In this document: one piece after another, positions 1-64,000 of the stretch
Layout of the letters: each line of letters starts with the position of its first letter
Position numbering within the stretch: position 1 is the stretch's first letter
From: Massospora cicadina
Lineage: Eukaryota; Entomophthoromycota; Entomophthoromycetes; Entomophthorales; Entomophthoraceae
Direction of reading: 5' to 3'
Assembly (NCBI GenBank): GCA_022478985.1
Contig: JAKSZP010000001.1
Coordinates: 372,001-436,000, forward strand
DNA length: 64,000 nt
Translations under genes and position numbers: made by a program
Notes under the pieces: model-generated
The model's input: only the letters and a program-made list of their open reading frames with translations
Databases searched by the model: none
Told to the model about the DNA's origin: nothing

Positions 1-2743
1 GAAGTTGGAGCGGGCTGCGCGGGACCAGTGTTGGGAGGGGAGTGTAGGGGCGGTGACGGCTGGGATCCAGGTGCCCAGGATCTTGGCAGCATGGGCTTTG
101 AAGTCAAGTAGGCCCATGCCACCATGATGATGAGGGCCAAACATGACCTCTAGCCGCACTGGTGGAGGGCGGCCAGACCAAAGCCATCCTTGAAGCAAGG
201 CATACAAGGATTTGTAGAAGCTTGGGGAGAAGGGGATGGCGTGGGCTACAAACCAGACTTTGGATAGGAGGATATAGTTGGCTAAAACAACCCTGCCAGT
301 AAGGGAAGTAGGGTGGGCTCTGAGAGAGGCGATTCACTTCGTCACGTTGTCCAGAACATGGCACTCCATTACTGCTGATGCATATCCGCCTGCCTCCATC
401 CACACGCCCAGATGGCATACCGGTCCTATGGTAGGACGTGGCACGAAGGGGAGCACCAGTGGAGCGGTGTGTGTTGAGTTAGTAGGGCGTGGACGTGGGC
501 GAGCAGATGGGCCGGGTTGGGAACTAATTGCTGGGGTCCAGCAGTTCTGAAACCGACCAAAGAGGATGATTTTAGTTTTGGAGGCGTTCAGTGCCGCGTT
601 GCTTACCCGGGAATATTCCTGAATGAGAGCTTTAAGCGCGCGAGCATATTGATTATTAGACACCCCAAACACACAATCATCTGCGAACGCCAATATCTTG
701 ACTGGGGCTTGGCCTGGCACATGGACCCCAGTGAGTTGGGCATTCACATTTCACAGTAGTGGGTCAAGGCTGAAGTTGTATAAGAGTGGGCTGAGGGTGT
801 CCCCTTGTCGCAAGCCCCTTTGAGGGCGCACTACTTCCATTAGGAAGCTAGGGCCACGCACTGCCATTGATGCAGATTCCGTGAGCAGCATCACCCAGTT
901 GATGAAGCGAGGGGGTAGGCGGAATTGATGTAGGCAGGCCCTAAGGTATTCCCAGTTTACTCTATCATAGGCCTTTTGTTGGTCCAAGAATACAGATGCC
1001 CCAGAGGCTGTGGACTGACATACATTAGCCACAGAGTGCACGTTATCCCAAATCGACCTTCTGGGGATGAAACTGAATTGTTCTGGGTAGATGGTGGCAG
1101 ATGCTACAGTCCCTAATCGGTTAGCCATAATTTTTGTTAAAATTTTAGTGTTTGTGTTTGTTAGAGAAATGGGGCGCCAGTTGGCTAAGTCTAGCTTATC
1201 CCCTTTCTTGAAGAGTGTGACAATGAAGGCCTCATGTCCTCCTGGTAGGAGGCGCGTTTCCAACAGGCTTTGGTTAAGTGAGGCGAGCAGCAATGGGGAT
1301 ATATATTTGAAATATTTTTTGTAGAACTCATATGGAATGCCATCTGGGCCTGGGCATTTTCGGTTTGGCGCACTGTGAATGGCTGTCCATTATTTATTTG
1401 GAGTAATTAAATTCATTATTTCCGGGTATCAGAAAATGGTGTGGATGTGGGCTCAGTCAAGGAATTCCACCACTTCAGCCAGCTGAATTGGTTCGGCTCA
1501 GTACAACTCAGAGTAATATTTTTGCATTTTGATTGCCACTTTGGCTGGTGTATCCGCAATGGAATTATCCAATCTTTGCATCTGTGTGCAGGCCACACTC
1601 TGGCGTGGTGCAATTTTTTTTAAATGGGTGTGCGGTGCACTTGTCACCTTTTGTGATGTATGTGGCCCTGTATTGAACACAAACCTGATGTTTGTGTTGC
1701 CTTTCGAGTGTGTTGAGGTGGGCGGCTGCCTCCACCCACTTCCAGCCCCATGCAGGGCTGTATCCTGTAACTGGGATGTTGGACTCCAAGTGTGCTAACT
1801 CTGCCAGAGCGCGCGAGATAACTGCCAATGTGGCTCGTGAGCGTCTGGAGGAGAGATGGCGAGAGTGGCGGATGGTGTCATCTTTAAAAGTTGCCCATGT
1901 GGAAATGGGGTCCGCGCAGAATGGTGCAACAAACCTTTTTGCCAAAATTGCCTCTTCCACCCACGTGGAAAATCCTGGTGATGCGAGCTTGGGGGGCAGA
2001 TTTTGCACCAATGTGGGGCCTTAGCAACTGTGACAGGTAGGTGGTAGGTTAATGAGACCAGCCGATGGTTGAAGAATTCCATTTTTGTTGTTTTGAAGTG
2101 GGAGATGTGGGGTTGGAATTTCGCCGGCATTAGAATAAGGTAGATGCAGGTCATGGACCTTAATTGGCCATTGTGGATATGGGGATGCATCATGTTTTTG
2201 AGCAGCGGGGCATGTCATGGCAGCACATCCATTAACCCAAGGGTGGCCTTTAGAACGCATAGTTCTACATGACCCTGTGGGGCGTGGGGTGAGGAAGGCC
2301 ACCAGTCCGTTGGTGTGGTTAGCCAACAGTTCATGTCGCTGACTAGGAAAGAATCTGGGGGTAGCGGGAGGCATTTGACTGATGAGAAAAATTCCTGACA
2401 CTCGCATGCACCATTTGGGGCATAGATGTTGACAATTGCGTGCGCTACATTGGCCCACAAGAAAGTGACAACGAGCACTCAGCCATTTAGGAATGTTTTG
2501 AGAATACAAATTTGAAAAATTATTTTTCTGAATTAGCACCCCACAGTGCATCGACCAAAAGGATAGGGATGGAAGGAGCATTGTTTTCCAAGCTTCCTCA
2601 GAACCTCGTGGACAGTGGGACTCCTGGATGGACAGGATATCCACGGGTAAATTGTGTTGTAAAAAACTCAGTTTCCTATCCTGGGACAGGGAGGCCTTGA
2701 GTCCGGCGATATTCAACATCCCTAAAGTGATGGTTTCCCCCAT
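1..2743 (-). pseudogene. LINE-A ORF2 (endonuclease-RT), partial and broken, copy A1
   Basis: The ORF starts at 2743 with MGET. The APE-type endonuclease shows QESH near 2620, an 'NIYAPNG' strand near 2430, a GDMN-like box mutated to SDMN near 2345, and a SDH-like box changed to NHR near 2065. A linker (about 1565-2011) includes a 'KGDKCTAHPF' block. The RT (about 751-1293) has 'LFKKGDKLDLANWRPISL', 'FIPRRS', 'DQQKAYDRV' and 'GLRQGD'. The catalytic box is intact as FADD (near 685). The C-terminal zinc finger lies beyond the window. Frameshifts split the endonuclease, linker and RT into different frames, and there is a TGA after 'VLP' in the endonuclease. The copy is therefore dead in cis. Confidence 0.88.
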
Positions 2744-2749
2744 CGCACC

Positions 2750-4165
2750 TTAAGTGTGAGGGGTGGGCCCCTGGGTCCACCAGCCTCTTCTAGATCCCCA
2801 AGGTCCTTCACAGCTTCATGGGTGTTAGCAGCAATGCTATTGGAGTTTCTGTTGATTTTTGCAGAAAGAGTCACGTTGGCTTTAGCCTTCACTTTTTGTT
2901 TTCCCATCATTGGACAAATTTTTTGTGGTGCGGATGAGTTCAGTACATTGTTGAGCAGGTAAAAAATTTTTTTCAGTTGATTAGGTCCCAAGTCAGTTTT
3001 GACCAGAGCTTGGGTGTAATGATTGGGTGAGATTGAATCTCCTATCAGATCCTTGGATTGAGTGGCTCAATCAGCATGGGCTTCCCAATCTGATTGGTTG
3101 ATGGATTCCCAAGTTGCTTCCACTGTGAAGGTTTCAATGTCCTCCTGGCGTTGTGAGTGTGGGATAGCGGTGGTGGCCTTCGCCGCTTCCTTGGCCATGG
3201 CCTTATGGGTCTGCTTGGCCTTCTTCCACTCTTGCGGGAGATAGGCTTTACCAGTAGGTATCAGCCTTGTGCTCCCCACGGGAAAGCCTCCTTGGTGCTT
3301 GTGGTTGGTTCGTAGTGTGCCTCTCTGTTGGCCATGGCTGCCGTGGGGTGCTCTTAGAATGTGACGCCCTCCTTGATGGGCATGCGTGCGCCTTATGGCC
3401 AAATGTGTCACAGTGGGTGCAAATGGGGGGCACGCTGTCCACAGTCACCTGGAATGGGTGGGTGGTATGCCCTGCAATATCAATAAAAGTGGAGTGCGGG
3501 ATTTGGGTTAGGTCCTTAGCAATCTCCTCAGTTGGGGTCAGAACTGCGATGGCTTTGCCGGTGCACAGGTGTGGCATCAGCGTAAAGCGTTGCATTTCAA
3601 AAAATTGTATTTCGCCATATACAGTGAGACAACCTTTCATGTGTTGTTCCAAAATATCAAATTTTACCGTAGAAGGCAATAAAACGTCAAATGTGAGGAA
3701 AATTTGGTTTGATTTTGTCCATCTGGTGCAATTGGTTTCGATGACCTATTGCCCTTCAGGGAGGTCGACCACTATGCGCACTGCTGCAGCCTCATCTGCT
3801 GCCTTCTTGCTTTCAAAACCTAGATCCAGCCAACTGCATGACATGGAGTGAGGTGCAACGTACACCGCGGTCAGGAAAATTGTGTGCACATCGTCACAAA
3901 ATTTTTCCCATAAGGTCATTTTTTGGATGTCCAAAAACACGCGGACTCTAAATTCCACTGATGAAAGTAAGCTGGGAGTGTGGCATGTTGATGTACTGGT
4001 TACATCGTGCTTGCCATGCGAGTATCTCTGGGGAAATCGTGACCACCAGTTTTTTTAGATTTTTTTCTCTATTCCGCCAGATTCTCTGGGGCGTTTTCAA
4101 ACGTTGGAGGCCGCGGGCCTTCCACCTACTCCTCTTACCTTGCTTGCCCAACTGCTCCCTGATAT
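2750..4165 (-). pseudogene. LINE-A ORF1 (nucleic-acid-binding protein), broken, copy A1
   Basis: This is the first ORF of the LINE, about 470 codons in other copies, and presumably a chaperone that coats element RNA. The zinc knuckle CTHCDTFGHKAHAC (CX2CX4HX4C) lies near 3395-3440. Upstream is a conserved block, 'SWLDLGFESKKAADEA', also found in A2-A4, and downstream a Lys/Ala-rich tail. The start codon used by A2-A4 is ATA here (4163-4165), and several frameshifts follow. The ORF1 stop (2750-2752) lies six bases before the ORF2 ATG, the same spacing as in the other copies. Confidence 0.85.
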
Positions 4166-4261
4166 GGGCGCAGACTAATCTCCTCTGTGAGATTATCAAA
4201 CTAGATTTACTCTTGAATTAAATAGGTTGCAAAAGTGATTGCAACGAGAAAGAAAAGTTTT

Positions 4262-4975
4262 TAACTCAACTTTTTTAGTAATCATTAGTTTTTTTATTTT
4301 TTTATAAGTGGTGAGAAAAAACCCTACATAATTTGTTGAATTTAAGCTCTAAAAGAACCAGTGAGCCTCTTCAACGCCAAAAATCCAACTGCGTTGCACA
4401 AGCCTTGAGGCAACCTTATTAGAAGGTACAACCCCTGTGCTGTGATAATGGCACACTTCTCTTGATCCTACAGTAGCATATCTATCTGCTAATAGATGAA
4501 GATCAAATCATGGTAAAGGAAAACTTGGCTCCTTTAATCATTTTAGTGCATTGTTGATTCTATGCAGAGGTTCTTAATCTTTTTCATGGTTTTATTTTAA
4601 ATGATGTAAATTATGGCTCTAATTGATTCATTTTTTAACATTTAATATAGGACTCACCCATGGGTTGGATGATGGTACAAGCATCAAGTGCTCCAATAGG
4701 TTCTCAATTTCTTGGCAACAACTGCCTCTACTGCGCTAGACCTTCGAATAGATTTTTACTATATTGGTCCATCATGTCCTTTATTGACTTGATGCAGTAC
4801 ATCCTTTGTTCACCCAGGATCATGGTCGTTTTAAACAAAGAAGAGCAGTATTTTCAAACAAAGCCAGAACTTTGACCTTCTATCCCTCCATTACTTAGTT
4901 AACAATTTATATCTATTGAAAGTATATTTTCCCATCATTATCCTTGGGTATCCTTAGTTCTCTAATTATCTAAAC
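4262..4975 (-). pseudogene. gypsy-D RT remnant, left part
   Basis: Heavily decayed minus-strand sequence still gives, across frames, blocks that resemble the start of a Ty3/gypsy RT: an 'EPIGALDA' stretch, 'WVSPILNVKK', a 'HRINNALK' stretch and 'VVPSNKVASRLVQR'. It ends at the gypsy-C insertion point. The matching protease and gag part lies beyond gypsy-C at 25073-27656. LINE-A1 inserted into it from the left. The family assignment rests on residue pattern in mixed frames, so it is tentative. Confidence 0.5.
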
Positions 4976-4980
4976 CTGTG
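4976..4980. repeat. Target-site duplication of gypsy-C, left
   Basis: CTGTG here is repeated at 25068-25072, immediately outside the other LTR. Five bases is the usual Ty3/gypsy duplication length, which supports one element spanning 4981-25067. Confidence 0.8.
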
Positions 4981-5319
4981 TCTGGAAGTTTTTATCACAC
5001 TTCCAACGGGGCAGGATTTCTCTCAAAGATACACTGAGCGGATTCTCCAAAAAAGCAATAAAACTAAACGAAAATACAGGTTATAATTTGACCTAATTTT
5101 TATTAATGGAATGAGGGGATATTTATAGGCTTTTTAAGAGTTTGTAATCTATCAGAGTGAATTTATCTCTGCGCAATCAAATCTTCAATTTATCGATTAG
5201 GATGAAATTGATTGTTAACCAATATAGATTGAGATATATTGAAATCTCCTTCCAAAGAAACCAGGGAAATTGATGAAATGGAATTATTGGAGACAAAAAT
5301 TTTTGGCAAAATACAGATA
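4981..5319 (-). repeat. Gypsy-C 3' LTR
   Basis: 339 bp, matching 24729-25067 along its length, including the blocks TGGAAGTTT, CACTGAGCGG, AATACAGGTTATAATTTGAC and TAGATTGAGATATATTG. The minus-strand start is degraded to TATCTG, against TGTTGG in the 5' LTR. It is preceded on the minus strand by the polypurine tract TTGAGGGGGAAG. Confidence 0.88.
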
Positions 5320-5332
5320 CTTCCCCCTCAAG
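5320..5332 (-). other. Gypsy-C polypurine tract
   Basis: The minus strand reads CTTGAGGGGGAAG directly before the 3' LTR. Gypsy-B has a near-identical tract (TTGAGGGGGGCAA) directly before its own 3' LTR at 21513. In this family type it primes plus-strand DNA synthesis. Confidence 0.75.
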
Positions 5333-7627
5333 ATTTAATTGTGGTGGAGGGTGACTTCTTAAAAGCCTAGGATAATACAATTTATTACTATACGGTGTCA
5401 GAAATTTGACTATAGGCTCTGCTAGTTGGCAGGCCAACCAGTATGAAGACTGGTCAGCCCTTGCCATTTCACCTTAGGCATCAGGTCTAGCAGCACCAGT
5501 TAACCATTTGGCATGTCACCCGTGCCATTTGGGATTTCTTATCTTAAACTCCAACCAAACAAAATAAATAATAAACTTATAAACAAAGGTACATAAGCAA
5601 AGGTAGATATTTATGGAAAGGGAAGCGCCAGGTATCTATACTATTTACAAAAGGGCTACTGCTCCCACCGCTGACCTATTGGCTCTTCCGCTGGTTCTTC
5701 CAGACAACCACTCTTATTCTTCTTCTACATTATTCTCTTCTCAGGTTTTGACCCTCTTGCTCCATCCTTCCCAATGTCTGAATTAGTTTTGGCTCACCCT
5801 CAGCCTTAAGTCACCAGTGAGAAATATAAATAATCAATCTAATTAAATGACAAATTTGGATTTGATCTTTGAGTTGATATAAATGCACTGGAAACAACTT
5901 TGGTCGCTCTTGACTCATAATATCATGGCATCTCGCTGACATCTGTTTTTGACTTATCTCAGTTGACTGATTAAGCATCGCCTTATTTAGGTGATAATTA
6001 TTATACTAAATGAGACACCAGACACAACCTCAGCCACCTCAAACTCATAATTGTCTGATTCACTGACATCAAATAAATAGTACAGGTAGTGAAATCATAG
6101 ATGGACAATTGAAGAGAATACATTGGCTTTCCGCCAGAAATCCCACAATGGACCATGAATGGCAGTTTGCGTCAAACACTGGTTCTGCTGACTGATACCA
6201 ATTGGATCATCCTTGGCTATTAGTCGCTGGTGATCCTTATATTAATTTGGGGCCACCGATTGGTCCCACTCAAACAACTTTCAAACTTGGCAGAATACTA
6301 ATTTTGTCTCAACCCAAATTGGGGTGCAACTAACCAGCAATCACATCAAATAACATGAAATTCAGTCAATAAGCCATTCTGCCAGGATTGGCCATATTAA
6401 CCAAATAATAATAAATTATTGGAGGATTCCATCTGGTTAAAATTCTGACAACTGGTATCAACATGAACAATTGAATACTTTAATTCTTTTTAAAATAGAA
6501 CTTGATAGGGACCAAACCAATTAGTTACTAACTTTTTAGTTTGCCCACCAGGCTGAGAGTGATAATGTTGAAGATTTGGGCTTCACCTGATGGCTGGTTC
6601 ATTGTTTGGTGGAAACTGCATCTTCAAGCATCTATTGTGTGAGCACAATAGACAGAATGGTGCTTTAAATATATGATATAGCTTTTGGTAATACTTCAAT
6701 TGTATACCCAGTCATTTCACTTGGACGATGGCCTGCTGCCCTGATCCTACTGATCTCAAGTGAAAATCGACTTTAATATAAAATAAAGTGATAACACAAA
6801 AAGGTTATAAGATAATTTAGAAACTTAATCCAGAAATTAAAGGATATCTTTATTAGTGTAATTGCAAGGGCTAATTATAGGGTTCAATGTTAACCACATC
6901 TTACCCATGGCGCCTTACTTTTCAGTGACCCTTGGCCACGTAAAAAGTTTGTAATGACGTCTACAAATACTTTGACTCAGGGCATCATGCTCAGCCTCAG
7001 AGTCAAAGTAAACACCATCATCATCCTTGAGATGGCGTTTCATCATTTCTTCAAAATAGCTGAACTGATTCACTTTCACGTGCAATTGGCAGCACATACT
7101 AAGGTGATTTGTATCACTAATTAGTAATTAATTCGATTGAAACTTGACTGACATTAAAAACTAATATTGACATAGACCAACAAAGCCCATATGCATGAGT
7201 CATTAAATCAAAACTTGAATTTAAGTTCGACCTAACCAACAAAGCCCTCGAGCCCATGTCATCATAGTCAAATATAATTAAGTGAAATCGCTAGGCCACA
7301 AATTCAAGCTCAGATATACTTAGGATATCTTTGGTTAATAACAAGCGACGATTTAGATCCAGTCAACCATTCAACAGATAGTACATAACATGATCCCCAA
7401 TCTGGTATTCAGGTAAGGCAGGCTTATATTTATTACTTCTTTGAGTCTCTTTTTGAGTGGATTTTAATCAATTTCATTGCTTGAGCTTAAAGACAAATAA
7501 TCTTGCTGGCCAGATTCCTCATAATTATACTATAGTTTTCTAAAATGCTTCCCTCAAGAATTGTCTGAACACTAGAAAGGACTGAAGGACCTCTCATATA
7601 TGCACTAAAAGGCAAAATCTTGATAAT
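5333..7627 (-). pseudogene. Gypsy-C integrase C-terminal part and 3' untranslated region
   Basis: About 2.3 kb of AT-rich, stop-rich sequence between the LINE-B insertion and the 3' LTR. On the minus strand near 6470-6560 a short block 'TNWFGPYQVLF' resembles the tail of Ty3/gypsy integrases (K..W.GPY.V). An ORF of 60 codons at 6915-7097 has no recognisable domain. I see no other gene here. Confidence 0.5.
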
Positions 7628-7644
7628 ATGATTATAGCTTTATC
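7628..7644. repeat. Target-site duplication of LINE-B, left
   Basis: ATGATTATAGCTTTATC here matches ATGATTATAGCTTATC at 13719-13734, with one extra T. It brackets LINE-B and marks a full-length target-primed insertion into gypsy-C. Confidence 0.85.
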
Positions 7645-7742
7645 AAACTCTGATCTCTTTCTGCTAAGCATCACTTTTCAAAAATCAATTCACCCTTGAA
7701 ATTTAGCTTTTCTAAAGAGATTTACGAAAACTATTAGCAAAT

Positions 7743-10037
7743 ATGGTGGGAAACCCCGCAAAAGAACCCACGGGCTCAGCCAAATGAGCCAGCACCACCC
7801 CAGATGAAGCAACCCTCGGTTACCCACCTCAGGGTCAACCAGAATCACCTGCTCTCAAGCAGTGGCTGTGAAAGCAGGCACCACCCCCCAACCTGGATCT
7901 ACTTCAACTAGCGCCAGTTCACCTGATCGCACTTCTGCAACCTGCACGCCCAACAGCTCTGTGTGCGCTACCTCCCACCAACCCGCTGGGCCCCCTCCAA
8001 CCAAGGAGGCTATCACCCACGCTGTTTTAATGGCATCTGCTCAGTTGAATGCAACTCAGCCCATCCAGGCATTCACCTCCCCCATTGTGTCAGCTAATTC
8101 AGCCCTATCTATTATTGCTGATGCCGTGTTTTTCGGCTCCCCCCATGAGGGGCGATACCCAGCTACCTGGCCCCCAAACCCTCGGATGTAAGGTTGGATT
8201 AGCCGCACATTCTGGTTCACTAAGCACCAAATTGGGACAATCTACTCTTCCCAATGGGGATTCAAATAATTCAGATTTTAAAACTTCACACCAGTTACAA
8301 TCTCATCTGTCCCATTTTACCCCCTAATTGGCACTTCTCAAGTTGACACTTTATCTCCATACTCTGAAAACGACCAATTCACTAATCAGCCAGTGAGTTT
8401 TGCCCACAAAATCACAACAAATAATTGGACTGAATTTACCCAAATAGATTGGGATGGTGATGAAACATCGTTCGCCTCCCAATTGGCTGGAGCTAATTCC
8501 AATCTGGATGGGCTTCCCCAATTTAGCGAGGCCCAACAATCCGCCCCTCAATTCAATATGATGCCAGCAACTGCTGTAACATTCCATCAACAGGGGAACT
8601 CTGCAAACTTGTCCAAACCACCAGCTCTCATTCAACTTGCGATTGCAGCCCAAAGCAAACACAAACGTACCAAAGGAGCCACTGGGGCATGGCAAAAACC
8701 TCTGGTACCAACGCTACCCAAAGCTGATCCCCGTGAAGTGGCATTTACTGCTGATGTTAAGAAGAAATGGGCCGAAACTAGAGCGCAAAATCTCTACCTC
8801 GCTCAACCCTCTCCCACGCAATTCGCCTTTATTATGGGCATAACCCTGTTGAATTCTATATGGAGGATTACTTCTCATACTTTTCAGCGATTGCAGAGAC
8901 ATTCCCAATTAACACCACCATCCATGAATCAGTGGAGGGCCACTACATCAATGTGGGCTTCACTGAAGCTGCCCTTGCTGACCATGCTGCCACCCTCCAG
9001 GTCATTATTCCGCGTGAATCTCTTTGCATCTACCGCACACGCTCTCACCTGGAGAAAATTTCATGGGTTACTTTTTCCAACCTACAAACGACTGTTGATC
9101 CTGAGTCTCTTAAACTGGCTCTCCATCGTGGTTTAATGGAGTTTGGGTCTGTTCTTTCAGTGGACTTTAGCGTCCCCTCTTACTATGCTCCCACCCAAAG
9201 AGCTCGCACTGCTAGGGCGTTGTTCATCCCCTCCCCCACTGTATCCCGCAACATTGAGGTTATTCCTCGTGTGGCGGTAGTTGGGCATGCCCTGAGATCT
9301 TTTTTGTCGACCCTGATCAGGCGCGCCCCCGGTGTTCATGGTGTAACGCCCTTGGAAACCTGTATAGTGGATGCACAGCTCGAAAACAAGCCCTCTTAGC
9401 CACCACCCAGGGGCCTAACCCAGGTCAAAAACGATCCCACGTGGCCGCAGCATCAATTCCACAACCCACACAATGGGTTCCCATTCAAGACCTGTCCCCT
9501 GAGGCCTTACTCCTAGCAGTCAAAATAGCTAACCCCATTATTGGTATGGAATACCTTCGCGCTCATGCCCCACTTCCAGTGGGCACCCCCTCCAATCTCC
9601 CAGAGTCAACTCCCCCTATCACCAAGCGCAAGGCATCTCCCACAGAGCGCCCCTCATCAGCCACCCCCACTCAGGGCTCCGCGGCACCCCCATCAACCTC
9701 CACCAGCAATTTAGCGCATCAACCCTCAGCTCCCAATGTAGCTATGCCCACCAGCATGGACTGGCAACCCGCGGCCTGCGGTGGAAGTGCCACCTCAAAG
9801 AGTCCTACCCCAACCCCACAGTCCATTTCGCGCAGCTCCTTTGCAGTGTTGGAGGAGGTGAATATGGACTCAGACTCATCAAATGAGGACACCAGGGAGG
9901 TCGCCGTTGAGCACCCTCAGGTCCTTCCCCTGCAACGGAGCGGGGGCAGCATCCTAGGCTGGCTTACTGGGTCCTCCGCCCCCCCCACCCTCTCCTTCCC
10001 CTCAGAACCCTTGACGCTCCTCACGGATTGCAGCTAA
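7743..10037 (+). pseudogene. LINE-B ORF1, broken
   Basis: The first ATG is at 7743, but the frame closes after a few codons and the protein continues in other frames. A Pro/Ser/Thr-rich N-terminal part runs 7862-8190. The middle part (8393-9390) holds the conserved block 'GHYINVGFTEAALADHAA' and, further on, 'SWVTFSNL'. A zinc-knuckle-like CSWCNALGNLYSGC near 9335-9376 (+1 frame) has Asn where His is expected. The C-terminal part (9441-10037) is Pro/Ser/Thr-rich and ends with an acidic 'MDSDSSNEDTRE' patch. The order of blocks matches ORF1 of LINE-A and of the half-LINE, suggesting a common RNA-binding role. Confidence 0.75.
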
Positions 10038-10123
10038 TAGCCAAGCTAAAGGACTCAAAAAAGCCGCATCACAGCAGCAGGTTTAAGCTCTGGTAACCCC
10101 CCAGGACATGGAGGGGAACAGCT

Positions 10124-13100
10124 ATGAGTCCCCACGGCAGCACCCTGGCCCTGCAATCCATCAACGCGAATGGGTTGCGGGACTTTAAGCGGAGAGCCCG
10201 CCTCCTCCAAAACTTCAGGTCAGCACAAATTGACATCGCTGCTGTCCAGGCGCCCCATATCCTCCCCCACGAACAATCTGCTTGGAATGAACAGTTTGGA
10301 GGCAACTCCTTCTGGACAAACCATGCCGCCCTTATTGTTTTGAATCCCCAGGTTAAAGCCCATTCTTTTTCACAATATCTAGGTGGCCGCCTCATACTGG
10401 CCAAACTCACCACTCCTGACTTCTCTTTCTTCGCTGCAAGCATCTACCTGCCTAATGCAGGTCAGGAGCAAAACTGGCTCTTGGAAGAGCTCGTCCAACT
10501 CAATCTCCTACAGAATACAGTCCTCTTGGGAGATTTCAACACAACCATAAGTCGCGTCCGTGACTCTTACCCCCTGAAGCAAAGGAACGCCCTGGATCAA
10601 GTCGCCTCCAGGATTTCCTTCGCCTGAGTGGCTTTATGATGCGCTTCCACCCTCCGCGTCTGGCCTAGGTTGCATGACTAGGATCCAGTATGATGGAGGA
10701 GCTTTCCAGTCAGCGTCACGCATAGATATGGCACTGATTGGACCCCTGCTAATTGGCCGCGTATCCTCTCCCATCTCTCGTGACAACCATCTGAGTGATC
10801 CCAGGTCACTCACCGTTGTCCTCAACACCACGCTTAGACTGTCACGTAGGTTCTGGCCTAGGGTTGCCCCAGCTCTTCTCAACAACTCCTTCACTAAGGA
10901 GAAGCTGTCTATGACCATCCGGGAGACTCTCACCTCCCCCCACCCCACCTGCTTGACCACAAGACTAGATGGGCGGTGACCAAGGAGGGCATACCCGCGT
11001 TGCTTACAACTGTGCCAAAGCCCAGATGACCGCAGCTCGCGCCAGAGTAAAAAGGGCGGAAGCCAGAATCAGACATCTGGAGCGAAACTGCCAGCCTTCG
11101 CCCTCTCCCAGTTGGTTGGAAGACTGGAAAGCGGCGCAGGAAGCACTCCGCTTGGAGCTCACACTGCAAAAAAAACGGGCAGCAAACTTTACAACATCTC
11201 GTTACTATGCTCAATGGGAACGCCCCACCCGCTTCTTCTTTCAGAAACAGAAAGCCCGGTCAACAGCGCAGGATATTACTGCACTGAAGATTGGCACTAC
11301 AACCACTTCGGATAAGGAGGAAATCACGCAGGAACTACACCGCTTCTAGTCCAGCCTCTTCCATGCCACCCAGGTGGACCCGTCGGACATCCAAGACTTC
11401 CTGTGGCAGGCTCCAGAGCCGCCCATTGACCCACGGGCTGATGAGGCTCTACTGGCGCCTACTTCCATCCAGGAGGTGATGATAACCCTTCTGAAATTCC
11501 CACGGCTTAAAGCCCCAGGCCCAGATGGAATACCATTCGAGGTGTACCTTCTGGAACCTGCGGTGATAGCCAGAACCTTCCGCGACCTCTTCGCTGCACT
11601 CTTGATGAATGGCGAAGTCCTCCCCGACTCCAGAGGCTCAATCACGACCCTCATTCACAAGAAGTCAGACCGTGAGAACCTGGAGAACTGGCGCCCCATA
11701 GCGTTGATCAACACATACCACAAGCTCTTCACGAAGCTTCTGTCCAACCGCATCACCAAATGGGTGTCACCTCGCCTCTTCCCATCCCAGCACGGTTTTA
11801 TTCCGGGGAGGTCGTTATGGGATAACTATAATGACTTTCACGTGACTTTAACTGCTAACTCTCACAAGGTGAATGGCTTTGTGGCTCTCCAGGATATGGA
11901 GAAAGCATATGATTGGGTGGCCTGGAAGTATATTGATGCTTCCCTGGCCCGCTTCCATCTCCCCCCCGCAGCTAGGCGCTGGATATCAGCGCTCTATGAC
12001 CAGCTCCACACCAGAGTCCTGGCGCCAATGGGTTTTACAGTGGCAGTATCAGTTGGACAAGGTCTCCGGAAAGGGGACCCCCTGAGCCCTATCCTTTTTA
12101 ACACCACCCTCGACCCCCTCTTGGCCTCCTTACAGGACAAGCTAACAGGGATTCTGGTCCCAGGTAAAGCCTCCACCCGCACCATGGCATTTTCAGATGA
12201 CACCGCCATTGCATTTGACTGCCCTGAGGATGTTGCCCTCGCTGCTGTGACCATTGAGAGGTACACCAAGGCGTCTAACGCCATGGTCAACACCTCCAGG
12301 ACAACAGTTGTACAGGTCGGCTCCCCAACCTTCCCCCACCATTTGGTATTGAACCTGTGCGCGGTACCTTCCGTCACCTGGGCGTTCTCACCAACCAACA
12401 AGGATTTGCGCTAAAAGACAATGAGGACTTGCTCCTCGCAGCAGTTAACTCCAGGATTGCCAGCTAGAACTGGCGGCACATCACCACCCAGGGTCGAGCT
12501 CTGAGCCAATGTGTTCCTCCTCTCCAAAGTCTGGTTCCTAGCGCACGTCTGCCCATTAACAGATGCCTTTTATACGCGGCTCAATGTACTCCTCCGCTGT
12601 TGGATCTAAGGCTCAAACCATGCACCAATGACCCTCTCAACCATTGCCTGACCCTGCAATGAAGGGGGCCTAGGGCTTCTGGACACGCAATCTCACGCCA
12701 CCACAATCTTCCTGAAGTTCCTATGGCCGATTGTCTGCTGGGACGCGACCCCCATGCCCCAATGGGCGCCCGCCCTCCGCCAGTCAGTGTCAGCAGCTCT
12801 GGGTCTTCCTAGAGCATCTCTGACCTCACTAAGGGAGTGGCTCACAAACCACCCAGGCCATCGCCTAAAACCATCCTCATCCCCCTACTGGAACCAGGCT
12901 CTCCTTGCCCTGAAACGAGTAGGCGCGCGGATCCACCATGCCTTTCATACAGAAGGGATGACCCTGGCCTCAGCCCCCGTCGCCATGCAATTGTGCACAA
13001 TGTACAAGTTGTCACAACTCGCCTCAACCCCCAAGATCGTCCTCCCATCCACCTAAGACTCCTTGAGCTCCTCCCTCCCTCCATGAGATTCGACCTTAAG

Positions 13101-13649
13101 GAATTGTGGAAGGATGTCTATCACCCCATCCTGTCAGCTAAGGTGTCCAACACCTTATGGAGGGTGCTCCACTGTTCATACAGGACAGGGGACCGGACTG
13201 GACCTACCTTCCAGCACCAAAGCTGCCCCCGCTGTGCAGAGCCTATTGACTCCCACCTCCATCGTTTTTTCACCTGTCCAGGTGTTGCCGCATTTTGGCC
13301 AAAGGCCCGCGCGCTCCTCCATGCTCAGCCCTGGTCTGGACACCCTGTGCAAGACCTCATGTTTGATCAGACATTGCCTGGTTGCCACTGACCCCTCCGT
13401 GTTCTCGCCTATGCCACAGCCATCTGGACCATCCAATACTCCTTCCTTCGTGCTGCCTTTGACCAGCAGGTGTGGACCCTTCCACACATGATCACCCACT
13501 TTCAGGTACACTTTGAGATGGCCCTGAAGGTCTGCACTATGTCGCCAACCCTCCCCCTCTCAGTTGTCACTGCAGCACGGCTCAAATGCACAAACCCCCT
13601 CCCTTTCTCGATGCCTCCTCCCTCCCCTTCCCTCTCCTCAGGCTCTTAG
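10124..13649 (+). pseudogene. LINE-B ORF2 (endonuclease, RT, zinc finger), broken
   Basis: The endonuclease (10124-10980) opens with 'LQSINANGLRD'. The usual QETH box reads QAPH, the GDFN box is intact (near 10530), 'SASRIDMALI' is present, and the final SDH reads SDP. A linker with 'QWERPTRFFFQKQK' follows (10969-11349). RT (11374-12414) has 'LIHKKSDRENLENWRPIAL', 'GFIPGRSLWDN', 'DMEKAYDW', 'GLRKGDPLSPILFN' and catalytic FSDD near 12195. A zinc finger CPRCAEPIDSHLHRFFTC lies near 13230-13284. The end of the protein runs through a TGA at 13389 to a TAG at 13647-13649. Frameshifts occur near 10620-10670, 10975, 11350 and 12400. The missing endonuclease Glu and His predict loss of nicking. Confidence 0.85.
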
Positions 13650-13718
13650 GAGCCCAGGTGTAATCTAATAAACATTGATGAATCCCCCCTCGGGTTGGGA
13701 CCATCTAGTACTAAAAAA

Positions 13719-13734
13719 ATGATTATAGCTTATC
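13719..13734. repeat. Target-site duplication of LINE-B, right
   Basis: ATGATTATAGCTTATC, the partner of 7628-7644, directly after the A-rich 3' end of LINE-B. Gypsy-C integrase resumes right behind it. Confidence 0.85.
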
Positions 13735-16556
13735 CAATAAAAAAGAAGGCGCTAGGCAAATAAAAATTACACTAAGTTGGGTCAGTGATACCATCTTCCT
13801 TATAATTAAGACTAGGGTTCCATTAACTTGTTCAATGGATCCTTTTGTAGATGGATTATACAGGACAATAAGTTGCTGAGCAGTGTCAAATAATTTAGAT
13901 AACTCCTGTTTAAGTTGCAGAGTGAAGTTAGCCCCATTATCAGACATAAGGACCTTGAAACACCCATGTTGGGAAATGATATGCTGTTATAGGAATAGCG
14001 CTGTAGTCTTAGCCAAAGGGGTAGCAATGGAAATGGCCTCAACCATCTGGTTAAATGGTCAACAGCCATAATGATATACTGATGACCATGCAATCCTTGA
14101 GGAAAAGGACCTACAAATTCAATGCTGACCACCTCAAATGCTTTAGTTGTAGTCATAACTTGATGTGAAAAGTAGGGTTAGTAGCTCCATGGCGTTTATA
14201 AATAAGACATGAGTCAAGGGTCTCTTAGATGAATTCAGTCATGTTGTTCCAATAGTATCAAGTCTTCAACCATTCTTGAGTCTTCTTTAAGCCACTATGA
14301 TTTTCTTTTTCATTATCTTCCATTTCAGCGTGAAATCTAGAGTTGGGATGCAGAAAGGGCAACCATTAGGACATGACTTTCTTATACGAAGCTCCATCCT
14401 AAATCATACTATCTTTGGTAATTGATTTTAGGAAGTCTCGATCCTCTTCAGTTTATTGATCCCACAACTCAGGTTGTCCGATTAGATTATATAAACGTTC
14501 TTCTTTTTCTAGTTCCAAGGTAAGAATAGGAAATTGGGACAGCCCATCAGCATTTTGATGTTGAGCACCCAATTGATGAACAATTGAAAAAGCGTAATTT
14601 GAAACCTTAAAGCCCAATGGGCCAGCTTCCCATCAGGATCCTTCATGTTCTGCAACCATCTTAAGGAAGAATGGTTGGTAATAACAGTGAAATGGTTACC
14701 ATATAAGAAGGGATGGAAGTGCTTGAATGCTAGAATTACAGCTAAACACTCCCGCTCAATAGCACTGTATTTCCGTTCAGCCTTAAACAAAGTTTTGCTA
14801 TAGAAAGTGACGGTATGATTATTCATCTTTTCATCACAATGGGATAAGATAGCCCCAAAATGACAAAGCTTTAATCAGTATGTAAAAAGAAAGGCTTGTC
14901 AAATTGGGGATGAATTAGAACAGGCGGCTTAGCCAAGGCAGTATGCAAATAATTGAATGATTGTTCTAGAGCTTATCCTCACTCGAAGGGAACTTCTTTC
15001 TGCAACAGGTGAAATAAGTGTTCAGCCTTATCAGCAAAGTTGAGTATAAATTGCTGGTAATACCTCACCATGCTGAGAAAGACTTGAATATACTGAAGAG
15101 AGGTGGGAGGAGGCATATGTTGAATGTCTTGAACTTTGTCCAATAAGGGTCAAATCCCTTTAGCTGAGACCTGATGTCCTAAAAAGTCCATTTTGTTGTG
15201 AAAGAATGAACATTTGAAGGGTTTGAGTTTTAAGGAAAAGCTCCAAATTAGTTTGAAAACTTCTTTTATATGGTCCAAATGCTCAGTAAATGTTTTGGAA
15301 AACATGTTAGTCTCTTCAAGATATACCAAAACACAAGTAAGCTTTAGATTTCATAGCATCCTGTACATGGTCCTTTGAAAATTTGCTGGGGCATTGCTTA
15401 GTCCTTGAAGCATACGAGTTTGTTCAAACAAACCTTTACTTGGTATCAGGGCACACTTGGCACGGTCTTCTAGTGATAACTTGATTTGCCATTATCAACT
15501 GGCTAAACCCAGCGCTGAAAAATAGGTGGATCCGGCTAACAACCAAAGGGGATCTTCAATAATAGGTAAGGGATAATAATCTAATCGAGTAATAGCTTTC
15601 AGTCTGTGATAATCAATAACCACTCAGTGGGAATATCTTTTTCTTAATTAAAAGCAATGGGGAAGCCAAAGGACTGTTTGAGGTTTTAATAGTCCAGCCT
15701 CCAATAGTTGATTCATCTCCTTAGTAATATGGGCTTCTTCCACTTTAGACTTATGATAGGGCTTTGCACAAATAGAAAGGTGATCGCCAGTTTCAACGGA
15801 GTGAACTACACCTTTTATCTTCCCAAAATCGTAAGTATGCCTAGCAAAAATTTCAGAATATTCATTTAACAATTAAAGCACTTGTTTCTCCTGTTCACTA
15901 AAGAGGTGTTTTTTAATAGCAGGACCCAGAGTAAGGATTTCCTGATCGCTTTTCAACCCAAATTCTTGTAGATTTTAAATGGCTTTACATCATAAATCCT
16001 AGATAAGGGCAGTAATTTGACAGGAGCAATCAAATGCTCTCAATCTAACGGTTTCAGCTCATTGGTAAAGTTTGCCAGTAAGACAGATAATGAGCTTTAA
16101 TAAGCATAATCCAATACTCCAGGACAAGGCAATAGTTCTTTAGCAGAAGGTTGAAAGTGCCTATATATTGTACCAAATGTCATTTGGGAATCGAAAAATC
16201 AATGAAGAATTAACAATTACCTGTGATTTTGGCGGAATAACTAAGTCTTCAGGGGAGAAAATAGGCATCCCCTCTTCATTATCAGCCTATATAGGGGGTA
16301 ATTTTACGTTAGAATCTCCAATGTGATACTGAAATATATAAGACCTTTTGGTTCCTTCTAGCAGGCATAACTGACGTTGGGTAGAAGCATGATCAGATAA
16401 AAGTAAGGGAACTCTATACCCTAAGAGAGATAACAAAGAGTCAGGGTAATTGATAATTCCATAAAATTCTCATAAAAATTGAGTCCCCACAAGTAGGTCA
16501 TAACAAAAGTTGTCAAGTACAATGACAGGGATTGTAAAAGTTAATTTCCCAATTTT
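13735..16556 (-). pseudogene. Gypsy-C pol: RT, RNase H, integrase
   Basis: Read on the minus strand from 16556. The RT N-terminal part, 'LNEYSEIFARHTYDFG' to 'PYHKSKVEEAHITKEM', is at 15648-15872. More decayed RT runs to about 14900. RNase H (14509-14826) has 'YSKTLFKAERKYSAIERECL' and 'VITNHSSLRWLQNMKDPDG', in which the usual D of TDH is N. The integrase zinc region near 14180-14330 keeps 'HSGLKKTQEWL'. The integrase core shows 'IEFVGPFPQG' (near 14125), 'MSDNGANFT' (near 13940) and the Glu block 'STKGSIEQVNGTL' (near 13840). Many stops and frameshifts; LINE-B cuts it just after the core. Confidence 0.85.
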
Positions 16557-16561
16557 TAGGG
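16557..16561. repeat. Target-site duplication of gypsy-B, left
   Basis: TAGGG before the 5' LTR pairs with CAGGG at 22314-22318 after the 3' LTR, with one transition. Five bases is normal for gypsy elements. Confidence 0.65.
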
Positions 16562-17360
16562 TGTTGGACATTCACTTTCTCAACCTAGGAGAAAGAATGC
16601 TAAGGGTATGAATGCTCCTGAATCAACTACCTTGATTGGCCCATCACCAGCTCAAACTTCACATAATATTGTAGTCATTACCAATATGAGTACCAAAGGC
16701 GAAAAGACCCTAGTGGATTTTCAGTGGAATCCTGACTATCAGAGAAATAAGGATTATAATCAAAATTGGCTTAAAAAGGTATAAACTAATAATAGGATTA
16801 CTCCGACTTCTCAGCCAAATCTGAGGTGTTCAGTATCGCACAGATCCGAACCTCAGCGAGGTGAAAAGATTTTACCCATTAATGATTGGGTGTGAATGAA
16901 CAAATTATTACCACTCAGATCTGAACCCTCCCGAGGTATGATGATTCTACTCAACAATGATAGGTTAAGTATTAACCAATCATTACCACACAAGTAAGAC
17001 CACCGCTGAGGTGAAAAGATTTTACTCAAAGGTGATTGGATACAATACATCAAATCATTACCACACGGGTTGTTTTTGCCTCAAAAAATTTTATCTTCAA
17101 TCTGATAGGCCGAAAACCTATATTCCCTAATTTGGAGGACTGAGTTTTGTATTCTTTTGCCTCAAATATCAATGGTCTCAAAATACAAACTAGTTTAAAT
17201 AGGAAAAACTAGTATCAAGAAAGGGACCTTTCCTGGTTTTTGCCCTGCCTGAATAATAAAAACATAAAAAACTCTAACAAAGCAATATCCATTACTTTTT
17301 ATTAAAAAGTAAATTCTCATTTTAACAAAATAATTGTGGCATCCATTGGTGGATCCCACA
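16562..17360 (+). repeat. Gypsy-B 5' LTR
   Basis: About 799 bp, starting TGTTGGACATTC and ending GGATCCCACA. It matches 21513-22313 over the whole length. It contains several diverged copies of a short unit around CAGATCYGAACC followed by GAGGTATGA or GAGGTGAAAAGATTTTAC (near 16847-17035). Confidence 0.9.
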
Positions 17361-17362
17361 AC

Positions 17363-17380
17363 TGGTACTTACTACAGGGG
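17363..17380 (+). other. Gypsy-B primer-binding site
   Basis: TGGTACTTACTACAGGGG starts two bases after the LTR. It begins with the TGG that pairs with the CCA end of a tRNA. Gypsy-C has TGGTGCTCACTACAGGGG at the equivalent place. I do not recognise the tRNA. Confidence 0.65.
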
Positions 17381-17421
17381 TTGATCCCCCAAATACTTCA
17401 ATAAAGTATTAACAAAAGTAA

Positions 17422-19215
17422 TGGAGGCTGCAAACGTGAGCAGCACTCCTGAATCCTGATAGTTGCTCTAGAGAAGCAACTAGCTAGCTTTTTCTCCCAT
17501 CTCAAAAAGCTAGAGCAACGGTCTATTAAACCATTGGGAGTGAGGCCACCTAGGCCTATCATCTCTGCAACATCTGCAGCTTCAGCGCAACGCAAATCTG
17601 AGATCCCTACTGAGGGTTCTCTTTCCACTCAGCCAAGTGTGTGCCCTAAGGGTATATCCCCCAATTCAGTTACAACCTTGCCCATGGTTGAGAATACCTC
17701 AGAGGCTGACTCTGAGGGGGTTACAATGATGCTGGGTACTACTTATTGGGAGCTCCTGCGGAAGTGGAGGTCCCTGATTGCCTAAACGCTGAAGGAGTAG
17801 ATGAAACCACAAAACCTGAGGAAACTTACCTCCGCCAGGTTATAGGTTGTATGGAAACTATTGACACAGCCAGCGATGCTGATCAGCTCCTATCAATTCT
17901 AATTCACCCTTTACAGCAAAGGCATACCATGCAGTCTATTATGGAGACTCACCCTGAGACTGCACGCAAATTAACCTCCACTTTTCATCTCAAGGAGGTT
18001 TTAGCGTTGTCAGCCAACTTTGGAAGCACACTTACCAAGGTTGAAGTAGTTGTTCACAAAGTTCAGGTGATGGCTATCCTGGATACAGGTTCTCCAGTAA
18101 ATGTAATTTCATCTCAGCTGATGAAAAAGATTAAATTGATGCCTGACTTGGATTGTATCAAGGAATTTGGAACTGCGGGCCCAAACAACACCCGCGCTCT
18201 TGGTGCTTACTCTTCCCTTCCCATACGCGTTGGGAAGCTTATCCTATCAGCCCCCGCTGTGGCCTTAGATAATAACTCCTATGATATGCTCATAGGTACT
18301 CAATTTATGATCAAATATGACGGCATCATTAACCTGAAGCAAGGGTTCCTATCTTTAATGAACTACGAAGTTCCATTAATCTTATCCAACAAAGAACCCG
18401 TCAAGAATGACTACACCTGCTTGGTTGAATACCCCTCTTCCGCTTTGTCTTTACATTATGTCACTTCTGGGCGCAACACTAAGAAATTGCCCAATTCAGT
18501 GGAGGCTAGTGATGGTATTCCATTCTATGCGGCAGATGAGGTGGTGATTAAGCCAGGTGAACAACGAGTGGTTGACACGAAAATCACACTCCAAATCCCA
18601 CGCCACTGCTTATTACACCTCTTAAGCATTGATGGAGTTAGCCCTTTTGAGCCTCGGGTATTGCCTGGCGTTTTAGACCCAGCCTATCAGAGGCCTATTA
18701 CTCTACTGTTGGGAAACCTCACCAAAAAGGACATAATTGTAAGAAAGCACCAGGAGGTGGGCCGAGGGTTTTTACTCCCTGTGGAGGAAGTTGAACAAAT
18801 CCACTCTATTGGCTTGATGGCAGATTTAGGCCTGCCCACAGATAACCTGTTATGTACCTTGCCAAAAGTCCATATTTCGGATGAGCTGACCTCAGATGAG
18901 TTGGAGAAAGTGCAAACTCTTCTGGGTGAGTATAGTGATATATTCTCGAAGTCAGACAATGATTATGGCCACATGAAGGGCTGGTGTCACTCCATCGATG
19001 TGGGTGATGCCCATCCCATTAGGTCAAAACCTTATTGCAAGTCAAAGGTGGAGGAGCAACAAATGAGGATGGAACTCACGCAGTTGTTAGATGCGGGGTT
19101 GTTAGTTCCTTCACAAAGCCCTTGGTCCTCTCCCCTTTTGCTAATTAAGAAAAAAGCGGAGGTCATGGGTAGTCATGGATTACCGCAGGTTAAACAATCT
19201 TACAAAAAAGGATAG
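17422..19215 (+). pseudogene. Gypsy-B gag remnant fused to protease and RT start
   Basis: A short, stop-bearing N-terminal piece ('MEAANVSSTPES' at 17422, then a Pro/Ser/Thr-rich stretch to about 17785) leads into a 489-codon open frame (17746-19215). The retropepsin motif 'ILDTGSPVNVISS' is near 18079-18117. The later 'DMLIGTQFMIKYDG' fits the flap-to-C-terminal part of the protease. The end, 'PYCKSKVEEQQMRMELTQLL' and 'PSQSPWSSPLLLIKKKA', is the RT N-terminus. Only about 700 bp separate the primer site from the protease, and no capsid or zinc knuckle is visible. A frameshift near 19165 cuts the RT. Confidence 0.85.
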
Positions 19216-20446
19216 CTATCCTATCCCACGCATTGACGATGCCCTGGCCCAGCTTTCAGGCTCAAACTTTTTCTCTGCCATGGACTTGGCCAGTGGTTAT
19301 TGGCAAATGGATCTATCTCCTCAAGACCAAGAGAAATGCGCGTTGATATGCAGTGAAGGTCTTTTCCAACCCACGCGATTACCTCAAGGGTTGTGCAATG
19401 CACCTGCTTCTTTCCAGCGTGCAATGGATCACATTTTGCAAGATCTCAAGTTAACCTGCATTATTGTCTACCTTGATGACATTACCATATTCTCAAAGAC
19501 CTTTAACGAACACCTTGATCATTTAAAGGAGGTATTCCAACGCTTACGACGTTCCACTATCAAATTAAAGCCTTCAAAGTGTTCATTCTTCCAAAAGAAA
19601 TTAAATTTCCTTGGACATACCATTTCTCAAGAGGGTATCCAACCCATACAAGATAAGGTTGAAGCGATTGCCAGTATGCCTCCCCCCAAAACCTACGGGA
19701 TATACAGGTATTTTTAGGGATGATGGGGTACTACCATCAGTTCATCCCTAAGTTTGCCCAACTCAGCGAGCCCCTTGTTCGCTTACTAAAAAAGAATATC
19801 CCTTTTTAATGGGGCACTGAACAGAAGGCTGCATTTGAAACAATGAAGCTGCTGCTGCAAAAATGGCCTATCCTAAGGCATCCCAAATTATGGAAAACCA
19901 TTCATCTTGTTTACAGATGCTTCAGATTACGCCGTTGGGGCCATCCTAGCCCAATTAGATGAAAAAGGGGTAGATCATCCTGTCTCATATTTTAGCAAAA
20001 TGTTATCAAAGGCAGAACGCAACTATAGTGTTACTGAGAAAGAATGTCTCGCCATTCTACTCGCAGTGAAGCATTATCGCCCTTTCTTGTATAGGACCTC
20101 TTTCACTGTGATCACGGACCATGCCTCTTTAAAATGGTTGCAAAACATGAAGGACCCTATGGGGCGCTTAGCTCGCTGGGCTCTAAAGCTCCAGCATTAT
20201 GATATGAAGATTGAACACCGCGCTGGAACCCACCACATGAATGTTGATGGGTTAACTCAGCTGCCCATTCTCCACCTAGATAACAGTGAAGCGGAGCGGC
20301 TGTATGATCTTCTAATGACCCCAAACAACTGGGAAGATGAGGATGAGCCTGTACAGAGGATGTTGGCCCAGCACTCCCATAACACTAAAGTGGATAGCGG
20401 GAAGTTGTACAAGCAATTGGGGGAGAAGTGGTTGACTTACCTATGA
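19175..20446 (+). pseudogene. Gypsy-B reverse transcriptase and RNase H
   Basis: RT (19175-19717) shows 'MDYRRLNNLTKKDSYPIPRI', 'FFSAMDLASGYWQMDL', 'LPQGLCNAPASFQRAMD' and the catalytic YLDD in 'IIVYLDDITIFSK'. A frameshift follows near 19690, and an in-frame TAA at 19807. RNase H (19907-20446) shows 'FTDASDYAVGAILAQ', 'YSVTEKECLAILLAVKHYR', 'VITDHASLKWLQNMKDP' and 'HHMNVDGLTQLP', with its Asp and Glu residues present. The same blocks occur in the gypsy-C and gypsy-F remnants. Confidence 0.92.
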
Positions 20447-21476
20447 CCCTCAGAACGTGTACCTGTCATCCTAGAAGCTCATTCAACTTTAGGCCATGGA
20501 GGAGCAAAGAAAACCTATGAGTGGATAAAGGATCTGTTCTTCTGAGAAGGAATCATGGAAGCCATCATCGAAGTCTTGGATGCTTGCCTTACATGTAAGA
20601 AGCAGTCTCAATTCAAGACTAGATATCAATATCAGCTGACTACCCTGCAACAGCCATTTCATACAATAAGCTTGGACATAGTAGGGCCGCTTCCTCAAAC
20701 CACAGGTGGAAACAGGTATATTTTGGTAGGCATCGACCACTTCACGAAGTGGGTTGAAGCTGTGGTGTTGCAAGCCCAAACTGCTAAGGCCACTGCTTCC
20801 TTTCTCCACCAAAATATTTTCACTTGACATGGGTGCCCTCAAGTATTACTCTGTGACAACGGGAAAAATTTTACCTCCAGAGTAGTTAAAATCCTGGCTA
20901 CTTCCATGGGAGCCCAGAAACTGTTTCCGCTCCATATAACCCATCAACCAATGGAACAGTGGAGCGAGCAAATGGTACTCTGGTTTCTATTTTATGGAAA
21001 ATGGCTACGTCTGATCCCCTTCATTGGGATCATTATCTCCCAAGCGCGCTTATGGCTTACAGAATTAGCTATCATCAAATTCTGAAAATGTCCCCTTTTC
21101 GAGTATTATATGGCAGGGAACTGGGCATACCTGCTCTGTTAGCTAAGGATGTCTTCTCTAGAGGAGAGGAACCCAAGAAAGCCATGCGAAGGTTAGCTAA
21201 CCGCATCATTCAGCTTCAATTGGAAGCTATGACCAACCTAGCCAAAACAGTAACTAAAGAAGGCCAAGCTGCCAATGAGCTTCGGGCTCCCCTACCTTCA
21301 TTTCAAGAGTTGGATAGGGTTTTATATTACCATAATCACATCACTGTTTGAAGTGGCAAACTTGGATCAATCTGGGAGGGGCCATTCACCATCATTTATA
21401 AGAGAGGAAATGAGTATTCTATAAAGTCTCTGGCCACCGGAATTATCATAAACTGGGTACATGGCTGCTTCCTATG
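20447..21476 (+). pseudogene. Gypsy-B integrase
   Basis: The zinc region has 'HSTLGHGGAKKTYEWIKDLFF' split by a TGA, then 'CLTCKKQSQF' (HHCC type, 20480-20610). The core has 'ISLDIVGPLPQTTGGNRYIL' (first Asp near 20675), 'LLCDNGKNFTS' (second Asp near 20858) and the Glu in 'MERANGTLVSIL' (20959). The C-terminal part includes 'WEGPFTIIYKRGNEYSIKSL'. Two stops and one frameshift break it. It ends about 35 bp before the polypurine tract. Confidence 0.88.
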
Positions 21477-21512
21477 ACCCTACACCCCTCCCAACATTCT
21501 TGAGGGGGGCAA

Positions 21513-22313
21513 TGTTAAACATTCACTTTATCGACCTAGGAGAAAGAATGTTGGAGTTATGAGTGCTCCTGAATTGGCTACCTTGATTGGCCCATCACCA
21601 GCTCAAACTTCACATAATATTGTAGTCATTACTGATATGAGTACCAAAGGCGAAAAGACCCTAGTGGATCCTCAGTGGAATCCTGACTATCGGAGAAATA
21701 AGGATTATAATTAAAATTGGCTTAAAAAGGTAAAAACTAATAATAGGATTACTCTGACTTCTTGGCCAAATCCGAGTTGTTTGGTATCACACAGATCTGA
21801 ACCTCCATGAGGTGAAAAGATTTTACCCGTTGATGATTGGGTGCAAATGAACAAATCATCACCACTCAGATCTGAACCCTCCTGAGGTATGACGATTCTA
21901 CTCAACGATGATAGGGTAAGTATTAACCAATCATTACCACACAAGTCAGACCACCGCCGAGGTGAAAAGATTTTACTCAAAGGTGATGGGATACAATACA
22001 TCAAAACATTACCACACGGGTTGGTTTTGCCTCAAAAAAATTTTATCTTCAATCTGATAGGCCGAAAACCTATATTCCCTAATTTGGAGGACTGAGCTTT
22101 GCATTCTTTTGCCTCAAATATCAATGATCTCAAAATCCAAACTAGTTTAAATAGGAAAAACTAGTATAAAGAAAGGGACCTTTCCTGGTTTATGCCCTGC
22201 CTGAATAATAAAAAATCATAAAAAACTCTAACAAAGCGATATAAATTACTTTTATTAAAAAGTAAATTTCTCACTTTATAAAATAATTATGGCATCCATT
22301 GGTGGATTACACA
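21513..22313 (+). repeat. Gypsy-B 3' LTR
   Basis: 801 bp, TGTTAAACATTC to GGATTACACA, partner of 16562-17360. It is preceded by the purine tract TTGAGGGGGGCAA and followed by CAGGG. Confidence 0.9.
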
Positions 22314-24709
22314 CAGGGGAAGGGATGAATAGCTCCAATTGACCGTGTACTTTTAGGTCCAGCTGTGCCATATTCTTTAAAATGAGAGATTTTAGGAGTT
22401 AATTTGATTCATTTGATACATTTTGATGAAACAACATTCACTGGAGATCCTGTATCTATGATAGCTTTGGCATCAACCTGATTCACTCAGAAGTCAATAT
22501 GGGTAATGGTGCTTCTGAACTATAATAGGATGAAGCCAACAAGTAGGGCAAGAAATAAATAGAATGATTATCTTTATTATACTCATCCTGCCTTTGATGT
22601 TTTTGCTGTGCACTCATATCATTATCGAGGTGGAGAATCTTATTGGTCTAATCCCTTTTCTTCTTCTAATCCACTTCCTTTTTGAAATAACGATCCTCAG
22701 TATGAAAATATTGATGACTGTAATTACACTGGAACGCCTTAGTATTTTCAGGCATAGCATAAAATTTGGGGTGACTAGGTCTAGGAGACTCATAAACTCT
22801 GGGTTTTTCAGAGAATTGAGGAGGCAATTCCAATAAGGCCTCCTTAATGGGCAAGATACTTTGAAATTCTTTTTTATCTTGATTAGATAAAATTGCATTT
22901 GCGTTCTGGAAGAAAAAGCTGAAATAACTGCTGGAATTGCATCATCCAGATTAAACCGACCACAAACTACTAGAGTCTAAGCTTCCCAATTAACTAATGA
23001 GCAAAGTCTTTGATGGATTCATTTTGGTGGGGCTGTATACCCAAAAAAGCCTGTTTTTAAGAGGATAGAGTTTTCTCACTCCCATATTCTTTGATTAACG
23101 CTTCCTTCACCTGAGACCAGGTAAAGCAAGTCATCAAATGGGGTAAAATTATATCTAGAGCCAAATGTGTAAGGCATTTGGCAAATAATTCATCTTTTGG
23201 TGATCTGTAACCTCACACAGTGCCTTTTCATAAAGATAGAGGAAGGAGATAATGCTGCCTTCCCCTGGTGATTACTTGTCTTTGAAATCCGGTTTGAAAC
23301 TCATGGGGGCATTAGTGGTCAAAACATGTACTACGGGTTGTTCTGATTGAATGGAAACAGAAGAATTAGAGTCCAACGCTTGAGAAGAAAATTGAGGATA
23401 ATGACCAGTGGCTTCAGTATGAATCTCACTAATTTGACAGCTCATATCAGCAAGTCCCACTTTCTCATCTAATAGGTGAGATAACTCAAAAATATGTTCC
23501 TTCTGGGCATTATGCTTGAGTTCCAGCGTCTCACTCTTCTCTTAAAGCATTTCTCCTTTAGATTCACAAGCATGGAGCAAGATATCGGTGTCCTTTGCAC
23601 ATTTACCTAAATTGATCAACTCATTAATAAAGACTTAAGTGACAAGAGGGTACCAATTGGTACCCCATTGGGAGATAAGTTATACTCCTTGGACAATTTA
23701 TAGAATTGTTCATACAAGCAATCCATCATACTCAAGAGTGTCAATTTGTTGAAGGGATCCTAAATGCCAATCACCACTTGGAGGCCCCGAGGTCTTTCCA
23801 CGCCTGATGGTCCACGAGGCCCTACATCCCCAGGGGGTCCCTGAGGTCCATCAGCACTGGGTGGTCCACATGGTCCTTCACCCCCAGGTGGTTTACAAGG
23901 TCCTTCAACCCCTGGGGGACCCATAGCTCCAGTGCTTTTATCTACCTCATTGATCCAGAATTGAATTCCTGAGTACAGCTGCTCCAATTTAACGAGATGG
24001 GTTCTAACTTCCTCCTCCATTGATTTATTACGCTTAGATAGTTGGAAAAGACCCTCTCTTCATTATTTCTATATCTCCTGAACCCGCTTTGTGAACTGTT
24101 TATCAACAAAACCATACTCCCAATATCAAGCTGAATAAGCTGTTGAATTTCATTAAGAAGGTTCCAATTACGAATAATGGCCTTGTGATCATCTCAGTCA
24201 AACTCAGTGGCAGACTCAATAAATTTGGAAACATGATTATTCAAGGATTGAAGTCCCTCTAGTAAATTGAACATCCCTTAATGTACATTCCCACTATGGG
24301 TTAGATTGTTTAAATTTGGGTGTACGAGCTGGTTCAAGTATTGCTTGGAGCCAATCCTAACATTTGGGAGGTTTACAACACTTCCTGCAAAATAGAGGGT
24401 ATGACATTAGATCAAGATCAGATAGAACGGATTTCAGGGATTAAGGCACCTTCTAGCAGTTGATTGATAAACATTTTTGGTAAAACCTCAGGTGGTATTT
24501 CAAAGTCAGAGATAAAGCTTAATTTAGGGCCTATAAAGCTTTCAAGTTGGCACAAAATTCCAACGTGGAGGGTAATCTTGGGATTTGGGCTCCAGTTGAA
24601 TGGACCCATTGTAAAATGTTGCCTTGCTCATGGTCTTGAGCTTCTTCAGGCAAAAAATGAGAATCCCTGGTAGTGATTGACATTTTCACTGGTGCATAAC
24701 TCAGAGTGC
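22314..24709 (-). pseudogene. Gypsy-C gag and protease
   Basis: Read from right to left. The 5' part (24531-24728) opens with 'MSITTRDSHFLPEEA'. Next comes a segment at 23760-24020, starting 'MEEEVRTHLVKLEQLYSG' and running into about 40 residues of collagen-like Gly-X-Y repeats (GPPG, GPCGPP, GPQGPPGDVGPRGP). A decayed capsid-like stretch lies at about 22900-23300. A possible nucleic-acid-binding patch 'QCNYSHQYFHTEDRYFKKE' is near 22680-22740. The protease active site 'AIIDTGSPVNVVSS' is near 22430-22470 and nearly equals that of gypsy-B. Stops and frameshifts occur throughout. Confidence 0.75.
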
Positions 24710-24727
24710 CCCCTGTAGTGAGCACCA
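24710..24727 (-). other. Gypsy-C primer-binding site
   Basis: The minus strand reads TGGTGCTCACTACAGGGG one base inside the 5' LTR. It differs from the gypsy-B site by two transitions. The downstream GGCACTC can pair with the GAGTG just upstream, so a local hairpin is possible. Confidence 0.65.
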
Positions 24728-24728
24728 C

Positions 24729-25067
24729 TCTGGAAGTTTAGAAATACACTTCCAATGGGGCAGTTTTCTCTCAAAGTTACACTGAGCGGACTCTCTAAAA
24801 AAGCGATAAAATTAAATGAAAATACAGGTTATAATTTGACCTAATTTTGTTAATGAAAAAGAGGATATTTATAGGCTTCATAGTGGCTTGCAATCTTTCA
24901 GAGAAAATTTTTCTCTGCGCAATTGAATATTAAATTAATTGATCAGAATGAGATTGATTGTTAACCATTATAGATTGAGATATATTGCTCTCTCCTTCTG
25001 ATGATGCCAGGGAATTTTTGATGGAGTGGGATTTTTGGAGACAAAAGAATTTGGAAAAATACCAACA
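24729..25067 (-). repeat. Gypsy-C 5' LTR
   Basis: 339 bp, the same length as the partner at 4981-5319 and similar throughout. The minus strand begins TGTTGGTATTTTTCC and ends CTTCCAGA. CTGTG follows outside at 25068-25072. Confidence 0.88.
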
Positions 25068-25072
25068 CTGTG

Positions 25073-27656
25073 GAAGGAACAATCTTTGATACTAGTTATA
25101 AACTGGGCAAATGCAACTACCTAGTGCTATTAGACCCCTATTATAATTGTTCACAGATTATCCAAAAGGACAGAATCTTCTCATGACAAGTGATTTAGAT
25201 CCCTAAGGTAAGCAAGGCTCAATCCTTGGTTGCTTTAAGGAGCTTTGACTTCTGTATTTGACTGCTCTGGGATCTCCAATGTCATTCTGGTTTCCACAAT
25301 ATGATGCATTCTTATAATATTATAATATCCTTTTTGGTTCATACCAGGTTTCCACGTTTTTAAAATATTTATGTGACTTTTAGCCTTTATTCTGAAGAAT
25401 TTGCACTGAAAGTAAATTTTTATCCTTATAAACCAGATTGATGAAATTATTCCTCTTGAAAAAAGGCGCCTTCCTTCTTGTTGATAGATTATTGGCACCA
25501 TCAGCCCAGAATTGAAAAGGTAACTTCCTCAAAGTCACATTTGACCCTATACTTCTGCATGAAATCAGTGCCAATGAGAATGTCATAATTATTATTAGCC
25601 AAGACAATTGCCAGCGCTGATATGATCAAGGATCCAAACTATAGTGGCATAGTACTATAGACCCTTCAAGAAGTGGTAGAATCAGGACTGGCTATCCCAT
25701 ACTGCTTCCTATGTTCCAAATCCTAGTTGACTTTCATCTTGGGACTAATTTAGTCAATAAAATATCAACTGTCCTCTGCTATCAATTATTACCCTGAAGG
25801 GGACTTGGTTCATTAAGATATCCATATATATGAGCACTCAGAAAAATAAGATAGATTATTGTTTGCTGCATGTATGAAGGATTCGTTTTTCAATTCTTAG
25901 GGTAATCTGCTAACTTAAATATTGGGTAACATCAATCTATATAATCTATTCAATCTTTAAATTAACTCTATCGTATATGGCATCTAATAAGTCATTTTCA
26001 TCTTTTGTTTTTGGTTTTTTAGCCTTTTGTCAGGTTTTTGGACGAGCTATATCCTCCACAATTAAGGGGCAATTCCCCTCAAATTTCAATTTTAGTTATT
26101 GCGTAAACATCTTGGTATATTGTTTAATAAAGGGGTTTGACTTAAACTCATAAGAAAATTGTTATGACTTTTCTAATTCATATAGTATATCAGGGGAATT
26201 TTGACCACCTGCTTTTCTAGGATGTTCCTCATATAGACTTCATTACCTTTTACCTGCCATCCAAAGTCACCTTTTTCTCCTTTGACTGGCTAGGGTAACC
26301 TGATTATTTTCTTTTCGCTGTTCACAATTGTTGAAAAATATCCAGGATAATAAAAATTATTAAAATTTCATTATGGCTTGTTGGGAGTTCTGTATCCTTC
26401 ATAAATCATGTCTTTCTTCACAAAAATATTGTAATCCCTGAATTTTTCAGGGAATCGTCCTGAACCCTTATGCAGTTTGGCTAATTTTTTAGTTTATAGT
26501 CTAATTTTGTAGCATCAAACGTCACTTATAGGACTTCAGATTTTCTACTGAATGGGAAATGGTATATTTACTAGCAAGAGATGACGCCATAATTTAGTTA
26601 AAATCTTAGTGAAGGCGTGATGCGTTTTATTAGCAATTATTCCGTTGAAATCAGTCATCATATTAGCCACTAAGGAACTACACTTCCTCAAAAAGATGGC
26701 TTGCAAACTCACCCCTCATTTTGTCTTTCTTTAACCTAATTCCCAATAATTCTTGCTTCTGAGCTAAAATCGTATTTGTGCTCCCAAATTCAGATAGAAT
26801 TACTTTCTTTGCCTCTTTTTTTTAGTACTAGATGGTCACTTTCTTTGCCTCTTTATAGCTCTAATTATCCCCACAAAGAAAGGGCAAAACTAGAATTTGG
26901 AACAAGAAATTGGGGCAAATTTTGCATTAATGACATATTTCTGATGGTCGTTGTACCATACATGGTCATCTCAAATAACTGGAAAAAAGCAGGTAATCAT
27001 CCTAATGGAAAATGGAAAAATTAGAGTACTCTTGGATCTCCAACAATAGATATGAAGTTTTTTATTTAACTTTGTAAATATGATGGTTTCACTTCAGGCA
27101 ATACTTCAGGAAGTACCATGGTTGGATGCATTAACTGAACAGAATGGATTGTGTTTACTTGTAACTTTTTAAATTTAATAGAAGCTGATTTATCATCAAA
27201 TAACTTCCATTGTGTTACTAATCCCAAGTTCAGGTACACTTAAAATCTTTGGGTCATCCAATTTTATATGGAATCTTTTCTTCCAAATAAAGCAATGTTG
27301 GTCATTTTCCTAACCTTGAAATTTTCTTAATTTCCCCTTGCAGAGTCATTTCATGGTTTTAACTTTCTTCTGAAGTGAAGCCTTTCAAATTTAGCAAATC
27401 AAATAAATGATCTTATAACTCACATTTATCCTTTTTGTATTTGAACACTTCATCATCCAACTTAATGACTTTAAGTTTCAATGAGTTAAATTTGGGCTAA
27501 GTTGCCAACTCAAAAGCGTTTTTATTAATGATTTTTTTAATTCCATGCAAAGTTAGCAATTTTGCTCTCATCTATTCATTAAGTTTCTTTATATTGTCTC
27601 CCTATATCTCTAATGGTGTTCATAATTTACTGGCTCGTATTACCTAAATTTGCATG
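25073..27656 (-). pseudogene. Gypsy-D protease and gag remnants, right part
   Basis: AT-rich, stop-rich sequence. On the minus strand near 25515-25610 the block 'VLANNNYDILIGTDFMQKY' matches the C-terminal half of the gypsy proteases seen here, and a decayed active-site region lies near 25780. Beyond 25900 only short ORFs remain, so 26.0-27.6 kb is probably decayed gag but I cannot prove it. It joins 4262-4975 once gypsy-C is removed. Confidence 0.55.
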
Positions 27657-27661
27657 ACAGT
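27657..27661. repeat. Target-site duplication of small LTR element, left
   Basis: ACAGT here and at 31191-31195 flank the element. Confidence 0.65.
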
Positions 27662-27898
27662 TGTTGGGACATGGGAGCACCACCAACCTGTCCCATATTG
27701 AAATAGGGCCCAAAATCCCATAGCGAGTTAATAGGGCTTCAAGGCCTTAGTAAGCCTAAATAGGAAAATAGATTTTAAGATATGGTACTTTATTTGAATA
27801 ATGTTTTGAGGTATTTATAAGGACATCATCGCTAGAATTGGGATCAGGATGAGGAAATTTGGGATAGGAAAGGGTCAGCATTGGTTGCCAGCGGTGAG

Positions 27899-27916
27899 TT
27901 AAATATAGGTATTATT
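27899..27916. repeat. Target-site duplication of half-LINE, left
   Basis: TTAAATATAGGTATTATT (18 bp) occurs exactly again at 29804-29821. Confidence 0.92.
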
Positions 27917-29803
27917 CAATTCAATTTATTCAAGGTACGCCAACCAGGGGATGGACAGTACTGATCACAACACTCAAAACGGCAAAACAAACTACTAACC
28001 AGGTGGGAAGCAGAAACTGCTTAACCCACCATGGCAGAGGGTGAGGAGGGGTCAGGGGGTGGGTTTTCAGAAGACCCACCTCGATCAAGGGGTGTTGGTT
28101 ACAGTACCAGATCAGAGCAGAGAGCCAGGGCGTTGGGGCGTTGGGGCATCTGCATAATGGGGGCTGAGGTCAGCGTAGTAGGAGTTTTCCACTTCTGCAT
28201 CAAGATAATGATGGGAAAGTGTTTCAATAAAAGCTGCAAGGAGAACTTCAGCTTCTTTGCGGGCTTCAGGAAGTTGGGTGAAAAGGGAGATACTGTGGCT
28301 TGTGATTTTAGCTGAGGGGTTGAATGAAGCTAGCGTTGCGACATTCATAACAGCGATTTCAGCATCATCAAATAGTTTTGAGATGTCACTGCAGGGAGAT
28401 TCAGGGAAGTCGGGGGGAAGAAGATGGCGGGAAGGCCATGCTGGAGCTGGGCCACTGACTGGGCCACCGCGGCGCGTAGTTTTGGGCAATGAGGAGAGGC
28501 CACCGCAGCTAAGGCGAGCTGGTGGTCACTTTGGAAGGGGGCTGTATTGGGTAGAGGAGCAAAATGGCGAGGGGTAGGGGCTTCATCGAAGTTGGGAAGG
28601 AAAAATTCTGCTGACCATAATCACCATGGCAGAGAGGTTGACCTGTATGCTTACTAATGAGGACATTACCTGATTCGTCAGTTTCAGCCAATTGATCCCA
28701 TGGATTTTGGTTCACTGGAATAGTGGGTAGGATTGGGCGAATGGGCAGCTGCTTGGGTGCAAATGTTGGTCCAAGCATTGCTCTGATTGGCTGGCGTAGA
28801 TTTAGGTGGGAGAGTGAGGATGGAGGTTTTGGGTGGGTCTGATTTTCCATGTGGGCCCACTGAACGAGATTGGAGGGTGGGAGGGGGCAGCAAAGTGCCC
28901 CATACTGAACCTCCAGAGGGGGGCTCAGAAGTTGCATCAGCGGATTTGGCCTTAGGGCACGCTCTTTTTGCATGGTCGAGGCTAAAGCAGAGGGAATAAA
29001 TCTGCCTACCATTATTGACCTGAGCCCAAAAGAAATGATCAGGTGCTGCAGCTACCCTAGCGCGGGGTGGGATTTGTTGGGCTATGGTAGGGTGGTGTGG
29101 TATGATGGTGGCTGTTGCACGAGGAGCAGCAAGGCGTTCTGCACCAGATGGAATGGCAAAGATGAGGTTGGGCTGAGTGCCATAAGCCATGAGCCCCGCG
29201 ACCAACTGGTCATACAAAACCTGGGGTGGAAGGTGGGATGTAAGATTTGCAAAGGATACCACTAGCGTGGTGTCTGAAGGGAGGCGAGTACAGGTTGTGG
29301 AAATGGGGTTTTTTTATAAACTAGAGGAGTTTGTGCTGCCGCTTCAGCATCCTCCTCAGATTGGAACCCAACGTCAAAGTAGCCCTTAAAAGGGCGGAAG
29401 TCTATAAAGCCAGCTGGCGCAAAGGCTGTAGTGACTAGGTCAATAATTGCCTTATCGGCATATGGGAACAAACGCCCATAGTCCACTCTGAGGCAATAGC
29501 GAATAGCAGAGCGAGGGAGGGCGAGAGGATGGGGGCGAGAAGGGTGGACGCGCTCCAGGTGGAGCGCTAAGTCCCGTGGGAGGACAAAACGGTTGGAAGC
29601 AGTGGGCGGGCTGTTTGAGCCCGTCTGAACGCGCTTGCCTGCAGGGCGGAAAACGCTAGGTGGGGGTGCACTGCTGCCCCACACTGGGGTGGCAGGCGGC
29701 AGAGCCAAGGACATCAAAGAATAGGTTTGGGCAGATGGCTGTGGATAAATAAACTTAAATTTAAAATCGCTCAAAAGTGACTTTGAGCGGTTAAAGAGAG
29801 TTT
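27917..29803 (-). mobile_element. Half-LINE copy 1: ORF1-only non-LTR element
   Basis: A complete 1,887-bp insertion between perfect 18-bp duplications. It holds one long broken ORF1 region (about 28020-29774) and no endonuclease or RT. Its 3' end carries the tail at 27934-27957, matching the LINE-A tail at 19 of 24 positions, then TTGAATAAATTGAATTG. Copy 2 at 62.4-64 kb has the same spacing from a conserved ORF1 block to the tail, so the short form is a family trait and not a one-off deletion. It resembles mammalian HAL1 in concept only. Confidence 0.85.
28020..29774 (-). pseudogene. Half-LINE ORF1, broken
   Basis: It begins 'MSDFKFKFIYPQP' at 29774, followed by a Pro/Ser-rich segment, then 'RYCLRVDYGRLFPYADKAI' and the conserved 'GFIDFRPFKGYFDVGF' near 29365-29412. 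After a frameshift near 29265 come 'TTLVVSFANLTSHLPP' and a run to 'IPSGAERLAAPRATATIIPH'. A knuckle-like 'YSLCFSLDHAKRACPK' near 28965-29010 lacks its first Cys (Tyr instead). Then come a Pro-rich part, 'NPWDQLAETDESGN' (near 28670-28710), and a last frame (28112-28489) with 'SDISKLFDDAEIAVMN'. The order of blocks parallels LINE-A and LINE-B ORF1, so an RNA-binding role is likely. Confidence 0.75.
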
Positions 29804-29821
29804 TTAAATATAGGTATTATT
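29804..29821. repeat. Target-site duplication of half-LINE, right
   Basis: Exact copy of 27899-27916. Confidence 0.92.
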
Positions 29822-30652
29822 AATACAAGAGGAGTTGGACCATCTAAGCATTATTCGCCAATGATCCCAAAAGGTAGTTGATTAGGGTGCAAGCACCAAG
29901 ATGGGATTCCCTGAAACCCAATTTGTTTCAACATTCTCAGCATTATTTGTCTATATCAAATTATTTATATATATATATATTTGGCAAATACCAATACTTT
30001 GTACCAGGCACAACCCAAGTCAATGGGGACCTCAATCTGGCATTCGCCCATAGGCAAGTTGTGACTCCTAGTTGGGGCTTCCCCATTAAAGGGAGAGTCC
30101 CAACAGAGCCCCTTCAAGCCTTGCTAGGGGTCATAGCCAAGGCGGGGTCATTGGCATGAGAAATGGCATCTGGAAGAGGTCCTGGCATCGGGGAAGTCAC
30201 CTAGAATTGGGAAAAGGTCCTGGCATCAGTGATGACACCCAGCATTGGTGCTTGATCAGCATTGGGAAGAGGCCTGGCATTGGAATAATAGCTGACATTG
30301 TGGATCAAACCCTTTTAATTCAGATTGCAGTTTTGGGCCACTGATTACTATGCTTTTGGGGGCCCTTAGTCCCCCTCAACCTGTCTTTCTTAATTGAACA
30401 GGGGCTGGGGTACCTGAGCTTGTCTTCCCAGTATCAGAATCAGACTAGCTAGGGGGAACCCCCAGCAGATCTAACTTCTTCAACCTGGCTTGACAGCCAA
30501 AAAGGTGGATCAGGGGCCAGGGAAGGCCATATCTCCTGGGTTGTTTAATTACAGGGTAAGCTTTGGGAAAAATTACTCAGCCATGACATCCCTCATCTTC
30601 CCTTAGATTAGCTCTTGCAGGGAACTCAAGGGCACTTGCCAGGGAGCACCAT

Positions 30653-31190
30653 TTTTTAGGACATAGGGGAGCAACTCTAACTTTTCTCATATTAAAGTAT
30701 GTTTCTGAAGCCTCCCAGCGAGTTAATAGGCCTTTAAGGCTTTAGTAAGCTTAAATAGGTAAAGAGTTTGTGAGAAAATGTAGTTTCTTTGAATAAAACC
30801 TCAAAGTGAATATTGCAATTGAGGCTAGAATTGGGATTGGGAAGGGAAGGGTTCAGGATAGGAAGAATCTTGGCATTTATTGATGACTAAGTTTAATAAT
30901 AATATTGTACAGGGGAATAAACAATCCTCAACTAACTCATTGGTGAAACCCAAAGGGGTTATCTAATTGAGGTGTAAGCGCCGTCAGACATCTTGCCACA
31001 GTACAATAGGTTTTGACACCCTCAGCATTTTTGCCGATGTCATTTATTAATTTATTTTTTATTATTGAGTCCATACCCCAATACTTTAGATTGGGCTCAA
31101 CCCAGGTTAGTGGGGAACCTAATCTGGCATTCGCGTGTATGCAAGTTAAAACCCCTAATTTGTAATTCCCCCAATAAAGAGAGAATCCCA
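30653..31190 (-). repeat. 5' LTR of small LTR element
   Basis: About 538 bp, partner of the interrupted LTR at 27662-30102. The left edge is diverged and placed only to within a few bases. Confidence 0.75.
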
Positions 31191-31195
31191 ACAGT

Positions 31196-31352
31196 ACTCA
31201 TCTTTTATAATATTGCACTAGCATTTTATTTTCTCTTTCTACGTTACTGTTTATAAGGGGTTTTAGGGCGCTAAAATAGTTGAGTTCCAATGTTTGTATC
31301 TAATATTTTCACGACTCTTATAGCTAAGTTCCTTTCATTTTTGAATATTAAT
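31196..31352. other. Short AT-rich spacer
   Basis: About 157 bp between the small LTR element and LINE-A2. I see no gene or repeat in it. It is probably a piece of older gypsy DNA that continues at 36657. Confidence 0.4.
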
Positions 31353-31368
31353 ACCTGCGGGCAAACAT
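31353..31368. repeat. Target-site duplication of LINE-A2, left
   Basis: ACCTGCGGGCAAACAT matches ACCTGCGGGAAAACAT at 36641-36656, one mismatch in 16. Confidence 0.92.
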
Positions 31369-31466
31369 AAAAGACTTTTCTTTCTCGTTGCAATCACTTT
31401 TGCAACCTATTCAATTCAAGACTGAATCTAGTCTGATAATCTCACAGAGGAGATTAGTTTGCGCCC

Positions 31467-32880
31467 ATGTCAGGGAGCAGTTGGGCAAGTAAGATAAGAG
31501 GAGCAGGTGGAAGACCCACAGCCTCCAACGTTCAGAAATGCCCCGGAGAAACTGGCGGAATAGACAAAAATTTTAAAAAACCGGTGGTCACTATTTCCCT
31601 GGAAATACTCACATGGCAAGCATGATGCAACCAGTACATCAACACACCACACTCCCAGCCACTTTTGTCAGTGGAATTTGGAGTCCGCGTATTTCTGGAC
31701 AGCCAACAAATGGCCTTATGGGAAAAATTTTGTGAAGATGTACACATAATTTTCCCGACCACAGTGTACGTCGCACCTCACTCCATGTCATGCAGCTGGC
31801 TGGACCTAAGTTTTGAAAGCAAAGAGGAAGCAGATGAGGCTGCTGTGGTGCGCGTAGTGGTCGACCACCCCAAAGGGCAACAGGTCGTCAAAACCAAGTG
31901 CACCAGATGGACAAAATCAAACCAAATTATCCTCACGTTTGACTTTTTGCCTACTATGGTAAAACGTGATATTTTGGAACAACACCTGAAAGATGGTCTT
32001 GCCGTATATGTCAAAATACAATCTTTTGAAATGCAACGCTTCACGCTGATGCCACACCTGTGCACCAGCAAAGCCATCGCAGTTCTGACCCCAACTGAGA
32101 AGATCGTAAAGGACCTAACCCAGATCCCACACTCCACTTTTATTGATATCGCAGGGCATACCACCCACCCATTATGGGTGACCATGGACAGCGCGCCCCC
32201 CATTTGCACCCACTGTGACGTGTTTGGCCATAAGGCACATGCATGCCCCATCAAGGAGGGCGTCACATTCTAAGAGCACCCCTCAGCGGCCATGGCCAAT
32301 GGAGAGGCGCACTACAAACCAACTGCAAGCACCAAGGAGGCTTTCCCGTGGGGAGCACAAGGCTGCTACCTACTGGTAAAGCCTATCTCCCCGCAAGAGC
32401 GGAAGAAGGCCAAGCAGGACCATAGGGCCGCGGCCAAGGAAGCGGCCAAGGCCACCACCGCTATCCCACACTTACAACGCCAGGAGGACATGGAAACCTT
32501 CGCAGCAGAAGCAACTTGGGAATCCATCAACCAATCAGATTGGGAAGCCCATGCTGAGTGGCCCACTCAATCCGAGGATCTGATGGGGGATTCAATCTCA
32601 CCCAATCGTTGCACCCAAGCTCTGGTTGAAACCAACTTGGGACCTATCCCAACTAAAAAATTTTTTTGACCCACTCAACGGTGCACTGAACTCATCCGCA
32701 CCGCAAAAAATTCATCTGACATTGGGAAAACAAAAAGCAAAGGCTAAAGCCAATGCAACACTTTCCACAAAAATTAATAAAAATCCCGATAGTGTTGCTG
32801 CTAACACCTGTGCTGCTGTGAAGGCCCGTGGGGATCTAGAGGAGGCTGGTGGGCCCAGGCGCCTACCCCCTCGCACCTAA
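31467..32880 (+). pseudogene. LINE-A ORF1, copy A2
   Basis: It starts MSGSSWASK. Conserved blocks are 'WEKFCEDVHIIFPTTVYVAP', 'SWLDLSFESKEEADEA', 'FLPTMVKRDILEQHLKDGL', the zinc knuckle CTHCDVFGHKAHAC (near 32206-32247), a Lys/Ala-rich linker and a tail ending 'EAGGPRRLPPRT'. Two stops (a TGA where A1 has CGA, after 'LTWQA'; a TAA at 32271-32273 where A3 has CAA) and a one-base slip in the A6T7 run near 32660 break it. The stop lies six bases before ORF2. The likely role is packaging of element RNA. Confidence 0.88.
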
Positions 32881-32886
32881 GGTGTG

Positions 32887-35800
32887 ATGGGGGAAACCTT
32901 CAAATTAGGGATGTTAAATATCGCCAGACTCAAGGCCTCCTCATCCTGGGCTAGGAAACTGAGTTTTTTACAACAAAATTTACCCGTGGATATCCTGGCC
33001 ATCCAGGAGTCCCACTGTCCCTGAGGTTACGAGGAAGCTTGGAAAACAATGCTCCTCCCATCCCTATCCTTTTGGTCAGAGCACTGTGGGGTGCTAGTTC
33101 AGAGAAATAATTTTTCCAAATTTTTATCCTCAGAAACATTCTAAATGGCTGATTACTCATCGTCACTTTTTTGTGGGCTGACGTAGCACATGCAATCATC
33201 AACATCTACACCCCAAATGGTGCACGCGAGCATCAGGAATTTTTCTCCTTGGTCAAATCCCTCCCGCTACCCCCAGACCCTTTTGTAGTCGGTGACATGA
33301 ACTGTTGGCTAAACACATCAATGGACTGGTGGCATTCCTCACCCCACGCCCCCCAGGGTCACATAGAACTGCGCGTTCTAAAGGCCACCTTGGGTTAATG
33401 GATGTGCTGCCGTGACATGCCCTGCTACTTGAAAACATGATGTGTCCCCACATCCATAATGGCCAATTAAGGTCCATGACCCGCATTGACCTTATCCTAA
33501 CGCTGGCAAAATTCCAACCCCTCATATCCCACTTCAAAACAACAAAAATGGAATTCTCTGACCATAGACTGGTCTCATTAACCTACCACCTACCTGTCAC
33601 AGCTGCTAAGGCCCCACATTGGTGCAAAATCTGCCCCTCCGAGCTTGCGTTGCCAAGATAATCCACATGGGTGGAAAAGGCAACTTTGGCAAAGAGTTTG
33701 TTGCACCATTTTGCGCGGACCCCATTTCCACATGGGCAACTTTCAAAGATGACACCAACTGCCACTCTCGCCATCTCTCCTCCTGATGCTCACAAGCCAC
33801 ATCGGCGGTCATTTCGCGCGCTCTGGCAGAGTTGGCACACCTGGAGTCCGATATCCCAGCTACAGGATACAGCTCTGCATGGGCTGGAAGTGGGCGGAGG
33901 CAGCTGCATCCCTTAACGCACTCAAAAGGCAATACAAATATCAGGTTTGTGTTCAGTACAGGGCCAACCGCATCACAAAAGGTGACAAGTGCACCGCATA
34001 TTTCTTTGAAAAAATTTTGCACCATGCCAGAGTGTGGCCTGCACACAGGTGTGAAGATCGGATGATTTGATCGCGGATATGCCAGCTGAAGTGGCAACTA
34101 AAACACAAAAGTATTACTCCAAGTTGTACTGATCTGATCCAATTCAGCCAGCTGAAGTGGCGGAATTTCTCGACCAAGCCCACATCCACACCATTTTCCA
34201 ATACTCGGAAATAATGAATTAGATTACTCCAAAGAAATTATGGACATCTATTCGCGGTGCACCAAACTGAAAATGCCCAGGCCCAGATGGCATTCCATAT
34301 GAATTCTACAAAAATTATTTCAAATATATATCCCCATTGCTGCTCGCCTCACTTAAACAAAGCCTGTTGGAAACGCGCCTCCTACCAGGAGGACATGAGG
34401 CCTTTACCGTCACACTCTTCAAGAAAGGGGATAAGCTAGACTTAGCCAACTGGCGCCCCATTTTTTTAACAAACACAGACACCAAAATATTAACAAAAAT
34501 CATGGCTAACCGTTTAGGTACTGTAGCTTCTGCCACCATCTCCCCAGAACGATTTAGTTTCATACCCAGAAGGTCATTTGGGATAACGTGCACTCTGTGG
34601 CTAATGCATTTCAGTCCAAAGCCTCTGGGGCACTTGTATTCTTGGACCAACAGAAGGCCTATGATAGAGTAAACTGGGAATACCTCAGGGCCTGCCTCGA
34701 TCAATTCCGCCCACCCCCCACTTCATAAACTGGGTGATGCTGCTCACGGAATCTGCAACAATGGCAGTACGTGGCCCTGGCTTCCTAACGAGAGTTTGCC
34801 CTCAAAGGGGCTTGTGACAAGGGGACTCCCTCAGCCCACTCTTATACAACTTCAGCCCTGACCCACTACTGCGAAATGTGAATGCCCAACTCACTGGGGT
34901 CCATGTGCCAGCCAAGCCCCAGTCAAGATAATGGCGTTCACAGATGATTGTGTGGTTGGGGTGTCTAATAATCAAGATGCACGCGTGCTTGAAGTTCTCA
35001 TCCAGGAGTATTCCCAGGTAAGTAACGCGGCACTGAACGCTTCCAAAAATGAAATCATCCTCCTTGATCGGTTTCAGAACTGCTGGGCCCCAGCAATTGG
35101 TTCCCAACCCGGCCCATCTGCACGCCCACGTCCTCGCCCTACCAACTCAACACACACCGCCCCACTGATGCTCCCCTTTGTGCCACGTCCTACCATAGGA
35201 CTGGTACGCCATCTGGGCATGTGGATGGAGGCAGGAGGATATGCATCAGAAGTAATGGAGAGCCGCATTCTGGACAACATAATGAAGCGAATCGCCTCTC
35301 TCAGAGCCCACCCTACTTCCCTTACTGGCAGGGTTGTTTTAGCCAACTCTATGCTCCTATCCAAAGTCTGGTTCAGAGCCCACGCCATCCCCTTCTCCCC
35401 AAGCTTCTTCAAATCCTTATATGCCCTGCTGCAAGGATGGCTTTGGTCAGGCCGCCCACCACCAGTATGGCTAGCGGTCATGTTTGGCCCTCATCATCAT
35501 GGTGGCATGGGTCTGCTCGACTTCAGAGCCCATGCTGACAAGATCTTGGGTACCTGGATAGCGGCCGTCACCGCTCCTACACTCCCATCCCAATACTGGT
35601 CCCGCGCAGCCCACTCCAACTTCTCCCGAGCCTTGGGCCTCAACAATCCATTGAATCCCCACTCCCTGATGAAATACCTCGCTTCACACCCATCGGCCAC
35701 AGGCCCTCACGGGACTAAAACCCACTACAAACGAATCCTCCTCTCCTTGAGGAGCGCTGAGTGGAGAATTTGTGTTAGCGGACATACAACCCAAAGAGGC

Positions 35801-36504
35801 TGTCCCTCTCCTCAGTTCACACAAGAGGTACAGGGGCTACCCATCCAAGATGACGTGATACCCATTCGGCCCCATGTCCTATCCAGGGTGGACTACCTGG
35901 ACATGATGGACATCCCTTACTCCATTGAGACCCAAAAATCTATCTGGAAATACGCACACCATCCTCTGTTGCAGCCTCAAGTCTGCTCCCATGTGTGGCG
36001 CTGCCTGAGGCGGGTGTATCATACAGCTGATCGCTCTAACTCTTTACACTCATCCTGTGTTGTGTGTGGCCAGTATGGAATGCTGTTCCACCGCCTGGAG
36101 AAGTGCCCCACCTCTAAAGTGATATGGCGCGAAGTTCAACGTCTGCTAGGCCAGGATCAAACGCATCCCTTCAGTCTGTCAAGAGATATGTTTGCTCTAT
36201 CAATGGCCTCCTCCCTTCCACTCTCCCTCCGTGCTCTGGTGGTTGCATCGCCATGTAGACCATCCACACGATTATCTTAGATGCCATCGCAGGCTCCACC
36301 CCCACCCTCCCAGAAGCTGTCCACAGATTCTGGTCTCATTTGGTGGACCACTTTCAAACGTGGATGTTTGGATACCTCCCACCGCGTTGCCAACAGCTGG
36401 TCTCCTCCTGGTTCCCAGTCTGGTTCATCAAATCAGACCCCTTCCTCCACACGTTTTCAATTGTGGCTATGGCCCCTTCACACGTTCCCTCCCCCTCCCC
36501 ATAA
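32887..36504 (+). pseudogene. LINE-A ORF2 (endonuclease, RT, zinc finger), copy A2
   Basis: About 1,200 codons. The endonuclease (32887-33660) has QESH near 33004-33015, 'AHAIINIYTPNGAREH', GDMN near 33293, 'MTRIDLILT' and SDH near 33560. RT blocks (34337-35080) are 'TLFKKGDKLDLANWRPIFL', 'DQQKAYDRV'-type residues, and the catalytic box as FTDD near 34935. The long open frame 34931-36280 then covers thumb and linker, 'HLGMWMEAGGYASEVMES' to 'SRVDYLDMMDIPYS', and the finger 'CVVCGQYGMLFHRLEKC' near 36058-36108. Stops at 33022 (TGA) and after 'VLP' (TGA) plus several frameshifts inactivate it. Confidence 0.9.
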
Positions 36505-36597
36505 GTGGCGTTCCCACTGGCAACAAGAGATAGCATCGCTTCTCTGGGGTGCCTTCCCTGTTACTAATTTTTGTCTCTTCTGAATCATATTCAGAAG

Positions 36598-36621
36598 TGT
36601 CCATCCCATGGTCAGCCTTCC
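36598..36621 (+). other. LINE-A 3' tail motif, copy A2
   Basis: TGTCCATCCC followed by ATGGTCAGCCTTCC, 19 bases before the insertion end. Matching tails occur in A3 (45375-45398), A4 (47782-47805), the half-LINE (27934-27957) and the SINE (39643-39666). A role as RT recognition site is inferred from its constant place at the 3' end. Confidence 0.7.
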
Positions 36622-36640
36622 CCGCAGTAAATTTAAATTT

Positions 36641-36656
36641 ACCTGCGGGAAAACAT
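36641..36656. repeat. Target-site duplication of LINE-A2, right
   Basis: ACCTGCGGGAAAACAT, partner of 31353-31368. Confidence 0.92.
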
Positions 36657-39614
36657 GCCTATTAAATAATTAGTGCTTAAGAAATTGGTGGTAGACTTGG
36701 AAGTTTAAGCGGGAATAGTAATTGCTTTGATTAGTTTATAGAATGAATGATCACAATAAGAATATAAAATTTATCTCTTGTAGCTATTGGAAGCGGGACT
36801 ATAACATATAAACAGCTGTTATGAAGGCTGCTGAGAGGTTATTGGCTGATACTTGTACTTATTCATATGTGGTGATTCTTTTTTATACAAATTAGTAAAC
36901 ATCATAGACTTCCACTATAGGCCAGTATTCTTCCCCAAATTAATGACTCTTGGTAAATTTGCAAGTTTTTCTGGCTCCTCATGTCCTAAGGTATTGTGGG
37001 CTTCCGTTATAACTGGAACACACTCTTAAAGCCATAATTAAGGTAGCCAGTCAGTTTAAACATTCTTTAAAATAGTTTATTGAGAACTTTTGCTTTTTGT
37101 GTGTATTTTCAATATTTTCTGAAAATAGTTAATCTTTGTTAAACCCAAGAGTCTGGATTTATAAGTAGGTTGTGCACCCGTTTGTCTTTATTATTGTTTA
37201 AGTGTTGTAGAGAAATCTAGTTCAGTCCATCTACGTTGAAATGCTTTGTTCCAGATCTATAGATGATGCTTATGTCATAGTGCTGAAGTTTAAAAACCCA
37301 TCATGTATTCTTCCAGTTAATACTTCTTATTTTGATGCCACTTTAATAAAGTGTAGTCTGTAAAAACTTTAATTTAATACCATACAAGAAGGGCCATAAA
37401 TATTTTATTGTAATATGAGCTTTTTACTTTTTTCCGTGAAACTGTAGTACTGTCTCATTCAAAAGAATTTAAGGTAAAGGGACACCGGGTGGTTAATGCC
37501 TTCATCATTCAGTTGCAATTAAATGGCTCCCACTGCTAAGTCAGAGGCTTTTGTAAAAATTATAAAGAGCTTTTCATATTCTGGATGTTGCTAAATTGAT
37601 CATTTTTAACAATTCATTCATTATCTCAAATTTAGTTTTTGCAATACTTCTCACATAAAAGTACTGTTTTTGGCAAGAAAGTGGAAAAGAGGTTTGGTGA
37701 AGTGAGCAAAATAGGGTAAATTGATGGTAAACTCCCATCATTCCTAATAACACCTTTATATCTCTGAGATTCTTTAATTCATGCATCTTAGAGATCACTT
37801 CACCCTAGCCATATGATGGTTAGACTTTTCTAGTTCCATATGGTATGTTCCATATATTTCAATTCCTGTTGGAAGAAGTTACACTTTGCAGGCTTTAATT
37901 TGAGGTTAATCTATCATAGTCATTTGAAAAAAGGTAGAAGTGATCCAGATGATTGAGAAAGGTTTTTGAGACACTGTTATATCATTAATGTATATCATAA
38001 AGCAGCTCAAAGTTTAAGATCTTAATTGTTTTGATCCATCACCCATTAAAATATGGAAGGCTCCATGCATAATCCCCAAAGAGCCAAATAGGTTTGTATA
38101 GTCCTTCTATGAATATCAACGTGCATTCTCTTTGGTCCTCTAGTGATAAATATATCTGCCATTAGACACTAACAAGTTTTATTGTGATGAAAAAAGTTGA
38201 GCCAAAGAGTCAGGTCTGAGCATCCTCAATTTAAAGAATTGTATAGCTATCCTTCTTTGTGAGCGTGTCTAACTTCCTGTAATCCATCTGGTTAACTGTG
38301 ACCACTATCTTTATTTCTTTATGAGTAACATTGGTGATGGCCATGGACTCTTAAAGCTCAACTAAGCTGGCATTAAATAGTTGCTTTAGCTCAGTTTTCA
38401 TGTATTGCTCCTATACCTTTGACTTTTTATATGGCTTTGTTTTTATTAGAATTAAACTCTACATTAAGACTATGTAAAAATTTTACCATGTGGCATAGTC
38501 AACATCTGACGTAGTTAAACCAATTTTACAATCTTCAAGTATATGATGCAACCTATCATGGTTCTCCTGATTAAACTTAAAAGACGTTTGTACTTGAGAT
38601 ATGACACAGAATAAATTCTTGGAAGGTAGGCTCAAAATTAATTTGAGTACAAACAAAAGGTACCTTGTCAGTTTCATTAAATAAAAAGTAGTTGGCACTC
38701 TACAAATTCCAGCTAATTCTTGACTAAAACTTCTTGAGTTTGTCAGTTCTTAAGTAGTGCCTTGATTGCCTGATCATAAGATGGAATGAAGACACATTTA
38801 GTACTCTTAGTTTAATCTTCTGACTCAGTCTCTACTAGTGATGGGTAACAAACAATTTTGGGGTATATACAAGGTAATGCTGGTAAACCTCTTCTTATTC
38901 TCCTAGTTTAATTTTTACTTCCATGGTAGCATAGAATGTTATGCCATTTGCTGCATCTACTAAGTTGGAGAACTTTTATGGACATCTTTCAGAAGTTGAA
39001 TATCAATAGAGGTAAAGCGGAAATAGGGCACTTAAACAGACAATATACCTTCCTGCTAAATTCTTAATATTTGGTATGAGAGGAACTTCATATTTTTAGG
39101 AGTGATTAATAGGCTTAATTTAGGAGTTATAACTCCTATATATTTAATTATAAATTGTGCCCCAATCAATATGTAATATTAGCTGTTATTTAAAGCAATT
39201 ACAGGGGCTGAAAAAACTAGTTTTAATTGACAAGGATGATGTTGGAATTTCAGTTGACTACATTATTATTCTTGTCAGATTAAGCATTTCAAAGATTAGT
39301 ATTACGGCCATATAATATGGTGTTAATCTTTAATAAATTTATTAGTCATATATAATCATGAAAGGAATTTGATGGATATTTCTGTTAGTATTTTGTTTGG
39401 GGTTCATTGTTGGCAGCATTGAGTAGTAATTCAATGAGGTGTAAACATCTGATAGTCATATTAATATGATAATTATTGTGATTTAATTAATGAGGCGTTG
39501 CTGAAACAACCAAAGCATTTTAACGCTTTTCAATGGTATTAGGCGTCATCAGGCAACAAAACTCTAATAAATTGGTGTTTAGATCCTGACACTAATGAAT
39601 AATTTTTAAATATC
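36657..39614 (-). pseudogene. Gypsy-E pol remnant (RT, RNase H)
   Basis: Very decayed minus-strand pol. RT start: 'MDYRKLDTLTKKDSY' near 38230-38290, matching gypsy-B 'MDYRRLNNLTKKDSY'. Further upstream is 'PSKNLFCVISQVQTSFKFNQ' (38483-38698). The RT-RNase H joint 'KNLRDIKVLLGMMGVYHQF' is at 37670-37780. The sequence from 36657 to 37250 should be RNase H and integrase, but I cannot read clear blocks there. Its gag is probably at 45442-47745, beyond the SINE and LINE-A3. Confidence 0.65.
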
Positions 39615-39629
39615 AAGAACTGCACTACT
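39615..39629. repeat. Target-site duplication of SINE, left
   Basis: AAGAACTGCACTACT matches AAGAACTGTACTACT at 39919-39933, one transition. Confidence 0.9.
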
Positions 39630-39642
39630 TTTATTTATCTGA

Positions 39643-39666
39643 GGCAAGCTGACCGGGGGACAGACA
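39643..39666 (-). other. SINE 3' tail shared with LINE-A and half-LINE
   Basis: The minus strand reads TGTCTGTCCC then CCGGTCAGCTTGCC, 13 bases from the insertion end. It is the only part of the SINE I could match to another element in the window. Confidence 0.7.
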
Positions 39667-39854
39667 TTACCAAAATAGAGAAAGTATCAACATGAAACCT
39701 GAGCAGGGTCAACTCTGTCATAGAAAGTTTTTTCACCTCCAGATCAGGACTCAGATTTTTCTGGTTACGTCATGGGTAAAGTTTTCGTGTTATTATACCT
39801 ACTAACCGCCAATAGTTTCCTTCGGCTGGCACCCTGATCGATGTGCGAAGGGCG

Positions 39855-39865
39855 GGAATCGAACC
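39855..39865 (-). promoter_or_regulatory. RNA polymerase III B box in SINE
   Basis: The minus strand reads GGTTCGATTCC, which fits the B-box consensus GGTTCGANTCC exactly, within a T-arm-like hairpin. Confidence 0.85.
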
Positions 39866-39894
39866 CGCAACCTTCAGGTTGGTAGCCGTACGCC

Positions 39895-39907
39895 CTACCA
39901 ACTCGCC
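39895..39907 (-). promoter_or_regulatory. RNA polymerase III A box in SINE
   Basis: The minus strand reads GGCGAGTTGGTAG, close to the A-box consensus TRGCNNAGYNGG, about 30 bases upstream of the B box. Confidence 0.75.
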
Positions 39908-39918
39908 TTCCACCCCCT

Positions 39919-39933
39919 AAGAACTGTACTACT
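39919..39933. repeat. Target-site duplication of SINE, right
   Basis: AAGAACTGTACTACT, partner of 39615-39629. Confidence 0.9.
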
Positions 39934-40130
39934 GAATAATAATTAAGACAAAGATACCCGCCAATAAACAGAAGCTAAAACACAAGGGTTAAACTCTTCT
40001 GTAAAATAATACTAAATCTTCATTGGGCATTTAAAACTGTGTGCCAAGTGTAATATAAACCCCCTAATAAACCTTAAATAAAATCAGATTTTAATTTAAT
40101 AAAAATTATTTGTTTATCATTTGAGTATAG

Positions 40131-40146
40131 ATTAATCTTGGGATAA
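40131..40146. repeat. Target-site duplication of LINE-A3, left
   Basis: ATTAATCTTGGGATAA occurs exactly again at 45426-45441. The 197 bp between the SINE and this point (39934-40130) are AT-rich with no feature I can name. Confidence 0.95.
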
Positions 40147-40242
40147 AAAATTTTTCTTTCTTGTTGCAAACACTTTTGAAACCCATTCAATTCAAGACTA
40201 AATCTAGTTTGATAATCTCATAAAGGGGATTAGTCTGCGCCC

Positions 40243-41652
40243 ATGTCTGGGAGCAGTTGGGCAAGCAAGGCAAGAGGAGCAGGCGGAAGGCCTGCGGCCT
40301 CTAACATTCAAAAATGCCCTGGAGAATCTGGCGGAATAGAAAAAAATCTAAAATAACTGGCAGTCACAATTTCCCCGGAGATACTCTCATGGCAAGCATG
40401 ATGCAACCAGTACATCACACACCACATTCCCAGCCACTTTCATCGGTGGAATTCAGAGTCTGTGTGTATCTGGACATCCAAAAAATGGCCCTATGGGAAA
40501 AATTTTGTGAAGATGTACACAAAATTTTCCCAACCGCGGTGTATGTGGCACCTCACTCCATGTCATGCAGTTGGCTGGACCTAGGTTTCAAAAACAAAAA
40601 AGCAGCAGATGAGGCTGCACCAGTGTGCATAGTGGTTGACCTCCTCAAAGGGCAACAGGTTGTCGAAACTAAATGCACCAGATGGACAAAATCAAACCAA
40701 ATTTTCCTCACGTTTGACTTTTTGCCTATTATGGTAAAACGTGACATTTTGGAGCAACACCTGAAAGATGGTCTCACCATATATGGTGAATTACAATCTT
40801 TTGAAATACAACGCTTCACACTGATGCCACACCTGTGCACTGGCAAAGCCATCGCAGTTCTGACCCCAACTGAGGAGATCGCAAAGGACCTAACCCAGAT
40901 CCCACACTCCACCTTTATTGATATCGCAGGGCACACCACCCACCCATTCCAGGTAACTGTGGACAGCGCGCCCCCCATTTGCACCCACTGTGACGCGTTT
41001 GGCCATAAGGTGCACGCATGCCCCATCAAAGAGGGCGTCACATTCCAAGAGCACCCCTTGGCGGCCATGGCCAGTGGGGAGGCGCACTATGAACCAACTG
41101 CAAGCACCAAGGAGGCTTTCCCGTGGGGAGCACAAGGCTGCTACCTATTGGTAAAGCCCATCTTCCACAGGAGCAGAAGAAGGCTAAGCAGGCCTGTAGG
41201 ACCGCGGCCAAGGAAGTGTCCAAGGCCACCACCACCATCCCACACTCACAATGCCAGGAGGACATGGAGACCTTCACGGTGGAAGTGACTTGGGAATCCA
41301 TCACCCAATCAGATTGGGAGACCCATTCCAAATGGGCCACTCAATCTGAGGATCTGATGGGAGATTTGATCTCACCCAATCACTGCACCCAAGCCCCAGT
41401 CAAAACCGACTTGGGACCTATCCCAACCAAAAAATTTTTTTGCCCCACTCAACGGTGCACCAAACCTATCCGCACCGCAAAAAATTCATCCGACGTCAGG
41501 AAAACAAAAAGCGAAGGCCAAAGCCAACGCGACTCTTTCTGCAAAAATTAACAAAAACCCCAATAGCATTGCTGCTAATACCCGCGCTGCTGTGAAAGCC
41601 CTTGGGGACCTGAAAGAGGCTGGTGGGCCCGGGGGCCCACCCCCGCACCTAA
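40243..41652 (+). pseudogene. LINE-A ORF1, copy A3
   Basis: MSGSSWASKARG start with an early stop and a frame change near 40350, then a long open frame 40314-41288. Blocks: 'WEKFCEDVHKIFPTAVYVAP', 'SWLDLGFKNKKAADEA', 'DILEQHLKDGLTIYGE', 'LTQIPHSTFIDIAGHTTHPF', and the zinc knuckle CTHCDAFGHKVHAC (near 40984-41025, about residue 247). A frameshift near 41160 moves the Lys/Ala-rich tail to another frame. The stop is six bases before the ORF2 ATG. Confidence 0.88.
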
Positions 41653-41658
41653 GGTGTG

Positions 41659-44600
41659 ATGGGGGAAACCTTCACTCTAGGGACGCTAAATATCGCTGGA
41701 CTCAAGGCCTCCCCATCCCAGGCTAGGAAACTGAGTTTTTTACAAAACAATTTACCCGTGGATATCCTGGCCATCCAGGAGTCCCACTGTCCATGAGGTT
41801 CTGAGGATGCTTGGAAAACAATGCTCCTACCATCCCTATCCTTTTGGTCAAAGCACTGTGGGGTGCTATTTTGGAAAAACAATTTTTTCAAATTTATATC
41901 TTCAGAAATATTCCTAAATGGCTGGTGCTCGTTGTCACTTTCTTGTGGGCCAATGTAGTGCATGCAATTGTCAACATCTATGCCCCAAATGGTGCATGCG
42001 AGTGTCAGGAATTTTTCTCATCAGTCAAATGCCTCCCGCTACCCCCCAATTCTTTCCTAATTGGTGACATGAACTGTTGGCTAACCTCACCAACGGACCG
42101 GTGGCCGCCCTCACCCCACGCCCCACAGGGTCACATAAAACTACGCGTTCTAAAAGCCACCCTTGGGTTAATGGATGCGCTGCCATGACATGCCCCACTG
42201 CTTGAAAACATGATGCGTCCCCACATCCACAATGGCTAATTAAGGTTCATGACCCGCATCGACCTTATTCTAGCACTGGCGAAATTCCAACCCTACATCT
42301 CCCACTTCAAAACAACGAAAATGGAATTCTCCGACCACCAACTGGTCTCAATAACATACCACTTAACCGTCACAGTTGCAAAGGCCCCACATTGGTGCAA
42401 AATCCGCCCCTCCCCGAGTTCGCATCACCAGGATTTTCCATGTGGGTGGAAGAGGCAACTTTGGCGAAATTGTTTGTTGCACCATTTTGCGCGGACCCCA
42501 TTTCCACTTGGGCAACTTTCAAAGAGGACACCATCCGCCACTATTGCATCTCTCCTCCAGATGCTCACGAGCCACACCGGCGGTTATATCATGTGCACTA
42601 GCAGAATTGGCCCACTTGGAGTCCAACATTCCAGCCTCAGGATATAGCTCTGCATGGGGCCAGAAGTGGGCGGAGGTAGCCGCCCACCTCAATGCACTTG
42701 AAAGGCAACACAAACATCAGGTTTGTGTCCAATACAGGGCCACATGCATCACTAAAGGCGACAAGTGCACCACATACTTCTTCAAAAAAATTTTGCACCA
42801 CGCCAGAGCGTGGCCTGCACACAGGTGCAAAGATGGATAATTCTATTGTGGACACACCGGCAGAAGTGGCAATCGAAATGCAAAGATATTACTCCGAGTT
42901 ATACTGAGCTGAACCAATTCAGCCAGCCGAAATGGCGGATTTCTTGACAGAGCTCATATCTGCACCATTTTCCAATACCCGGAAATAATGAATTTAATTA
43001 TTCTGAACTAATTATGGACTACCATTTGTGGTGCGCCAAACCAAAAATGCCCAGGACCAGATGGAATTCCATATGAGTTCTACAAAAAATATTTAAATAT
43101 ATATCCCTATTGCTGCTAGCCTCACTCAACCAAAGCCTGTTGGAAATGCGCCTCCTACCAGGAGGACATGAGGCCTTCATTGTCACACTCTTCAAGAAAG
43201 GGGATAAGCTAGACTTAGCCAACTGGCGCCCCATTTCTCTAACAAACACAAACACTAAAATTTTAACAAAAATTATGGCTAACCGATTAGGGACTGTAGC
43301 ATCTGCCACCATCTCCCCAGAACAATTCAGTTTCATACCCAGAAGGTCATTTGGGATAACGTGCACTCTGTGGCTAATGTGTGTCAGTCCACAGCCTCTG
43401 GGGCACTTGTATTCTTGGACCAACAAAAGGCCTATGATAGAGTAAACTGGGAATACCTTAGGGCCTGCCTCCAAAAATTCGCCTACCTCCTCGCTTCATT
43501 AACTGGGTGATGCTGCTCACGGAATCTGCAACAATGGCAGTGCGCGGCCCAGGTTTCCTAACGGAAGTAGTCCGTCCTCAAAGGGGCCTGCGACAAGGGG
43601 ACCCCCTGAGCCCACTCTTATACAACTTCAGCCTTGACCCACTACTGCGAAATGTGAATGCCCAACTCACTGGGGTCCATGTGCCAGGCCAAACCCCAGT
43701 CAAGATGATGGCATTTGCAGATAATTGCATGGTGGGGGTGTCTAATAACAAAGATGCACGCGCGCTTGAAGCCCTCATCCAGGAATATTCCCGGGTAAGC
43801 AACGCGGCACTGAACGCCTCCAAAACTGAAATCATCCTCCATGGTCGGTTTCAGAACTGCTGGGCCCCAGCAAGTAGTTCCCAACCCGGCCCATCTGCTC
43901 GCCCACATCCACGCCTTGCTAACTCAAAACACACCGCTCCACTGGTGCTCCCCTTTGTGCCACGACCTACCATAGGACCGGTATGCCATCTGGGAGTGTG
44001 GTTGGAGGCAGGTGGATACGCGTCAGCAGTAATGGAGTGCCATATACTGGACAACGTAACAAAGCGAATAGCCTCTCTCAGAGCCCACCCTACTACCCTC
44101 ACTGGCAGGGTTGTTCTTGCCAACTCTATGCTCCTATCCAAAGTCTGGTTTGGAGCCCACGCCATCCCCTTCTCCCCAAGCTTCTTCAAATCCCTTTATG
44201 ATTTGCTACAAGGCTGGCTTTGGTCAGGCCGCCCTCCACCTTTACGGCTAGAGGTCATGTTTGGCCCTCATCATCATGGTGGCATGGGACTACTTGACTT
44301 CAAAGCACATGCCTCCAAGATCCTGGGTACCTGGATTGCGGCCGTCACTGCTCCTACACTCCCATCCCAACACTGGTCCCGCGCAGCCCGCTCCAACTTT
44401 TACCGAGCCTTAGGCCTCAACAATCCATCAAACCCCCACTCCCTGATGAAATACCTCGCATCACACACATCAGCCACAGGTCCTCACGGGACCAAAACCC
44501 ACTACAAACGAATACTACTCTCCATGCGAAGCGCAGAGTGGAGAATTCGTATTAGTGGACATACAACCCAAAGAGGCCGCCCCTCTCCTCAGTTCACACA

Positions 44601-45281
44601 AGAGGTACAGGGGCTACCCATCCATGATGGCGTGATCCCCATTCGACCCCAAGTCCTATCCAGGGTGGACTACCTGGACATGATGGACATCCCTTATTCT
44701 ACTGAGACCCAAAAGACTATCTGGAAATACGCACACCATCCTCTGTTGCAGCCTCAAGTCCGCTCCCATGTGTGGCGCTGCCTGAGGTGGGTGTATCGTA
44801 CAGTTGAGCGCTCTAATGCTTTACACTCATCCTGTGTCGTGTGTGGCCAGTATGGAACGCTGTTTCACCGCCTGGAGAAGTGCCCCACCTCTAAAGTAAT
44901 ATGGCGCGAAGTCCAACGTCTGCTAAGCCAGGATCAAACACATCCCTTCAGTCTGTCAAGAGATATGTTTGCTTCATCAATGGCCTCCCCCTCCCACCCT
45001 CCCTCCGTGCTCTGGTGGTTGCAATCGCCATGTGGACTATCCACACGATTGTCTTGGATGCCATCGCTGGATCCATCCCCACCCTCCCTGAAGCTGTCCA
45101 CAGATTCTGGTCTCATTTGGTGGATCACTTTCAAGCGTGGATGTTTGGATATCTCCCACCGCGTCGCCAACAGCTGGTCTCCTCCTGGTTCCCAGTCTGG
45201 TTTATCAAATCAGACCCTTTCCTCCACACGTGTTCAATTGTGGCTACGTCCCCTACACACGTTCCCTCCCCCTTCCCATAA
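41659..45281 (+). pseudogene. LINE-A ORF2 (endonuclease, RT, zinc finger), copy A3
   Basis: The endonuclease (41659-42420) has QESH, 'HAIVNIYAPNGACECQ', GDMN near 42064, 'MTRIDLILA' and SDH near 42330. It is cut by TGA at 41794-41796 and after 'ALP' near 42186. The linker (42376-42900) has 'KGDKCTTYFFKKI'. RT: 'TLFKKGDKLDLANWRPISL', 'GLRQGDPLSPLLYNFSLDPL', and the catalytic box altered to FADN near 43710, so the second Asp is lost. Then come 'HLGVWLEAGGYASAVMEC', 'FGPHHHGGMGLLDFKAHA' and the finger 'CVVCGQYGTLFHRLEKC' near 44836-44886. A frameshift near 44990 moves the last block, 'LVVAIAMWTIHTIVLDAIAG', out of frame. Confidence 0.9.
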
Positions 45282-45425
45282 GTGGCGTTCCCGCTGGCAA
45301 CAAGAGATAGCATCGCTTCTCTGGGGTGTCTCCCCTGGTACTAAGTTTTGCCTCATCTGAGTCATATTTGGAAGTGTCCATCCCATGGTCGGTCTTCCCC
45401 ATTATAGATTTAAATTTAAATTTAA

Positions 45426-45441
45426 ATTAATCTTGGGATAA
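45426..45441. repeat. Target-site duplication of LINE-A3, right
   Basis: ATTAATCTTGGGATAA, exact partner of 40131-40146. Confidence 0.95.
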
Positions 45442-46992
45442 GAGATCAAGGATTAATATCCTTAGTTTTTAGTTAGCTATCAGATCTCCACTGGCTCTGA
45501 GTGAAGATTTTGATAAGAGTTCCGACCAGTTCTTAGTTATCTTCAAGGGGAAGAAGCACCTGTTTAGCGTTGGATCTTATAAACAACGAGGTTTTATGAG
45601 CACATAACTTATTTAATAGTCTCCATAGTATTTTTGCCCCAGTTTATTCAGTCAATTATTCAACGCAATACTTTAAGAATCTCTGCATTTAAATATGGGA
45701 GAAAAAGTGAGCTGCAATCTTAAGAGTCAAGATCTTAATATTTAACAGGGTTCTCATTAAATTTAATTATGTCCACTAGCTGATGAGCATATGGTCAAGC
45801 CGCTTCTTTCATGATTTCAGGGTTGATCCCCTTCACTTTGGCTCAGTGATGACGTTCACGTTCAAAGTAACAATCTGATAAATTCTTATCAGTTGTTTCA
45901 TTATCTATAAAGGGGTCAGAGATACGTATATTGTCATTCATAATAATGGAAGGAGCTGGTTTAATTGAGGTGCCAGATTGTTCACTCTCTAGACCGCGGC
46001 TTTCCCAACTCCAAACTGATTTCTTTCTCCTTATCTTTTACTGGAGCAACTTGCTCCTCAGGTTGTCTTGCTCAACATTAGGCAGCTATGTGTCCAGGTT
46101 CATCACTCTGGTGGCAGCGGATCTGCATCATGTCTTCTTGTTTTTATACTTTGGGCTTATTCCCCAACATGACTTTCTTTTTTCCATATTTGTCTCAGCA
46201 ATTTTAAATATTTTGTTCTCAAGTATGAATCTCTTTGAATGCTCAGTTTGAGGGATTATAAGTTATTTACCAACATCTTTAACTGAACCACTATATGTGA
46301 TGGTAATATCTTTGTTACTAGCGCAAATGACATTGTTTGAAGCAAATCACTATAGAGCCAAAGCACCGCTTGCATCATAATTTGGGTGTCAGAATCCGTT
46401 AGCAATTTTGAACTTTCTAAGATATGTGATTATTGGGTAAACTGGTTTGTACGTGCTAACAGAATCCTATCTTTTTAGAAACAGCATGCCCATAAATTCC
46501 TTCTTGTGGTTAGGCATCCGCTTAGGGCTTCTATATTCTATCATAGTAGCTTCCTTGGCCTTAGTATAAAATCAACTGTCCCTGTTCAGATGGGTGTAAC
46601 ACAAGTTATGGCAATTCTCGTTCATGTAATTCATGATAATCACTGCCTTTTTTGGTCAGTAATCCGAAAATCGTCATAATTAATAACTGTAAAAACACAG
46701 GGGTGTTATCCTGATAGTACTTGGGTAATTTGGTGTGCTCCAAAATTCATATGCGACCCCACTAAGAGGGCTTCTGCCCAATGACTTAATTGACCATTAT
46801 AGTAAATTTGTGTGTCATTTCCAAAATTACTCCAAATGAGCTAGGCATATTTCACAGAGAATGATACTTCCTGACAGAGTTCCAGTCATGTTGTTGTCAA
46901 CTTCTTGCGCCTCTATATGAGCGCAATCACATTTGTTATTCTCTAGCTCTTCTATATGCTTCAATAGTTGCGCTATCTCTTCAAGGCCAACT
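45442..46992 (-). pseudogene. Gypsy-E gag remnant (capsid and zinc knuckle)
   Basis: Decayed minus-strand gag. Near 46450-46900 several frames together give a capsid-like pattern, including 'HTKLPKYYQDNTPVFLQLL', 'MTIFGLLTKKGSDYHELHE' and 'LVLHPSEQGQLILY'. Near 46085-46140 a knuckle-like 'IRCHQSDEPGHIAA' followed by a stop and Cys has lost its second Cys. The part at 45442-45950 shows nothing clear. The N-terminal gag piece continues at 47547-47745 beyond the mariner relic. Confidence 0.55.
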
Positions 46993-47546
46993 TACACAGT
47001 GCATTCAAAAAGTACTGGGACTAACATTTTAAAGACACAACTTTACAAATAAATAAAGTTTCTTTTATCATAATTTAACATACAACCTTTCCCTCTATAT
47101 ACATATTTATATTGCTAAAACAATTGTTAAAAGGTATGCACATAGTTCCTTTTTGTATAACCATGTCTAAACCAGCTGTCACATTCTTCTGAATTGTCTC
47201 TACTTTATCAAAAGGATGAACCTTCAGTGCCACCTTCAGATTAGAGAACAGAAAGAAGTCAGACAGAGCCAAATCTGGTGAATAGGGTGGATAATTATAA
47301 TCTGAAGGTGGCACTGAAGGTTCAACCTTTTGATAAAGTAGAGACAATTCAGAAGAATGTGACAGCTGGTTTAAACATGGTTATACAAAATAGGAACTAT
47401 GTGCATACCTTTTAACAGTTTGTTTTACAATATAAATATGTATAAGAGGGAAAGGTTGTATGTTAAATTATGATAAAAGAAAGTTTATTTTTGTAAAGTT
47501 GTGCCTTTAAAACGTTAGTCCCAAAACTTTTTAAATGCACTGTTTA
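46993..47546. mobile_element. Palindromic (fold-back) mariner relic
   Basis: Flanked by TA at 46993-46994 and 47545-47546, the mariner target. The two arms, 46995-47243 and 47298-47544, are inverted copies of each other, about 248 bp each, around a 54-bp core. The outer ends read ACAGTGCATTCAAAAAGT and its counterpart. Both arms encode the same C-terminal transposase segment in opposite directions, and the core encodes the catalytic block only once. Confidence 0.88.
47075..47347 (-). pseudogene. Mariner transposase C-terminal fragment
   Basis: A 90-codon minus-strand frame. 'PPYSPDLALSDFFLF' (about 47250-47295) is the hallmark around the third catalytic Asp of mariner DDD transposases, followed by 'PFDKVETIQKNVTAGLDMVI'. 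The N-terminal domain and the first two Asp are absent. The opposite arm (47298-47430, plus strand) encodes the same 'PFDKVETIQKNVTAGL' piece again. Confidence 0.88.
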
Positions 47547-47745
47547 AGTTTCATTATCTACTTCTCGCTTAGCCTTCTGAAACAATACTTTTTTTAATCA
47601 ATTCATCCTCCTTGCTCTTCAAGAAGTTGACTTTTTACAGAGTTCAAGTTGATTTTTCAAATTATTTTACCTCTTCCTCAGCCTTTGTCACCCATTCTTC
47701 TAAAGCAATGAAATAACCTGTGACATCGAGTTGAGTGTATTTTTG
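47547..47745 (-). pseudogene. Gypsy-E gag N-terminal fragment
   Basis: The minus strand gives 'TQLDVTGYFIALEEWVTKAEEE' (shown in part: TQLDVTGYFIALEEW) and 'KVNFLKSKEDELIKKSIVS', a charged, coiled-coil-like stretch of the kind found at the gag start of the other gypsies here. It lies between the mariner relic and LINE-A4. Confidence 0.45.
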
Positions 47746-47761
47746 TTTACAGTTGCTAGTT
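47746..47761. repeat. Target-site duplication of LINE-A4, left
   Basis: TTTACAGTTGCTAGTT matches TTTATAGTTGCTAGTT at 53039-53054, one transition. Confidence 0.92.
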
Positions 47762-47898
47762 TAAATTTGAATTTATTGCGGGGAAGGCTGACCATGGGAC
47801 GGACACTTCCGAATATGAATCAGAAGAGACAAAACTTAGTACCAGGGAAGGCACCCCAGAGAAGCGATGCCATCTCTTGTTTCCAGTGGGAACGCCAC

Positions 47899-50800
47899 TT
47901 ATGGGGAGGGGAGGGAACGTGTGAAGGGGCCATAGCCACAATTGAACACGTGTGGAGGAAGGGGTCTGATTTGATGAACCAGACCTGGGAACCAGGAGGA
48001 GACCAGCTGTTGGCAACGCGGTGGAAAAATCCAAACATCCACGTTTGAAAGTGGTCCACCAAATGAGACCAGAATCTGTGGACAGCTTCCTGGGAGGGTG
48101 GGGGTGGAGCATGCGTTGGCATCTAAGACAATTGTGTGGCTGGTCCACATGGCGATTGCAACCACCAAACCACTGAGGGAGAGTGGAAGGGAGGAGGCCA
48201 TTGGTAGAGCAAACATATCTCTTGATAGACTGAAGGGATGCGTTTGATCCTGGACCAGCAGACGTTGAACTTCGTGCCAAATCACTTTAGAGGTAGGGAA
48301 CTTCTCCAGGCGGTGGAACAGCATTCCATACTGGCCACACACGACACAGGATTAGTGTAAAGCGTTAGAGCGCTCATCTGTACGATACACCCGCCTCAGG
48401 CAGCGCCACACATGGGAGCGGACTTGAGGCTGCAACAGAGGATGGTGTGCGTATTTCCAGATAGTTTTTTGGGTCTCAATGGAGTAAGGGATGTCCATCA
48501 TGTCCAGGTAGTCCACCCTGGATAGGACATGGGGCCGAATGGGGATCACGCCATCTTGGATGGGTAGCCCCTGTACCTCTTGTGTGAACTGAGGAGAGGG
48601 ACAGCCTCTTTGGGTTGTATGTCCGCTAACACAAATTCTCCACTCAGCGCTCCTCATGGAGAGGAGGATTCGTTTGTAGTGGGTTTTAGTCCCGTGAGGG
48701 CCTGTGGCCGATGGGTGTGAAGCGAGGTATTTCATCAGGGAGTGGGGGTTCAATGGGTTGTTGAGGCCCAAGGCTTGTGAGAAGTTGGAGCGGGCCGCGC
48801 GGGATCAGTGTTGGGAGGGGAGTGTAGGGGCGGTGACGGCCGCTATCCAGGTACCCAAGATCTTGTCAGCATGGGCTCTGAAGTCGAGCAGACCCATGCT
48901 ACCATGATGATGAGGGCCAAACATGACCTCTAGCCATACTGGTGGTGGGCGGCCTGACCAAAGCCATCCTTGCAGCAGGGCATACAAGGATTTGAAGAAG
49001 CTTGGGGAGAAGGGGATGGCTTGAGCTCCGAACCAGACTTTGGAGAGGAGCATAGAGTTGGCTAAAACAACCCTGCCAGTAAGGGAAGTAGGGTTGGCTC
49101 TGAGAGAGGCGATCCGCTTCGTCACGTTGTTTAGAATATGGCACTCCATTACTGCTGACGCGTATCCTCCTGCCTCCATCCACACGCCCAGATGGCGTAC
49201 CTGTCCTATGGTAGGGCGTGGCACAAAGGGGAGCACCAGTGGGGCGGTGTGTGTTGAGCAGGTAGGGCGAGGACGTGGGCGAGAAGATGGGCCGGGTTGG
49301 GAACCAATTGATGGGGCCAGCAGTTCTGAAACTGACCAAGGAGGATGATTTTGATTTTGGAAGCATTCAGTGCCACATTACTTATCCAGGAATACTCCTG
49401 GATGAGAGCTTCAAGCACGCGTGCATCTTGATTATTAGACACCCCAACCACACAATCATCTGAGAACGCTATTATTTTGACTGGGGCTTGGCCTGGCACA
49501 TGGACCCCAGTGAGTTGGGCATTCACATTTCTCAGTAGTGGGTCAAGGCTGAAGTTTTATAAGAGTGGGCTGAGGGAGTCCCCTTGTCACAAGCCCCTTT
49601 GAGGGCGGACTACTTCCGTTAGGAAGCCAGGGCCACGTACTGCCATTGTTGCAGATTCTGTGAGCAGCATCACCCAGTTGATGAAGCGAGGGGGTAAGCA
49701 GAATTGATCGAGGCAGGCCCTGAGGTATTCCCAGTTTACTCTATCATAGGCCTTCTGTTGGTCCAAGAATACAAGTGCCCCAGAGGCTGTGGACTGACAC
49801 ACATTAGCCACAGAGTGCACGTTATCCCAAATGACCTTCTGGGTATGAAACTGAATTGTTCTGGAGAGATGGTGGCAGATGCTACAGTACCTAAACGGTT
49901 AGCCATGATTTTTGTTAAAATTTTGGTGTTTGTGTTTGTTAAAAAAATGGGGCGCCAGTTGGCTAAGTCTAGCTTATCCCCTTTCTTGAAGAGTGTGACG
50001 GTAAAGGCCTCATGTCCACCTGGTAGGAGGCGCGTTTCCAACAGGCTTTGGTTAAGTGAGGCGAGCAGCAATGGGGATATATATTTGAAATAATTTTTGT
50101 AGAATTCATATGGAATGCCATCTGGGCCTGGGCATTTTCAGTTTGGTGCACCGCGAATAGCTGTCCATAATTTCTTTGGAGTAATCAAATTCGTTATTTC
50201 CGAGTATTGGAAAATGGTGTGGATGTGAGCTCAGTTGAGAAATTCTGCCACTTTGGCTGGCTAAATTGGATCGGATTGGTACAACTCAGACTTATACTTT
50301 TGTGTTTCAATTGCCACTTTGGCTGGCATATCCGCAATGGAATCATCAGATCTTTTCACCTGTGTGCAGGCCATGCTCTGGCGTGGTGCAAAATTTTTTT
50401 AAAGAAATGTGCGGTGCACTTGTCACCTTTTGTGATGCATTTGGCTCTGTACTGAACACAAACCTGATGTTTGTGTTGCCTTTCAAGTGCGTTGAGGTGG
50501 GCGGCTGCCTCCACCCACTTCTGGCCCCATGCAGAGCTGTATCCTGCAGCTGGGATATTGGACTCCAGGTGTGCCAACTCTTCCAGAGCGCGTAAAATGA
50601 CTGCCAATGTGGCTCGTGAGCATCTGGAGGAGAGATGGCGAGAGTGGTGGATGGTGTAATCTTTGAAAGCTGCCCATGTGGAAATGGGGTCCACACAAAA
50701 CGGTGAAACAAACTTTTTTGCCATAGTTGCTGATTCCACCCACGTGGAGAATCCTAGTGACGCGAGCTCAGAGGGGCGGATTTTGCACCAATGTGGGGCC

Positions 50801-51525
50801 TTAGCAGCTGTGACAGGTAGGTGGTAGGTTATCAAGACCAGTCAATGGTCAGAGAATTCCATTTTTGTTTTTTTAAAGTGGGATATGAGGGGTTGGAATT
50901 TTGCCAGCGTTAGGATAAGGTCAATGCGGCTCATGGACCTTAATTTGCCATTATGGACGTGGGGACACATCATGTTTTTGAGTAGCGGGGCATGTCACGG
51001 CAGCACATCCATTAACCCAAGGGTGGCCTTTAGAATGCGCAGTTCTACATGACCCTGGGGGGCGTGGGGTGAGGAAGGCCACCGGTCCATTGGTGTGTTT
51101 AGCCAACAGTTCATGTTGCCGACTACAAAAGGGTCTGGGGGTAGTGGGAGGGATTTGATCAATGAGAAAAATTCCTGATGCTCGCGTGTACCATTTGGGG
51201 CATAGAAGTTGATGATTGCATGTGCTACGTCAGCCCACAAGAAGGTGACAACAAGAACTCAGCCATTTAGGAATGTTTTTGACGATAAAAATTTGAAGAG
51301 ATTATTTCTCTGAACTAGCACCCCACAGTGCTCTGACCAAAAGGATAGGGATGGGAGGAGCATTGTTTTCCAAGCTTCCTCGTAACCTCAGGGACAGTGG
51401 GACTCCTGGATGGCCAGGATATCCACGGGTAAATTTTGTTGTAAAAAACTCAGTTTCCTAGCCCAGGATGAGGAGGCCTTGAGTCTGGCGATATTTAACA
51501 TCCCTAATGTGAAGGTTTCCCCCAT
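47899..51525 (-). pseudogene. LINE-A ORF2 (endonuclease, RT, zinc finger), copy A4
   Basis: The endonuclease starts at 51525. It has QESH, 'HAIINFYAPNGTREHQEFF', GNMN for GDMN near 51110, and the SDH box changed to SDH/W at a stop near 50855. It shares the TGA codons after 'HCP' and after 'VLP' with A2. The linker (50356-50835) is open and ends with 'KGDKCTAHFFKKI'. RT: 'TLFKKGDKLDLANWRPIFL', 'LDQQKAYDRVNWEYLRACL', and the catalytic box FSDD near 49460. Thumb: 'HLGVWMEAGGYASAVMEC' and 'MGLNNPLNPHSLMKYLASHP'. The finger 'CVVCGQYGMLFHRLEK' ends in Phe and not Cys (near 48300-48350). Confidence 0.88.
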
Positions 51526-51531
51526 TGCACC

Positions 51532-52944
51532 TTAGGTGTGAGGGGGTGGGCACCCAGGACCACCAGCCTCCTCTAGATCCCCATGGGCCTTCACAGCAGC
51601 ACAGGTGTTAGCAACAACACTATTGGGATTTTTGTTAATTTTTGTGGAGAGAGTTGCATTGGCTTTAGCCTTCACTTTTTTGTTTTCCCAATGTTGGAAG
51701 AATTTTTTGCGGTGCAGATGAGTTCAGTGCACCGTTGAGCGGGTCAAAAAAATTTTCAGTTGGGATGGGTCCCAAGTCAGTTTCAACTTGAGCTTGGGTG
51801 CAACGATTGGGTGGGATTGAGTCCCCCATCAGATCCTCAGATTGAGTGGCCCACTCAGCATGGGCTTCCCAATCTGATTGGTTGATGGATTCCCAAGTTG
51901 CTTCCACTGTGAAGGTTTCAATGTCCTCCTAGCGTTGGGAGTGTGGGATAGCAGTGGTGGCTTTGGCCACTTCCTTGGCCGCAGCCCTGTGGGCCTGCTT
52001 GGCCTTCTTCCACTCTTGTGGGGAGATAGGCTTTACCAGTAGGTAGCAGCCTTGTGCTCCCCACGGGAAAGCCTCTTTGGTGCTTGCAGTTAGTTTGTAG
52101 TGCGCCTCTCTGCTGGCCATGGCCGCCGAGGGGTGCTCTTGGAATGTGACGCCCTCCTTGGTGGGGCATGTGTGTGCCTTATGGCCAAACGCGTCACAAG
52201 GGTGCAAATGGGGGGCGCGCTGTCCACAGTCACCCAGAATGGGTGGGTGGTATGCCCTGCAATATCAATAAAAGTGGAGTGCTGGATCTGGGTTAGGTCC
52301 TTCGCAATCTCCTCAGTTGGGGTCAGGACTGCAATGGCTTTGCTGGTACACAGGTGTGGCATCAGCGTGAAGCATTGCATTTTAAAAGATTTTATTTTGC
52401 CATATACAGTGAGAACATCTTTCAGGTGTTGTTCCAAAATGTCACATTTTACCGTAGTAGGCAAAAAGTCAAACATGAGGAAAATTTGGTTCGATTTTGT
52501 CCATCTGGTGTATTTGGTTTTGAAAACCCATTGCCCTTTGGGGAGGTTGACCACTACACGCACCACAGCAGCCTCATCTGCTGCCTCTTTGTTTTCGAAA
52601 CCTAGGTCCAGCCAACTGCGTGACATGGATTGAGGTGCAACATACACCGCGGTCAGGAAAATTGTGTGCACATCTTCACAAAATTTTTCCCATAAGGCCA
52701 TTTGTTGGATGTCCAGAAACACACAGACTCCGAATTCCACCAACAAAAGTGGCTGGGAGTGTGGCATGTTGATGTACTGGTTGCATTGTGCTTGCCATGC
52801 GAGTATTTCTGGGGAAATAGTGACCACCAGTTTTTTAAAATTTTTGTCTATTCTGCCAGTTTCTCCAGGGCGTTTTCAAACGTTGGAGGCCGTGGGCCTT
52901 CCACCTGCTCATCTTACCTTACTTGCCCAACTGCTCCCTGACAT
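51532..52944 (-). pseudogene. LINE-A ORF1, copy A4
   Basis: The best preserved middle part of the family: 52090-52827 is open, from 'MVTISPEILAWQAQCNQYIN' through 'SWLDLGFENKEAADEA', 'DILEQHLKDVLTVYGK' and 'IDIAGHTTHPFWVTVDSAPP'. A frameshift inside the zinc knuckle (after CT, near 52200) breaks CTHC, but 'DAFGHKAHTCP' continues in the next frame. The tail 'GPIPTENFFDPLNGALNSSA' is in frame here and shows the original reading through the A/T run that slipped in A2. Two TGA codons lie in the first 30 codons. Confidence 0.88.
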
Positions 52945-53038
52945 AGGCCAGACTAATATCCTCTGTGAGATTATCAAACTAGATTCAGACTTGAATTGAA
53001 TAGGTTGCAAAAGTGATTGCAATGAGAAAGAAAAGTTT

Positions 53039-53054
53039 TTTATAGTTGCTAGTT
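53039..53054. repeat. Target-site duplication of LINE-A4, right
   Basis: TTTATAGTTGCTAGTT, partner of 47746-47761. Confidence 0.92.
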
Positions 53055-53179
53055 CACTACAAAAGTTTTATAAAACGTTTTAAGACATTATTGATGTTAT
53101 CTTTTTATTAAATGTGGATAAACTCATCTAACCCCTTTAGTGAGACCAATTGTTAAATTCTGGGCGTATCACTTTTGAA

Positions 53180-54020
53180 AACTCAGGAATTATTTACTTT
53201 TTCTATATAATAGCTCGCTTCAGCTCCTTTTTATTAACTTGTACATGTTCCTTATATGTGCGTTGTTAAAAAAAGATTTTGAATTTTAATAGGAAGTAAT
53301 ATTATGAAAACAAAAACTCTGGTTGAGCTTCTGATAACCATGATGTATTTAGGTCTAACGCTAAACTGGTATTTATTATAGCTCAAGTTTATCTGGAATT
53401 TTTAGGACTACTTACCTATTTCAACTCGTAGAACTTTACCTAGAATTAGGTTCAGAGGTTCTTTACCCTTCTCAACACAGAGTCCATAGTTATATTAATA
53501 AAAAGGCAATTATTTTCTTGTCCTTACAACCCTAGTCTCAAGAGCAAACAGTCTAAGTTATATAGAGTACTTAAGTTTTTTTAACTATAACTTTATCATA
53601 TCCTATCTTTATTAAGAAATTTAAAAGGAGACTTATAGGGAATTCAGCGTCCAACTCTTTGTCAGCACCCCAATTGAAAATGATGGTCACCATTTAGAAT
53701 TAACCCTTATGTGTCATGTGTGAAACAATGATCTTCCTCAACAATTTAATCAGTTTCTCTCCACTAATCTAGTTGCCCTTCTGGGAAGAAATGATGAACG
53801 TGTCCCAACGCCTTTGTTCAACCCCATTGAATCACCCTTATTAAGTTAACAACTAGCAAAAGGAAATGTGACTCTTACCCTTAAACAGCATGTCATAATC
53901 CAGAAGAGGTAAACTCAAAAATGTTGCTGTTCCACAGGTGACATTACTCACAAATGTATCAAAGCCCTTTGTCAATTAGAAAATAACCCCAATCAACTTC
54001 TAAAAGTCAATTAAGTTTTT
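53180..54020. repeat. Diverged 0.8-kb direct repeat, left copy (possible LTR)
   Basis: Collinear with 61620-62425 in the same orientation. Shared landmarks are TAGCTC...CAGCTCC, CTTATATGTGCGTTGTT against CTTGTATGTGCGTTGTT, TCTGGTTGAGCTTCT against TCTAGTTGAGCTTCT, and GGGAATTCAGCGTCCAACTC against its counterpart. It could be an LTR pair around gypsy-F, but the ends are too decayed to test. Confidence 0.6.
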
Positions 54021-54049
54021 ATTAGTAAAATTGCCACCCTATTGCTTGC

Positions 54050-56400
54050 TTATTGATTTGATGATCATCATCAAAACACATATCATCTAATGGATTTTAA
54101 TCAAGCGGATCAATAGATATTCACTGAGACTACTTCTCTGAGAAATAGTTATCATCTTTATCTGATAATTCCCATATCCGCCAGCGGATGAATCCACTGG
54201 TGGAGAAGCAAATAAATAATTGATGACTCTGGGTTGCGGGAAAATTTTCCAACATCAGTTTTGTCAGGTAATCACCTAGATGTACATGAAATGAGCAGTG
54301 GAGTTTTTTTTGTATGTTTAGACCTTTAATGCTTCTATCCAATTAGTAAAATGTTCAAATGCCACTAGGATGAAATTAGAACTACTGAACGCTGTTGGAA
54401 ACGGTTCCACCATGTTAATAGAGCCATTGCTTTAAGGTGCAGTGGGTGATTGGGCATAAACTTGAATTACTTTTCAGCAGGTGAAAACTGGCTCAGAGTA
54501 CACACAGCACTAAGGCCTGGTGTACTTTGTCGGACATTTTCTACCAGTAAAACTCTCCTTGAGGTAAGCCAATGTCTTCTGTAAGCGTCCATAGACAACA
54601 TTTTTGTGAGCCTCCACCACTATCTCCATGTGATCACTGAGCTATATGTAAGGGTACTATTTGTCTCAAACCTTTTTTTAAGATTTTTATTAGTATGCCA
54701 GGTGTCTTTAGAACATCTTTGTAGGACGCTCTTGACATCTTCTGTCTTATCCTGTCATGCCTCCTCAGGAACCCAAACATTTCTAGGAAATCGCTCTCTG
54801 ACGCATGCAAGTGGAATACTGGTAGTCTCAAATAAACATTCACATTGCTATTTTCATCTCCTCTTGGTGTATTATTTTATATCATATCCTTGAAGAGACA
54901 CTCAACAGCAAGGTGCCCATCTGAATCCTTCATATCTCTTAGACAGAAAAGCGACGCATGATCTGTGACCACTTTGAAATGTACCACATAGAGATAATGT
55001 CTAAAATGCTTGACTTCTTTTTTACTGCAAGGCATTTTCATTTAGTAATTGTGATATTCTTTTCTCCCTTGCTGAATACTTTTGAGTAATACTTGATTAG
55101 ATGATCTAACCCATTCTCATCTAATTGGCCTAAATAGCTTTAAGTCTCACATCACTAGCATTAGAGAACAAGTACCAGGTTTTATTGAAGTCTGGTACAT
55201 CAATATTGGTGCTTCTACCAATCATGCCTTCAACACCACAAATGCCTGCTCCTGCATCCACTTGAACTTCGTCTTCTATGTAAGCAGGGAGGTAAGGGCG
55301 CCACCAAATCTGGAAACGGGGGATAAACTGCCTGTCTTACCTTACCATTCTTAGGAGCACTTGAAGGTCCCTCATACTCTTAGGTGACTTCATTTCCATA
55401 ATCGTCTCACTTTCCCATCCTGAGACTTCTTTCTGACTGTGCTAATCTCGTATCCCAGAAACCTCAACAGTCAATTGAGAAAGGTGCACTTGATTCTATT
55501 AAGTTTCAGTCTGTATGCAAGCAGCCACATAAAAACCTCTGTATGTGATTCAAGTGTTCTTAGAAGATTTAACTGAACACTGAGATGTCGTCAAGGTACT
55601 AAAACATTCAAAAATTTAAAAATTGCCAAAGATGCGATCCATTGCTTATTAAAAGGTTACAGGAGCTTCTAGAGCCCCTGTAACTTATTCGTGGGTTCAA
55701 ACAAACCTTGACTGCTAATTAAAGCACATCTCCCTTGATCCTCGGATGAGAGATCCATTTGTCAGTAGCTGTTATCTAGTCCATGGCCAAAAATTATCTT
55801 GAGCTGGCCAGGCTTAGAAGCATTGTTGATGCGTGCAGTGGGTATAAGTCCTTCTTATAAACTCGTTTGAGCGGCATTAATCCATGACAACCCTATGGGT
55901 CCCATCCTTCTTACCTCCAGCAACAAAGGAGATAAACATGGGCTCTTGGATCGATGGATTAGCCCACCTTTTCTAACTGATTGAGCTCTTGCGCAATGAC
56001 CACGTCCTCTGTCATCAAACGGCAGTAAGGTTTGTACTTGGTGGGGATAGATGAACTAGTGTTCATATTATGAACCTCTTCTTTTCACAGGCCATAGTCG
56101 TTGAGTCAAAGGGTGATGATGTCATTAAACTTGTCCAGAAGTTCGTGCAATTTTCTTGTTGCTTTGGGGTTAAATCTCTAAATCTGAGCTCTTAAAACTT
56201 CCTACTTCATGAATGGACTCAATATCTTGGCAATTGGTCAGGCAGGCCAGTGCTACAACCTATTCTTTATCATCTTTGATTAGTTGGGTAATAATGTTCC
56301 AATGGACAATGTTCAGCTCTTTAAGGTAAGTGGTGCCAGGGAAGTCTGATAATAGTTTGGCTCTTGCTCTCATATTCCATCTTTCCTGTATACTTTCAGT
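54050..56400 (-). pseudogene. Gypsy-F pol: RT, RNase H, integrase
   Basis: Minus-strand pol in many frames. RT: 'EDVVIAQELNQLEK' near 55990, 'KDLYPLHAS' near 55850, 'YLDDISVFS' near 55600 and 'AYRLKLNRIKCTFLN' near 55490. RNase H: 'QEQAFVVLKA' near 55250, 'HFKVVTDHASLFCLRDMKDS' near 54920-54985. Integrase: 'GRLQKTLAYLKESF' near 54570, 'CVLCASQF' near 54490, first core block 'EHFTNWIEALKV' near 54340-54375 and second block 'LSDKDDNYFSE' near 54145. The Glu block and C-terminus are not seen before 54050, so the 3' end is deleted or beyond recognition. Confidence 0.72.
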
Positions 56401-59240
56401 ATTGTGTTTGGACGAAATTAACGCTGATTTACAGGCTCATTCTTATTTGGTCACTAGGTTGAACTTACATGCTTTCACTAGCTCTCAAGGGTAGTCCTTC
56501 TTAAGCGCTCATGGTAGGTGGTAGTTGTTTACATCTTTCTCTGTTAAGGTATGAATTATAAAGTCAATTGGTAAGTTTTGACCAAGCATATATATTATTT
56601 TGAGTTTTAGCATCCTCTTCATTTAACATCTAGGGATTTGGTAGCTAAATTTTCAACATGTGTAATGGTTAAAGTCTATCTTCACCCCAAACTCTAGAAG
56701 AAATTGATTCCCAATAAGGAAAAGTAGTGATTATTGCCAAACATTACTGAGGGTGCCGTCAGGACCATGCCTCCAAAATTAAAGGCAAGGTGAATAAGCT
56801 CAAAAGGCGCAGGTAAAGTAAAGTCCTGCAATATGATATTTCACACATTAATCAATGTCAGTGATAAACTCGAGCTTCTTCATAAGTTTGTAGGAGATGT
56901 TTATCACCGGATCTTCAGTGTCAGGTTGAGCCTAATATGTATAGGATTCTTGAGATTGCAGATTTTCTCTACTAGATCAAGAAAATATGTGTCGAAGCTT
57001 GATCAATTAATTGCATACAAAATATAATTACAATGGATTGGTTCAATTAATCGCTAACCTTACCTTAATTGCGATGATTTTGGTTCATTTAATTGCAAAA
57101 ATCGTAATTTCAATGATACTGAAATGATTCCCTCTATCTTTTAAATCTAATGCATAGCAAAATTCCAGAAGCTCAGAAGAGGATTATTACTATGACATAA
57201 TATTAAACTTAGGTATGTCCAGAAAGCTGGATGGAATTATAACTAATACAAAAATATGCTTAATCTTTGCAGTCAATAAAAATATACTTTATTATGAAAA
57301 CGCTACAAATTATTTACATAAGTGTTTATCAATCCCGATATACAACCCTAGCCTAAAAGAAACTCCCTTCCAACCTTCCCCTCTTAGAACCATATCTTTA
57401 AGCAACTCCAATACCAACTAACCCACCATTCCTTATACCTGGATATCTCTAGTTTCCTTGTCATACTAGATTAAACCCCTTATTTATGCTATTTCATGGT
57501 TAGCCCTTAACCAGGCCAGTAGTACACCAGTCCCTGACACCTAGTGTCCAATACTGATAGTATGCGCACCTTTTGAATGATAACTTTTACCTTTGTTACA
57601 CTTGCCAAAGGGTTTCTAATGGTTAGGACATCAGCGGCTGACTCTTTAAATTGCTTTAAAGTATTAGAGTTAAAATAATTCTTGGTAGTGTATTTCCCAT
57701 CTGGTACCACATTCTTTATAAGAAAATTGACCAGCAGCTCTCCTCCTTAAACAGAATTGATCACTCAAGTATGCTTATTAGATTAGAATATTAGGTATTA
57801 ATTTGATAAAGATCTGAAATCACCATGAACCTTCAATCTAATTTGTAAAGCCACTGTGCTAGGAACCCCTAACAAATAGTAATTTGCACTAACCAACTTT
57901 TCATCCTGATCTTCATCCTCACCCTCAGTGGTAAAATCCACCCAATTTATGGTATTAGGTGTGTCTTCTTTATGGTTTTGCTCCTTTTTTTAGCTGTAGA
58001 AAAAGACAGGATTGAAAAAGTGCCCAGTCTGGTGACACTTATGGTACAAAAGCTCTCAAATCGGAAAGTTTTCTCAGTTTGTTGCTCCTCTTCTTGAGCT
58101 TATCAACTTTATTATTGCCAACAAAAACGACCTTGTCTAACGTCAAGGGTGTGGTGTAGGTGCCATGTTCTTAAATTCAGATTTATACATCCTTTGTATA
58201 TTAAAAAGCAACTCCTTAAACTCTTTAAGGGTCATTGCGCTCTTAACCACCAAAGTCATGTGAACTCTCAGATTGAGATGCATCTCCAGGGGGCTTAATA
58301 AAACGCTTTGGCGGTGGGCAGATCCTTGGATCCAGTGGTCCAAAAATTCCGGGTTTTATGGTAGAAATGAGAAACATAATAGCTGACTGATTCGTTTTGC
58401 CCATCTTCATCAACAGGAACTCTTGTAATATATTATGTAATTCTGTTCAATACCAAACTTATTGAGTAATATGTTCTTGTCTTTGTACCAATTTAATCCA
58501 GGTCTTAAGTTCACGCGGAGGACCTTCCTAGTCTCGTGGCTCATGCATCCTTGTATGTGTCAAGACTTATAGTGATTGATAGTTCCATCCATGCTATTTT
58601 GATACATTTAAAGAAACACAGAAATTAATTCCTCTCCAGGTTTTATACATGGTCATGAAAGCAAAAGTATAATGTTTCTATTTCTTCAACTGGATCAATG
58701 TGCATCATTGTTAGTTGATTATAAGTTCTGTTTGGTAGTGTTGTACATCGTTGAGCGTTCCAAGAAGGTGCCACCGATTGAGTTATTGGTTGAGTAGATG
58801 TAGGCTTAAAACTGTATACATCAATCCCTTCAGATCCTCAATACCCTTGTTCATTGCAAACAGAATGTTGTTGTGCTCTAAAAGCTCTCCATACTCATTC
58901 AGAGCAGTTATAGTTTCACCATTCTTTTTCTCAAGGGAACGCAAATACCTTTTCAACGTTCTTAAGTGTAAGTTCAAATTGATAACTGTGTCCTCTCACT
59001 TTGGCTATTGAGACAATTCTAGCTTTTTTGGCGGTATTTTTGCCACGTTCAAGATTATTACACAAGTCATTTACTTCAAATTTCAAGGGAACATATTCTA
59101 GTGCAGATGGTATCCTCCTACCTCACCAGGTGTTTAAATGAATCCTCTTCACCCTCTCTGTGTTACACCTTTATATCCGCATCATCATCATTTTCTCTGT
59201 AGATTTATTGTGATCATCTCTAGGGCCTGATGGTGCCACT
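56401..59240 (-). pseudogene. Gypsy-F gag and protease
   Basis: The protease region (57507-57710) has 'VTKVKVIIQKVRILSVLDTR': the active-site LDTG is LDTR. Gag-like segments are at 58143-58343 ('MTLKEFKELLFNIQRMYKSE') and 58783-58977 ('LRTLKRYLRSLEKKNGETI', probably coiled coil). The stretch 56401-57500 is stop-rich and probably spans protease to RT. Order and strand agree with the pol part at 54050-56400. Confidence 0.6.
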
Positions 59241-59256
59241 CCTGTAGTGAACATTA
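59241..59256 (-). other. Gypsy-F primer-binding-site relic
   Basis: The minus strand reads TAATGTTCACTACAGG, which becomes the gypsy-C site TGGTGCTCACTACAGG with three transitions. It lies just upstream of gag, where a primer site belongs, so a 5' LTR should start at about 59258 and run right. Confidence 0.5.
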
Positions 59257-59257
59257 A

Positions 59258-61619
59258 AGCCAGTGCGCTAACCCTATATTGCTTAACTTTAGAGGCTGAA
59301 TTGTTGCTCAGGGGGTCAAATTTAAGCAGATTAGACACCAGGCAAAATTTACTAACATCATATTTATTTTTAAGAGAATTTTTCTTTGATGCTACCCCTT
59401 ATTGCATCAATCACTTGGTTAACTTTTCGCGCCCATGGCGAGCTTCCTGACACTTTTAAACATGCTTGTCATATGTTGGCCTAAGTGAATCGATGTAATC
59501 ACTCAACCTCTTCCTTGGCGTTACCAGCACTATTGTATCTTCAACATTGGGTGTCTACTTCCAACTTGGTCAATCTGTGACTGGTTACAGGAAATTACTA
59601 CATTTTATACAAAAAACTGTAAACAAAAGGATAAACTTAGGTTTTATAAAAAAGTTTCTTTATAAGAATAAAATTAAAGTCTTATATACTTCAGAAAAAT
59701 TCAAGGTATAAATGAATGGAAGATTGTAAAATATTTTGAAATTTAGGGTTTTGATAAGACAAATTTCATGGAACTCTAGTCAGACAGTGTCTGACTGTTG
59801 CTTTGGTCTCATCGCTCATATTTATTAACTCATATATGTGAAAGCACTGTCATGCGGTGGTGTACTTTAACCTAAATCCTCAGGGGACTTTGTTCTAGGT
59901 CCGCTTGTGAGAATTGGCTCATTGTACTAGTTTTTGATATTAGCTGATTAAAAAACCCGGCAATATGCATCTCAAAATCAGGTTTGAGCGATGGCACTCC
60001 TATAATTCGCCTAGCATTGTGGCTTTGAGTCTCTTGTGAAATTGGACAATTACCTGATTTGATATATTCATTATTGAAGCTCAGGAACTCATGTTGGCAT
60101 AATTCAGTTTGTCATCAGATCATCAGAGGAATTAAATTATTCTTTCCCTCAAAAAGCATACAAAGGGGCTGATCTTAGAAAAATTTGGTCAGTGTCATCA
60201 ACCTCATTAAATAAATCTTCTGACTCATCAGTGCGTTAATAATTTCGCATGACGTCATGGTTTGCACCCTGAAAATTATTTAAATTACAGCTTTGAACAC
60301 TGACTGAAAATTCTTTAGCTTGTCAAAGCCTATAAAAAGGCATCTTTAGCTCCCATCTGCGGCGAGCTGGTCACTTGTACCACCACCTGTTTGGGGGTTA
60401 AAATAATTAATTCCATTGGTCAAGGGCTGACCAGATGCACATTCATGGGCTCATCTGCAACAATTTTCAATAAGGTTTACATAAGTGGCAAGTTTTGAGA
60501 TATCATCTAAGCATCTGAGGTTTGTGTGCTTTAAGACATCAATTCGTCTTAAAGTACTTTCTATCTGGAACTCAAAAAGCTCAATTTTCTCTTCCTTGTT
60601 ATGGCAGTTTGCGTTAACATGGGCTGCCATTTCATCATGGACTTTGGCGTCTTATTATTGAGCTCTTGGGCAAAGGCATCAATTAATCCTTTAGTATCTT
60701 CATTTGAATTTGGAATGTCTAAATGAAGAGAGTCGTAGCTTTATACACATAATTATTATTTTGGTATCAATGGTGCCCATTTAATTAAAAAGTTGAATTA
60801 TGTAAAGATGATTAAATGCAATATTTTTGCATTTGTCCCTTATACTTTGTGATCCAAATTTATATACCTCTTCATAGGCTATTATTAACGCATCTTAGGT
60901 ATTGATATGACGATGGAGCCCCTTTTTATGGTCTTCTAATAGGTGCATGATATGGTACAGCACTTCTTGTATGTATTTCATGATTTATCTTGATATATTT
61001 GTACTTGAACTTTATGTCTCTGGGAGAGCACTATATATATATAGATTCATGAAAATCCTGTCCAAGGCATATTTCCTTTCATACTTGGCTCATTTTCTTG
61101 AGTTTTTTTATTCAATTTAGGTCTTGACAACTTTGTTTAAAATCCAGAGTTGGCATCAAGATTCTGAGATCTCTTATGGAAACACTTGTAATCCTTCAAT
61201 GTGATCAAGGTGGACTTCCTATTTGGTCTACATCTTCACTATTATTGTTGTGACCCATCTGGTTACACTAACAATAATATTATATTCCATAGTGCAATCA
61301 TTTTGATGCGGGTACCAATAAGTGATTTCTCAATTCCCTGCATTGAGAGAAAGCCTTTAGGGCATACATTTTGGTGGCTCGATGGTGCTATACCTGAGAA
61401 GCCTAACAGTCAGTACTTGCAATAGTCTAAGACTCAAAGCATGCATTTTACTTAGGTTTTGGTGTTCCAAGTCACATATAGTTCTCATCAAATAGAGTAG
61501 ACTTTTAATAAAAAGCGGTAAAGGAACTTATTGAAGCCAAGTTACTTAAAAGGTGCTAAAACTTAAGAGCTGGTAGTGAATCAATTAAACTGAATATTAA
61601 ATGTTCAGAATTTGTTTCC
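59258..61619. other. AT-rich region without a clear gene
   Basis: Probably the gypsy-F 5' LTR (59258 to an undefined point) followed by another decayed retroelement. On the minus strand near 60380-60520 a block 'CLDDISKLATYVNLIENC' and 'NPQTGGGTSDQLAADGS' looks gag-like. A 10-bp (AT) run lies near 61031. I see no host gene or RNA gene. Confidence 0.4.
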
Positions 61620-62425
61620 TCTTTCTGGATAGTAGCTCTCTTTAGCTCCCTTATTTAACTGCACAGGTTTCTTGTATGTGCGTTGTTTGAATCTTTTTTA
61701 ATTGTAATAGACAATATTAGTATGAAGCCTTTTACTCTAGTTGAGCTTCTTATAGTCAAGATAGTTATTAGGGATAACGCCAAAATGGTGCTTGTCCTAA
61801 TCTTGATGATATTCTAAAAATCTGTAGGAACTTCTTCCATCTTAAGTAGAACCTAAACTTGCTCAGTTGAGAGGTTCTTCTTATCACTTCTTGTCACATA
61901 GATTCTGTGGAGATCAACAATAAGTTAGACAAAGGACTAATTGTCCTACCACTTATAATCACAAGAGTAAAACAGTATACTTATAGTCTATTTATTTTGA
62001 ACAGCTCTATTTATTAAAAAATTGAAAGAAATTATAGGAATCTGATGCTCAACTATTCAGTAGGTTCCAAATGGGAACGGCGGCCATTGTTGATGATTTA
62101 ACCCTCCATAGTCTTGCAAAATATTGAACTTCCTCATCAGAATAATTTGGCTCTCTCCCTATTTGACAGCGACCTCTTCTTCATTAAAACAAATAATGTT
62201 TCCTAATTTCTTCACTCAACTCCCATCATATCAAACTTAATTGGCAACAACCTTCATAGGAAATGGGAAATTTATCCATAATCAGTAGATTGCAATCCAA
62301 AAAGGTTAACTCAAAAAGTCTCTGTACCACAGATGGCATTACTCGCCAGCAACTCATAAACCCCTTAGTTGATTGACATCTAATCCTATTAACTCCTACA
62401 AGCTAATCAATTAAATTTATAAATT
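61620..62425. repeat. Diverged 0.8-kb direct repeat, right copy (possible LTR)
   Basis: Partner of 53180-54020. The second half-LINE begins at its right edge. Confidence 0.6.
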
Positions 62426-64000
62426 TTCAATTGATCCACGCCGACCAGGGGACGGCTTTGCTGAGCATGAATGAAAAAAATAAACCACACTTAAAGTCAA
62501 ATTGACATGGCTAGCGCTTCAAATGACGTGAAAACCAATGCAAAACTCCAACCAAATCGGAAGCAAAAACTTCTAACTGATCAGTGGAGTGAGAGGGAGG
62601 ACTGGGAGGCTGGGCGAGCTCAATTAAAGCATACAGGCATCGTCACAAAGCAGAGAGCAGGGGAATAGGCGCGTCATGGTAGTGGGGGTCCAAGAGGGGA
62701 GTGGCGCTGGACAAGGGATACCTTTTTTAGGCAGTCAGAAGGGTAAGTGGCATGGGCCTTCTCACATTTAAGGCAGGTGTGCATGGGAGAAGCCATATCT
62801 ACAACGTTGGGTGTGAGGCGGATATTTGGTCCAATCCTAGATTGTTTTGCTAAGAGTTTGAGCATATTGCTGGCATAGGAGTAGTGGCGGAGGAATTCTT
62901 GTTTTGGGGAGGGTCAGCATGGGATCCACGGGGTGGGGGACAAGGCTTTAGACAAAACCTTGACAGACAAACTTGAGGCAGACAGGAACGATATATCACA
63001 AGGGGAGGCAATTACCTCTTCAAATAACTGGTGGTCAGATCAAAATATGGGGGCACTAGGGTGAGGCAAATAGTATCGAGGGGGAACTGGGCTTCATAGT
63101 CAGCATCAATGAACTCTTCAAAGCAAGAAGGGTCAACTATTTTGAAGACAGTATTACCCAATTCATCTACTTCATCCAAATAATTCCAGGGATTTTGATT
63201 TCAATAATTGGAATGGGAGAATGCATTAGCATGGGGAAACGGGGCTTGGGATAAAATAAGTGTGGCTTAGAATTAACTGGAGTCTAGTTGGACCCCTGAT
63301 TGGCTAGGTGAGGAGAAGGGGCTTGGGGAAACTGTGCCTGATTGGCTGGGACTGACCCAGCTGCAGGTTCCAGATTTTGGATAAGAGGGGGAGGGAGGTG
63401 CCCCAGGCGAAGAAAGTAACTGGGTCAGGTATTGGGTCATCATGCGAAGAGTCAGGTGTGTGGGCTGCAGCTCAGGTGTTGGATGGGCAGCGCCATTTTC
63501 AATGTCTAGTTTTAAACAGGTAGGGTAGATGGTGCGCCCACCTTCCACGTGGGCCCAGAAAGGATGGTCTAGGGCAGAGGGAATGATGGTGCAAGGGGAA
63601 TCGAGAGGGCAACCTCCATGTAAGTGGGATGTATGGTTGCAAAGGCATGAGGGCCTGAAAGTCAGGAGTCTACAATGAGAACCACGAATTGGAGGATGGG
63701 TCCAAACCGTATGCCAACACTCTGGCCAACAGTTCATTGTATAAAATTTTTTTGGGGGGAGGTGGGTAGGGAGGCCCAGAAACTGAACCACTAAAGTGGT
63801 ATCAGTGGGCAACCAGGTTTGAGTGGTAGTGAGGGGTACACCCTGGAACACCAGTGGAATGGTATCTGTGACTGCTGCATCAGCTTCACACAAGAAGCTG
63901 AGGTCAAAATACCCCTTGAAGGGGCGGAAATCAATGAAGCCAGAAGAACGCAAAAGATCCTGGGCACTTTCATTGATAGGGCGGTCGGAATATGGGAACA
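62426..64000 (-). mobile_element. Half-LINE copy 2, 5' end outside window
   Basis: Same organisation as 27917-29803. The tail at about 62436-62456 (GTCCCCTGGTCGGCGTGG on the minus strand) is followed by AT-rich sequence. The distance from the tail to the conserved 'GFIDFRPFKGYFD' block is about 1,470 bp here and about 1,440 bp in copy 1. No RT lies between. The exact 3' end is uncertain by about 20 bp, and the duplication cannot be checked. Confidence 0.75.
62674..64000 (-). pseudogene. Half-LINE ORF1, copy 2, partial and broken
   Basis: From the window end: 'YSDRPINESAQDLLRSSGF' leads into 'IDFRPFKGYFDLSFLCEADA', then 'TTLVVQFLGLPTHLPPKKF', 'DHPFWAHVEGGRTIYPTC' and a Pro-rich part. Near 63130-63190 'NPWNYLDEVDELGNTV' matches 'NPWDQLAETDESGN' of copy 1. 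A second knuckle-like CLKCEKAHATYPSDC lies near 62735-62790. Several frameshifts. Confidence 0.72.

Follow-up and report, generated by a model that had tools for sequence, protein, structure and literature searches.

Do a SINE, an element coding for ORF1 alone and a full LINE that lie in one stretch of a fungal genome carry the same 3' tail, and does one kind of LINE machinery copy all three? The question is raised by positions 372001-436000 of contig C1 in the 1.47-Gb assembly (16,968 contigs) of the giant, repeat-rich genome of Massospora cicadina, a fungal parasite of cicadas; this is a stretch of 64,000 nucleotides that we call the window. A first-pass annotation of its sequence had joined a SINE, a half-LINE and LINE-A into a three-tier set on the likeness of their 3' ends. 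The elements concerned and their landmarks are given below; the covariance model (CM) was built from 12 tails, three of them from window copies that match it by construction.

39630-39918, minus strand: tRNA-type SINE, 289 bp, with its tRNA-like head near 39918 and its tail near 39643
39643-39671, minus strand: SINE tail stem-loop, 29 nt (CM match 39633-39671, 60.7 bits; the copy is itself in the model)
39615-39629: 3'-side target-site duplication (TSD) of the SINE, 15 bp, one mismatch to the 5'-side TSD
39919-39933: 5'-side TSD of the SINE, 15 bp, one mismatch to the 3'-side TSD
27917-29803, minus strand: half-LINE, an ORF1-only element of 1.9 kb; ORF1 decayed, no reverse transcriptase (RT) frame seen
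27934-27962, minus strand: half-LINE tail stem-loop (CM match 27924-27962, 58.5 bits; the copy is itself in the model)
27899-27916: 3'-side TSD of the half-LINE, AATAATACCTATATTTAA, 18/18 identical to the 5'-side TSD
29804-29821: 5'-side TSD of the half-LINE, 18 bp, perfect
31369-36639, plus strand: LINE-A copy 1, about 5.3 kb (tail CM match 36593-36632)
31352-31368 and 36640-36656: TSDs of LINE-A copy 1, one mismatch
40143-45420, plus strand: LINE-A copy 2 (tail CM match 45370-45409, 40 bits)
47760-53049, minus strand: LINE-A copy (tail CM match 47771-47810, 57.5 bits)
1-4262, minus strand: LINE-A copy, 3' end cut by the window edge
62441-64000, minus strand: second ORF1-only element, decayed, its tail (62441-62455) weak and its 5' end outside the window
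7800-13730, plus strand: LINE-B, bounds approximate, with a different 3' end; negative control

The SINE, the half-LINE and LINE-A end in one 29-nt motif followed by a short A-rich repeat that adjoins the TSD. The conserved core of the motif consists of TGTCCGTCCC, two variable bases and GGTCGGC, and is closed by a 5-bp outer stem of varying sequence, after which the short A-rich repeat begins. The SINE family tail derived from 28 aligned copies reads GGTAATGTCCGTCCCCCGGTCGGCTTGCC, then TCGAATAAATAAAATAAA; that of LINE-A, from 30 copies and with CpG decay allowed for, reads GGAAGTGTCCGTCCCATGGTCGGCCTTCC, then CCGCAATAAATTTAAA. Direct reading reproduces the agreements reported by the first-pass annotation, 18 of 24 positions between the SINE and LINE-A copy 1 and 19 of 24 between the half-LINE and LINE-A copy 2. 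Its placing of the tails near TSD-defined ends holds as well: those of the SINE, the half-LINE and LINE-A adjoin TSDs of LINE type. Likeness between the SINE and the other families starts 0-6 bases before the outer stem, with none found further upstream. Copies of the SINE, LINE-A, the half-LINE and LINE-C (a second LINE described below) differ mainly at CpG, changed to TG or CA, as if repeats in M. cicadina were methylated or otherwise mutated.

The window copy of the SINE is statistically marginal: 18 of 2000 dinucleotide shuffles are as good against the LINE-A majority tail and 37 of 2000 against the window half-LINE, with 0 of 2000 against half-LINE copy L059. The consensus of the 28 SINE copies upholds the claim that the match goes beyond shuffled sequence, no shuffle in 2000 being as good against LINE-A (uncorrected majority), the window half-LINE or L059, and none in 1000 against LINE-A and LINE-C; the likeness beyond chance that the 3' ends of a stringent-type LINE/SINE pair should show is present. 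A pattern made from LINE-A and half-LINE tails (at most 3 mismatches) has five matches in the window, each at the end of one of the five elements, where 0.10 would be expected; it reaches the SINE tail only when all 3 mismatches are used; a looser pattern gives 6 matches against 3.68 expected, which is not above chance. The covariance model finds five ends in the window at 40-61 bits, two of them outside the model; a sixth, at 62441, is weak (17.9 bits, E 0.018), and nothing else exceeds 10 bits. An exact core pattern that does not admit the SINE and LINE-A had a single match, a half-LINE.

The common stem-loop for which the first-pass annotation had proposed to fold the tail RNA is indeed found: two sets of tails, one of 12 that represent about eight kinds of element and one of 34, fold alike, with covariation in the outer stem. 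In the folded SINE consensus (-11 kcal/mol, and -9.5 kcal/mol for the window copy) the 5-bp outer stem leads to a G-C pair, a bulged U, CCG/CGG, a U.U mismatch and CC/GG, capped by a loop of 3 nt, and RNAalifold, run without a given structure, predicted 10 of the 11 pairs. Among the 12 tails, 87.9% of cells are paired and 14 carry a double change, against 5.1 in shuffles (0/500 as high); slid versions reach at most 49% paired and 2 double-change cells. The 34 tails, of which 30 are distinct and 31 rows come from loci that the first set lacks (some of these rows repeating the SINE consensus used there), give 87.0% paired and 26 double-change cells against 11.7 in shuffles (0/500), and at most 47.6% and 9 when slid. 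Three of five covariation measures exceed all shuffles. Two do not rise above them: at least as many pairs show a double change in 187/500 shuffles for the 12 tails and 347/500 for the 34, and further pair types are at least as numerous in 476/500 and 389/500. The informative pairs are 3/27 (U-A, A-U, U-G) and 5/25 (A-U, C-G, G-C). Pair 5/25 is open in 15 of the 30 distinct tails, mostly those of LINE-C, and pair 1/29 in 7, while variation at pairs 10/22 and 11/21 is largely CpG decay (C-to-T, G-to-A). The double changes reflect few family-level events, and fold z-scores are modest (-0.36 to -2.43). Outer stems read GGTAA, GGTAT, GGTAC or GGAAG and loops CCC, CCT or CAT; the repeat unit differs as well, and one protein would need to tolerate all this variation.

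The SINE is short and occurs in dispersed copies flanked by TSDs, as expected of a tRNA-derived SINE. The best 40 of 5312 first-look candidates were scored and are 94-100% identical to the query (100% being the query itself); all first-look candidate numbers (5312, 1133, 3681, 4918, 5494 and 7268) differ in kind from copy numbers, only 40 or 150 candidates having been scored. A variant in locus L063, 80% identical to the window SINE, also bears the tail. Read by eye, with motifs that we take to be those of A and B boxes, the head contains a B-box-like GGTTCGATTCC and an A-box-like stretch. ARAGORN detected no tRNA, and no Rfam tRNA family matched at the gathering threshold or up to E 5 (same-clan overlaps left out); at that latter limit Rfam gives a 14-bit tmRNA match over the T-arm of the head. 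The Rfam scan of the whole window returned nothing at the gathering threshold. TSDs score at least 13 in 24 of the 28 copies, the others being L001 (12, the window copy), L011 (11, at a contig end), L003 (9) and L024 (4); in L023 and L026 the TSD alignments extend to 27 and 23 bp because the TSDs run into the A-rich repeat. Of the 24 copies with a clear TSD, 18 have a pyrimidine just before it and 18 have A as its first base. Similar TSDs flank the three half-LINE and three LINE-A copies examined (3/3 each), and the TSDs of all three kinds of element are compatible with insertion by target-primed reverse transcription, the work of a LINE that carries an endonuclease.

The single half-LINE that the first-pass annotation had placed in the middle tier gives way to a set of diverged ORF1-only families: four sequence types, two of them repeated, that align colinearly for as much as 1.9 kb. 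The full 1.9 kb is present in seven of the eight half-LINE loci fetched, the window copy among the seven, and the tail, which the query included, in all eight; the element codes for ORF1 without an RT, in the manner of HAL1. Locus L062 (contig C10329, minus strand) contains two different ORF1-only elements in tandem, head to tail, and the same AGGTACACTTT sequence occurs before, between and after them. The first of the two, element 2, has the CpG-corrected tail GGTAATGTCCGTCCCCTGGTCGGCTTACC, present in 12/12 further 3' ends (again with the tail in the query). Leading protein alignments among the half-LINE, element 2, element 3 and the element at 64000-62441 are about 37-66% identical; the last two were each represented by one copy in the material examined, and the 64000-62441 element shares 66.6% nucleotide identity over 806 bp with an element in L062. 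Mismatches between element 2 and the half-LINE number 158, 127 and 253 at codon positions 1, 2 and 3 over 416 codons, and this third-position excess points to past selection on ORF1, whether the sources under selection had ORF1 only or were full-length parents outside the copies seen.

The ORF1 of the half-LINE resembles that of LINE-A weakly (23.6% over 157 aa, E 1e-5) and LINE-B weakly as well (35.6% over 73 aa). Its 17 database relatives are all hypothetical proteins of M. cicadina, none with a listed Pfam domain; a zinc knuckle is visible by eye, for which Pfam gives only 11.2 bits. The ORF1-only families may have arisen by repeated loss of ORF2, as in HAL1; unlike HAL1, which derives from L1, no LINE with an ORF1 close to that of the half-LINE was found in a non-exhaustive comparison covering LINE-A and LINE-B. 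The 5' ends of LINE-A and the half-LINE are alike (AAACTTTTCTTT-like) at 31369-31406 in LINE-A copy 1, at 29803-29760 in the half-LINE (minus strand), at 5377-5420 of locus L060 and in L064. This start is followed by hairpins whose loops resemble each other (GTTGCAA-TCACTT-TTGCAAC; CGCTCAAA-GTCAC-TTTTGAGCG) in two of three LINE-A and three of three half-LINE copies folded, and a 5' structure common to both is possible from these predicted folds. A more distant tail type, CGGTGCGGTACCGTCCCCAGGTCGGCCCACC, occurs in unassigned elements at L060:8626-8665 (28 bits) and L061:333-371 (minus strand, 17.5 bits) and is perhaps another branch of the tail class.

Turning to the full LINEs, all 30 LINE-A loci fetched, out of 40 matches, carry the tail (which the query included), as do one LINE-A neighbour and all four of the further LINE-A copies to which zf-RVT led; of the 30 tails a strict pattern retained 27, and the covariance model covers them all. 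PF00078 (RT) matches two LINE-A frames (4e-11 and 7.6e-24), zf-RVT at the ORF2 C-terminus of one copy attains 25.3 bits against a cut-off of 27.5, and two LINE-A stretches gave no Pfam endonuclease match. The ORF2 protein has distant relatives only, the nearest being RTs of Rhizopus, Lichtheimia and plants (21-37% identity), besides unnamed ones. Judged by these nearest relatives LINE-A is probably L1-like, and so is LINE-C by way of its tblastx likeness to LINE-A (43-66% identity in alignments of at least 70 residues), through which its RT was recognised too. LINE-C came to light at C35 as a decayed, 5'-truncated copy with a zf-RVT match of 30.7 bits, above the cut-off. Its tail is present at 20/20 further 3' ends with 22-57 bits, the query having included the tail and the model having been built without LINE-C.

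LINE-B was rejected as a partner of the SINE because its 3' end, GATGAATCCCCCC...GGGACCATC with an A-rich stretch after it, fails to match. The covariance model found the tail in 0 of 34 sampled LINE-B copies, 33 of them with a complete 3' end and one (L096) cut short there; a weak match in L101 (14.3 bits) falls outside LINE-B. The LINE-B end is likewise C-rich and scores 17 against the SINE, with 116/1000 shuffles as good. We examined 40 of 141 zf-RVT places: 12 chosen by the tool and 20 chosen by us from the rest, all LINE-B, and 8 chosen by us for an unusual profile match, which proved to be four LINE-A, two LINE-B, one LINE-C and one unassigned element without the tail. By eye, GATG...CATC surrounds CCC/GGG ahead of an A-rich end at 13640-13730 and in LINE-B loci L073-L084; LINE-B may thus have a 3' stem-loop of its own, a second recognition class in the genome.

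We consider it highly probable that the tail is an RNA stem-loop, recognised most likely by the L1-like LINE-A/LINE-C group, and that the ORF1-only elements and the tRNA-headed SINE bear the same signal. This reading builds on what is observed, namely the motif, its fold and the outer-stem covariation, together with its 3'-junction position in examined copies, its occurrence on three kinds of element and its absence from the sampled LINE-B. A tail common to a LINE, ORF1-only elements and a SINE suggests that the same kind of LINE machinery copies them. An RT of the LINE-A/LINE-C type would recognise the tail core and stem and start target-primed reverse transcription in the A-rich repeat; two non-autonomous tiers, the ORF1-only elements of about 1.9 kb and the tRNA-headed SINE, would use the same signal, and, speculatively, ORF1 from half-LINEs may act in trans as a coat for the RNA of the SINE or of LINEs. 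We infer from sequence comparison that a LINE protein binds the tail, that it moved all tiers, and which LINE moved which element.

Of the three-tier set first proposed, one structured tail class on SINE, ORF1-only elements and LINE-A, beside LINE-type TSDs, stands, but LINE-A need not be the partner of the SINE. Another LINE with a better match to the SINE tail had been named beforehand as evidence against the proposal, and LINE-C is such a LINE in mild form, with 26/29 against 23/29 for LINE-A. By hand count over 29 nt of the CpG-corrected forms, the closest tail found is that of ORF1-only element 2 (27), followed by LINE-C (26), the half-LINE (25) and LINE-A (23); alignment scores against the SINE, which for LINE-C, element 2 and element 3 come from single copies, are 58 for the half-LINE, 56 for element 2, 44 for LINE-C, 41 for LINE-A, 41 for element 3 and 17 for LINE-B. 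Identity to the query among the best 40 matches is 94-96% for LINE-A, the half-LINE and the SINE, 86-89% for LINE-C and 87-89% for element 2, a rough clock only, as the measure is taken to single query copies. The two identity groups suggest two waves, in each of which a LINE was accompanied by an ORF1-only element; the SINE sides with the younger wave by identity and with the older by tail. The SINE and element 2 would then be partners of LINE-C and the half-LINE a partner of LINE-A, in pairs separate in time and not one three-tier set. To this we give a little under an even chance: the order of tail agreement and the split in identity speak for it, but the best SINE copies fall in the younger group despite their older-type tail, the alignment score with the SINE is marginally higher for the half-LINE than for element 2, and ages read from identities to one copy are rough. 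A layered parasitism, in which LINE-C and then LINE-A were exploited by a long-lived and diversifying ORF1-only lineage whose own selected ORF1 gave nucleocapsid in trans, and in which the SINE took its tail from an ORF1-only element of the element 2 type and not from a LINE, seems rather unlikely to us.

That the tail is a relic of common descent without present function we regard as improbable. LINE-A and the half-LINE are alike at their 5' ends and weakly so in ORF1, as such descent would have it, but the SINE has a tRNA-like head and only the tail in common with them, the outer stem has undergone double changes, and the copies examined have the tail at their 3' junction. Chance or composition, that is, look-alike C-rich 3' ends, we hold to be practically negligible: the marginal window copy of the SINE (18/2000 and 37/2000) and the chance-level result of the looser window pattern would accord with it, but the SINE consensus is unmatched by any of 2000 shuffles, the C-rich end of LINE-B does no better than its score of 17 (116/1000) and has no CM match, and LINE-C, absent from the model, has the tail in all 20 further 3' ends sampled.

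Recognition of a stem-loop tail by the LINE-A/LINE-C group would have parallels elsewhere. The eel LINE UnaL2 and its tRNA-type partner UnaSINE reportedly share a stem-loop 3' tail, much as the LINE and the SINE do here. UnaL2 is not known to be an L1-type LINE; unlike the eel pair, the present system combines a LINE that is L1-like by its nearest relatives, a fungal host and a protein-coding middle tier with the same tail. The eel work is mentioned in the excerpted text of PMC3747384, which also describes, as what appears to be the closest precedent, maize LINE1-1_ZM with ZmSINE2, ZmSINE3 and sorghum SINEs: an L1-clade LINE whose conserved 3' hairpin, with compensatory stem changes, is common to tRNA SINEs. 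That hairpin differs in its UCU loop and 3' CGAG, and the same excerpts describe no ORF1-only tier. Stringent hairpin-based recognition by an L1-clade LINE is proposed there for one plant lineage, and two fungal pairs with a common 3' end are named, Mg-SINE with MgL and SINE2-1_BG with Tad1-24_BG (PMC3747384). Both fungal pairs, as far as the excerpts go, belong to ascomycetes, the second with a Tad1-type LINE, whereas the LINE here is L1-like and its host entomophthoralean. Mammalian L1 is generally held to recognise poly(A), and HAL1 ends in poly(A), whereas the half-LINE tail is structured. In Drosophila, HeT-A is an ORF1-type-only element thought to depend on a relative, TART, for its RT; the likeness to the half-LINE lies in that coding content, HeT-A and TART being telomere-specific and without a known common SINE. 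The half-LINE is like HAL1 in having ORF1 only; the mammalian half-L1 is described in the excerpts of PMC5753468 as non-autonomous, encoding ORF1p only, of several origins and derived from L1. An expansion of LINEs in M. cicadina is noted in the text seen of PMC10515909, whose main text does not contain the whole word SINE, and in the open-licence literature searched we met with no description of either SINEs or ORF1-only elements from Massospora. Tail-sharing LINE/SINE pairs of animals, plants and two ascomycetes and half-L1s are thus known, and their combination was not found in that literature.

A second case of an L1-like hairpin, in a fungus, would offer natural tail variants on three kinds of element, and these variants, with the co-resident tail-less LINE-B, form a ready comparison set for template choice by LINE RTs. 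The ORF1-only families raise the question of why ORF1 was kept without an RT for so long. Elsewhere in the window, a long inverted repeat at 46999-47542 (ATTCAAAAAGTACTGGGAC...) looks mariner-like by eye, and three 75-bp-spaced units occur at both 16834-17064 and 21785-22015, about 5 kb apart, around Ty3-type polymerase frames.
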